A stretch of DNA of 64,000 nucleotides from Lepidurus packardi (taxonomy: Eukaryota > Arthropoda > Branchiopoda > Notostraca > Triopsidae), in assembly GCA_023053545.1 (NCBI GenBank), contig JAKZAN010000007.1:2976001-3040000 (forward strand), in the 5' to 3' direction. Below, in pieces: positions 1 to 64,000 of the stretch. The translations under genes and the position numbers were made by a program. Positions within the stretch are counted from its first letter, which is position 1. Each line of letters begins with the position of its first letter. The notes beneath the pieces were generated by a model. The model was given only the letters and a program-made list of their open reading frames with translations. It had not been told where the DNA came from and did not search any database.

Positions 1-646
1 AAGGTATATCCCAAGCGGATCAAAAGATGCGAATCGGAGTTGGGCCCCCGCCAAGGGTATTCAAGACAGGATATCACCCACCTCCTCTTTAATTCTCTCT
101 TTATTTGCAGTAAGTCTGAATAAGGAGAGAGCAGTACTAATCCGAAAACTGAGTTCCCTAAAAGGACACTTTAATGCCAGAAACCTACTAAGAAATCCCA
201 AGCTTTAGCAAGACCTAGCCATACTCTGCAGGTCAGCAGCTAGAATCAGACAACTAAGAAGCCCAAGCTACAATGTTCCTACAAGCGTGTACTCCCACAC
301 TCCCTCCCTTTTGTTAATTTTTTTTATGAACTTTTAACGTCAATCAACGTGTAAAGAAATAATTCAACCAAAATGGGCGCAAACCTACGTTGGGATTGAA
401 ATGTATATATATATTTAGAAAAAAAGAAAGTACACTTTACGGTGAATTTTCGCAGATTGACTCGGAAATTTCTGCAGAACTGTCCTGACATTTTAGAAAT
501 GCTCGGCAAAACGGTAGTTGGGGAGGAATAGACTTCTAACGCGCTTGTTTAAGATGGTCACGTATCAAATTAGCTAGACTGGCGCATGCTATTCGGAACA
601 ATGTTTCGACACGTGCAAAAAAATAAATACAAAAACCCCGGCTTAC
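1..646. other. Intron sequence downstream of PCGF paralogue A exon 4
   Basis: No further PCGF exon could be recognised on the minus strand here. AT-rich sequence with no gene seen. Confidence 0.5.
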
Positions 647-1359
647 TCTGCAAGGTAATCCAGGGACAACGAAATGGGGTCCGAAGGGCTGTAGAACGTC
701 AATGGCCCAAGTGTTGGCACTAACGGAACTTGGGAGGCCTCCACTGAAGAAACGGGCAAATGGAAGATCATAAGTTAAAGTTTACGGTAAAGCGAAAAGA
801 AGAAATAGATGTGGTTAAAATTAAACGACTTACCGTAATGAGGTCTTTCTTTATAGAAATCATGTCTTCGTCTGAGTTCTTCTTGATAGAGGCCGGGCAC
901 TACTTTGTACACGACACTTTGTAAAACAGGATCAGGTCTGTTGGAAAAAAATCAAAATGAGCACAAGACGGTGATTTAGTGTACTTTCTTTTTATTTCAC
1001 CTGATTTTTTGAAACGTACCTGAGTTGTTCGCAGGAACGCGAGCGAATGAGGTGAACGCCGCAGGTAGGACACGAAGCGTAGCGATCCAAATATTGCACA
1101 ATACAAGAACGACAAACTGCGATAGAAAGAAAGGCAATTTTGGGGGGTCAATACAAGGTGCTACCTCTGACAATTTTGTCCTAGATTAAAAAAAAAAGAA
1201 AACCAAACTGTACGTACAAGAGTGCATGCACTCGCTGAGGGTGGTGGCATCAATCAGGTACCCGGCACATAATCCACACGTAAGATGCGGACCCATAGTC
1301 CGCAAAAACCCACGTTCGGAATCTTCGGCGCCATTTTCTTTCACTTCCAAAGTGTTCAT
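647..1359 (-). CDS. Polycomb group RING-finger protein, paralogue A (partial; continues past the left edge)
   Basis: Four exons join in phase on the minus strand: 1359-1218, 1116-1020, 937-834 and 743-647. The product carries a PCGF-type RING finger with Cys28, Cys31, Cys44, His46, Cys49, Cys52, Cys63 and Cys66, counted from the ATG at 1359. The RING is followed by the family segment VVYKVVPGL and then YSPSDPISLSLDY, which opens the ubiquitin-like RAWUL domain. Such proteins pair with RING1/Sce in PRC1, which ubiquitinates histone H2A and represses chromatin. The last exon ends in phase 2 at a GTAAGC donor, so the rest of RAWUL lies before base 1. A good acceptor at 1374-1373 suggests a 5' non-coding exon upstream, which makes the ATG at 1359 likelier than the in-frame one at 1461. 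Exon phases match paralogue B throughout, and exons 2 and 3 have the same lengths (97 and 104 nt). It could be a Psc/Su(z)2-type or a BMI1/PCGF-type gene; the missing C-terminus would decide. PCGF membership is firm. Confidence 0.9.
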
Positions 1360-1461
1360 GTCCAAAGTGTTTCTAAAAGTAAAGGCGAACGAAGTTCTAA
1401 TTATTTTTCTTTGAAACGTTCCCGGCGAGCTCTTTTTGCACTCGATTCGCAATAAAATCAA

Positions 1462-4299
1462 AATCAGACAATTTTTTGGCTACACCTTTAAGAGAAACGG
1501 TAAGAAAGACAGTGTTTGCGTTTTAAGCGATTTGAAAGGGGCGCGCGCGGGCGAATCAAAAAGCGTGCGTCAACGGATGACGCCACGCCGTTTACAGTTT
1601 CAGTTGCGTATTTAGGCCTAAATTTCCGACAATTAGGGTAAAACTCCAGGGAACTTACGAGTATTAAAGTTCCGCGATTCGTTTAGTAAATTATCCCAGA
1701 AGAATTAACTTATTTGAGGCTGAAATTTTCATTTAAAAGCAGGTTAAGATTTTGACGGCATAGCACGGTCAACGATTTTCGGACCGGGACGAGTTGGCGC
1801 GTGACTGCTGGTTAGGCTCCACCCATCTCCTCTGCCTGAGCGCCAATCCGAGACGAGCGCTCCTGTGACGCAGTCCTCATTACCCCCAAGCTTGGCTTTG
1901 GAACATTTAGGTTCGAAATTATGCTAGGAGATTCCATTTTTTTTGGGTAGAATTTTCATCCGTGATAGGAAATTAAAGGAATTCTGTTAGACAGGGAATG
2001 AATATGGAAACAAGATCGCGACAGTTTGTGAAGTCAGGGTGTTTCCAGGCTCCAGAAAAAGGGCGAGAGAGACAATGGGAAAGAACGAGGAAGCCAAGTG
2101 TCTTATAGTTCCACGTCACGGAAACTGAGTTTTTTGTGTGCGCTAATTGGCAAGGCTTCTTGGAAGAGAGCTTTGGTCGGGTGGCAACTAACAATAAGAC
2201 CCTTTTTCTGAGTTCTGAAGTGTTCTAAAGTGGTAAACGGAGGGGAAATGAAGCGTTGAGATGCGACTTTGCAATTTGCAGGCGGAGTGACTTCACTGAG
2301 CCTGGAGTCAAGGAGTTCTAAGAGCTTTAACAAGCAAGAAAACTTCCTCCGAGCTCAAAATGTTACTGAAAAGGTGCCCGGAATGGTTCAGAACGCCAAC
2401 ACCAGGGAAGGCGCGAAAGGATTGACGGATATAGGAAGAAAGCGCGGAGCACGAGTGCAACCAAAACAGCGACACAACATAAAGTAGACGCAAATCTTTG
2501 ATTCCTCTGTACTATTCTATAGGGTCAAATTTTAGACTTCTCAATGGAATTGGGGGAGATTAAGGGTATCACTGACTGTGAAAATCTGAAGGGTAGAAGG
2601 TCATCATCATAGCACATGAGCGAACATAATAGTGGAGACGCTTTATTTGTCACTAATTAGCTCAGTAGGAGATTAGATAGTTGATAAGTTCGCGCTAAAT
2701 GAAACAAGAGATTTCTACTGATAGCATACAAGTCTAATTTCTTTTTCATTGAAGAGTGATGAATCAACACAATAAGGGCTTGGAATTAAACGGTAACGCG
2801 CGGAGCAAATTCGCGCCTATTTACGGGACAAATTTGCGCCTATTCTGGATATCCGAACTCCGCTGGGAGCTTACGAGTACGGGAAAACAGCCATGTGTGT
2901 AAGTGTTTCAGCTAACGTCACTGGAGAATTGGACGCCTATGATGAGTATAGTGAAAAGTGTTACTTAGCCATCTTTGGAGCATCCAACAATGAATTCCAT
3001 GCATGATTGCCTTTCCTACGATATCATATTTGCCTTACCTTACCTGCATAGCCTTACCTAACCTATCATGTCTAACTACTTCACCCCCCCCCCCCCCCCC
3101 AAGTTTGAATGGGATTAAGACAGTTTTAGGGGTAAAGTACACTACTGACATTTTACTAATCCTGGCCTATTCATAGGTCGTTTCAATCAGCTGTCGGAAT
3201 GACTCTGAAAATAAGGGAGTGGTTCGAAGACGAGCTTTGTATACAGTATAGTGGAATAAAAACTTCAGTTGTATAGTTTGCTCACGGTCATGGTGCAAAA
3301 ATCGTGCGCCAGTCTTCACACCTTAACTGCGCGGAACTGAAAGCACGTGTTTAGCTCGTGATAGTTCAGGACTCGGGATTTTTTGTAGATTGAAAGGAGA
3401 ATTTACGGATGACCGACCTGACCAGCCTCAGACTTCAAGTTTTTGTGGGAATTTCGCTACGGTACGCTGTGAAATTTGAGCTCTTGTAGATCGACGATCA
3501 CGAGCTTAGACGGTACTTCGATAACAGTCATTTAAAAATGTGCAAGTCCTAAGGGCTATGGAGGAATTTCATCGTTGAATTCTATCGAAGCTTTGCAAAA
3601 CTAGCTCAAAAACTTCAAGCTCGTTTTGCAAAGCTTCGCAAGATTAAATTAGTGAAGAAGTCATGAACTGTATATAGTTAAAGCGTACTGGCGACTTATA
3701 TATCAGTCTTACCCGCTAATGAGTTATGATTGAACGATTCTGAATGACGCTAATAAGTAAATGCTTTTGCTGAGTCGTCCTGGCCAAATACTGTAGACGT
3801 CGTGGGATCTCCCGTATTGCTAAAAGCGTTTTGCGGCACATTCAATTGATAGTTTTCCCAAACTATATTCCCGTAACGTAACGGAGTCTTAAGCAAACTA
3901 TAGCTGTAACTATGCCTACAAGTGAATGCCTACTAATTATACCTACTATATAATTAGATGCGACCCACCTACAGAAGGCCCACGAGTTTCGCAATGAATA
4001 AGCTGTAGCTCACGGAATTTCTTACAGGAATAAAGCTTTTAGTCTGGAGCATCCATTACTTCTATTACGGAACATCCATCGCGAGGACGCGAGACGTCCC
4101 TTGAATTTGTACCATGGGAAAAGCGCGTGACGTCTCTTAGTAGAAGGCATTGAAAGCCAAAGAAGCGCCAACAAGAAAAAGGAAACAAAAAAGCTGGGAA
4201 GGAAACCATCTTGTATACAGCTGCGGTTCGAGAAAAAGCCCAGCGCCGCGCCAAGAGACGCGTAGCGTAACGTAGAATAGAAACGCTAAAAAAAAAGGC
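1462..4299. other. Gene-free stretch upstream of PCGF paralogue A
   Basis: A CG-rich patch at about 1540-1600 and 1790-1870 could be promoter sequence. A 17-base poly(C) lies at 3084-3100. No gene seen. Confidence 0.5.
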
Positions 4300-5800
4300 C
4301 CTTAGGAGTTTCTATCCTTGACATGCTAGGCTGGAGCGAGGGGCCAGCGCCGAAGAGACCTCCAGCACATCACACATATTACCCACACACAGAGCAGACC
4401 CAAGTTCCTTTACCTCAGACGCGGGAAGTAAGAGCCGCATAACTTTGCGTTGGGTGCCGCTATGCCGGCAGAACGACCGTCGTTTCGTGAGTTGGACGGG
4501 GTCTGCGCGCCTTAGCCGCCTTTACACCGCGCGGACCCCAGAGCCCTGGACCTCCAAAGAACTCAGGAGCGGGGGACTCCAGAACTATATATTTTCGCGG
4601 TGATCGACGACCCAAGCCAAAGATCCCCAGCAGAGCGAGGAAAGCTGGGGGAAAGGCCTGCTGTCATGTGCCCCTGGCGTCACCATCTAACTTTTATCCG
4701 CCCCTTTGCACCCCTCCCTTCTATCCCCTCTCTGTTTTGGCCCTCACACATACGGATGGGAAGTGGGGTTAGTTACGAAAGGTAAGTTCGAAGGGTTCCA
4801 AGCTCCAAAACAAAACAAAATTGGACCGATGTTTAATATTAAAGAAAATGCAACGTACGTTAGATTGTATCGCTGAGTTGGCCGAGATCGACTTACGTTT
4901 GGGTGGAGAAGAGGGAGCTACGGAGGAAAATCGTTATCCCGACGGAACCCGGAGGTAGCACACCATTACTCGCACATATATACTACCACGTCGACGGTGC
5001 GTCGCGTACTGAAAGGGCGAGGAATGAAGCCGGAGCCCGGGGAACGGAGGGGAACCCGGCCGGCGTAAACGCCGCTGAGCCCGGGCTTCGCCAGACGTTT
5101 TGGGGGGTAGAGCGAAGGATCTAAGGGAGGGAGGAGCGTAGGATGGTTTACGCTCTCAAAAAGGCGGGTGAACCTAAGGCTAGAGACCAGTAACCATGTG
5201 CCCGGGGACGGCCCGGTGGCCCAGAAGGGAGCGTTACGGAGGGGGAGAAGCGGAGGGGGTTGGGTATGAGCGTGCAACCAAAGAGAAAAGAAGCGTCGAT
5301 TTTCCCGTCTTCCTCCTTTTCTTTTTCTTTTTTGTTCGCTCGCTTCTTCTTCCTTCGTCTTACTTCTAAAGGGGTCCTGTGGCGCAGGGCCCTGTGAGCC
5401 CAAGGGCCGTGGGCTCCAGGGGATGCGGATGCGTGAGTGTAAGTTGTACAGTACTACGGCTTGACAAGGTACGAAGGCAGCGGCGTATATTAATGGGGAA
5501 AACCTAGGCGCACATATATAGACCCGGCTATAATGGGAAAAGGAGAGGGCCGGCGAAGGAAAGGCAGGGAACAACAGCCAAGGAACACAGGCCGCGACTC
5601 GATAGTTAATTCAGAGGGGGGTAAGGTATTTGGATAGTTAGTATTTTTTAAGGGGGAGTTGGGTGGAGGCCGGATTTCCGTGTGGGGAATGCAAATGGAC
5701 AATGGTTTTTAGATTGAGCGCTGACGTGGATTACGGGAAGGAGGAGGGCTGACAAGGTGGTGGGAAGAAGAGGAGCCCCGCCCTGCTGGGGTATAGCGGG
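4300..5800. promoter_or_regulatory. GC-rich island with TATA-like boxes and splice donors on both strands
   Basis: This 1.5-kb stretch is clearly richer in G and C than its surroundings. It contains CTATATAT-type boxes near 4585 and, in minus orientation, near 5515. A strong GTAAGT donor occurs on the plus strand at 4782 and another on the minus strand at 4896-4890. Long ORFs here, up to 202 codons on the minus strand, have simple Pro/Arg/Ser-rich content and no domain, and are best read as a result of base composition. A 5' non-coding exon and promoter for paralogue A, or a non-coding RNA, is possible but unproven. Confidence 0.35.
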
Positions 5801-6409
5801 TGAAGGGAAGGTGATTATTGACTGTCATAAAGTCCCGATTTTCGAGTGAGATTATGATATGGCCGGGGGTTTATAACAAGCATGTCGGTAATTCAGGTTT
5901 TCCGAGGGTTTGGGGAACGAGCCTTGCCTGCTTGGATGGTTTTTTTTTGCCGATGGCTTTTGGAAAAATTTGGACAGATGATCTAAAAGACGTGACAAAA
6001 CGATGTCGAAGGCGAGCCATGTGATGTGTGGAGGAATTTTAGGTCCAAAGAGTCAGGTTCGTCGATAGATTAGCGGATGGGGTTTCGTTACGGAGTTCCG
6101 TTGGAAGGTGTTGGGTTTAAAGTTTAGTTTTGAATTAAAGAGGAAGGATCCCGTGACTTGAAATTAAAGCTTTATCGGGTGATATATCCTATGAGCTCCT
6201 TGACGATGAGATGTTCTAAGCACAGATTCGAAGGTCAGTTTGGAGCACTTGGAGTCGCGGACATAAACCATGTATGGCGGATTCAAGTCTCAAGGACCGG
6301 CAATCGAATATTTGAACTTGTACTTGGAAGTGGGTTTTAGCGTTTGACCTTACACGAAGATAGGGAATTGAGTTTGTATGAACAGTAAGAACTGGGCTGA
6401 TGGAATAGA

Positions 6410-6790
6410 CTAAGCCATACAGTGATTTAGTTAACTAGATTCTAGTTAACTGAAGGGTTAACATGCTCTTTATAGTTAATTAGAAAGTTAACTACTCACC
6501 TAGGCTGGATGGGACAAGTTAACGACAATTAGCTCCTTCTACCTGAGTTAATCGCACTTAAGTCAGTCGTCTAGAAATGACTGCATTGAGGTTAAAGGAC
6601 ATCTTCATTAAAGAAAAGGTAAAGTCTAGTTGCCTCACTATCAACAGCATTCATTCAAATGGCCTTCAGTTTGTCTTCTCAACGCTCAACAACAATTCCC
6701 GATTCTTGGCCTATAGTTGAGCTCGATTATCGTTTAACTGACATTAGCTTCCCGTCTAGCCTAGGTATAAACTAAGCTAATTGGACGACG
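6410..6790 (+). repeat. GTTAAC-rich interspersed repeat, copy 1
   Basis: CACCTAGGCTGGATGGGACA, AGCTCCTTCTACCTGAGTTA and CTTAAGTCAGTCGTCTAGA occur in this order. The same blocks appear reversed at 20.45-20.60 kb, so this is a dispersed family with self-complementary GTTAAC units. No ORF is present. Confidence 0.6.
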
Positions 6791-7475
6791 TTGACAAAAA
6801 TATGATTAGTTGAGAGGGAGAATGAACTTAGACCGTGCGTTGTGTTGTTTGTATTCGAATAAGTTCGACTTAAAGATACGAATTTATTTGTCAGCAAAGG
6901 TGCGTTAAACTTCTTACATACACATACAGAGAGAGATTTGAAACAAAGTGGACTAAAGCTTGAATGGGGAGTAAGCCGTGGAGACTTCTCTTTTATACTT
7001 GATCAAATGGTTCAAAAGATCTAGAAAGTTGTTGGGGATACGTTCAGAAAATATGTAAAGCGGAGAAACAGTAGAACTTTTGTAACCATGTGCACAGTGA
7101 GAGATCGACATAGGAATTTCCTATAGACATACTTACGCTACGGTTGTGTACTACGGTACATGGAGCAGTTAAACTAGCGTCTTTCAACGCCACAGGATTA
7201 TAGTACTTCAATACCCTATAGTCCGCAAGACGCTATTGTGGGCAATCTTTAGCCAACGTTTTTGTTATAGTTAAACCACCAATTTAGAATATGTTGCAAC
7301 TATAAAGTTTGGTAGGTAACTACAGGGTACGATAAAGTCAGATGTTTCCTTGCGAAGCTTTATGGTCAACCGCGAAAGAAACTGAACGGGTTCAGAAGGT
7401 CGAATAAGAATAGCACATTTCAATTTCTCCATCTCTAGAAGGCACTACGTACGCTAAGCAACCGCGTAGTAGAAG

Positions 7476-7500
7476 TTTTTTTTTTTTTTTTTTTTTTTTT
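7476..7500 (+). repeat. Poly(T) tract of 25
   Basis: Twenty-five consecutive T followed by GCTTTACGGGGGG. It could mark the tail of an old minus-strand retro-insertion, but no element body was recognised. Confidence 0.9.
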
Positions 7501-9779
7501 GCTTTACGGGGGGCAAGAAGTGTCTCGAAAGATTGAGCAATCTTGAATCTGCACATGTGACCCTCATCGCACTTAACTTCTTACCGTTCTTACTTCTTAC
7601 AGTTTAGCGGGTTCACATTGCCGAATCGTTAATTTCATTCTCTACTTTAAGTGGACTGAACTAAGAGAGTCAAAATAAATTTTTGCAGCTTGGGATGAAA
7701 ATTCTCGTAAAGTTGAACCTTACTATAAGCCTAAACCTAAACTATGGGAATTTCGGGACCAAAAAGGATGTATTTCATTAGAAAAGTGCAGTTGAAGCTT
7801 TATTACTCCAAACTGAAGGCCACCCATTTGTACCTTCTTTGATTCGAGAAAGGATTTCAGAAGCCCAACTTGAATCCATGGCACATGGAACCTTCAAAGC
7901 GGTCCAACGAAATTTATACCGATCTTTCAAAAATTTTCCCGTCAAGACAAGCGTGCCTTAGGAACACAAGCTCCGTGGCGTATCCACGCAGGAGGATATT
8001 GAGTTAGTTACGTTATTTAAGCTTAGAGGTCCAGCTGGATTGTATTAACTTTAAAGTTAGAAAATTGCGTAAGTTTTTAATGACCGTAAGATTATGTATT
8101 TGGGGGTAAAGCGTGTGGTTTATGCCAAAGGCAGGACAAAAGGGATTTACACAACGCTCAGTCAAAGTCACCACCCTAAACTTGTCCCCGGGTTGCATCC
8201 TTATCCCAATAGGCTGCCCGGACCCCGGCTTGGGCCCCTGAAGCTCCGCCTCTGCCTTGGTTTGCGGCCCCGTAGCAACTAGTCTCTTCTATTCCTTGGA
8301 ATGAGGTTCAATTGTACGAAGTATGACAATTGATGGCCCTAAAAATTACTCTTTAAATGACAAGATTTTCTCGTAAACTATTACTTAATATGCCTTCTAT
8401 TTTTAACCAAAATAAAACACTAAACAAGAAAAATTGTTCAACCCAAATGTGCTACCGACAAGAATAGACGACTTTAGAGCACAGCGTATTAGGTTTGTAG
8501 AAACTGCATGGGGTATACATATGTATATTTCGGTTTAGAGTTATAAATTTTTATAGAAGGAATTTCCCTTAATGGAAAAGCAGTCAAATTTCCAAAGAAA
8601 ACAGCATTCCCTGGAGGTTGACGTGCAGCATTTTTTATTCCAGCTCTGAGGGGCAATAAGTCAATCTTTTGCGAAGTGTTCAAAGTTATTTGATAGTACA
8701 AGCAAGCTTAACGCAGGTATGTATACGTGGGAATATGTATATTACCGAACGCTGAATACTATTGATAGCTTGAATAATTTTGCTACCTTAACAGCAACGA
8801 ATCCCAAGGACTAGTATCCTAAGATCGTGTCGAGTGATGCAAGAGTAATAACTTTTCACCATTTTAAGCATACCTTTTAAAATCCTGAACAAGGAATAAT
8901 CCGGTACGGCGTTTGATGCCGTGCAAGCAGTATGACGCCTAAAAAAATTCATTATATATCTGATTTTCTTTGATACTAATCTTTCAGCATTGCTCATTGT
9001 AACCCTTAACTAATCGTTAAATCTGCTTAAAGAACTTAAATGGTAGGAAACGAAAAGTGACGCTTATTAGCTAACCTTCAATTACTATGTTGCCAGCACA
9101 GCATCATCGTTATGATATGCTCCGCGAAAGTATTCAACTATCCTACCATCAGTGAACGATGAACCGTCCACGGACTGTGCCAATCACGTAGAAGGCTACA
9201 AAAATATTGTTGTACGGTTCCTACCATAATTTTGTTATTCAGTAACTTTCAAGCATGTCGTCATGAAAGACTTGTACGAGGAAGATCCTTAACGGAAGTT
9301 ACCCCGTCTATTCTATAACAATTATTATGAAACTGCCATCATGACTGTCGGAATGAATTCTTCTAGCTGCGAAGGTCTGCAAGATCTAAGGATTCGTGGA
9401 CTACGTCTCGTAAAAACAAACTGCGACCTGATTCTCAGGTGACCAAGCAAAAAATTAGGACACTAGCTGATTTCTACCAAAGTATTAAGTGAGTAATTAA
9501 GTATGCAATTTGAGTGATTCGTAGATATTTCTTCACGATCTATCACTTGCTTCCTATGTTGATTGGGTTAGTTAACTGCAAAAGCGGGCTCATATCATGC
9601 GATGTTAGTTGACAAACTTATGCGTATCAAATGGTGATGGATGTGCATATATCAGTAGCTGATTAGCCCCATGTTAAGGCTCAAGTAACATTGGATGCTT
9701 TCGGTAATTTGGAAATAAGCGACTGGCTTTCCATTTTAGGTTGCTCATTATTTATAGCCGGCCCCGTTGAAGTTGTATA

Positions 9780-11040
9780 TAGTTTAATCTTTAGGCCTGA
9801 GACATATATATACCTTTGTTTTTAATGGCGCCATTTGAGCCGTAACGTAACCGTAAAAACGCTGAGCAAAATGATCCCGAAAGTTCAGATGCTCCCCAAA
9901 AGCGGCGCGCGGCGGAGCTGAGGTATCGATCGGTATATATGTGCTCTTGGACCGAGAAAGCCCTCTTTTTGGACGCTTAACGTAGAACGGGGGTTGGGTA
10001 TGTATACCATATTAAAGGGGTTTTCTCTTTAGCCCTTGCACACACATGCTACACACACTTGCTGTTTCCCTTGCCATCCCCAGCCATTTTCCATGGCAAC
10101 CAACGTATATCGACGCCCTCTGTAATACCAAAACAGTTGAAAGACGCAACAGCGGATACCCGAAGAAATCCCTCATGAAACCCTCACAGTGTAGCTCATT
10201 TTGCTGCTGTATTATTTGGTAGACACTGCAGAGTCAGATCAGTGATGCTGGGATTCAAAGGGGACGCTACAAACCATAACACGACCCTAGAATCAACGAT
10301 CATAGAATCGCTAGCCTTCACTGATTCTCTCTTCCCCTCTTACACTAACTCTTTTCCCTTGTTCTCCGTTTTTTTTTCTCCTTCGTTCTTAAGGCCGAGA
10401 ATCGATCTATATTATATAAAAGGGAGCAAAACCCTAGAAGAAGGCGGGTGGTGGGGGAGGGTGGGGGAGGATGTGAGATTTAAGCCAACCCGTAGTTTTT
10501 CTCTTATCCCTTTTGCAGCCTGTAGAGAAACTGCATCCATTTCCAGTCCCGAGCACATCCAGACTCATTAGTTATGCAAAGAAGGATTTGTAGCGACCAT
10601 GTGACGCACCTGTGTCGAGTTCCCACACCAAAAAGTTTATAGTATTTTGAGGTTGGCGTTTCAGATAGACTGACTGCGAGACAAAAGATGGTGAAGAGTT
10701 CTTTTCAATTAAGAGGAGTGTGATGAAATTTGACCAGATAATTCGCGAGCTTCTCGAGAATTATTTAGAACTTAAAAGTTTCTGGAGCTTGAGAAATGAA
10801 AATGTTTTTATGCCTGACGCAGAGCAGCAGAGCCGCCAAGAAGAACGAAGAAAGGCAAGCCAAGCAGCAAGCCAAGGCCATTTGGCTCGATTAACTAAGC
10901 AGAAACGGCGAAGGAGGAAGAAAGAGGAGAGAGGAAGAGACGGTACAGAGAGAGAGAGAGAGAAGGAGAAGCAAAAAGCTCGGAAAGGACCTCCCGCCAG
11001 CCAAGATCCATTAGCGCAAGGCCTCGTGTAATATACATGG
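9780..11040. promoter_or_regulatory. Purine-rich block with G-quadruplex sequence and GA repeat; candidate Polycomb response element
   Basis: ATATATATA at about 9805-9813 is followed by G-rich DNA at 10443-10470 with four or more runs of three to five G. A GA repeat lies near 10950-10963 inside a purine-rich tract. A GCCGCCATTA sequence (reverse strand, about 11520) carries the GCCAT core bound by Pho/YY1. GAGAG, G-rich Sp1/KLF-like and GCCAT sites are the usual ingredients of fly Polycomb response elements, and the block lies between two Polycomb genes. The ORF of 103 codons at 10720-11031 is Lys/Arg/Glu low complexity and probably not a gene. Confidence 0.3.
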
Positions 11041-14000
11041 CTGGTTTGCTGATGTCAGACGCAATTTTCGAGGTTGACGCTAATTTGGCGCATGCGCTTA
11101 TTATACATGATAGCCATGTTTCAATTTAGGGCGATTTCAAAGGTGGTTTTAAAGTTTGGAGATCGGGTTTATAAGATTCATGAACATCTTTTGCAAGTTC
11201 AAGGGAATGCTTCTACAACACATTTAGAGCAATTGGGTTAAATGTTTTTAGCAAAATAATGTTTTGCGTGCAGGAATGCGGGTTACTGGGGTTAGACAAT
11301 AGGGGGCGGATACGTTAAGAAGATCATGCACTGCATATGATAAAATAGAAGATTTAAGTTCGAAGAGATCCAACTTCCTAATTGCGGACGTTTTTTTATT
11401 ATTTAGCTAGTTGAAAAGCAATATTTTATAACAGTTTTTACAGTTTTAGTTCTAGAGAAGATTGGGACTGGTCTGCGCAGTTGCTGAGGCGTATAACCTT
11501 AATTAGGGCAAGGTGAGTAATGGCGGCGACTTGACCCTACGTGTCGTTCGTGACCTTTAACGTGGAGTTGGATTTCGCGGTGTTAGCGAAAAAGAAGCAA
11601 ATTCCAGCTTAAGGTATATGGCAAGGAATTACATTACTACAATTCATGCTGTTTCAAGGATCGTTCGATGAAGTGTTTCGTGACCGTTTTATTACAATAA
11701 AACACCTTGAAACTTGCAGTAGCGTGGTATTATTGTAATGCAAACGCGAATCCGAAGGCAATTCGTTTACCGCGAGAATTAACAGATAAAGTATCATGAA
11801 CAGCTACATAGGAAGTTGTAATAGAATTTGCTTTTCTTGCACCTTTACTGTGTACAAATGTAGTGAAGATTGTGGACGACTGAAAATTACCGTAAAGATT
11901 GCTGAACTTGTTTTCCAGTGTACAGCTTGGTCATTAAAGCTGGAAACCGTAAGTTAGATGCAGTTTAGAGTTGCAACCTAAACTGGAAAGCGGGTAACGC
12001 TTTTAAATATTCAAGCGATTCAATTTGATTATGCTTAATTACATATTCGACAAATTTGTCAAAGATCATACCAGATAATCAAGTAAAATTAAATTCTACG
12101 ATGAGTATTTTACAATAGCAGCGGATGTAGAGTAAGACCCTTCCGTTACTATAATTCCAGCAAATCGTTCGAAATTCACGCGGTTTGAGTTCGGACTTGA
12201 ATTAACAGTATCTTACCGTGAAAGTAGAATGCAAACTGTTTTCTAGAAATAAATTGTCTCGAAGAAGGCCTGCTGACATCCGTGAACTTCCAACGCGCTT
12301 GTAACGTCTCTACCTCCATTAGTTTCTGCAAGAAGACTTAAAGCGCGACTTACATCATTTCGCATACTTCCGTTAAAGTAAAAAAAAATGTTTACATTTA
12401 GTTGAACGATGAGACCGATGATACAGTTCTACGTTCCTTAAACCTCAAGTTCGGAAATTTACTGATACCCTTGGAAAAAGAGATTATTCTTTTCGGATCT
12501 GGGTATCATCCGGGGTGATTAGGGTTGAACTAGTTCATGAGGTCCGAAACAAGAGCTTGGTTGACCTGAGCGACCGTACAGACAGCCACAGTGACGTGTT
12601 GATGAGGTATAAAGCGGGTGACGCCCCCTCATGCCACGTTGCGAGTTGTTTTTCGAGACGGAAACGGAGCCAAAGTCTGTCCTCAAAGCACGATAACGCC
12701 TCTAATGGCGCTATGGCGTGCTGACAATGACTTCCACCAACCTAAACCTTTCTGAACTTGTGAATTTTATACCACTAAGTCTTTCTAGCTCCCAACGGGC
12801 TTTAAACAGCGATTTAAGTTTCCAAGAAAATTTGTATTTGCTACTAAATTAGTGACCCATATTCACCCGGTAGATACTTTCCCCGTGCTTGGACGTTGAA
12901 GAAACTTTATCTCCCGGAGATCTTGTGGAGTTAAAAAGGTTCCAAAGGTTGAAAACACATGTAAGTGTAACAAGACGGAGTCATATTTAGAGCGTACGGT
13001 CGCGGGTGTCTCAGGATTGGAGCGATTCTAGCATTCTGTTCAGTCCTTTTGGCGCGTGTCAGCTAAATTTAGCCCTCCACCCGTTGTATCCCCCCACCTC
13101 CCCAACACCCGTCACACATTCCTTTGGATTTGGTTTTCAATTTCCAGCTAGGGTAGTGTTTACGACATCCGGCAAACAACCCCAAAAAACGATAACAACA
13201 GTTATCAACACTTTTTCCCCCATACAAGTAAGAAAAACGATGTCTGTACACTATAAACAGGGTAAACCTCATCCCTGCATAGTTTTCTTGCGACCCTCCA
13301 GATACTCTTGAGTCGCTCATGGTGATATATGTAACGCTAAGAAGTAGCAGAAGGTAGCTCCGTATATGTTTTGGACGGTTTGTATATCCCAACAGCGTAT
13401 CCAGGTGGGAAGGAGTCCTTTGAACGTGCGACGACGAGGTGGTTGCCTGGTTGGTTTGGGTTGAAAAACCGACAGTGAGACGCAGCGAGAGAGAAAACGG
13501 GGCATTGGGGACTTTAATATGAGGGGCGACTTGTTAGGTTCTTGGGGTAGGAAGGGGAGGTGGGTTGGAAATAGAGTAAGATAGAGAGTCGGGAGAGGAA
13601 TGGGAATGAAACGGCTGGTTCAGCGCGTAGCAAGGAGAAGTAGGGAATGGGAAAGGAAGGAAGGGAACAAGATAAAGAAGGAGAGGAAAGAAGGAAGTTG
13701 TGCGGTGTTGCCTCCCAGCTATTTGAAATCACAGAAACGTGCGATGACGAGCCCACGAGGTGCTGTGGGTGCTAAACATTTCTTTTTATTCCTTTTCACC
13801 TCATTTCTATTTAAGAAAATTAATAGCATCTTCATCGCCGTTATTTATTCACGTTCTTTCGCCTATATTTATTCATCACTTAGTACCACTGTATAATACA
13901 CAGTAGGATAAAAAGAGTATCTTCCAATGTGAAGTTTTTAGAACTGCTTTTCTCGGTTTCAAGAGGATGTGGCAGTACTAAGGAACATAGGAGGGATGGA

Positions 14001-14916
14001 TTCACCGACTTAACCATCGTACTGTCAAGTAGGCATTCCTAATCCATCTGAAAAAGGGTTCGTAAATAAAACAAGGCATTCGCAAAACGGGGGACTGGCA
14101 ACCTTTCGCTCGGGTACTCTGGGGAGTTCGGGATTGGCCTAAGATCCGACCTGCATTGTGTCCTGTAAACGGTCGTGACCTTTTTTTAACTGCACTGGGA
14201 GGTTTAAGAATGATCCCTTTGATATTAATGCCTTTTACCTGAATATACGCTGGGGACCCATAAAGTCGGCCCAACACCTTTACATTGGTAGACACCTTTC
14301 TTTTTTTTGTATAACCGACGTGCGTCTGTTGTCGGATCTTTTTATTTACTAGGACGTTTTGACATCTTTCTTTTGTTATTGTATACATTTATCACGACAG
14401 CTAGGGTCGGTGGAGTACCTTTCGAAAGGGTTTCTATGATTGGTTGATATAGTTGGTTAGTAATTTAATATGGTTATTTAGTTAGTTGTTTAGTAGAGTT
14501 AGTATGGTTAGTTCTTCCTTACATTTGCTAATTCGTGAGAGCAGAATTAAGTTTTGGACGTTCCTCCCATTAGTTGTGCAAAAGGCCTAATCCGTTGAAC
14601 GCTTTTGGGTTGGATGGGACTTCCTTTTGCATTGAAATGAATCTTCAGAAGGCTTAACTGTCGCAGTAGTTTTGCTCTCTCCTTGTTTAATTTCGGTCAA
14701 TGTAACAATAGATGGGGGATGTAACAATAGATGGTCAATGAAACAATAGATGGGTTTTGTCTGTGTTTGGCAAGAGCATCTATCGTAGTCCGCTTTTTAT
14801 GCGCTTTAGATATTCTAGCCATGGAAAATAGTGTTCTTATTTGAATTATTTTCGATACCGTTGTTACCCTACTATGTTAACCTTTATACTGTGCTTAGTA
14901 CCTTTACACTTTCATT
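11041..14916. other. Gene-free stretch between the PCGF paralogues
   Basis: It contains a pyrimidine/purine-skewed segment at 13000-13900 with overlapping low-complexity ORFs and the 19-bp triplicate at 14700. No coding exon recognised. Confidence 0.5.
14700..14753. repeat. Three tandem copies of a 19-bp unit
   Basis: ATGTAACAATAGATGG occurs at 14700 and 14719, and ATGAAACAATAGATGG at 14738. Confidence 0.8.
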
Positions 14917-14922
14917 TTTATT
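14917..14922 (-). terminator. Candidate polyadenylation signal of PCGF paralogue B
   Basis: A canonical AATAAA on the minus strand lies about 200 nt after the stop codon of paralogue B, in AT-rich DNA. The position suits a short 3' UTR. Transcript ends were not seen, so this is inference from position. Confidence 0.4.
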
Positions 14923-15120
14923 TATGAAATAAAGAAATGGAGAAACGTTTTCATTTATAACGATTTTTGTATTGGCAGACAAAAATATTCTGGGTTAGCA
15001 TAAAAGGAACATAGATTGGTCAATTCACAGCCGAAAAATTTCCAATAACCTTACAAGGAAACGAAAGAATCACTTCAGAAGTCCCCCGTTTTTTTCTCCC
15101 CATCTTGAATCTTCTTTTCT

Positions 15121-18100
15121 TTATGGAGCTTCAGAAGTACCGGCCAGGTTAGGGCGACTGGAGACAGGTGGGATTTTCAATACTGGGCTCTTTTTGGAAT
15201 CTGTTTTGTTAGGCGAGCACGGAGAGCATTTTCGGTTGGGTCCGGTACTGTTGCCGGTACTCTGAGTAACATTTTGGTCGGTAGGATTGTTCCCATTGGG
15301 CCGCAAAGGAAGGGTTTTGAGTCCCGCGGCCGAAACGGGCAATCCAAAGCGCGAAAACCAATTTTGCAAGAGGTCCAAGTTCCCGTATTGCGCTGCGGCT
15401 GCGAGCCACGTGGGCGCTAAAGGTTTCGGGACGCCTTTCATTACATTTTTGGAGGGTTGCAGTCGTCTGCTGGACTTGTAGCTACTACTGGGTGGTGGTG
15501 ACTTCATTGGCGAAGGGGCTTTTGTACCCGGTAAGGGTGACGCAGTACTCTTTACACCACCGCGTAGGTCTACAGTACGTCCAGTATTTGGGGTAGCGAC
15601 TGCAGAAGGAAGACTACGGGGGTGGGAGAGGTCTAGCACCCCTGCTTCCGGTGAAGCCACCGGACTAGGATCGTCAATTATCAGGAGATCGTCGTCCGAA
15701 CCATCTTGGTCCTTTCTGGTATTTGCAGTAGTGGTTGGTATGGAGATCGGAGGTGACGATAGCGATTTAAGTAAGGGACTGATAGCAGTCGTAGTAGTAG
15801 TAGGCTTGGGGAGAGGCGTTGTTAAGGGTTTCAAGGCGGGGGGTGGGCCTGGCGGGGGCCGGAGATTGACTCGGATTTGGGATAAGCCCAAGGCGGCGTC
15901 TGCGAGCGTTTTGGGGCTGATTCCATTGTTAACGGACCGTTGTCCACCGTTCGGGAGACGGATACCTACCCCGCCCGTACCAGGAACAATGGTAGCGACG
16001 TTAGGAAGTGCTTTATTGGAACCAAAGAGTAAAGCCGCTCTACTATAGTCGGACATTTTGATAAAGCTGAACGGGTTGGGACTGCCGGAGGTACCGGCGG
16101 CGAAAGCGGGTGGTTTGGGTATGGGAGGCGTCGTATCACTGAAGAGGACGGATTGAAGACTTTCGCCGTCTTGTGGTGGCACTGGAAAGAGTGGTCTGGA
16201 GGGGACTCTCTTCGGGACGGTGGTGATGGTGACTTGGGGACTAAAGGCCGGGGCAGAGTGAGCAGCGGCGGCGGCGGCCAAGGCCTTTGGCAGAGTAGGG
16301 CTCCGTTGGGACCTGTCAATTATGAAGGGTTTGTTCATCCGGTCTACAGCAGTCGAAGACATGACGGGATGAATGGAGACGGCCGGGGAGTTTAGTTTGG
16401 CTGCCAGAAGGGTGGCGGCTGAGGAAGTTGAAGCGGATGGAGTATCCACGATGGGTACAACAGGCACTGGACGCTGTACTGGTTTCAAGTCGAGCAGTTT
16501 CGTGAAATCCTCCTTACTTAGGGTGTCGTTGGGACTTCGGGATAAATCTATCGAACGGGAGGCATTCGCTGCGGATTTGAGGGGAGTGGTTTGGTCTTTG
16601 GGTAGCTTCTGAGTACTACAGTGACTAATGGTGAAGTTCCCGGCCATTCTCTTGCGAGATTTAGGATCGCTAGTGAAAAACTTGGGCTTTTTGACCGAAG
16701 AGAGCTTAGAGTTCCGCGGCCCGGTACTAGAAGTACTAGCTAAGGCGCCTTTGATGTGCGAACGGTCCACGGAATCATGCGAGGACGTCTTTTTCCGTTT
16801 TCGGTTGGGATAATCGTTCTTCAAGTTAAAGGTAAAGGTCAGGGGTTGCTGATTTAAGCTAATTAAGCCAGGGATGGGACGACTGGGTTTAGGGTTTAAA
16901 CCCACATCGAGTGTTGAATTGATATTGGTGGACTCGTGGAAAAGGGGTTTGGGGGCAGACGGGTAAGAAACCGAAGGGATTTCCGGAGAAGGCAAAGAAG
17001 AAGAAGTACCGGCTCTGCGGGGAGATGACGCGGGCAGTTGGTTGAAAGGGGGTTCACCTTTACGATAAGCTTCTCGCATGACTCGTAATCGCTCTTGGGC
17101 TTCGATAATGTGCTTTCCGTGCGATTTGCGGCGAACACCGATTTGTTTCTTCAAGCTTCTTTTCCGACGTTTGCGTCTGCTTCCATTTAGAGACTCGTTG
17201 GATGAAACGGGAGCGTCTCTGCCAGAATCCTGGCCTGTATCTTCTTCCGGTAGGGGTAACAATACCGGTTTGTTTGGGGATACAACTTCTTTGGCTAGTT
17301 TGACGCCAGAAACTCTCTTACGAAAGTTTCTGCGATGAAAAACTGGCGCTTTTAGGACATTCAAAGTCTCAAACGCTGGGGAGGGTACCGGTAGTGGTGC
17401 TACCGTTGGGGGTGGTAGGGTTAGAACCGCTGGGGACGGGACTGGGGTGGTTTCCTTTTTAGGGTCTGATGCGAGGTTAAAGTTGTATCGTAACCGCATA
17501 GGTTCCCTCTATACAATCGAATTTGCGTGTTGATTTGTGGACAAGTTTCTCTTCACTTTTTTTCTTTTTTGTTTTTAAGAAACAGACAAGGACAGCATGC
17601 AAATTGCGTGCATGCTGCAAGCTGACAACAAACGAGGAAAAGTGAAAAAAACGTACCTGTTTCCATGCGAAAATGTACGCCACGTCGGATAAACGGTACT
17701 CCGAGGCTAATTTGGCACGGCCGTAAAGAAAGTCCACCTTAGGGGTTCAAAGGAAAGGTCGAATGATTGGCATGGAGCAGACACACAGAAACTGGTAAAA
17801 CTTACATTGTAATTGTCGCCGACTTGGTACTTGCGTCGAAGGAGCTGTTCCAAGAGGTGAATCGTTACCGCCGCCGGACATTTGAAGTACCGAATTCCGT
17901 AGTGAGGCTATGGTGAGAATGTTCCAAATCATTATTTATTACGTAATGTAATTAGATTACACTATTCACTATTAGACAAACTCTAAGGTTATCTTAATAA
18001 ACAATAACTATGTTCATAAAAATTACACGTTGTTAGTAATGCTATCCTAAGAGAGGTTGAAACCTACTTCGCTTGCTTCTTGAGACACAATGGCGGGTTT

Positions 18101-21100
18101 CCAGGCTTCTTTCTCCGGCGAAGGCCTGTAATCCAAGTAGTTATTTTAATGACATTCAGTTGTATGCAATTTTCAGAGTTGAAATGATTTTAAGGCTTTC
18201 GAAGACCGTTGCCATGGACGGGCTTTGCAAGGCATACGTGGTTTGGAACGGGTAATTCGGAACGCCTTTTTTGCTAAAACCGATGCAAATTATAGAAAAA
18301 CTCGTCAACAGTAAAGTTGAGCATACTAATAACTAGTGTACATAACCAAAGGTTTGTGTATGGCGTTCAGAGTGAATTAGAGAGTACGTAAAATAGATTG
18401 CATCTCCAAATTAGGCTTCTGCTTTGAAGTTCGTCATCCTTCCATTATGCAAATCGTATTTTTTTCTATCATTTTATATAGAGATTGTCTTTCATTTAGG
18501 AGAAAAATGAAGCACGTTCATTACGCTCTCATGAGAGGAGAAATGCAGAAGTAATTGGACCTGAAGAAATTCGAGCCACAGCTTGTTCATATATCATCAC
18601 GGTAATGACCACTTCAACCACACAGGAGTTGGTTTGATATGGTCTCATATCCTTTTAACTATAGTCACTCGGTTTCAGTAACTATACCATTGAATTTCCC
18701 GACACTTTTCTTGAACGACCTACTTTCAAGCTTAAATGACGCTAGGTTATTTTTGCTCTGTTCAATATCAATACCAAAGCAATACTCAGAATTTGGAAAT
18801 GGTCATACCCTTCGATACTACTTTAGTACGTTTTTCAGAAAAATTGCCTACATATTGAGTACATGGATAAAAAGTTACCCTGCTTGCCGTTTCATGCGCA
18901 GAAGCAATGCGCGTTCAAATACATCCATACAAAGCACCGCGCGCCTCCTCGCGCTAGCTTCGGTGTAACAAGCTAAGCTCTACGGGGGAGCCTTAATATA
19001 ATCTGATTGAGCTTAAAACTGAAGTGAACTGAGATAAAATGTCAACGATAGACTAGACAGCATCAGCGTATTTTAAACAGGTAACTTCCACTTTGATAGC
19101 TCAATAGTTGTATCCTTAAGGGACGAGCTTATGGGAAAAAACAAAACAAAAAAAAAACGGAAAAAAATGTTGACGGAAGAAGAATAAAAATGCGGTGTAA
19201 CACATGATGCATATCAAGTAGGGTTTTGGCATACAGGTACATAAACCATTTTGGAAAATGCTGCCATGAACCTTCTTGGGGGTCTGGGACATAGATTGCA
19301 TGTTTGCGGATCGGATGACTGGCCAATCCTTTTGTCTATCCTTGTTCTTTTCCTTTTCCTGTTTATCTCTTGACTGTACGATTTAAAAGCTTATTTTTTT
19401 CCATCCCAGCGTTCAAAACCTTAACGATAAAAAAGGCTAGAGGTATCAATGCTCTTGAAAGAATCGTTGATTTCCTAACGACTTTTCTTAAAATCTCGTT
19501 ATGCAATTCTAAAGAATATTCTAACGTTAACTTGGCATCAGAAAGTATATATAAAATTGTAACAAAATCCTTAAACATTGCAGACAGTGTCTACTAAATA
19601 ACCATCTCGCCCAATGGATACTTGGCGTTTGGCGACGAGGTTAGATGCGTAGCTACACAGTAGCTCTATATAGCTCGAGTTATGGATAGCTATACACCTA
19701 TGGGCTAGACAGAACGCTAATGTCCATGAAATGTTAATGGAGCTCAACTTGGTCCAGAACGGGGAATAGTTGATGGCATCCAGACGACAAACCGATAATC
19801 CATTTTAATAAAGATTAAACCTTTCCAATTACTATTATTTACGCTTATGGCGTATGTATGTGTAGCACCTTATCACATATTAAACACTTTCGCGCAAGGA
19901 ATTTCATTCGAACGGCACGAAATTGACGTTTACGTGTGTGCACGTTTGGCCAATGATTTTTTTTTTAAGTTTTCGGGCAGAGAAATTTTTCTCGTTCAGC
20001 TGCTAATCTTGTGCAGTAGATTAGCTAGGAATAGAATCAGATAATTTGTCTCAAGCAACAGTGTCATTTATAGGCCCTCTCTTGAGTTTTCCAGATATAT
20101 AGATACACCAGAAGCTCTGAAACAGTTTGTTAAGACCATCTTTTATCGTACTTAGGCCGCAATCCCTAATTTCTGCCGGAGTTGGGTGGCTTAACATAAT
20201 GCAAGCAATGATACAAGCTAGATCCCAACGAACATTACGAATTTTCCGAGAATTCCGAATTTACGTGCAGTTTGAGAAGACCGATTTTCGTTTTGATCTG
20301 TATTGGTTATTTTCTATATTTATATGAGCAACAATTGTGCGAATTGATGGAAATGCAAAATTTGCCATCCTTGTCCTAACTTAATGGGCCTTAAATTGTC
20401 TACACAGGACTTTAATGGCCATTAAAAGTTACGGGAGTTGTAATAACTCCTTCAATTGGAAAGCTCCGTTAACCTTAACTGAGTCGTCTAGACTCAGTTA
20501 AGGTTAACTGAGATTAAGTGAGATTAACTCAGGTAGAAGGAGTTAATAGACACTAACTTGTCCAGTCTATCCTAGGTATCATAGCTATAGGTGTTATACC
20601 TGTGTGGAAGCTAACGAGCTTCCCCCCCCCCCCCCCTGGGGAAAAATCCTTTACCTCCCTACCGGTAACCTAGGATCTTTTTCCTCCCGACTAAATTAGA
20701 CTACGACCATTAAGAAAAATGCTCACAGACTTTCAAACACAAACATTGATTAACTATTGCTTATGCCCATGGGCGGCGCTGAATGTCAAAATAACCAAAA
20801 TTTCGCCTCGAAAACAGTGCGCTGAAACATCGAAACGCTGCTATGCTAATCGCAGTTCCGTAGACATAATGTCACAGGGTAATTTCACAAGGTATCTTTC
20901 CCTTCTGTGACCTTCCTACCAAGGAAGGTCCTAAAAACCTTCGAAACCATCATATAATACAATAACCTTATCCCAATATACCTTTGACTTTATTCCGCTC
21001 TATTGCCGCGACATTTAAGATTCTTTGTTAGCGTAGTTGCACTTGAGATTATCTACAGACTTTTTGGATATCAAGAAAAGTGAGAAAACATTTTCCATAC

Positions 21101-23051
21101 AACAATTTGAATTCCAGATATTGCATACAATCACTAGAAACTATAGTTTGGTCCAAAAAGTTCCCACGTTAAGCTATTCGCTTCCCTTCGTTATCATGGT
21201 TGAAGCTCGAAATACATTGCAACTATCACGTTTGATAAGGGATCGGTTTCCGGTTACTCGCGCACTGCACAACAATTCGGTTGTGCCAGTTCAAATCCAC
21301 GGGAAAATCTTACATTCTCGCTTTCTCAATATTAAAGATATCTGTAAGCATCTAATAATGTAGAACCTCGCGTGAGGAAATGTGATTTTCTTCTCATATG
21401 AAAATGTTTTTTGTGAGCTAACGTTTATAACAGTGTCAAACACCTGTAAAGTGAGGGAAACTGAACGAAAACGAAACAAAGTTTGGAAGGTCTGGGAATC
21501 TTAAAATAGTTTTAGAAAGGTTTTATGGCGTCACGCGCAACAAAAAATTCTTCAAATGGATCAGGTGGTAACGAAACTTGGAAAGTGTTCCCTGCAATAT
21601 TGCGCCCTAGCAGTTACAGGACATGCGACGTTACCCAGTGACAAAGTAATAATGAGTGGGGTTGCAGTTGGTACTTACGGGACAAATTCCAGGGAGAAGG
21701 AGATGGAATCGGTTGGACTAAAGAAGCCTTCCAGGTGCAGTTCTCTCGCTGCTTGGGCCACTCCAGCTGTTAGAACGACATGAAAAACAACATTTATACG
21801 CCTTCATTACTACCACTATTCCAATAGTAATTGTTATATTCCTCCTATTGTATTATTCCTCATGTAAAAACAACCAATCATGTTCTATTGTAAATTGAAA
21901 ACTAAAGATGTAAAACTAAACTGTAAAACTACCTTTAATGGTACAGAATAGGTCTTAATGCCATTAACTCTGCCTTAAGAAGTATAGACTTAACTTCAAA
22001 AATAGCCAGCAGATTAAGGCTTCCTCGTATTGCTTAGCTTTCTATAGCACGATAGTAATGGGAACGGAAAAGCACTTTTACGTCGAAAGTGCATGAGAAT
22101 TTTTAAAAAGTTTATTGACAGTAATGTAGGTAATAGCAATAAGAAGGGCACGATAAGTTTTTTTTAACGTTTTCTTTAATTCATTTGAGAAATGCAAATG
22201 AATTTTCCCCCTCGCGAACTGGGTAACTTGGAAAGTGTCATACTAGACATTATTTAGGTATTTTAAAAAAATCACGCCAATTGAGTGCTTAGTTATAGAC
22301 TAAGCACTCCTTGCGGTAGCTTGGTTGTAACAATGTAAACTGTAACGGGGCCTTAGGGCAACAGTTAAAAGGATATTTAAATTCGAAGAACTGATTGCGA
22401 CTACTCTGAACTAACTAAACCCCAAAAGCCAACTAATTGTGCGAAATGGCTCCTCTTACCTGAATTCGCTTGATTAGCGTAGAAATCAAGGCGTCGTTGA
22501 AGCTCTTTTTTGGAGAGGTCAGGTACGAGTTTATAGACGATCGTTTGTAAGGTATGGTCCCGTCTACAAGCACCAGAGACAACTTTAGGAATTGTGCACC
22601 CAGTTTCGAAGAAACTTCCAAACTTAATCCGCAGTGTGTACTTACTTGAGATGGATATGAGGTCGAGAACTCTGTAAAGGCACTTGACAAACGGGGCACG
22701 CCGCATTATGTTCCACATACTGAAGGATACACGATCGGCAAACTACATTCAAAATAATTACTATTGCAATCACACTTGTTTTCCGACTCCTACATTCCAC
22801 TGTAGTTTGGTATTACTATACGGAGTCGAGAGTGGTTTTAAACACGGGAAAATACAATCGACTACGGAAAGAGTGAAGCGGTAAAACTTACAGGCATGCA
22901 GGCATTCCGTTACGGTAGTCGCCTCTATGAAGTACCCTCTGCATAAGGGACACGTAATAAGGGCATTGTAATCGCGGACTAATCGACTACTTTCAGTCGG
23001 ATTCGTAGTCTCTTGACTGATCGTCCGCGTCTGTGTACGAGCTGGACTCAT
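15121..23051 (-). CDS. Posterior sex combs / Su(z)2-like Polycomb RING-finger protein, paralogue B
   Basis: Seven exons are seen on the minus strand: 23051-22892, 22742-22646, 22563-22460, 21766-21679, 17907-17806, 17737-17657 and 17508-15121. The RING finger uses Cys34, Cys37, Cys50, His52, Cys55, Cys58, Cys69 and Cys72, followed by TLQTIVYKLVPDL. The RAWUL domain runs through exons 4-6 (FFSPTDSISFSLEF, CPAAVTIHLLEQLL, LSDVAYIFAWKQ). The last exon encodes about 795 residues rich in Ser, Pro, Thr and basic clusters, as in the long disordered tails of Drosophila PSC and Su(z)2, which compact chromatin. BMI1-type proteins are only about 330 aa, so the Psc/Su(z)2 form is favoured. The total is about 1006 residues plus a gap: exon 4 ends in phase 2 but exon 5 begins in phase 0, so at least one linker exon of 3n+1 nt is probably hidden in the 3.77-kb intron. 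An acceptor near 23064 suggests a 5' UTR exon. The stop codon is at 15123-15121. Confidence 0.93.
18830..19005 (-). repeat. Foldback/MITE family member 2 (end module, reversed)
   Basis: Reverse complement of the family end module: ATGCGCAGAAGCAATGCGCG, CCTCCTCGCGCTAGC, GTGTAACAAGCTAAGCTC. It lies in the large intron of PCGF paralogue B. Confidence 0.7.
20440..20700 (-). repeat. GTTAAC-rich interspersed repeat, copy 2, with hairpin
   Basis: Reverse-orientation relative of 6410-6790. At 20469-20507 it holds a perfect inverted repeat with 17-bp arms and a 5-base loop (TTAACCTTAACTGAGTC-GTCTA-GACTCAGTTAAGGTTAA). A poly(C) run of 15 lies at 20622-20636. It is within the large intron of PCGF paralogue B. 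Confidence 0.65.
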
Positions 23052-23339
23052 GTTCCCCAACCTGCCGGAATTCACAGATAAATTAACCACAGGTCAAGTA
23101 AAGACTTCACAAATTAAGATTAGTCACACGTAACCCTAAGAACATAAGTCCCGCCTCAAATAAATTGATGTATTTTTTTTTACCCTAAGCAATGAAAAAG
23201 AAAAAGTATGCTCTTCATATGGGGGTTATTTATTATCGGCAGCTGATTAGCGGACATGGAACGTCAATCTTTATCAGCAGCGATAAATTAGCATTTTTAG
23301 TTACTTAGTCCTGGAGTACTACGGAGGGTTTCTGAATTT

Positions 23340-23760
23340 TGTTGAATACATAGGGGAGCCATTTGAATAGATGCAGCAGACGAGATGACGGGAGAGAGGT
23401 GGGGGAGGGGTGAGATGGGGGTCAAGGGGGACGGGCTCGTGCCAGTCCCTCTTCATGCGAGTTATTCTGAAGAGACAAAGAGACACAAGACACTCATGTG
23501 CGGATGGTTGAGACTCTTTTGTCCCTATTTATAACTCTTTTAATTCAAGGCGGCCCGTTACAGGGAGGGGCTTGTTAGCGTGTAAAATGTTCTGTCACTC
23601 GAGCTTGGGCAACCCTCAAAACCCTCCAAGTCACGTGACGTACCATGCGTGTAATAACCGCGAAACGGCACTTACTTTTTCTTTCTCCTACTTTATAAAG
23701 GGGAAAGTGTAACAGGGAGGGGGTCAGAAGGGAGGCGGATGCTTCATAACCCGCTGTAAA
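23340..23760. promoter_or_regulatory. Likely upstream region of PCGF paralogue B
   Basis: This G-rich stretch lies 290-710 bp upstream of the paralogue B start codon. It contains a four-run G-quadruplex motif on the plus strand (23401-23433), a CACGTGACG E-box/CRE-like sequence near 23632 and a TTTATAAAG box near 23690. It could hold the transcription start and 5' UTR exon predicted by the acceptor near 23064. Confidence 0.4.
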
Positions 23761-24118
23761 TTGCGAACAACCCTAGCGTTCGGTCCTTTGGTATTGGGTC
23801 GTTCGCGGTTTAGAATGGAAAGAAGACCGAAAAAGTTCTCGATTCGGAGAAGTCCTTTACAGAGTTGCCGTCGACCCCCTTTTCCGCAGAAATTTGAAAT
23901 TGAAGCTTGCGCAAGTTTATTTTTATTATTTTTTTTTAAAAGTCGTTTCCAGTTTCCTCAGGGAATCTTCTCTTTCTGTGCTGGCCTGGTCAGTAAAGCT
24001 TTGCACGAAGTGAGAAATAACAGTGAAGCAGTACATCTTATATGCAAATTATTCGCAAACGATTACCGCGTTGCTTCTAACTAGCTACACATGTGTCCCC
24101 ATTTTGTTTTGTTGTAAA

Positions 24119-24702
24119 GATTAACATTGGTGTATGTATATAAGACTGTTCCCAGTCCATTTGACTCTCTTTGTACAATCTATACACATATTTCTTTTAA
24201 AAGTGAAAGAGTAAAACTAACGCGCTCGTTTGAATGGAAACTGCAGTAAGTAACATAAAAAGGTAAAAAAAAAAGACGGAATGGCAATCCGAAAAAATAA
24301 AAAAAATAAAGCTTTCAGTCATAAGTGAAAGTCTGATTTCAACAAATGAATGTATGCCTTTACTTGATGGAATAAATTCACTGTTGGTATTGCACCAATG
24401 GAAAAACGAAGATTAACATTGGCGTACGCATATAAGCTTACTACCAGTCCATTTGTCTCGCTTTTTACAATCTATAAATTTTTTTTTTTTTTTTTAAAAA
24501 AGGCCAAAGAGTAAAACAATTGAGCTTGTTTGGAATGGTAACTGCAGTAAGTAACATTTTTTAAAAAAAAAAGACAGAAAGGCAATCCGACAAAAATGAA
24601 AAGAGAATGCTTTCAGTCAGAAATGAAATTATGGTTTCAACAATGAATGTATGCTTTTCCTTGGTGGAATAAGTTCACTGTTGATACCGTACCAATGAAA
24701 AA
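24119..24702. repeat. Tandem duplication, two units of about 292 bp
   Basis: GATTAACATTGG starts at 24119 and again at 24411. The rest of the unit, including CAGTCCATTTG, AACTGCAGTAAGTAACAT and TGAATGTATGC, repeats in the same order with about 10-15% divergence and small indels. No coding frame is conserved. Confidence 0.85.
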
Positions 24703-27700
24703 ACAAACGTTAAAGCCCGAGCTTCAATCCTTAGAATCACGGGTGTTAGTGGGAATACAGTTACATTTCAGTTTACTTTTTGATAATATAGTTTGTATAT
24801 TTACTTATTTCCATTCCAACAAATAATGCATCTTTGACGCAGTGCCTTTGAAGTTTTAAATATGCTAACTACATGAATCACTCACCGGCTGACTAATTAG
24901 GTGACGCGCTGACAGTTGCAGCGATTCTACTCTAAAGCCTTAACAAAAAAAAGTGGGCGTTTTATTTCCTGGAATCGATTACTTCATCACTACTGAGTTT
25001 CGGATTCAAAACAAAAAGTTACAAGTCACACGGTTCGCTAAAACTAGCCATGTTTAATTCTGGAGATGAAAGCGTGTCACATGTCATAATGAATATCGCC
25101 AATGCCCATATTTGGAAGCAATTCACTGAAAGCACTTCAAGCACAACTTTGAAAGTGGAGATATTTGTAAGCTTCCCCATTTCAAAGATGATGACACGTA
25201 TAGATTTTTTTTTCCAAATTTCAATAAAATAAATGCTAAAATTTAGTTTGGTACTTTTAAACCGTAATTGACTATGCCCAGCATCCTTAAAGAGGGAAAA
25301 GCGACCGGCAGTAGGCTTTACAGGCCCCTAATCTAAACTTGAACCCACGGGTCGCAACTGAAAAAGGGCACGCCGGAATTCAAGTGAATTGCCACGAAAC
25401 CTAGAAGACATTTGAAGCGTAATGCATAGTGTTTGAAAACGCATTTCATGTCTCAAAGAGCAGCGGAGAAAAAAACGACAGAGAACCGTCTTGTAACGGT
25501 AATGAATCACGTAACGCATGCGCGCGCATTCAATCTACAGTTAACTCTAAAACCAGGAGGCCCCTGTTTTCAAAGAAGAGTTCCCTGTTTTGGAGAAAAG
25601 TATCCCCATTCCTCGTGGAAAAGAGGTTTTTGGCATGTCCGTGGAACATACGGCACATATTTGCATTCAGCTTTTGCCTTTTGGTTGTTCTGTCTTGTCC
25701 TTCTTGTACTGTATTTACCAGTCGCGACTTCGTTTCCTAGAAGGCTTCTGTCGGGGCTCAAAAGCACCTGGGGCTGCTAGAAAACTGCTGCGGTTGTCAT
25801 AGGAACTCACACAAAAAAAAATTTCCATTTAGAAAAAACATACAAGGTAAAAAATAGCTTTCGGATTTTCTCCTTATATACTATGTTAATCAGGATTTGC
25901 CTGGCAAGGAAACCTATAGAAAAGAAAAAAAGGGAAGGGCCCCGATACAATTTTTCCTACGGTCCCTCAAGAGTATTACCCCCCAAAAAAAAGATCGGAA
26001 GAGGATCGACAGCAGAGGGATACCACGACGTCGACGTCGCAAGGCGCTGGGTTACATCGATCAGGGTTAAACCCGTGACGTCACGTGTCCTTTTCCTTTA
26101 CCTTGTTTCCTTCTGAACCATACATATCTTGGCCCACAGGATATCCACTATGTCCTGGCCAAGATATCTCGATGCAAGGGGCTTGTTCCCCTCGCTTGAT
26201 CACACTTTTTTTTCTTCTTTTTTTAGAAAGAATTGCTATCTCTCTATAATTCTGATGTAGGAAGGGGGTTGGGTGATGTTATTTTCCCCCTTTTATTATC
26301 AGCCTGTGTCCCCTCCCCTCCTCCCGCCTTGTGTGATGGGCGGTGGCAGCAGGGCTTTCGTGTGATCTCGGTCTCTCTCTCTCTTTCTCTTGTAGTCTTT
26401 TCTCTTCCTCTATTCCACTCTAACGTTTCCTTGTCCCCGGTGCATGGTTCGAGTCTTATGTGGGTCTCTAGTTCAGGAACCCGCAAAAAAGGTCGTTCTT
26501 CCACAGTTGTCTGGGGCGTTCTTAGGGCAAGGCAGCGAGTTCGGTTCGGTTTCGGATTGGCATGAGCAGACGCGGCTCCATGGACCTCTCAACACGCAGT
26601 CAGGGTCTTTCCTTTCCACCTCTCTTCTACCCATCTACCCCACTTTCTTCTATTCTCACCTCCTCACTTCCCCACCATGTTATCCTTCCTTCGCGCGAGG
26701 GGTTTTATGAGGAAGGGGAGGGTGAGCCGAGTTGCAGAGAAAACCCTACTGTTGTTTATGACATTGTTGCTACGTTGCCAACACTAAATTTACAAGCTCA
26801 ATTTCATAAGTTTGTCATGCTTACCCTCCACTTTTTATTAAATTACGATGATATCGCTGCGATTTTTGACGGTGCAAGAGGAACTCTACACAATAAAACT
26901 TTGATGGGAATAATAACCTAAATGTTCGCTTGCACTCGGAAAAGGCTAAAAAACCTTCTCACACGTTTTCTGGGGCTTTTAAGGAAAAAAAATTCCACAA
27001 TTGAGGAAGTAGACGCTTCACTAGGTCACGTGACGTTGAAGCAGATTATTTCCTAGCGTTTCGTGAGGTTCAATTTAACTTTGAGTTGATTGTGTTCACT
27101 TGGGCGAATTAAAACGGGTGTAAAATCCACGAGTCGGACTCACTTTCGGCCTGTGTACAAAAATGCCCCTGTACATGTCTTGTTTCCATGAATGTCCTGT
27201 TTCCATGCGCTGCGGCGGGAGGTGGAGGGTGGGGAAGAGAGAGACGGGTTCGCACCGGTTTGCGGTTCGGTTCGGGGACTCAGACGCCCTCCCCTCCTGG
27301 ACCGTCCATAAGCAGGGCGGCGAACCGAGCGAAGCGGGTTAGACCCGGAGACCAAAGGAAGTTAACTTGGGAGGAGAGAAGGAGGAAATGGGAGGCGGGT
27401 TGAAGGGTGCTAGGAAAAGGAAACCGATCCGCACAAAGGGGGAGAAACCTTCTGCTACTGCCCCAGAGGAAGGCAGCGAGCGAACGAACGAACAGACGTC
27501 CTACTTTTCTTTAGGGACCCAAAAGGATCAAAAAAGCATTACAAGAAAATGTGGAGGGAATTGATGCATAGCCATTTATCACTTACTTGATTGTGCTGAC
27601 ACGGCGAATGCGAAGTCCAAGGTCACCAGAGCGTGTAAGGGTGATGAGGTTAGGGTATCCGTAAATAATCCAGCGGCTAGGTCACGAAACGTCACCACCA

Positions 27701-29988
27701 ATGATCCCAAATACTATGCATACATCACCGTTAATGTCGCTCTACTCAGGGCTACGTCCAACTCTATATTGTTTGAAAGCGGACTGGGATCTTCCCCTGC
27801 CGTACACTACCCAGATGTTGTGTTGTGTGTTATATACGTGTGTGGCGGGGCGGTCGGTCGCCGGTTTTCCTTATAAAAGTAAAAGGCCTCCTTCGTCGTG
27901 CGGGAGCCGCATGACATATTTTGCGCCCCCTCAGGCTCCATGGGGGCTGGGGATCGCTAAAAGTGCCTGCGATCCACCTCTCCATTTGTCCAGGACCCAA
28001 TGCAAGCGCTGCAGGGCACGTCAAGACCCGCCACGCCGTATAAGCAACTGCCCAATCCGTAACCAGCAAACCCAGCCTTTATCCGACGCTTTTTTCCTCA
28101 ACAAAGAAAATTTGCGTGATGCTACCTGTAAGAGAATCTTAAGCTAAAACTGGGTAACGACATGGAGCTGTTGAGGTGCTGAGTAAGATGGGTGAACGGA
28201 GGGCTTGGGTGTGGGGTTTCTAGGTTGTAATATGGCAGATGCCAAGTTTTCTGTCCTTGATCCGAAGGAAACCCGCGCCTTGAACTTGCCGTATCCGTAT
28301 GAACACGTCTCTTCGGCGGATACGCTTAGACGCGAGCGTTTGTGCTGGTGCCCCAGGGGAAAATACGGGTGTGGGGATAGAGAGGTCAACTTGTTTTTCG
28401 CTGGGTGTTTGTACTCCGTTAATAGGAGTAAGGAGTAATTATGGAGGTTGTTATGGATGCTTTATCTAACGGTCTAACATTAAGGATGATTATTTAGTAA
28501 AGAAATAGAAATTCTCAATCTTTTAAAGCTTCAAATGTATCCTTCATGGCTCCGACTAGAAAGTTCCAATTCCTAAGTTTTGAAATAGTTGCTTAGAAGT
28601 TCGAAGGTAAAACTCAAGCTTACAGGAACATGCGAGTACTATTGTGTTTTTGGCCTAATCATGACTCTCCAACTTTCGGACCTTTTGTGGATTGATGATC
28701 CTTTTACTCGGTCTAGGTGCAATGGTTTAAGGCGCGTCTTACTAGTTCAGTAGCATGGTAGAAAGGGTTGACCTGCTGTGTTTGCTTATATCGGAACTCT
28801 TGTTTGCACATTCCTCTGCTCCGAAAATAGCCTTATTACCACTACATTCACCTCAAATCCATCTTCTTCCCCACGTCAAACCCCGCGTTCTTCCCCATAT
28901 GTTCAAGAAGTCTGTCCTAGTGTCCCTAGTAAGTACCAACAGCTTTTTCTTGGATTTCTCAGCCAACTCAAGAATTGCTTTATCTCCATGTAAACGGCGT
29001 TCAGCTCATTATGCTTTCGCATTTGATACTGTCGCGAATGGCTCTCGTTAAGGTCTTGTACAATTATTTTAGGTCCGAGCTAGACTGCCTTTTTTCCATT
29101 ATTCCGTATGTTTTTATATCTAACATAACAGCTACCACCTTGGCCGGTCAACATTAGAAAAACGTTGGCAATCATGCATTCCTTTCTTAACTACGATAAC
29201 AACAGCCTTGGCCAATCTTAATGGTAATCTCTTCAGCCTTGACCACAAATTCTTCCTTCAGCTTCATCCTCATCTTGCAGTTAAACCGCATTGAGTCAAA
29301 GCGAAGTTCCAAGTCATTTCAAAATTGACATCGAGATTAAAGCGCTAGCGCTTAAGACACAGAACCGTTCTCAAGAGTAAGAAGGTTTAATCATGCGTCG
29401 ATGGGGTAGTGTAGAATTGATCCCAGAGAGTGCATTAGGCGTCGAAGCGTGAGACTTGCGCAAACTTATCGGAGTAAGTTAGAAGCAGCCAAAAAACCTA
29501 TGCATTACTCCAAAGCGTCTCCTTCAAAGGCAACGCTTCAGTCTGTAGCGGAATCAAAACCCGTCGGCTTATACAAAACCGAGAAATTACGAGCAAACTC
29601 ACGATTTTCTTAGGTATTCATTTCGGACTCAATCACGACTACCTCCTTATGACATCCGATTTCATTAAAAATAAACCCAAATATATTTTTTCGTGAAAAA
29701 TAATATTGAAGGCGTTAACTTTCAGCTCAGCCAATGGTGCTCGTGGAGGCGGTCCTAAGGGGCGGAGGGTATAACCTTCCTGTCTGCCCATAGACACACC
29801 GCGTCCCCCGCCAACTCGGTTCCCTATCACGCAGGCTGTCTCATCTCACACAAAGAGTATTAAGTAAATATTACACCACAAAAAAACGCGACAAACCAAG
29901 ACATATGATCAACAATGAATTGCATGAGCTTCATTTATAAAAGGAAATCAAACTATACACTATATCACTTTCCCACTGAATGGTTTCT
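24703..29988. other. Gene-free stretch with GC-rich block
   Basis: GC-rich from about 25.9 to 28.4 kb, with CRE/E-box-like sequences (TGACGTCACGTG near 26077, GTCACGTGACG near 27026) and a CT-repeat near 26370. ORFs up to 148 codons are low-complexity or without domains. AT-rich from 28.4 kb to the mutase stop. No gene supported. Confidence 0.5.
26124..26167. repeat. Inverted repeat around a GGATATCC core
   Basis: Perfect 11-bp arms ATATCTTGGCC and GGCCAAGATAT, with further imperfect pairing inside (CAGGATA / TATGTCCTG). Confidence 0.7.
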
Positions 29989-32900
29989 TTAACCCAAAGA
30001 TGCCGTAACTTTCTTCTCCTTCGTGCCCATGATGAGATTAATTACTTCCAAAGCCGCTATTGGGATTTTGGTACCTACGTTGCCAATTAAGTAACTTGCA
30101 TGAAATAAATTCGCTCCAAGCTGAGGCGAGTAAGAAAAAAAGGAAAAAATTACCAGGTCCAAAGATGGCCGCCGTTCCTGCTTTTTGCAAAAGTTCGTAA
30201 TCTTGCTGCGGAATGACTCCACCGGCCACTACGAGAATATCAGGTCTACCCATATCACGTAGTGCTTTAACAAGATCAGGAACCAAGGTTCTGTGACCTG
30301 CCGCTAAAGTCGAAGCACCGATGACGTGAACATCAGCGTCTACGGCTTGTTGGGCCACTTCAGCCGGCGTCTGGAGTTTGATGGGAAAAAAAGAAGAGAG
30401 GGGACACTTGAGCAACAACTTCCAACTCCACAAAAGGAAAGCTTCCGCGCGGGTCTTACTTGAAACAAAGGTCCCACATCGACGTCAAAACCCAGGTCAG
30501 CAAAACCGGTCGCGATGACTTTGGCTCCGCGGTCATGTCCATCTTGACCCATCTTGGCAACGAGAATACGAGGTCGTCTGCCCTCTTGTTCCACGAACTC
30601 TTGGATCTTTTTTTCGTTCAGAAATGTGTCGCGGAGAGGAGCGATGCATTCGTATTGGATACCGAAAGTATTCCAAGATTGTTCCCGAGGGGTGTCCAAG
30701 CGAGAGAGAGAGAGAGAGAGAGAGAGACAAAGTAATAAAAAGTCAGGTCAAAGGCCATGAAGTTGGGGAAAAGGAGGTGGGCTTCCATTCTCAATATTTA
30801 GATATACAGAAAAGGGCTACTTTTACAACCTCATTTAGCAAAAAATGTAAAAAAAACTTACTCTGCGGCTTACAGCTTCGAGTTCTTGCTGATCGCCATA
30901 TTCAGTCTTGTACGCCCCAGACACTAATTTGCCCTCCGCCACATGTCGGCCAAACACCTGTGAGCAATTATCATGTAAAACAAATCGTTGTCGAACACGT
31001 ACGTTTACACACTCCGTGAAAATTGCTGAAGGTATCTATCATTACAGATAACATCTACGTGTGAAATTAATCTACTTGAAAGTTTTGTAGTCTAATTTAT
31101 TGCCCTTTTTTGATACTGCAGTAATTATATAGATTAACGTACGGTCGGTTAGCCAACCTGTCGTAATTATTACTGTATACCTTTTACACATGTATATTAC
31201 CAAAAAGGGTTGGAAGAGAACAAGCGGGAACAATAATTCCCCCGAGAAATGAACGAAAAACTGTCGCAATTGCTTGGAGTAATTGCCTAGCGTAATTCAA
31301 AGGTGCTTTAACACAGTTTTCCTGTGTTACTTTTTATGGGCGATAATGTATAGGTTATTTCTACAGTGTAAGTGTATTATATACATTGTAATTTGTAAAC
31401 CTATATACTGTGTTTGGACCTTGTAATGCAATTCGAAAGAGAAACCGGTTCCTTGATTTTACTATTTTATGAATTCATAAAAAACACGCTAAACATACGG
31501 TTTCAAGGGCTTGGGTGATCTCGCCCACGGTACAGCGCGCTCGAGCGGCGTCCACGGCTAGCGCGAGGACATTCCCCGATCCGGTTTGGGCACATTCGGT
31601 TAAAGCATTCAAACAGTTTTGCGCTCTAGCGGAATCTCGCGTCTCACGAACTTTTTTGATCTTGTCCGTCTGCTTACGCCGTACGTCGTTATTATCGATG
31701 ATCAACACGTCCACCGGCTCATCCACTTCCGGTTTATACTTATTAACACCCACAATTACCTCTGTAAAAAAGCAATCCATGATTCCAAAACTTGAGCTTA
31801 AAATTAGCTTCAAAAGCTGAAGCCAACTGAGTTATTAAGACTTGATTTTCCTTTAGATAAATACAAGTAACTTGACTTTAAAGCATTTTCGCGTTGTTAA
31901 TAAAAGTAACTTAGTAAATCCTTCATTTCATAAATAGTCCTCAGTAAATATAGAACAGTTTAAAAAAAAGGTGGGACTTGAAGTCCGAAAAAAAAGTACC
32001 ATACCTCGCCCGCTATCGATCATAGCTTGTTTACGAGCCGCACATTCTTCGATCTTCAGTTTAGGCCATCCTGACGCCACCGCTTTAGCCATGCCTCCCA
32101 TTTGCTCCACCTCTTCCACAATTTGCTTGCTTTTGACGTACAGTTCGTCCGTGAGCGCCTCCATCATGTAGGAACCGGCCCACGGATCAATAACCTACAC
32201 CGGAAATAAATTTCATAATTTTCTTTTTTTTTTGTAAACAAAAAGGCACATGGAATATATGTGTGTGATGATAACTAAGTTAAGTCAATTAAAAGACAAT
32301 ACCAAGAAAATATTTTAAACTAACCTTAGGAATGCCTGTCTCTTCTTGCAAAATAATCTGCGTATTCCGCGCAATCCTGGAGGAGAATTTAGAAGGTAAG
32401 GCCATGGCTTCGTCGAAGGAATTGGTATGCAAGGATTGCGTACCACCAAATACGGCGGCCATAGCTTCCACAGCTGTCCTCACGATGTTATTATATGGGT
32501 CCTTCGTGGAGTTTGGAATAATATATTATTTTTAAATAACGCAATAAAAAAAAAGGGAAAAAGGAAAAAGAAGACGAATCTTGTTGAAGAGGATAATAAA
32601 AACCTGTTCAGTCAAGGACCATCCTGAAGTCTGACAATGCGTGCGCAGCATCATCGATTTGTCCGACTTGGGATTGAAGTGTTCTTTTAACAAATGAGCC
32701 CATAATTTTCGAGCAGCACGGAGTTTGGCAATTTCCTATACATAACAAGCTTAAATAAAGATCCTTTCATTGATTTCTCGTCACTGCTAACGTGACTGTC
32801 TAATGCTTAATATAGAAAGACACAAATTGGAGATTTTCGAAACAAACATTTCGGCTAGGTTAATTTGTAGTATTAAAGCGTTCCTAGCCACCGTAAAAAA

Positions 32901-34969
32901 AAACAATAACTTTATATTAAAAAATCTAAAAAAAAAATACTTTCTAATAATGTAACTTATTCCTCTGTATGTGAAATAGTGTTTGAGTTATTAGTGTTAC
33001 AATTAAGAAAATTTGTTAAGAAAAGTTAAGAACTTAGTTAAGAAAATTTGGGTCTGACATTTTTCATCCACGGCTCTGCGTGGCGCGAAAACGACCAAAC
33101 TTTAAAATTTGGTAACTCAAGAATTTCAGGAAAAAAAAAAAAATAAAAACGTAATTACAATTCTGAGAAAAAAATTTAGAAAACTCCCGACTACGAGAAT
33201 GAATGAACTATCTCAAAACATGATTCTGATGGCTATCTTCTACACTTGTATAAAAATGAGACGTTTTAAGCGTTGCAGTTAGAATATTGTTCTACATGCA
33301 TGCTTGACATTATGAAGCATTTTGAAGGCTCAACTCACCGTATAGAAATTCATACCAATTCCAAAAAAGAAGGACAAGCGCGGCGCGAAATCGTCGATCT
33401 TCATCCCTGCTTTCAAACCCGTCCGACAATACTCCAACCCATCCGCGATCGTAAACCCTAATTCAATAGGCGCTGTCGCCCCTGCCTCTTGCATATGATA
33501 TCCCGAAATACTAATCGAATTATACTTGGGCATGTTCTTTTAAAAAAAAAAAGAAAAAAAAAGAATTAATATTCACTTGAATATTAATACGAGGTTCTTA
33601 TGAATCACTAGGTTCTTATGAAGAGAAACTTAAGAATTTTTTTTTTTTTTTACTTTAGAGATGTAACTGAAAATATCGCCAATAATCCGCATGGAGGGTT
33701 CGGGCGGGTAAATGTACGTATTTCGGACCATAAACTCTTTGAGAATATCATTCTGGATCGTGCCTGATAATTGCTCAGCTTTCACTCCCTGACGCGGAAT
33801 CACGAAACGAACAAAAATAAGAGTTTTAGACCAAGAGGAAACTGTTTCTATACTTGTTCCTCGGCGGCAACAATGTACATGGCCATAATGGGAACTACAG
33901 CCCCATTCATGGTCATCGAAACAGACATTTTATCGAGCGGAATGCTATCAAAGAGTTGCTTCATGTCTTCGACGGTATCGATAGCCACTCCAGCCATTCC
34001 CACGTCCCCATGAACGCGGAGATTATCTGAATCGTAACTAATTGGAGGAACACGTGTGTGAAAAAATAAACGTAAAGTAAAAAAGTAAGAAAGAGATGTA
34101 TCCTAGCTAGGTATGTGTACCCGCAATGTGTAGCGAGATCGAAGGCTACGCTCAATCCTTGCTGACCCGCTTTGATATTTTCTTTGTAAAACTTGTTGCT
34201 TTCCTCCACGGTGGAAAACCCGGCATACTGGCGGATTGTCCAGGGTCTTTGCGCATACATGGTGGGGTACGGTCCCCGAGTGAAAGGAAATTTGCCAGGA
34301 AGTTCATGTTCCAAGCTATAAAGAAACACAAAACCAAAGGAAGGACACGATAGGGAAATTCTTATTACTATATTTTTTTACAAGTTTAATAGGCGCATTT
34401 ACGAGCGCTAACAGGGGTAGAAAGAAGCGTTAAGCCCCGTTAGTTACGCTCCAATTCGATCGCCTATGACATTGAAACGCCATCTAGGGAACCGAAACAG
34501 ATTTCAAAGAACGTGCAGATTTTACAACCGGTTTCAATCGTGTAGGTTAGATGTTGATGAAGCAGCCCAAATCAGGAGAGTTATTTACACGAAATTTCAT
34601 ACTTTACTGTCGATGAATCTTTCCTTAGTGTCACTCAGTTTTGGGTTAACATAAAGAATGAAAAAAGTTTGCAAAACTTACCCTTGGATATCCTGAGCCG
34701 TGTAAACTGGCTTCACTGCCAAACCACCGTTATCCCACATGAGAGTTTCAGGATTTTTACCTTTCAGCTGCTTTTTGGCCAAAACTACCCATTCCGGGTC
34801 CAAAGGCTGGCTATGCAAACTTCGCAGATTCTAAAGCAATTGACCCCCCAAAACTCTTTATTATTAAAAACCCTCTTGCGACGGCTAACATCGAACTTTC
34901 TTTTACTTGAAAAGAGCGCAAAGATGACAGCTTTAACCTATTAAAATTGCACAACAGTGCTCTGGACAT
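29989..34969 (-). CDS. MUT: Methylmalonyl-CoA mutase, mitochondrial, adenosylcobalamin-dependent (complete)
   Basis: This enzyme isomerises methylmalonyl-CoA to succinyl-CoA in the mitochondrial matrix, ending propionate breakdown from odd-chain fats, Val, Ile, Met and Thr. Fourteen minus-strand exons join without a frame break: 34969-34907, 34830-34682, 34315-34121, 34037-33854, 33788-33654, 33536-33339, 32735-32604, 32501-32325, 32194-32005, 31761-31499, 30957-30862, 30606-30460, 30370-30154 and 30074-29989. They total 2232 nt, or 743 aa (human 750). Exon 1 encodes 21 residues with four Arg, one Lys and no acidic residue, a typical mitochondrial presequence. The active-site residues known from the Propionibacterium enzyme (Tyr89, Gln197, Arg207, His244) correspond to Tyr101, Gln209, Arg219 and His256. 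The C-terminal B12 domain has DGHDRG with the cobalt-ligating His618. Oddities are Cys135 where relatives have Arg (ATHRG), and an exon 12 acceptor without an adjacent pyrimidine tract. It is divergently paired with the SRP receptor beta gene. Confidence 0.98.
30702..30727. repeat. (GA)n microsatellite in a mutase intron
   Basis: About 13 GA units; on the transcribed strand this is a (CT)n pyrimidine tract, 95-120 nt upstream of the exon 12 acceptor. Confidence 0.9.
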
Positions 34970-35340
34970 TTTAAATTTTGTTTTCCGTTTTCACTTCCCA
35001 AAAACGCGTAAATTACTTGGCCAGTTCCTCGTAAACAAAACATGAAAATGTAAGCAATCGAAAAATGAATATATTTTCTAGGCACACACCATCTAGAAAG
35101 CTTTTATTGAACAAGCTGGTGACTTGTTGTCGGTTACGATTGCCATCTAGTGATCTTGTTTAGACTTTACTGAGTGATGAATAAAAGACGAACGGCGAGG
35201 TCAATGGGCGAACCCCAATTCTCCTTTTTTATCCGAGAAGTGGCTGTTCTCGCCGAGTGCTTTTGCAAGTTCGCCGTTCGCTTTTACCATCACCGTTTTG
35301 GACGCGTGCATGTGTTTTGGAAACGTATGGTGCCAACAAG
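34970..35340. promoter_or_regulatory. Bidirectional promoter interval between the mutase and SRP receptor beta genes
   Basis: Only 371 bp separate the two divergent start codons, so both 5' UTRs and a shared core promoter must fit here unless unseen upstream exons exist. No convincing TATA box was seen. A CTCF-like sequence, TGCCATCTAGTGA, lies at 35141-35153 and matches 12 of 13 positions of a generalised CTCF consensus recalled from memory. Divergent housekeeping pairs commonly share such promoters; use as a promoter here is inferred from spacing. Confidence 0.6.
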
Positions 35341-38300
35341 ATGGATTTGCCAATTGTGATTGCCTTATTCGTCGTCGCCTTGACAATACGTAATCTTAAT
35401 TTCGGATTTACTTATGAAAACGAGCCGTTGCGCTTTGCTAAATTAAATAATACTATTTTTATTTTTTGTGGTTGCAGTGGTGCTTGTGTTCCTCAAAAGA
35501 AGGAAGAATAACCGGCGGGATGTGTTATTGGTGGGCTTAGTTGACGCTGGCAAAACCGTTTTATTTACTCAATTGGCTTATAATAAGTCTTTTACCACAC
35601 AAACGTCCATTAAAGAAAACGTCGCTGACTTTCCCGTCCTTAATAAGGTATACCTAATGTATAAATAACATGCTTGATGCAACGACAGGTAGCGTCGAAA
35701 CGCTATTATTCCAAGGCCAATTAATCGTGGAAGATTGAAGGAAGACTGCATAGCTCGGTATTTCCAAGCTATTTTGGCGTCGTAACAGCTTTCAGTTGAG
35801 TTAGTAGATAGTGTAGACGAAGTAAGTACATAACCAAATGGGAGTTATACAGTTTTAGTTAAGCTAGGTTTCGTTAGGTTTCAAGGCCACGGTGTAGTTC
35901 CAGTGGAAAGAGAAAGGTAACGATGTAATAGAAAAATTCACTTTTTTACACAAAGCTTTCTTAAAACTAACAAACTTCAATACCACCTGTGACTACTTCA
36001 CATGCATAAGTTAAGGTTTACGGAAGCCTTCAGCTAAACTTAATACCTTGTTGGTCCTTCTCAAAACACTTTCGCAAAACACAAACAAACTTCAGTACCA
36101 CCTGTCTGTGCTTCGCATGAATAAGTTAAGGTTTACGGAAGCCTTAAGCTAAACTCAATACCTTGTTGGTCCTTTAACGCGGGAATTGGCGTTTTGGGCA
36201 TACAACACGCCAGATGGCGTTACTTTCATGTAACCCGTTGTTACATGAAAAGAAGTCTAAAGCTAATTTGCCTACCTAAAACTTTAACCTTGTCTAAGTT
36301 AATGTAGTAGCCGTTTAACTTTCAAGAAAACAAAGTAGTCTAAAATTCAAATTAGTATTCCTCGTAAAACAAAGTTCGTTGCATCAGTTACCTGTTTTTT
36401 CCGCGTCCTTGTGGTACGCCATATGGTGTTTGCGTTGGCAGCAAACGAAATTTAAATAAATTAGGAAAAAACAAAAAAAAAATCGTTACGCACAAATTCC
36501 TAACTTGTTGATATGGTGAAAACCGTAGTTGAAACTCATAAAGACAACAGACAACAGTGTTCCTATCAAATGAAGCGACTATCTCTCATGAACTTGTTCT
36601 TTACGCTTTTAATTTTTTTTTTTTTTTTTTATTTCTGGGTATTCGGCATGAGCTGGGCTCGTTGCCCCCTTCGTCTTTTACAATTTTTAGATAAACCTTG
36701 TTTCACTCTTTACAGTACACATCTTAACATACACACCTACACCGATTACAATTAACACTGAGCCTTCTCTGAACATCCATCCTCGCATCTACCATGTTAA
36801 TTACAGGCATAGGATCCAATTATGCGACTTGATTAACATTTGGGCAGGGAATGATCGCGAAGTCTAGTATTAGGTTTGTTTTGAATTGCTGGTAATGTAA
36901 ACCTTTACGGACAGTTATATACGTTTTGCGTATTTAAGCAATTATCTCTCATGAAGTTGTTTGTTACGTTGGAATTGTTGGTGATGTAAACCTTTACGGA
37001 CAGTTATGTACTGTACGTCTCACGTGTTTATTCGTATTGCCACCTCAGCCCAGAGCAGGTTTTTTCCTTGGTCGTTACGGGTAAATTCCTTTTTCTTCCT
37101 GCTTCCTTAGCGAAAGTTACATGCTTCAGTCCTTTAGCCTTTTAACACGTTTTAATCGTTTGCCAAGATGGCCTCTCAGAAGAAGGCACGTAATGCGTTG
37201 CTTAACTGTCGGACCTGTGCTACTGAAAGGTTTTAGCCTAAGAAGGATCGGTATGAAAAAACTGATACCTAAAAATTCCGTCAATATTTCGTCCTATCAA
37301 TTCTGTTGATAATCTTCTCATACTTCTCACGTATTCCTTGGTTGTCCTAAAAAACTACCCAGTCCTAGAGCAACGAAAGCTGCTGTAAAAAGCCTCCCAG
37401 TTCTTGGTATTGTCAGTTAGCATGTCAAAGTCCTCGTAAACTTGGCTTGGTTGTAAATTTTCTGGAGGTCGATCGTTGTATGGCCCAAACTGTGTTTCTG
37501 TTATGGAAGGACCAAACAGTTGATCTCTTCCGTTGCTATTATCGAACCAAAAGAGCCAAGAAATCTACACTTCCACCATGAAAATAAAAGTGAAGTGTAA
37601 AAAACCAGTTTTATTAATAGCAGTTGCGTATGTGTGAGGGTTACTGCCCGGAAGTTCGGTGAGGTTCAACTTGAAACACGTCAACCTATACTTTGTATGC
37701 TTTCGGGCAAGCTCAACATCTTTCCCGCAGGTCAAAGCCTTGCTTTTAGCATCTCTTGTTGCGCAATTCGCCGAAACCTATTTGTGTCTCTCCCCATTCG
37801 TAACCTTCCGAATACTGGTTCCTTCCATTCCAGTTTTATATATTTAGTATATCTTTACATTTACTTATAGGGAAATCTGAGGTTGGTAGACATTCCCGGC
37901 CAGGAAAGAATCCGCGGCAAGCACCTAGATCGATATAAAGCAAATGCACGAGGAGTTGTATTCGTTATCGATGCCGTCAGTTTCGTCAAACAAGTTCGCG
38001 ACGTCGCCGAGTAAGTTTTTCTTACGCGTTTTTTCTTAAAACTTTTTAAAAGTAATTACGCTTCCCAGGAGAGACGGCCTTCGAAAGTCAATGATCTGAG
38101 AGGATGCAATAAGTCTTTTTTTTTTCGGAGATAACTTAGTTTTTTAGTTGTGCTGTCGGCATTGTTGAGATAGGCTATACGGTTTTACAAGTTTGAAGTT
38201 AAGGTAAGCCTGTACCTCGACGGTCTAGAGGGTTTCAAATAGATTTATTGATTCCCGTAGTTGGAAGAGTCCTCAACCTTCAACCAAACCGAATCTTCAC

Positions 38301-40460
38301 GGCCGTCAAAGCAATTTAGTAATTTATTCAGCTTTCCTGACTAATTAATGTAAATTTTAGAATGTGTGTGTTTTTGGTGTTTTTTTAGTTGTTGAGGCGA
38401 TACAAAGGGTAAAGAAGGAAAGTCACAGGGTAATTTAAAATTACAAAAGTTACATGTCTTTGGTCAACCTTGCGTACCAAACTAATTATTCTAACCTTAT
38501 TAACAAGTTTTAATTTTTTTCGTCTAGCCATGCTAATTGTATTTGCTATTGTTTCTGAAGGCTTTTTTTAGTATGGGGACATTTTTAAAGGCTTTCGTGT
38601 AGCTTAGCTTGTTACACACACGCTATGGCGAGGAGGCGTACAATAGGATGTACTGTGTATGAACGCGCATTCTTGTACGCATGAAATGGATAATCACATA
38701 CTCAATTTGTATGAGCCGTCTTTAAGATTCACGAAAATAGTGTCTCGACAGGACTCGCTGTTTTGCTCATTTTTGCGTAGGTGAAAACTAATTTGTATTT
38801 CTCAAATTAGTTAAGGAAGAAATATAAAGAGTGAAACTATAGTACAGTACCTAATAGAATTATCTACATAACTATCTAGAATTATTTTTTAAAACCTTGC
38901 GTACTTTTACGTAAGATTGCTTCGGCGTTCCCGTTGCTGTCTTGCCCACAGTATAGACTTGTCAAGTTACAGGTCTACAAGACACAGGTCTTGCCATGGG
39001 AAGCTAAGCTGTATGGGAGCTTTGAGGAATGGCTCTTTCACACAATTCGCGAAAAAAAAACAACAATTACAATGCGACTTTCAAAGAAAATAATCATTCA
39101 TTGAAAAAGTAAAACACGTTCAGTGTTGATCTAGGTTTTAACTAACGTTTGACTTTAAAAGATTGAATTAAAGTCAGTATAAATTCAGAAAAAATAGAAA
39201 AGGAGGAAGTGGTCTTTGTGGCTGCGAAAGAGCTATGAAAGTTCACTACCTCGGACTTGAAGTTACTACCAGTTACTACCACTTGAGTTTACTACCATTA
39301 CCATTGTGTAACTGTTGTTATTTTCTTCTCGTTATTTCGTTTTGTTTGCAAACGCGAAATTAATTATCTTGCCCCGTGGCTCGCGAACTTCTGCCAACTC
39401 CCGCTTAGGTCTTACGTCGTATACTCGTAACTAATAAGTCTCCCGTTGAGCGTAATTTCTGGCCCTTCTGTTAAAATAATGTGATCGAACAGATGGCAAG
39501 GAAAATTGAAATAAAAATAGAACAACGTTATTACGTATCGAGTCGTTCATCATGTGTATACTATTTTGGTTAGAAATGTGAATAGTTTCTTATCGTCGGT
39601 AAGACAACTTTAGCCGTTACAGAAAGTTTGTAGGGATTTTTTTTTTTAAAGAATCTTTATAATAAGTCAGAATCGAACTATTCTGAATCGACTATAAAGC
39701 CAATCTGACTCGAATCGAAATTGTTTACGCAGAATCGAAAAAAGAATTGTCCATCACCGATAAAAGAAGATGTTCTGTTGTAAAGACAAAAGTGCTCCGA
39801 TTTTGAGCGGTAGAAGCTTGTCGCTCTACATTAGAGCATCGTTTTTCTCGCTGCATTAATTGAGTGCTCTCTTAATTCTTCTTTCTGTATCATGACATCT
39901 CTGGTTATGCTACAGGTTTTGTTCTTCTGCATAGTTCTTGTATGACCTACATCATTCACTAGTATTACGCAGTTTTATTTCTTTTATTGTCTTTTTAGGT
40001 GGTTCTACACATTGCTAACTGATGAGACGATAGCCTCTGCATGCCCCCGCGTGCTGGTTTTCTGCAACAAGCAAGATGATCCAGTCGCGAAAGGAAAAAG
40101 CTTAATCCAGTCCCAGCTCGAAAAGGAAATGTAAGTCAAAAGTTTCCTTCGTTTTCCTTTTGTTTGGTAGCATCAAGATCTTTTCTTTGTCGCTAAATTG
40201 TTGTTTAAAATGTCGGCGATCTCTTTTTTCGTTTTTATATTTCGTACCTAAATTGAAGGAATGTACTCCGTGAAACACGACGCAACCAACTGCAAGGAAC
40301 TTCTGATCTCGCCAACAATAACAGTTTCTTGGGGAAACGAGGTCAAGATTTCCAATTTTCGCATTTGGGACCCATTAAGGTGGAATTCGTTGAAGGACAC
40401 GTTCAAGGATCACAACCTGCAATACAAGCTGTCACCCATTGGATCCAAGCGTTAGCCTAG
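35341..40460 (+). CDS. SRPRB: Signal recognition particle receptor subunit beta (complete)
   Basis: This membrane-anchored small GTPase holds SRP receptor alpha at the endoplasmic reticulum, so that ribosome-nascent chain complexes dock at the translocon. Five exons join in phase: 35341-35389, 35478-35647, 37871-38010, 39999-40130 and 40259-40460, giving 693 nt or 230 aa (human 271). A single N-terminal membrane segment spans about residues 4-22 and is followed by KRRK, placing the GTPase in the cytosol. GTPase motifs are the P-loop GLVDAGKT at 36-43, TQTSI as switch I, DIPGQE at 80-85 and NKQD at 143-146. The ending LGKRGQDF...VEF and a final amphipathic helix match the family. The G5 position reads EGHVQG where vertebrate proteins have ECSAKG, so guanine-base contacts may differ. 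The start is the first ATG, directly before the membrane helix. A Tigger element begins about 200 bp after the stop and may supply the poly(A) site. Confidence 0.97.
35968..36197. repeat. Tandem duplication, two units of 115 bp, in SRPRB intron 2
   Basis: CAAACTTCAATACCACCTGT at 35971 recurs at 36086, and AAGTTAAGGTTTACGGAAGC at 36008 recurs at 36123, giving a constant 115-bp offset. Confidence 0.85.
36224..36250. repeat. Perfect short inverted repeat
   Basis: Arms TTTCATGTAAC and GTTACATGAAA (11 bp each) flank the loop CCGTT. Confidence 0.7.
36883..37010. repeat. Local direct repeat with 89-bp offset
   Basis: GAATTGCTGGTAATGTAAAC at 36883 is repeated as GAATTGTTGGTGATGTAAAC at 36972, each followed by CTTTACGGACAGTTAT. 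It lies in SRPRB intron 2. Confidence 0.7.
38593..39030 (+). repeat. Foldback/MITE family member 1 (about 440 bp, both ends present)
   Basis: The left end, AGCTTAGCTTGTTACACAC, and the right end, GGAAGCTAAGCTGTATGGGA, are imperfect inverted copies of each other. The same left-end module (GCTTAGCTTG..ACACCC, GCGAGG, GAACGCGCAT, CTGCGCATG) recurs near 18.9, 45.6, 54.9, 59.3 and 61.8 kb. No coding capacity is visible. It lies in an intron of SRPRB. Confidence 0.7.
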
Positions 40461-40656
40461 GACGCTAGATTCAATCTTAAGATCTTTCCTTAATTTAAGT
40501 AGAAATGAATTTCTGCAGCTTTTCCCGACCTTATTATGGCGGGGGAAGTTTTGGGTACTGGCTGTGAAACAGAATACACGAAATACGTGCAAAACGAATG
40601 CGTTGGCAAGCAGCTCCGTCACTTAAATGTTAAATCCACATTATCCAAGATCTGTA

Positions 40657-41385
40657 CAGTGTTTCCTCGCATAACGAACATTCCTTATTATGAACGTGAG
40701 CGCGGGCGGAAAATGTTTCGCATAACGAATGCGGTCACACATTATGAACAGCACGCGCGCTCTTTCTTTTTATATATTTGAAATTTGTAGAAAGTTCAGT
40801 GCTTTTTTAGCGTGTTCAAAATGGCACCTAAGAAGACCGTTAGTGGTACGAGTAGACAAGCACTTACTATGGAAATGAAGCAAGAAATCATAGATAAAAA
40901 AGACTCATGAGCTAGAGGTGTGCAGCTCGAGGTGTGGATCTTGCAGCTGAATATGGAGTGATCAAGTCAACCATAGGAACAATTTTAGCCAATAGAGTGC
41001 AGCATTCGCGATGCTCGATATCTATCTATATCTATCTATATGTTAAATGGCACGAAAACGTTTTAGCACAAACAAATAACGGATGTATTCGGTCTTCATA
41101 AGCGGCTAGTTCACCACTTCCGAAATCAACAATATATTACTGCTCCTCAATAAACCTGCCACACTCTTTCACCCCTTCTCTGCAGACCTCTTTTTGATCG
41201 ACTCTCTCTCTACTCTCCTCCAAAGTGACTCTTTATTCTTCCTCTCTCCCACACCCTACGAAAACATCACACAAGGGAGAAAAGAAAAGGTAAAACTAAC
41301 AAACTGAAAGCGTGACGGATCCCCGTACACATAACACGTACTTAAATACCGTCAGTCGTGAACTGACTTATGCGAGGTACCACTG
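40657..41385 (+). mobile_element. Non-autonomous Tigger/pogo (Tc1-mariner superfamily) element, internally deleted
   Basis: The element begins CAGTGTTTCCTCGCATAA and ends with the related inverted sequence TTATGCGAGGTACCACTG. TA dinucleotides flank both ends, at 40655-40656 and 41386-41387, as expected for this superfamily. At 40821 a start codon opens a peptide beginning MAPKKT and continuing LTMEMKQEIIDK. After a stop and frame disturbance, the next part reads DLAAEYGV.KST. This is the CENP-B/pogo N-terminal helix-turn-helix region. The catalytic DDE part is absent, so the copy is dead but may be mobilised in trans. At 729 bp it is much shorter than an autonomous Tigger of about 2-3 kb. An AATAAA at 41149-41154 lies inside it, in the orientation of the upstream SRPRB gene. 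Confidence 0.88.
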
Positions 41386-41813
41386 TACTGCGGTTTACCC
41401 AGTTGAGTTAGAGAAACAAAACATACAATATGAAATATTCTATCAAACTAGTGATCAATCTTCAACTTGCCAAGGATGATTTTTTTATGTTTTGTACGAT
41501 TTTAACACGATTCTCTTAGTATTTTTTGGCCACTCCAAATTGATTCCGTAATGATTTTAAAAGTGATTCTGACACAGTTAACAATTGATTCCAAAAGCCG
41601 GTTCCGTAATTCCTAAGGGAGTCTAAAAGATGTTGTATTTTATTCTGAAATGGTTAAGGATTTGCTTGTGGTTCTAGAAGGATTACATAACCCAGTGACT
41701 CTAAGCGCATTTATCATTTTGTCCATCACTCGGTAATAAGAAAAACTTGGGCGCTAATATGTGGGTCAATTTACGTAAAAAGAGGAACAAGTTTTGTACA
41801 ATAAAGAACTTAC

Positions 41814-42794
41814 GCAAAGTTTCTCTTGCGGGGTGGATGGCGGAGAAGTCCCTCAAAAACGCGGTTCATATAATATGTCTCGTAGCTCTTGTCCAACTTA
41901 ACGATCTGACCGCGTTTTAATTTACAGAATTCTTCACTACGACTTCCTTGTAGCTTGTTTAATTCCTTTCCCCCAATTTTCGAAAGGTAATTACTATTGC
42001 ACCTCTGCGGCAAAACCAGTTGAAGAACAAAAAGTGTGCATTTATGGGACAGAAATTCCGCTTCCAGACATGTTTAGTTGTCAGAAGAAAGGAATGAGTT
42101 CCTGGTTTCGTTGGCATTTGCATATGTAATGCGAGAATTACTTCAAGTAAGTTGTTTACCGAACTGAAGCATTTTTTCTTTAAGGAGGAGATACATTTGC
42201 AGCAGAAACTGAGAAAGTTGCCGAAGCAACACGCATCTGTTCTCCTGTTCTTAACATTGCGGCGTAAAAATACTGTGACGTCATCGGGTCAATAGTCGAT
42301 CAACCGCTTTCGGATTAGTTAGTTGCGGGGCAGGCGGGTGGGGTGGGAGGTTAGTTACTCCACGCCGGTTTCTCAGAAGTTAGAGAAAGGGGAAAGTGTC
42401 TAATTAAGGAAGGTTACAAGTTTAGTAAGCGTTACTAATTAAGTAGCGCCTCTGGGACATTTGAGCCTTTGTTTTATTTACGTGTAGGAGTTAGAAATAA
42501 GTAGATGAGACGAATTTTATAGGGGCTAGTAATGTTATCTTATTATTCGGAATATTAAATTATACTAGTTGCCCAAGTCTTTGAATTACGAACCCTGAGC
42601 ACCTTGAGCTAATAAAAACGAACTTGACTTTCAACTTACGGAGATAAAAGAACGATTCCGTACCGGTTAGGAAAATCGGCGAGTATCGTTGGTCCATTTT
42701 CGTGCCGTTTGGCCCCGAAGAGTGAGTTTGGCCACCAAGCGCGGTGTCGTTTGATGTTAGGCAATGCTGCACGGCACCCAGAATTTTGAAGTAC
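41814..42794 (-). CDS. Two coding exons of an unrecognised gene (partial)
   Basis: Exon 42794-42640 has a clean acceptor (ATCTTAG) and donor (GTAAGTTG). Exon 42002-41814 has an acceptor within GCAGAG and a GTAAGTTC donor. With the first read from phase 0, they join in phase through a shared Pro codon. The product includes NIKRHRAWWPNSLFGAKRH, then IGGKELNKL, LKRGQIVKLDKSYETYY and LLRHPPRKRNF, all charged and coding-like. No stop interrupts either exon. I do not recognise the family and assign no function. The second exon ends in phase 2, so at least one further exon should lie to the left; two weak options lie between 41386 and 41700. Upstream exons were not identified with confidence. A second frame of the first exon is also open, which lowers certainty about the exact peptide. 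Confidence 0.55.
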
Positions 42795-43793
42795 CTAAGA
42801 TATATTAGAGTTTGTTTAGAATATGCAGCGCTAAAAAGGGTACTTTACAGTATCTATTACTTCACAGTATGTATACAAAGAAGTATATTACGACATGCTA
42901 AAATCAGTAACTAGTACTCAAGGTGGGTGCCTCTCCCTAAATATGGTGATCTCTTTCTCAACAAAGGGGAACCAGTACTCAAAACAGTTAACTTCAGCCC
43001 AAAATGGGTGGGCTTCCACCTAGTATGAGTAACATATCTGATGAAGGTAACTTTTCCCAAAAATGAATAGCCTGTTTTCCGAAATGGGTGGAAAAATCCC
43101 CGAAATCGGTATTTTGGTTTAAGGCTCTTATCGTATGTATGAAGCGAAAGTGCTCTTCTCCTGTTGCTTTTTCCGTCTTCCTTAGCTTTCTTCAACCAAG
43201 TAACCCAAAAAGAATTACTTGATTGAATTTCGTTTCCCATACGTAAGAAGTCATACATCCCTAACCGTCGCCCGTATTGTAAGTATTGAGTACGTAAGTA
43301 TTGAGAGCGATTTCAGTACGAGTAATTTTGATGTAGGTGTATACTGTCGCGGATGGCTCTAGGGTAGCTCTTGTATTGTCGGCTTCTCAGGTGAAACTCG
43401 TAACAGTACATTCTTTTGCTATAATTTACTCTAATTAACCACAGATACGGCGTCAAATGCTGTTCTCCAGCTACTGCCCTTACTCTTGAGCTCCAGCAAA
43501 AAAATAACCAAGAATGGCAGACTCTTTTTTTCAGCCACCAGAGGTATTATTTTTTACACAAAAACTGTAGCTAATCTTTATTTACTAGGAACACGAAGAT
43601 TTGTCAACCATCATTAAAGAAAGCCCTTACGGTCCACACCGTACATTGTTCAGTATGTCAATCTCTGACAATTATAGTGGATGCAAGGCCCTTTTTAACT
43701 CCATCGAAACGCGTCCGAAGCTGTACCTTGCCTTATGGCTACATATTACGTTTATAACATTATGTGTGCCAAAGGCGTTGAGTCAACACTCGT

Positions 43794-43831
43794 CTTTCTT
43801 CAAAGGAGACTACTTTCTTCAAAGGAGACTA
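43794..43831. repeat. Perfect 19-bp tandem duplication
   Basis: CTTTCTTCAAAGGAGACTA is repeated twice without a mismatch. It falls in an ORF of 113 codons that I do not consider a gene. Confidence 0.85.
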
Positions 43832-44467
43832 TCTCTACTTGCAAAACGACTCCTAAAAGCAAATAGGATGTATAACAAAATCTGTTGCGCCATCAGATGG
43901 ATTGTAAAGAAGAAAATTGTGACAACTTATTATGTACTTTAAAATTTTAATTATTGTCTACTGTGTTTACGAGTATTTTATGGGCGAATGGTTGACTTGT
44001 ATGAAGATTACTTATGTTTCTTGTATGTGTATTATGGCTATTGTTACGCTTTTGTTTTATGAATTGTCCACGTTTTTGCCTTCCATAAGCCTTGTCTTTA
44101 TTGGACATGTATATGCAATGTACTCAGGAGATAAAGTTTTCAAAACAATACACAAATCAAGAAGTAAAATACGGCTTTAAAATTGAAACCCATACTATAA
44201 GGTACTGTACAGACAACGCCGTTTTCTGGACGTTATTCTAATTAAAACTTTGGTGTTAAAATATACATACATTTAACATTTTGTCACAAAAATGAGAGAA
44301 TGTAAACGCTGATTGATGGCGCGAAGTAAAAAACTTATTTGAATTTGGAAAATACCGATTTTGTGAGTTTATATACACCCTCCTTAGGATTGTAGCCCCA
44401 TTCGATTTTTTTTAAGTAAAAAAAATCTACCTGATGCCCTCCGCTCTTTGTGATTTTTTACTCTTAC

Positions 44468-44569
44468 AAAGGAGGGAATTTTTAACAGTGCAAAGAGTGT
44501 CGTTTGGCCACAAAGCGCGGTGTCGTTTGATGTTAAACAATTCCGTTTGTCCTTATAATTTATTAGAAC
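44468..44569 (-). pseudogene. Decayed duplicate of the exon at 42794-42640
   Basis: A stretch of about 45 bp around 44500-44545 closely matches 42725-42772; weaker similarity continues through the acceptor and into the upstream intron. The copy keeps an acceptor (CCCTAG) and gains an early GTAAGAG donor. It has lost one base before the conserved core, so the reading frame of the source exon is shifted, and its 3' half does not match. This looks like an old local exon duplication now decaying. An alternative exon remains possible, because a different frame is open across all 102 nt. Confidence 0.5.
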
Positions 44570-45614
44570 CTAGGGTATCTTCAGTATTTGTTCAGAATAT
44601 GTTCTGGCTAAAAAGCCTCAACCAATTATTCATGTTAACTGCGCAATTAATTATTAAACGGAATGGGCTCCGTCCCTGTCAAGCAAATGTAACTATCCTT
44701 ATAACATTGGGAACAGCTGGACAAAGAGCTAGCGCCTTTACCTATGAGCGCATCCAAAATCGATCCCGGAAATCGTAGACGTGGTACCATTATTTGTCTT
44801 TGGAATGCTGAAACAACTCTTCCTTCGCGCCGTTACTTGCGGGCTCTGCTGTACACCATACAGCAAGCGTTACCCGCATTAGTTCGAATCCCCTCGTACG
44901 GTACCATTGCCAGGGGAAGAGCTTTCGGTTGCTAAGCCGAACCGAAACCTTCCCAAAGGCTCTCAGGCGCGGGTCACGGCACGGCAAGACTGCAAGCTAC
45001 GGCGATGGCGCGATGTACTCATTTTTGTTTCGATATATCAGCTTAATGCTTCTAGTTATATTAGCTACCTATGAGACAATAGTACGACATGCAAGTCCTA
45101 TATCCTGTAATTTTCTTATTAACAATTATTCCAATCATGTCTTTTTGTAAATTGTACGGAAAAGAAAGGTCACGAGCTCTTTGAGCGGCGTACCATTACG
45201 CTGTAAAAATGCTTAAGATTAGCTTCAAGAAGTGATCATCGACACATGGGCATTTGGCCAAACGTTACTTCCAAGTGGACAAACGACACTTACTGGCGAA
45301 CAGATACCCGTTTTCAAACAATCTATCTATCGGAAGCAATCTATCGTATCGCAAAGTTGCCTTGACAACAACCACCCAAGCCCCCCTACTCTGTCATCAC
45401 CCACACCGACTTAGCAAAAGAGCAGGACCGAAAGTCGTGAAATTTTCCTGTTTTTTTTCAGCACACGGGGAACCACAGGAAAATGGATTTCCTATAACAC
45501 TCAGTTTTTACTTAGACAAAGAAAAAGTTATGCCAAGTAAGCTCGCTCCCTCAGGCATTATTGTCATCTCGAGTAAACGACCGGCCCGCCTCTAGCGAGA
45601 AGGAAGTGATTAAA

Positions 45615-46010
45615 AAGGGCTTATCTTGCCACACCCAACCTACTCCGAGAGGCGCGCACAGCCTTGCATAGGTTGAACGCGCATTTTTTCTGCGCATGGA
45701 ACGGCAAACCGGATAAATTTATCCATCTTCTCAATTTCCAAGAAATTTTTCTTAAAATATACACTAAAAGCATGTCAGTTTGCATTTTTTTCTATAGATA
45801 AAATGTTAGTTTGCAAATTTTCAAATTAAGAATCTAAAAAGGCAAAAGTAAAGTTACCATGTCCTTCGTATTTGGCATTACCTACATTACAGTCAAGAAG
45901 TTATGAAAGAATGTCAGGTACTTTCTGCGTAAAGGTGCGTCTGCCTTCGTCGTGCTATCGTGTCCAATACAAAGCTAAGCTGTAAGCAAGCCTTTCAAAT
46001 TGAACTGTAA
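45615..46010 (+). repeat. Foldback/MITE family member 3 (about 395 bp)
   Basis: It shares GAACGCGCATTTTTTCTGCG and the following AAATTTTTCTTAAAATATACACTAAA.CATG with the 54.9-kb copy, and ends with AAGCTAAGCTGTAAGCAAGC. The left terminus is more diverged. Confidence 0.65.
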
Positions 46011-47730
46011 GAAATGTTTGAGGGGTACCGTTTCAAAGGATGCAGAGTTCCGGATTGATGAAATATTAGCTTGCATGTTTATACAAACGTGGGGCCCCTG
46101 CTTCGATGTTAGCCGATTAGCTAACGTTACTTTCAATAAATTTCGTAAGATAGAAATCTCTTTTATTTTACATTAGTATGTATTCAGCTTGGCCATGCTA
46201 TCATCCCATTGAAAGCAACGTTTTACAGGACATACAAATTCATCATCATTTATCCTTGACATGTGAAGGATAATAAAATCATATTTTCAAAAAGAAAGGA
46301 CAAGTTCTCCTTATAAACAAGTTGGTGAAGGCCGGAATGATTATATTCCTCTGTCTTTACCTGGCAATTGTTGCCTAATAGTGACAAGAATAAAAATTGA
46401 AAAGGGCCTAAATGCCTTCTGGTCGGGATTCTTAGCATTGTCCCGGCATGCCATAGTAGCTGGTTCACAACCTTTCCGCTCCAAGCGACACACGACTTCG
46501 GTTATTGTATTATTTTTTTTTTATTATTTTCTTGAAAAGAAATTGTGGTACTCGTTTCTCAACTGAGGATGGTTTTGAATATTTTTTATGACATTCAATT
46601 TGACGATGCTTATTCGGATCTTGTGTAGTACTATAGTACCAACATACATATAACCGTACATGGGTTTATAACGGTTTATAGAACAAGTCTGCACTAAAAT
46701 TGTCCTTAAAATGTTAGTTAGAAAGTATGTCCTCTTGTTTCCTTATCTTGTATTAGACATAAATTTTTTACGTGTAATTATACAGCTATGGGAATGTAAT
46801 TATGGAACCCATTAAACACATAATTCATGTTAGAAAAAAAAAATGTGCTAAACATGCCTATCTTTTTTAACTTTAATCTCCTATACCAACCTGTCATTCT
46901 TATGGTGTAAAAACTACGATGACCGTTTCCGGCCACAATTTTTCCTCGTTAGCACACAATCTTGTATCTCCTTTTCTTTCTGTCCGTGTGTAAGAAGTAT
47001 TTGTAGAAAAAAAAAAGAAATTACACGATTGGGATCGAGTTAAGCTGTCGTTCTGCTCACTTTCTGGAAAAGTCATAGGCCGCAGTGTGACGCATGGCTA
47101 AAAGCGTAAATAAAATTCCGGACAAACTTCTTCTGCATGGATGGGTCGTATACACTGTGACGCAAGATCGTCCGTGCACGTTCATTAATATAAAAAAAGA
47201 AAAAAAAACGACGATTGTTTCACCTCGTCGACGATGTCAAGCTCTCTTTCTTTTTCCTTTTTATCCTATTCGAAACATTTTTTCTGAAGTCAAGAAGCTG
47301 AAAAAGACCCCTTCTCTCGAGCCAGGTCGTCGAGACGATGTTAATGCAACTACAACAACTTCCTCTTTGCCCTACCATATGTACATTTTTATGACGGTAG
47401 CACGACCCTTTTATGATTCTTTTTTTGTTCGTTATTTGAATTTGAATTTTTGTCTTTACATTCGTAACATTACCCAAAAAAACGCACTCCTCCCCAAAAA
47501 CCGGTTTTTACAAATATTAGTCTGAAGAAGAGGTTAAGGTTCTATGCGAGTGTCGTTCATTTTTTCCTTATTGGTCTACTCATATAGATATATTACTGTC
47601 CATTCCTTTTTTGTTATCAGCTGTTCACAAGTTTTTGTGCATTTTTTAGCATCATCTAAAATTCAATTCTTTAGAGGGCTTATAATATTTAAAGAAGATA
47701 CCCGAGAGCAGGTGCAGGAAAACTTCCTTG

Positions 47731-47755
47731 CCCCCCCCCCCCCCCCCCCCCCCCC
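47731..47755 (+). repeat. Poly(C) tract of 25
   Basis: Twenty-five consecutive C. Similar runs occur at 3084-3100 (17 C) and 20622-20636 (15 C). Exact lengths in such tracts are sequencing-error prone. Confidence 0.9.
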
Positions 47756-48366
47756 AGAACTCTTTTCCCTATCATGTATCTCGATTGTCACTCGATTGAT
47801 ATCGATGGCAGGCTTTATAATAACCAAATAGAAGGGTTTAGATCCCTTCAAGACGATTAAAATTCATCCATTCCTATTATGACATTATTTTTTGTTTCTT
47901 AGTGTTATTTTTATAGGTAATTTCCCTAATCGACATTCCCTTTGTACTGGATCTTTCTTTCTTTTTAAAATTCTTATATAGGTAGCGTCTCTAATAAGGG
48001 AATGCATCATGGCATTCTTCAGGCGGTAATTCGTAATGAAATTGAAATAAAGCCATGTAATACTGCGTTTCTTTTTAAATATAAAAAATTGAGAAATGTA
48101 AGCATTGGAGGAAAAGATACCTAAATAAAATGGATAAAATTCCAGTTTAGGAAAACACAAAGTCTTTGATGTGGTTCTGTAGACTAGGTCATGTCCTGTA
48201 ATCCATTTTTTTTTATTACGAAATTAATGTGCTCGAGCTGGCAAAAGCTCTCCAAGCACGGAGCCAAGGTGTGAAACGTTCGGGATTTTCCTGGTAAAGG
48301 CCATCCGTTGAGTCCGAAGGCGAAACAGGGGCGACGGACACACGGGAAGGAAAAAAGTAGTATTAC

Positions 48367-48509
48367 CGCTTTTCTGGGTATCGTTGTTGTTACGGCGATC
48401 TACGGGGGTATCGTCATGTAGGTTGGGGCTGGTCAGCGAACACTTTTCCGGGAGACATAAATTGTACACATGCTCCACCAGTCGCTCCTTTTTCGTGGCT
48501 GGGAGCCAC
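48367..48509 (-). CDS. Isolated candidate coding exon, function unknown
   Basis: The 143-nt stretch lies between a TTTAAG acceptor and a GCG|GTAATA donor on the minus strand. One frame is open throughout and reads WLPATKKERLVEHVYNLC, then a Cys-containing loop and VDRRNNNDTQKS, which has a protein-like composition. Its end phase (1) does not fit directly onto the exon at 42794, so intermediate exons or another gene would be needed. The acceptor pyrimidine tract is poor. I do not recognise a family. Confidence 0.3.
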
Positions 48510-48886
48510 CTTAAACCCTTTCACATATACGCTATATGCGCAGCTGCCATTTTATTTTTTATTGTAAAGAATGCCGCTTCTTCAGAGTTTTCGGTTATGT
48601 AATTATTTGCTGTCCTGGACCACGATAAGAGGGGATTACGGCTTAGAGAATATGAATAGATAAAGAAACATGTATGCCTTCTTTCCAATGGAGCTAAACG
48701 TTTGATAGTTTTTTTTCAATGTCGGACGAATCCATCAACCAAACAAGGATAGAGAAAACGAGTTTTGTACATCTTAATTTTTTGCCATTTTTATTCTGCC
48801 ATAAAAAAAAGTCTCTCAACGTGGCTCTGACTTGAGCAGCGTGTCTGCCTTTTGCTTTTTTGTGGGTTTACTTATCTATTGGTTAA

Positions 48887-49043
48887 CAGCAGCGTAGCTA
48901 GAGCTTTTTAACGGTACGCACCGTACAGATTTGGTGCCCTTTTGGTGGTCCGTTTCGGCGCCCTAAGGTCAGTTTAGCGTACGAAAATTTAGAAAATTTT
49001 GGTACGCACTTGCGTACTGTGCGTATCGCTGGCTACGCCACTG
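48887..49043. mobile_element. Small hAT-like MITE (157 bp)
   Basis: Termini CAGCAGCGTAGCTAG and GCTGGCTACGCCACTG are inverted copies of the widespread CAGTGGCGTAGCCAGC-type end. The flanks TTGGTTAA (48879-48886) and ATGGTTAA (49044-49051) match 7 of 8, which suggests an 8-bp target-site duplication as made by hAT transposases. No ORF is present. Confidence 0.7.
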
Positions 49044-49526
49044 ATGGTTAAGACGAGTTTTTCTTGCGAGGACTAGACTTTGGAGCCATAGGATCTTTCG
49101 TTTCATTGAAAACGTTTCATAATATTTTTTTTTAATGTCGGATTAATCAACCGATACCATCAGCAGAAAGAAAAGTAGAGGAGAAAAGTTTTCTTAGTTT
49201 TAATATTTTGCCAATAAATAAATGGCTAAAAATGTATACTGCCAATATAAAACTGCAAATATAAAAATGTATGCTGTACGCTACCATATAAGGATAAACT
49301 GTGAAGGTAAAATTATTCCTGGTTGTACTTTTGTTATGAAACATTTTACAATAAAACTACAATAAAGGGCATAAACCATTCGAAAGTTACAAGCTATGTC
49401 TCGTAATTATAGATTGTATATTAATACAAAAATACAGGCTTTAATTAACCAGAAAACTTGTAGGTTATTTTTACACCCTTCTTCAATGCTGGATTCAATC
49501 CATCGGTTGGCACTAAAGTAATCCAC

Positions 49527-50030
49527 CAGGCAGATGATATATCGGTCAAGACAAGTGATGCAACAGGCAGATTATGGATTTTCTAAAAATAGAAGTTACA
49601 GAGAAGAAGAATAAAGACTATCCGTGAATTTGGTGCCATTAGGGGTGATGCAGCAGTGTCGCGGTTCGCCTTTTCCAAATGCTTTATTTCCTTTACTGTC
49701 CAAAACGGACTCCCTTTTCTTTACATTTGCTTGTCTTTTTATACCACTTGGCGACCTTTCTCAGCGAATATGCTTCTTTCAACGTTGGTCCTTCATTGAC
49801 CCAACCTTGCCCCTCGCCAAGAATCCGCCACTTACTCCCAAACATGCAAATTCGCTACAGCAGGCAGATGATGCATCGGTCAAGACAAGTGATACACCAG
49901 GTAGATTATGGATTTTTGAAAAAGAGAAGTTACAGAGAAGAAATATAGAGACTATACTTAAATTCGGCGAAATTGGAGAGGAAATGGAGGTAATTAACTT
50001 TGACGCTTTTGCTAAAAACAAATTTGGCGA
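49527..50030 (+). repeat. Direct repeat of about 160 bp, spaced 334-336 bp, with protein-like frame
   Basis: GCAGATGAT.CATCGGTCAAG..AAGTGAT at about 49530 recurs at 49864. Translated, both copies give ADD.SVKTSD.. GRLWIF, then ETI..FG.I and a DAFAK/RFAFSK motif. The second copy is open as part of a 138-codon frame; the first has stops. They may be fragments of a mobile-element gene; I do not recognise the protein. Confidence 0.55.
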
Positions 50031-52764
50031 GTTTTTTTGACGCGCACCAGGAAAAGCAGATTGACCGGATTGATTAGTTTTGTGCGGGTAATAAGATATG
50101 TGTGAATGATTAAGGGGGGCTGCTTTGAAAATTTGAAGGACAATCATGTCGCGAAAAAGGACGACACACATGCGAATGCAAGACTGTGGAAGTGTTTCAC
50201 TTTTTTGTAGTAAAATCGGTGGCATTTGGGGTTGACAGTTGCTTCCAAACTAACTTTCCGTCCATTTTGCTTTTATACATCTTGGGAAACTCGTCTGTAG
50301 AATGCGCTTTCGAGTCTCGTACGAAATTCGTGGCTAATTTTTTGTCTAGCTTCTACTTATCTAATTAGACATAATTCTACACCAACGAGCTAATTAGACA
50401 GTTAATTTATTCCCTTTCTCCACTATCAAAAAATGATTTTTACAGAGAGCTCACTTCTTCGTTTAAAGGAAAGAAAAGCATCAAACATCATTAAACGGTT
50501 TGCCAACTTTTTTGCTCCAATTGTCGTTTTTCTTATTGCCATTGGGGCAAGTTTGCCAAACCAACTAACCAAACAGCATGTGCTACTAGTATCTGTTCTT
50601 CATCTGATTAGTTGTCGGAAATTAAACGAACAGCGAATGTTTGCTGTTGCAGTGTTTTGTTCTCAAATTAGTAACCTCAAATTACTCAATTTATAAGAAA
50701 GAATACGCTTCTCTAGTCCATCCAGCGCTTTGTTTCGAGCTTGCTTCGTCCTTGCTTCTTTTTTCCAAGGGTTGTAACTTAATTGGCCTCGAGTTTTGAC
50801 CCTTTCTCAAACTCCCAGAAGAACCAGCCTTAATAGCTAAGAAAAGGCAGCAAGAAGCGCCGGAGTATAATGGGGAGATGATTATTAGCTTAGAAGGTTA
50901 AGGAAGAGAACCCAGACAGAAGATGCAAAGCTGGTAGAAAGAAGATAATTTTTCGTGGTTGGTGGCGAGAAAAAATAGAGAGGAGGTAATTTTTCCTTTC
51001 AAAGAAAAAGGCACTGAGTTATAAATGTATATATGGAACTTGTTGTGACGGTTTTCCTGGTTCTTTTCATTTGGTTTTGTTTCAATCCTTCGTTCTTATG
51101 GGGCTTGGATGAGTCTGATGGCACGGCAGTTCACTCCGACATACCTTGGCCGCCAGTTTAGCATCCTCCCTATTTCGCTTTTCAGTGCCTTGACCGGCGC
51201 TGTGGCCTAGTCCTCTCGACGAAGGTCATAGGTTGGCTGTTCCCTTTTTATTTCTTTTCAATTTCTCTAGAAAAAAATTTACACATTATTAGTGCTTAAA
51301 CGAGTATTGCAAGGATCTAATATTGTGATACAACGATAAGAGTTTATTTTCAAAACCTATACAACTCACTCCCTTAAAAAAAAAAAAAAGTTTCCAACGT
51401 TCTTCTCCGTGCTTTGGTCCGACAATTTTGACGGAAGTCACGTCCGTAGCTTGCATTCCACTGTGCCGTGGCAAAGTTTCCTTTTTGTGAAGAAAAAAAG
51501 GAACTTTTTTATCCCTTATCCTTCGCGCAATTTTTTTTTTAGGATTCGGGACTTGAATTGTCGCTTAGTTTCGGTAAGGGTCGAACGTCGTTTGTGGGTC
51601 CACTCCACTGGGAAAAACTTTTAAAACACGACTCGATCCCTTAAATGTAAACCAGTTGCGCTACTTGAAGGTCTTGTTTCGGAACCAGCTCCGCAAGTCG
51701 GCGTAGAGTTGTTACAGTTTTTGTGTGTGTTTGTGTGACAAAACAATGCGACCCCCGTAAGTGTTTCTCAATCGGTGTCCTCTTGGACCTACATAATAAA
51801 CCTGCCCTTTAAGAACGCCGTAGGTATTCCAGTTGAACCCTCCTTTTTATGTCCCCCTGTGTGAACCACAAGTGAAGGACAGTTTGGGATCAGTAGGTGG
51901 AACTCGCTGGGACCCGTTAGTTATTGCTGGCAATTTCTGGCGCCAAAAGTTCACTGTCTCTTAATATATCTGCAAGGTTCCAGATCACCCTAAACCTTAA
52001 CCCTTGAACCCAGTACGGATGGACTAAAATATATTTTCAATAGAAGATTGTGCGGAATCATTCAGAACGAGGTAGTGAAATATCCCAGGAAATGGACTTT
52101 TGTGGACATTTGGAACCAAACCTTGTTAAGGGATCCTTGTAAAACCTTATAGTGAAACTCGTTAGTGTAAACCAGATCTCCATAAAAGTCTCAAATCTCA
52201 AAATCCTAATCAGCAAGAAAGAAGTACGCTTCAAGACTCTATTACGAAACAAATTTCAACTCGTTTACTAAGTGATGAACGTAAACTGAGCACTTTAAAT
52301 TATTCCTTTTATCCTTCCTACATTTCCGACAATTCGGAAAATTCCTACTATTTTGGTGCTTAGTTACTTTTCACAGGAAGGTACACATTTACACTGAACT
52401 GCAGTGGAACATTGAACTCTGTCCTAGATATCGTAAATCATCGCGTCAATACATTTCAAACACTCACGGAAATTAAGCCAGTCGCGAAAGCGAGACAAGT
52501 TGATCCAAAAACCAATTATATTGCTGATTTTTGCAACAAAAAAAAACATGTCGAACCCGTAAATGAAGCTTACATCACCAATTGCAGAAAAAGTTCAATG
52601 GAATCCCTTGATTCAAGAATTCGTCGTACCAGAATTTTTGCTAATTCGTCCAAAGAAATTCGACCTATCTTAATTAGGGTTTGAACTCCAAAGCTGAAAG
52701 TGAACCGGTTTCTTTGAACCATACCAGTGGAGAAAACCTTGAGAGTTCAATTGTGTGAAAGTCG

Positions 52765-55700
52765 ATGGAACCCAGTGTTAGTACTAACAAACAAGTACAC
52801 GATACAAGCTCAGTAATTGACCACCCTTTACAAACCACTGACAATCTAGGGTATTTGCAGGGTGAAGAGGGTAAAATGGTCACTCAGTCTAAAATGGAGA
52901 GTCAACCCTGCGTGGGAGCCGCAACAGTCATGTCGAATAATAAAGGTTTGAGTACCGATTCGGTGACAAAAAGCTTTGTAAATTTATTGAACGTGCGTGA
53001 CCCCAGTGAATTTGTGCGTCAGTTTCTGGCAGATAATCCTTTGTTCTTGTCCAGTGCCGTGGATGATTACATTCGTCCCTTGTACCAGAACGGTGATATT
53101 GTGCTGGACGTCGAGTGTGGCTTGAACCAAGGATGGTTGTACTTGTCGCGCCTATGTCAAGGCTCGCGTGGACCGTGCATTCTGTATCAGGACTCCTGGC
53201 TTACGCCCAACGAGTTCCAATTAGTTAGTGGGCGCGAAACGGCCAAAGATTGGAAGCGTTCCATACGCCACTGCGGCAAGAGTATGAAACTCTTACTCAC
53301 CAAAGGCATTCTTTCAACGCATCCCTTAACCTGTGAATGCGATTCTTGCAGGCTTTCATCAATGGTAAAAAACTAACAACAAGAATAAAAAATGAATAAA
53401 ATGTTAACATCGTGAACCTAGGATTTTCGTTGTTGAATATTAGATGGCGCATCTGTCTAGAGCGCACTTCATGCCATCTAGAGGCCGCCTTACGAACTTT
53501 TAATATCGTTAAGTAGTAGTTATACACGTGTACCGTAGATGGCGTAGCGTTAGTGAATTTTATTGGAACCTTGCGTTCAAATATTTTTTCCGTTTCAACT
53601 AAACTAATTTTGCAAGTTGTCTTCGATTAGTACTATATTCTTACCATGATATTTGGAAAAAACGAAATAGCCTTTTATTTTGCTTTAACACTGAGAATTA
53701 ATCGAAATGATAACTTATCTAGCCTTAACTGCTAAATTTAACTAACTTAATTGTAGCTCTAAATAGAACACATTAAGCGTTTCAAACGAGTTTGTGGGTT
53801 CCATACATTCTAACTGGGTGAGTGCAATCATGAAAAGCGTGTAGCCGTTAGCTTCAATAGTCAATCATATTTTTTTTCACCCCACATCCAAAATTGTAAT
53901 CCATTGTTGCTCAAATATTATGTTCCCCACACCTTTGCCACAGGATAGGTATTTTTTTAAACTTTTTTCCTGTAAAACTAGACAAAGTCTCACAACTTTC
54001 AGTTTTCCCTAATCTTTTTTACATCTTTAATATGTTTATATAATTTTGCGCCTCAGGGACCGGTCAAACTTTCTGGTTCAATCTGTTTCAGCTTGTGGCT
54101 GATGCCATGCCACTCTAACTAAGTTAGAAACCGAGTCACGAACACCCAATCCTTCCCTAAAATGGACAATAGACCAAAAAGTGGGACGTGGGCAGTTCAA
54201 ATATTATAAAAGCATATATGATCCAGTTTTTTTAAAGTGCGGGAGCTAAGGAAAGGTTAGAAACACCGAAACGTGCCCTGAGGATAGGCACGGGCCTTCG
54301 CGCATGCTTTGTGGTAATAGAGCAACACGCTAGAGGGGGCAATAGCCGACGGCAATGTCCAGTTTTCCCCTTGTGGCTCAAAGGCCGGAAAAGGAAGCAA
54401 CCAAAGAAAGTTGGCAAGGGTTACACCTGAGTTCCTGTGTGTATATGTGTGTGATCCACTATAGAGGTTAGAATCCTTCCTTTTTTTTTGTTTGTTTGAT
54501 TATGAATGCTGGGCGAGCACAGCAGCGGTTCCTTGTGTGGGTCTTTCTCCTGAAGGATGTTCCCGCGTGCGGTTTTTACTTTATGATGAACTTTAAGGTG
54601 GGGAGGGGGAGGTGGGGGAGATGCAAGAAGTTTTTAAACGGCGGAAATGTGGCAAGGGCACTTGGGCAAAAGACAGCCATCTAAGAAAAAATATAAAATA
54701 TGAACCCACCAGACAGGAAGGAAGACATTGTAAAATGTGTGTATGCGGACTCTTTTCCGTTTTCTTCAAGTGTGGCTTTTCGCAGCCGCGGGAATGTTTC
54801 TCTTTAAGTTTACTTTTTCCTTTACTTAGGTTCCAGTGCATAGCTTAGCTTGTAACACCCAGGCTACCGCGAGGAAGCGACACAGTGCATTGCATGGCTG
54901 TATATGAACGCGCATGGCGTCTGCGCATGCAACGCCAAGCAGGATAACTTTTTAACCAAGCACTCAATTTGCCTGAAATTTTTCTTAAAAATTACACTAA
55001 ATCATGCTAACACGAGTCAGTTTCCAAATTCGAATTTTTCTTTTTCTTTCACGCATATGAAGCATGAACTTGCCTTTTTGAAATTATTGAAGACGAAAAC
55101 GGAAAAAATAAACGTGCCATACCCTTTGCATTTGTACCATCTACATTACTCTCAAGAAGTATTGTTGAAATCTTGTTCATTGTTTCCCAAACAGTCCTTG
55201 CAGTCTTTCCCGTGCTATCGCGCCAGAAAAGTTAAGCTTTATTCACACCGTTGTAGAAGGAAAAAAATAGTTAAGCTTTACAGGAGCCTTAACATTTCCT
55301 AAACAAAATTTGAGCTACCTCTGCTAGCTAAGTTACTACGTTTGAAGACCCTTAAATAAATGACAACACTTTTTCGATACTCAAATTTGTAAAAATAAAA
55401 ATAATAGAAAAAAGGATCGATGGTTTATGAATGAGGTCTTTTGCTCTTTGTTATACCTCTGGGAATGTGGGAGTAACACAATAAAGGAAGTGAAGATAGT
55501 ATGTACAACTTTTTGTGAATGAACGACGGTGTTGTGTTGGTAGGTGGAGGAGTGGGGGGTGGGTTGGGAAGCACCTCACGACGCTGCCTTATTTTGGGCA
55601 AGCTTTCCATTGTTCTTATTCGTTACACCGTAACCCCTTCGTTATAAGCGAATAAGCTTAGCACATCTGTCTACGTTGTCTTCACACGGAGTAAAGAAGC

Positions 55701-58700
55701 GCGGGGAATGAATTGTCTTTCCCCCTAGGTCCAATTTGGGTTTTCTCGAACACTGGCAGCAGTAGTTTGGTAGGTTTCTTTCTCTTAATGGATTAGGAAT
55801 GTTCTCATTGCCTTGACCTCTTGGACCACGTACTATAAAGGTAAAAAGCAAGGGGGAAAATAGAACCATTTCCGACGCTTGGCTACTCTGCCATGCCGGA
55901 TGACCGCGCCAAGACGTCCACCATGGCGAACGACGCCCTCAATTTGTTCTTCCTTTTTAGGCGCCCACTTTTGGGAGTCAACTATAGAGAGCTACTTCCT
56001 TCCAGGGCACCCCGAAACCGTAAAGCCCATACAGAGTATAACACCATGAACATGTCCTCAATCGTACGCTAATTGTCCCTTGAAGGTATAATTTTACCCC
56101 AGTTATCAATAGTTTTTGTTGTCCGCCATTTTGTAACCTTTTCTTGTCCTCGTGTTCCTTTTAGTATTGACTACTTGACCTGGTCTTAAAACTGTAGGTT
56201 CAAATGTTAGGAAACTGTACTTTCTGATAGATGACTCCAGATTACTTCCATACATACTCTCTGGTATATAATTTACTTCAGATTGCCAATAACTTGCGCT
56301 TACTTGGGTTTAGATTTACTTCGATACAGGTAGTTAAAACTAGATGTCGCTGTTCTGTATAATAAATATAAAGTGAAAACTAGAAAGGGTAAATTTTAGG
56401 GTAAAATGGAATAAGCATATAGCTATAATTTAATGCGATTATAGCGTCCTGATACAAAAAAACGCTCCAATTTAAAATTCGCTGTAAATTATAGAGTCGC
56501 TGTAAAGCTATCCTTGCTACAGCCGCTCTGTAAATTGTATCGCTCTAAATAAATGCTGCGTTCTAATTTATGATATCAAAATGCTTTACTTTTTAGTCGT
56601 TCTAGAAATTAATTAGATTTTCATTGCAATAGTACAGCAGAGGCTCAATATTAGAGCGTTGAAAAAGGCGTAGCTGGGCAATTTGGAAGTAAAGCAGTGA
56701 AACGCCGATCATGATGAAGCTATTTTATGTGGCATTTGAGGTTCCAATCCAGAGTTTTTAGGTATACACCGATTGAGCTTCGTATGTTATTTTTATTCTG
56801 TCCTTTTCGTGGGAAAAGATTTGCCCTATAAAGCTGGTTGCGAGTTTCAATTCGGAGAGTCTGAAAGGGCCAAGCTCCTTTATCTTAATGTTCCCATCGC
56901 GGCAGAAAAGAAGTCGGTGTCTTCTGTGATTTTTTTTTCTAAGAGAGGAAATGGAAAGATATACATCGGAAGGGTCATGTATAGAAAATCAGATTGTTCG
57001 CTTAATGATTTCCATGTCGGGTTACTTCTCACAAATTGTCAGTTTAGTAGCTTGTAAAACCGTATTTTTGTCCCAAGAAAGATTCAGGCTTTACACTAAT
57101 ACATAAAAGCGTACACAAAGTTATCTAAATAGCAAACCAGCAGTGTATATCTCGAACATAGTATATCTCAATTCCATATTTCGCGCCCTTGGTGACCTAA
57201 TCCTGGAATTGTTTATACAGTAGCTCTAAGCAAAAAAAAAGAAAGAAAAAGACTATGACACAGCATATTACCTTTTGCAGAGAAAAAAAAAGACACGGTT
57301 TACTTAACCTACAACTTAGGGCGTGAATTGTGTATGCGTAAATGTAAATTTTTTATATATTATACTTATTTTATTATTATTGGAGTTATTATTTCATGTT
57401 CAGTCAGTGTTGTCCTAACTATCGCTCCATCTATGGTCAATAGCCATGGCCCAATCTTCGGAAGGGCAGCTTGAAGTACAACCTAACAAACTATAGGTTG
57501 TCTCTTCTTCCCAGGGACTTTTTTGGTTCCCTGAATTCCAACCACCACCAAACATTTTCCTGCTGTCGTTCATTGGTCAGTTTGACGCCAGCGTCGCTTC
57601 CGTGCACTTCCGTGTGCGCACCGCACCATTTTTTGTTTATTTATGTTTGGTCCAACTTCCAAAACAATTCTCCGCTTCCTCGTGATTAAAAAGTTGGTGT
57701 ACCACGAAATTAAAACTAAATTTCCTTTAAGCGTGGATTTCTTAATGTTAGCCTCGTAAAGGTCAGTTCCACATTGGAGAGACACGTTTTATGTAAGTTG
57801 GATTTAGTTTTGGGACGCTGTTATGCTCTGTCGTTAGCGCAACGCCGCCCCTCCATAAAAAGTCGTTCCATAAAGAAAGAAAAAGAAAACATTATATAGA
57901 ACGCTAGGCTCCTCATTTGCATAAATAGTGTGTTTCATCCACGTTGAAGGGCATTTTTTAAAACATTTTTTGGCGGTGCCAGCAGCAATTTATAGCACCT
58001 GTTAGAGATGTTATATGCTATGTACTGGAGCCAGATGACACCTTATATCGTTTTGGGACTCGGAGGCCCGCACAAGCTCTTAATTAACCTTTACATGTGG
58101 CCCTTTCCCCGCCCTTATACCTTTTCTCCTCGGGAATTTCCGAAAACAAATTCTTCTTTGAATTTATTGCCATTTAAAAGCTTTCCGGAATTGGGTTGGA
58201 AATGTTACTTCTTATAAGAAAGTTGCGCCATACGCCAGGTACTATGCCGAAATTGCGAGTCATCGACTGAGTTTAAAAGAAACTTCACTAACTTATTTTT
58301 GGACAGGATAGTGTTAAGTTCACTAGGAAAGTAGCATAAATACTGTACTTTTACTTTGTGTTTTCTCGAAAAATGCACGTTAAGGAAATTTACTTAGTTT
58401 GTACAACGACTTTGGACTGGAGTTTAGGATTCGTATAGAGGGATGAAAATGTAAAGAGCGGCTGCAGAAATTTGTAAATTTAGAATGTTTAAATTCGAGC
58501 TATTTTGCATGTATTAGGATGTTTTAGAAGAATCGTTAATGAATCCTTTTGGGAGAAAACAAGTCTTTGAAGGATTTTGGTGAAATCCCTTAAATATATA
58601 TTAATATCCTGTTGGTTTTGATTTCTTAGAATCGGAGTGGGCGTGGTGGTAGTGTGACCAGCTACGGGAGTCAAACAGCCCCTGGAGGAGTGGCTGTTAG

Positions 58701-61700
58701 TGAAAGTGGCCGACGAGAAGAAGAAGAAGACGAAGATCAAGACGACGAAGACGGAACGGAAACAGACTGTTACAATAGCCCTTCATCGAGTCCGCCCTTA
58801 ACTTATGCCGTTCCTGGTTCAGACGCCAATTTACCTTCTGCCTATTCCCGGATCATGGAAGCTTTGCGTCCTACCCCATCTTCTGAATCAGAGTAATATA
58901 AATTTGAAATAAAGCGGATGGAATCATCTTAAGATGTTTGCACTTTTAAACACTTTTTCACGTTTTCACAGGTTAAACGATTGTGACCGGAAACGAGAAA
59001 ACCGCTTGACGTCCATTATCGATCAACTACTGTCTAACCGTATCACCAAAGTTCAAGATCCTGGCGAAAACCGTAAGTATAGGCATTTTCAGTGCCTCTT
59101 TTTCCGTGTTTCCTTTTTTTGCTCCAGTATTTCATTTGGAGAACTGTGTAATAAATTACAGTGAACACGTGGATATGATTTTAAGTACAAACCAAACTGC
59201 CTAAGGCACTCGTAAAGTTTAGCTTCAAATGCCATCAGAAATTATTTTTAATGCATGTCTTAAGAAAAAATGCCGTGGAAATTGAATACATGGTCTTTAA
59301 GTTATCCTGCCCGCCGTTTATGCGCAGACGCAATGCGCGGTCGTAAACACCCATGCAGTTCACTGCGCGCCTCCTCGCGGTAACTTGGGTGTAACAGACT
59401 AGACTAAGATTCTTAAAGAGCAAGTAACGGCCAGTTTTAAAGCAATAAACCATGCTATCTGAAACTTCATTGTACTTTAAAGTCATAACAATTTCTCTTA
59501 TTTTCATTATACCCGAAAACTGTGAAAACTCACATCTGTTTACAATGCATGATTAAGCAAAACCTTTGAAGATTCGGAAGACTATTATTACCCTTTCCAC
59601 CTAAGTCATTTAACAATAACGTCTATCTATACAACTTCTAACGAAAAGCTTGCTTTGGTCTAATTCTCTCGAAAAATGACAGAAGAAAACGACGGAAAAA
59701 ATTGATAGTCTGAACATGATGTTGGTCATTATTCTCTTTCGGCCAGTGTTTGTCATCGTCAGAAGTTTGAAACGGGGTCTCCCAAAGGAATGCTAGGGTT
59801 TTGTTTAAAAAAAAAAAAAAAAAAAGCTTCAAAAGGTTAGGGGATTTACGTTTCCCCAGAGTTCGTCATTTATTGCACCGTATTCCTTAGGTGTCTTTGG
59901 CAAAGATCTTTCATCTTTCTTCAAACTTAAGCCAAGGAAATAGGAAGCAAGTGACCAGTCACGTTGGTTTTTGTGTCGGGACCCAAAAACTTTCTTTCTT
60001 TTCGTATTTTCTTAAGTACACAGTTAAGCTGATCAGCAACCAACGAAAAGGGCAACAGGTGGATAACCCAGCTTCTGGGCCTTTCTTTATCTGAACAAGG
60101 GAAAAGTCCGTTTTGTGTGACACTTTAAGAAGATTTGATAGCGAATTTAGCCACTTCCGCGTAGATTTACTTGGTACTAAGACAAGCCAAAGTGACCCTT
60201 ATTGCATATGGTAGCGCATGGTATTAAGGTTCAATTTAGCTGCTCCCAAATTTGAACTTTCTTTTACAAGAAAGGGTGAAATTGTGGACTTTCGAAAGCT
60301 TGCAGAATTAGCATAAAATGGGGCGGTTTCTAACAGGTGGCGGCCAAGACAGCTTTATGGACACGACCTTAGCCCCTTGTTGTCCCTACGGGGCCAAATA
60401 ATACCTGTTCACCTCATCACCTGTTCCCATCAGCTTCCCCGATGTGAGTTTTATCGCACTCTTGCTCCAACTTGGAGACTGGCGACCAATAATACAACTT
60501 GCAATATATATGATAACAAAAAAAAGAGCGTGGTCCACTTTGGGCTAGCTTTGAAAACTTCCCAGCAGACCAGTTTTTGTTTCTTGTTACGGCGGAGGGA
60601 CTCCGGAGGGGTGGGTAAATAACTCGCTAAATTATATGCGTGCCATCTCATTTGCATGTGTGACCATTGCCATGGCCTTTGCCCTCCTCTTCGGATCTCC
60701 TTGTATACAATCTTCCTTTCGCTTTTTTATGATATTCCTTTCAGCAAAAAGCCCAGGCTACGGCCTCTGCGCCGTCTATCCTTCTCTTTTCTCGTTAACT
60801 CCCATAATGGAAGGGTGAAAAGGTCATTCAGGTCGAATCATATACAACCCCTCCCCTAAAAAAACAATTACAAATGGGTCCAACGTGGAACTTGGCAAGC
60901 GAAAACAGAACCGTATTTTTGTATAACAACAAAAAAAAACTAAAAAAAAAACCTGAAAATATGCAGATTTCGAGGTTAGAAGTTAGAGCAAATTTTAAAA
61001 AAGATTAATACAAAAAGTCGATGAAGCAACTCTTTGACTTTCAGACATTTTCCAGCATACAATTCCTAAATTGCGCGCATTTTATTCTTTCGTTTTTTAT
61101 TTTTGTATTTTACTGTAATCCGGGAGACCCCGAGAGAGCAAGGAGGTCGCAGAGAGCAAAGCCAGAAGGCCAAGATGCAAATGAGGGGCGAGCTTTTTGG
61201 TGTCGGTCGGTTTCGTTTCATTTCGTTTCACGAGATCTCTAACTAACCCAAGCGAGAGTGAGAGAGAGAGATACAAAAAGCAAGGCAAGAAAAGTTAAGA
61301 AAGAGAGGGGAGAAAAGTAGACAGACTATAGCGTAATTTCCGTGTCGATATCAAAAGCCCAGCAGCAACCAGCGGGAGCGACGAGGCGAAAAAGGGAGAT
61401 TCTGGAGGCCAAGAATGCGGAGGTCAAGACACGTCAGAACCTTTATTTGTAAAAAATGCTTATATACTTACCGCCGCTAGACCCAGCAAACCTAAACGGG
61501 CGGAGCTCAGCATCCTTTACAACTCTTCTTCTACTAACCTTTCTGCACCCACAGGCACCAAAGTACACGAAAGATTTAAAGTACACAAAATTCTTCCAAA
61601 ACTCCTGGACAATAATGTAGTTAATATCAATGCTAAGGGCCAGACAATTTTATTTTCTCCATTTGTTCTTTTACCAATATGAAAAATGCAAATTAATTTT

Positions 61701-63763
61701 TCGTCTACACGAAAAATGCAAGACTACGAATTTGCAAACTGTCTTGCCCTAGGAATTATTTATTTTTAAAAGATTTCATACAAGTTGAGTGCGTGGTTCT
61801 AAAGTTATCTTGCTTGCCGTTTCATGCGCGTTCCACAAAAAGCCCCTGCCCTCCTCCTCGCGATAGCTTGGGTGTAACTTAGCTTAGCTTGACGGGAGCT
61901 TTAATAGTTTCGTTAATTGACACATAATTTTCCTGGTTCGTAAATAACTTGTTTCAAAGACAAAAGAAGAGCTTCAAGGGAATAGAACAACATTTAAGTC
62001 AAGCGGAGTAAGGAAGTATATGTTTGTCGATCTTGCTCCAAGTGGAGCTGCAAAAAGCTTATGGCGAAGGAGAGATTCATGTTTGCCGAGTTGATCGAGA
62101 GGCAGAATGACGGGTTGCTTTTGGTTGCATGCTGTGACTCTCGTCATCTTCTCGGGGTCCATGTGTGTAACAATTGACCCCCGGAGGGATCATAACCTTG
62201 GTCTTTCACCTCCATGGCCCTTCAGGGTCTCAAAGGGTCAAGTATATGTATATGGCATATATTTATGCTAGCCTTTTTCTTTCTTTCCGATTTTTTCTCG
62301 TCTGGCCTGTGACTGCAAATTTATTGAGGTACTGCATCAAATTTTCAGTATATATTATTGGGGCCAAAGACTTAGAGTCTGACCATGGCTTGATCTGCAA
62401 GGCACTTGAAATGTTTTAAGGCAAATCCACCTCGATTATTTACGTGAACTTTGCCATTTGCCCATTACAAGTGGTCCGTTTCTTCCTAAGTCGCGAGACC
62501 TTATTACGATGAATGAACTAAAGTCTCTCGCTCGCTTTCTTTTTCTTTTTTTGGTGGGTGGGATTCCAATTCCAAACTGCGATTGCAATAGAGCGTTGCT
62601 GCATGCTTGTAAGATCAATTGAGGGGGAAATGTTGTTCCTAACCGCTTTTATTTGAATGCAATTCTAGCCTTATTGTGTCTCGCTGTGTATAACTCGTGG
62701 AATGTCCACTTAGCTTTAGCTGTATACTGTATACCATTTTGGGGTTTATATTGTAACGTCGCCGTGTCATGCATTCAGTGCCATTGAAAAGGGACGACTT
62801 TCCGGAGACATCTTTTCAGGAGGTGTTTCGTTTGGAAGGTGTGAAGGGCAAAAAAGGGAGGTTACTCGGGCAATGCAATGAAAGAGACGCCCTTCGCTTC
62901 GCTTTCAAAGATGACATGTCATTAATTAGACTTTGGTTCCTGGCCCGTCTCCTCCATTTTCTCTACATGTTCACCTTCAATTAATCAAAAACAAAATAGA
63001 CATAACAAGGTTCGTTAGAAATTTCAAGGTTTTGTTAAACTGATCTTCTTTCCTTGCGATACTTCCAAATGTGCAACATTAAGAGTACCGCCAAGCCACC
63101 GAAAGAAAAGAAAGAAAGAATCACGTTTTGAGATAATAATTGATTGTGTAGCATAGACTATCCTAGGAATTATGATTTTTTTTTTTAAATTTTAGACATC
63201 ACTGATTAGTCCCACGGAGTGATCCTTTAAATTTCTTCCAAGAAATAAAGTCAAAAAGAAGATTTGACGACAAAAAACTGCTGTTTTAGGTTACTTCGTT
63301 TTCGACGGTTCGAAAATTATGAAGGTGAAGTGATGTCCTTTATGATAATGTGTTCCGGAAGTCTAAATTCTTTTCACTGATGGTCGCAAGTTTATTGGTG
63401 CAAATCCGAAGAAGCTTGGGAACGGGTGTCTTTTCTGACAAATATTTTCCTTTACTTTCCTTGCGGAAATAAGAAAAAAGAGAAATGGCTGGACATGAAG
63501 GAGTTATTATTGTGGTTCATATACTATACCGTTTCTAGATTCCTGACTTGCGGTCAGCTTTTTTATGAGAGCAATGTCCGTTTTTGGGAACCAAAAAAGA
63601 AATTTAAAAAATGGGAAAGTTTCAGCTTTCGTGTTTTTTCCTAATAACTCATTTTCCTATCTTCTTTCTCATTTCGTAGATTTGCGAAACTTGGTGGAAT
63701 TGCGGGCCGAGACAGGTGAAACCAGAATTGCCGCTTCATCTCCCTTCGAATCCTGTCTAACAG
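52765..63763 (+). CDS. SAND-domain transcription regulator, DEAF1-like (partial; continues past the right edge)
   Basis: Exon 52765-53364 encodes 200 residues. The SAND domain spans about residues 115-183, with the DNA-binding signature KDWKRSIR at 161-168 after CGLNQGWLYLSRL and CILYQDSWLTPNEF. It is followed by HPLTCECDSC, which resembles the Cys-rich end of DEAF1 SAND rather than GMEB. SAND proteins bind DNA (CpG-type sites in DEAF1/GMEB) and regulate transcription. Exon 1 ends in phase 0. Exons 58630-58892, 58972-59072 and 63680-63763 follow with consistent phases and no stops. They encode an acidic run (EEEEDEDQDDED), a Ser/Pro-rich stretch and a charged helix-prone piece (RENRLTSIIDQLL). 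Whether those exons belong to the same gene is inferred from phase and strand. DEAF1's MYND zinc finger would lie beyond base 64000. The start codon is the first in-frame ATG; a separate upstream ORF ends at 52684. Confidence 0.8.
53438..53544. promoter_or_regulatory. Cluster of three CTCF-like sites at the start of the large DEAF1-like intron
   Basis: Three sequences built on GCCATCTA occur within about 110 bp: TTAGATGGCGC near 53440-53450, TGCCATCTAGAGG at 53472-53484, and ACCGTAGATGGCG (reverse orientation) at 53532-53544. Against the generalised CTCF consensus YGCCMYCTRSTGG, as I recall it, the second matches 12 of 13 and the third 11 of 13. Insulator function is inferred from the motif only. 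Confidence 0.4.
54838..55300 (+). repeat. Foldback/MITE family member 4 (about 460 bp, most complete)
   Basis: It begins ATAGCTTAGCTTGTAACACC and ends near TAAGCTTTACAGGAGCCTTA, an inverted relative of the start. Internal sequence matches the 45.6-kb copy. An apparent ORF over it is fortuitous. It lies in the first intron of the DEAF1-like gene. Confidence 0.7.
59215..59420 (-). repeat. Foldback/MITE family member 5
   Basis: It contains CCGTTTATGCGCAGACGCAA, CGCGCCTCCTCGCGGTAACT and GGGTGTAACAGACTAGACTA, the reversed end module. It lies in the third intron of the DEAF1-like gene. Confidence 0.65.
61735..61912 (-). repeat. Foldback/MITE family member 6
   Basis: It contains TTGCTTGCCGTTTCATGCGC, CCTCCTCGCGATAGC and GGGTGTAACTTAGCTTAGCT, the reversed end module with a shorter middle. 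Confidence 0.65.
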
Positions 63764-64000
63764 GTAAAAAAAGACATTTCCATTACATTTTGACGCTTTT
63801 TTGTGCCCAAAAAATAATGTGTGTGGGGTTTATATACATTTTATGTTGGGGAGTATATTATTCCCACACCGTGCGGTTCTTTTTGTTATTTCCTCTTGCT
63901 CTCGTTCTCACTCGAGCAGCCAGCAGGAACTGGGCAGGTCAAAAGTCAAGGAAAACACCCACGCTTTTTGGTTCCCAAAATTACAAGAAAAACTGTACCC

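Follow-up and report, generated by a model that had tools for sequence, protein, structure and literature searches.

Flies possess both Psc and Su(z)2, which adjoin one another in Drosophila and serve as a standard case of redundant PRC1 subunits. A single deficiency, XL26, removes both genes, and the two are redundant in fly stem cells, as reported in PMC13399535. A second study (PMC10821450) describes PSC as disordered for the most part, its C-terminal region being long and disordered, and attributes to this tail both the compaction of chromatin and the bridging of chromatin into networks by PRC1. For BMI1, PMC8594731 reports that the ubiquitin-like domain binds PHC2, and identifies the ubiquitin ligase with RING1–PCGF pairs. 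Among the literature matches listed, we found no publication that deals with PCGF genes of branchiopods or with how old the Psc/Su(z)2 split is.

Like Drosophila Psc and Su(z)2, the two genes of Lepidurus packardi considered here, A and B, are a pair of PCGF4-class paralogs, but their sequences favor a separate duplication, and L. packardi also retains a BMI1-like gene, C. Our reading is that A and B probably arose by tandem duplication of a PCGF4-class ancestor, after the split from the BMI1-like line of C and independently of insect Psc/Su(z)2. The window—the whole 64,000-nucleotide stretch that was analyzed, C6:2976001-3040000, in a genome of 108.6 Mb and 344 contigs—holds all of B and the first four coding exons of A (Table 1). 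Both genes lie on the minus strand and both are intact, with eight coding exons each: 142, 97, 104, 97, 43, 99, 81, and 2193 nt in A, encoding 951 residues, and 160, 97, 104, 88, 58, 102, 81, and 2388 nt in B, encoding 1025. Exon borders were placed manually on the sequence and then joined by script, and the start codons are predicted from sequence. The initial annotation had described two same-strand PCGF genes about 14 kb apart, equal in the sizes of exons 2 and 3 and in their first four intron phases, and the completed models bear this out: 13.8 kb separate the stop codon of B from the start codon of A, every intron is GT...AG, and the phases run 1,2,1,2,0,0,0 in both genes. The tail of A, which had been placed outside the window, does exist; leftward extension into the adjoining 10 kb (L005) completed the paralog with its last four exons, all with AG/GT borders. 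Within the spacer, two open reading frames gave no Pfam match, and Rfam gave none at gathering score across the window, spacer included.

Table 1. Coordinates of the A/B gene pair; positions are those of the window, except for L005, which counts within the adjoining 10 kb.
Feature	Position	Strand	Remarks
Gene B, coding span	23051..15121	-	
Gene B, coding exon 1	22892..23051	-	predicted start 23051; first half of RING; phase 1 donor GT
Gene B, exon 2, 97 nt	22646..22742	-	second half of RING; phases 1/2
Gene B, exon 3, 104 nt	22460..22563	-	phases 2/1
Gene B, exon 4	21679..21766	-	linker with FFSPTDSISFSLEF; phases 1/2
Gene B, exon 5	18068..18125	-	linker; phases 2/0
Gene B, exon 6	17806..17907	-	RAWUL, first part
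Gene B, exon 7	17657..17737	-	RAWUL, second part
Gene B, exon 8	15121..17508	-	RAWUL, last part; long, basic tail of low complexity
A–B spacer, 13.8 kb	1360..15120		between A start codon and B stop codon
Gene A, first four exons	1359..647	-	
Gene A, coding exon 1	1218..1359	-	predicted start at 1359
Gene A, exon 2, 97 nt	1020..1116	-	
Gene A, exon 3, 104 nt	834..937	-	
Gene A, exon 4	647..743	-	gene runs on beyond the left end of the window
Gene A, exons 5-8	L005 6620-6662, 6448-6546, 5865-5945, 3575-5767	-	

A and B are intact paralogous genes of the PCGF4 class of PRC1 subunits, each encoding a RING, a RAWUL and a long low-complexity tail. The RING scores above the Pfam cut-offs for both zf-C3HC4 and zf-C3HC4_2, with its cysteine and histidine ligands complete in the alignment, and the RAWUL (PF16207, cut-off 33.5 bits) reaches 72.6 bits in A and 60.2 in B. 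BMI1 is the best solved-structure match of both proteins (PDB), at 37% identity over the domain part: A scores 170 bits against whole-length BMI1 versus 118 against a near-whole PCGF1 and B scores 165 versus 103, the solved chains of PCGF5 and PCGF6 being RING pieces only. With the PCGF3-like protein of L. packardi as the only root row, and with PCGF1, 5, and 6 left out, both nest in the tree among PCGF4-class rows. Grouping of A with PCGF3/5 or PCGF1, the outcome named in advance as contrary to the proposed pairing, was thus not seen, and we rejected A as a gene of those classes (for PCGF1 and PCGF5 by score only). The notion that one copy is a decaying or noncoding relic has next to no probability: nothing was found in its favor, and both genes have eight exons, GT/AG introns, zero internal stops, complete RING ligands and a RAWUL above cut-off. 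A and B are new members of an already known family, and as a pair they are real, intact, old and of a known type; their interest is evolutionary.

The genome was searched with RAWUL and with the proteins A, C, and Bombyx Psc. Besides A and B, these searches identified a third PCGF4-class gene (C), a PCGF3-like gene on contig C3, and a RING1-type gene near C4:11.529 Mb, the last from open reading frame and protein matches. Gene C lies on the same contig as the pair, 2.2 Mb away (C6:752759-756596), and is modeled with five coding exons encoding about 1200 residues. It is C, not A or B, that is the BMI1-like gene of L. packardi: it is 64% identical to human BMI1, carries the tail motifs EVQLxIS and RFFKxRN, and pairs with a Daphnia magna protein with support 100/99 in the 56-row tree (71% identity to D. 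magna P0096 over the tree columns). A separate Psc gene did not emerge from the whole-genome search with the Bombyx Psc-type query, whose matches within the PCGF class came down to A and B together with C and the PCGF3-like gene; it also matched RING1 and other, mostly weaker, RING sequences. B was missing from the matches of the exon-by-exon RAWUL search because its RAWUL is divided between exons, a gap that the protein queries filled.

On a common alignment of the four genes A, B, C, and PCGF3-like, each of the seven introns of A has a counterpart of equal position and phase in B, with an offset of one gap position at two of them; the last three are phase 0 and coincide in aligned column to within that one position. 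C shares three of the seven: the first RING intron and those before and after the RAWUL (columns 55, 189, and 254). The other four (columns 87, 126, 164/165, and 226) occur only in A and B among the four genes compared, and an intron at column 106 is present in C and the PCGF3-like gene and absent from A and B. With seven of seven introns in common, and four of these lacking a counterpart in C, A and B are sisters when set against C, which supports the earlier claim of gene duplication. The common introns further show copying at the DNA level rather than from RNA. A few matching introns taken by themselves call for caution: three of the seven also occur in C, and the first RING intron in the PCGF3-like gene as well, so that such matches are family-wide and cannot date the duplication. 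For this reason, we did not accept matching introns as proving when the duplication took place. Nor can introns separate the A/B duplication from that of Psc and Su(z)2, since the comparison is confined to four genes of L. packardi. On this evidence, a single multi-exon ancestor, having first separated from the BMI1-like gene that would survive as C, probably gave rise to A and B by tandem duplication of DNA.

Sequence identity is less simple, as either A or B is more similar to C (42-43%) than A is to B. One way to arrive at sister-like genes from an older split, such as that of Psc and Su(z)2, would be gene conversion between neighbors. Gene conversion is common between neighbors in direct orientation, as A and B are, and the two do have a short tail block in common; nevertheless, their overall divergence is high, with just 91 of 238 aligned residues matching in the domain part (38%), and we regard this route as very improbable.

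To place the pair among arthropod proteins, we drew on three protein searches that listed 180 proteins (one listing comprising the best 120 of 176), or 183 with A, B, and C. Drosophila proteins were absent among the matches listed, and sandfly Psc along with mosquito, midge, and long-legged-fly Su(z)2 acted as stand-ins; the labels Psc and Su(z)2 are taken from the records of these dipterans. Sorted by motif, 44 of the 183 carry EVQLxIS and KFFKxRN, 72 carry LDLS and TPEQRG, and 39 carry IPNPS and LDLS; the remaining 28 have one motif or none, and no protein of the 183 combines the diagnostic motifs of two classes. For the trees, 52 of the 180 were picked by hand for spread, and tails were left out throughout; the tree without the PCGF3-like row has 56 rows. 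A BMI1-like clade that includes C is supported at 97/94, and a Psc-type clade of wasps, moths, sandfly Psc, whitefly, and thrips at 83/87. The Su(z)2-type part unites bugs, an aphid, a louse, mayflies, beetles, dipteran Su(z)2, and two unnamed rows with A and B. IPNPS occurs in every one of the 15 Su(z)2-type rows from insects and is absent from all 12 Psc-type rows; the linker motif TPEQRG is found in none of the former and in 10 of the latter. Motifs and clades agree, and IPNPS comes from the tail, a region unused by the tree. Considering tree rows only, 0 of 7 dipteran rows belong to the BMI1-like clade.

Two questions follow: whether A and B belong together, and where. Among the matches listed, the sequences closest to A, at 51% identity, are a Daphnia carinata protein recorded as "Psc-like" (P0121) and its near-twin P0122, unnamed in the source; we call these two the Daphnia A rows. 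A joins these two at 99/95 without the PCGF3-like row and 100/95 with it, and B joins the three at 97/93 and 98/93, respectively. A six-state recoding, which lessens composition effects, retains both groups (SH-aLRT 90 and bootstrap 96 with B; 89 and 99 for A with Daphnia A excluding B), although the deeper recoded tree is poor: insect clades are not cleanly recovered, and A and B sit amid BMI1-like rows with low support. Quartets point the same way, placing B with A in 481 of 540, with Psc-type rows in 59, and with Su(z)2-type rows in none; with BMI1-like rows replacing Su(z)2-type, B goes with A in 468 of 468. The 1080 quartets built on the A rows are divided among Su(z)2-type (576, or 53%), Psc-type (302), and C rows (202). 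Together, the trees and quartets support A+B well and the position that the two share less so. For A, which has IPNPS, placement in the Su(z)2-type clade is weak, with support of 91/82 with the PCGF3-like row versus 90/33 without it; B, which has no IPNPS, enters that clade only via A.

The initial annotation had asked whether the pair reflects the same ancient duplication as the fly genes or an independent one, and here the answer is graded. The trees join A and B, favoring independence, and the arrangement of A with Su(z)2 and B with Psc goes unrejected by the AU test. That arrangement would make A the Su(z)2 ortholog and B the Psc ortholog, products of one pancrustacean tandem duplication, with A+B an artifact of long-branch attraction. 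B is the longest branch of the 56 rows (1.14-1.21, or 1.53 without A), and the tree tool itself flagged B and the A rows as long branches placed together. The 59 quartets that put B with Psc-type rows speak for this arrangement, and quartets offer no protection from long-branch attraction. Removal of A and the Daphnia A rows leaves B in an unresolved fork comprising 31 rows. By the AU test, B with Psc-type rows (p 0.153 using 12 rows and 0.127 using 10), B excluded from the Su(z)2-type rows (p 0.075), and A with dipteran Su(z)2 (p 0.165) all go unrejected, and the Su(z)2-type IPNPS of A is absent from B. Against a Psc ortholog, the free trees place B elsewhere, joining it to A as the recoded tree does; B is without TPEQRG, an absence it shares with 2 of the 12 Psc-type rows; and in BLAST its tail has zero matches at E 0.05 to the other tails of the 183-protein set. 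We judge orthology of A to Su(z)2 and of B to Psc to be unlikely. It is to the same degree doubtful that a Psc–Su(z)2 pair ancestral to crustaceans and insects has been kept as neighbors in one orientation, with a BMI1-like third gene on the contig; if this were true, adjacency would have some lasting reason, for example shared regulation.

Timing within the crustaceans raises a further alternative, namely that the duplication is later than the split from Daphnia and B simply fast-evolving. A B-type Daphnia protein is indeed absent among the best 120 of 176 matches, and joining A and B to the exclusion of Daphnia A is not significantly worse by the AU test (p 0.097), but the consistent grouping of A with Daphnia A to the exclusion of B, at the supports given above, and the low identity of A to B make so recent an origin quite improbable. 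On the best tree, A and B would instead have separated before the split from Daphnia, a timing we infer, and would be mutual closest relatives together with the Daphnia A protein, within or beside the Su(z)2-type clade.

The tails, unused by the trees, add a character of their own. They comprise 719 residues in A and 781 in B, with net charges of +29 and +57, and both contain 14-16% proline and 13% serine. The tail of A is basic at first (reaching +19 in a 101-residue stretch, from residue 276) and then acidic (falling to -18, from residue 476), and that of B is basic across nearly its whole length. In both, an acidic-hydrophobic block lies no more than 70 residues before an LDLS motif (in B, the two are encoded in exon 8, at about residues 835-858), and both Daphnia A rows have it as well. 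Among the matches listed, 117 database proteins carry LDL[ST] after residue 250; two of these are the Daphnia A rows, and none of the other 115 has the block. In 20,000 local shuffles, the pattern arose by chance in 0.4% of trials for A and 0.06% for B, although both these figures and the counts are flattering, the pattern having been drawn from these very sequences before counting. Restriction of the block to A, B, and Daphnia A among the matches listed is a further point against splitting A and B between Su(z)2 and Psc. In combination, the A+B(+Daphnia A) group and a tail block unseen in the insect proteins examined favor an independent duplication, and it is likely, in our estimation, that this pair and that of the fly have separate origins.

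A shares the IPNPS and LDLSxKS motifs of the insect Su(z)2-type proteins of mosquito, bug, mayfly, beetle, and louse and lies in or beside their clade, but differs in the acidic block before LDLS, otherwise confined to B and Daphnia A among the matches listed; B differs in lacking IPNPS. An AMRNLxTLS-like motif occurs in 6 of the 183 proteins—A, both Daphnia A rows, Cimex, Menopon and, loosely, Tribolium madens—and is absent from B. P0121 and P0122 share with A the acidic block and this motif, as AMRNLVTLS; unlike A, they are shorter (598 and 631 residues) and without IPNPS.

By analogy with the fly proteins, the RING of each product would engage a RING1-type protein for the ubiquitination of histone H2A, its RAWUL would bind a Polyhomeotic-type partner, and its basic tail would bind and compact chromatin. 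Partners, function, and a partial redundancy of A and B are inferred, the functions from domains. Should the PCGF4 class have duplicated in tandem a second time, the class would appear prone to this arrangement, and the redundancy of the fly genes would not be the general arthropod state. The comparison suggests a BMI1-like gene in ancestral arthropods alongside the Psc/Su(z)2 type; were flies to have lost theirs, Psc would not be a simple one-to-one counterpart of BMI1.

Among the matches listed, no named species is represented by both types, Psc and Su(z)2. The pattern may reflect a limit of the search, complementary loss, or types that are in part one diverged gene. Should the fly genes prove to have duplicated later, an independent origin of A and B would gain rather than lose support. 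Record names are an unreliable guide to these classes: for instance, the planthopper protein P0175 is entered as "suppressor 2 of zeste," yet groups with BMI1-like rows.

Among the matches listed by three protein searches, no named species is represented by both the Psc and the Su(z)2 type. The Hemiptera include both types, with the whitefly row placed in the Psc type by the tree and the bugs and aphids belonging to the Su(z)2 type. Across the matches listed, this absence of species with both types could reflect the reach of the searches, complementary loss or partial one-to-one orthology.

The family in Lepidurus extends beyond the tandem genes A and B to a third PCGF4-class member, the BMI1-like gene C, which shares their contig. 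In the tree, all seven dipteran rows fall outside the BMI1-like clade to which gene C belongs. A PCGF3-like gene, located on C3 (stretch L008), has a second exon of 153 nt that equals its gene C counterpart in size and phases.

BMI1-like genes may also be linked to Su(z)2- or Psc-type genes in Tribolium madens (P0104 and P0140) and Diprion similis (P0043 and P0108), because in each species the source contigs of the two proteins are equally long, at 8,948,946 and 28,020,057, respectively. For Menopon and Dufourea, the contigs of the corresponding two proteins are unequal in length.

Genes of other families surround A and B, among them an open reading frame with a SAND domain that is likely a single exon of a gene whose product acts in chromatin or transcription. 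Intron 4 of gene A contains a run of 32 G on the minus strand (7171-7202 of L005, the neighboring 10 kb to the left).

Coordinates of gene C, the PCGF3-like gene and the neighbors of A and B
Feature	Location	Strand	Remark
Gene C	C6:752759-756596 (L009 3759-7596)	+	2.2 Mb from A/B
PCGF3-like gene	L008 6139-6995		
Methylmalonyl-CoA mutase exons	window 30340-34377	-	include B12-binding match, under Pfam cut-off
SAND-domain ORF	window 52759-53376	+	
Pyridoxal-dependent decarboxylase exons	L006 810-1427	+	downstream of A
Aldo/keto reductase exons	L006 4395-4778	-	downstream of A
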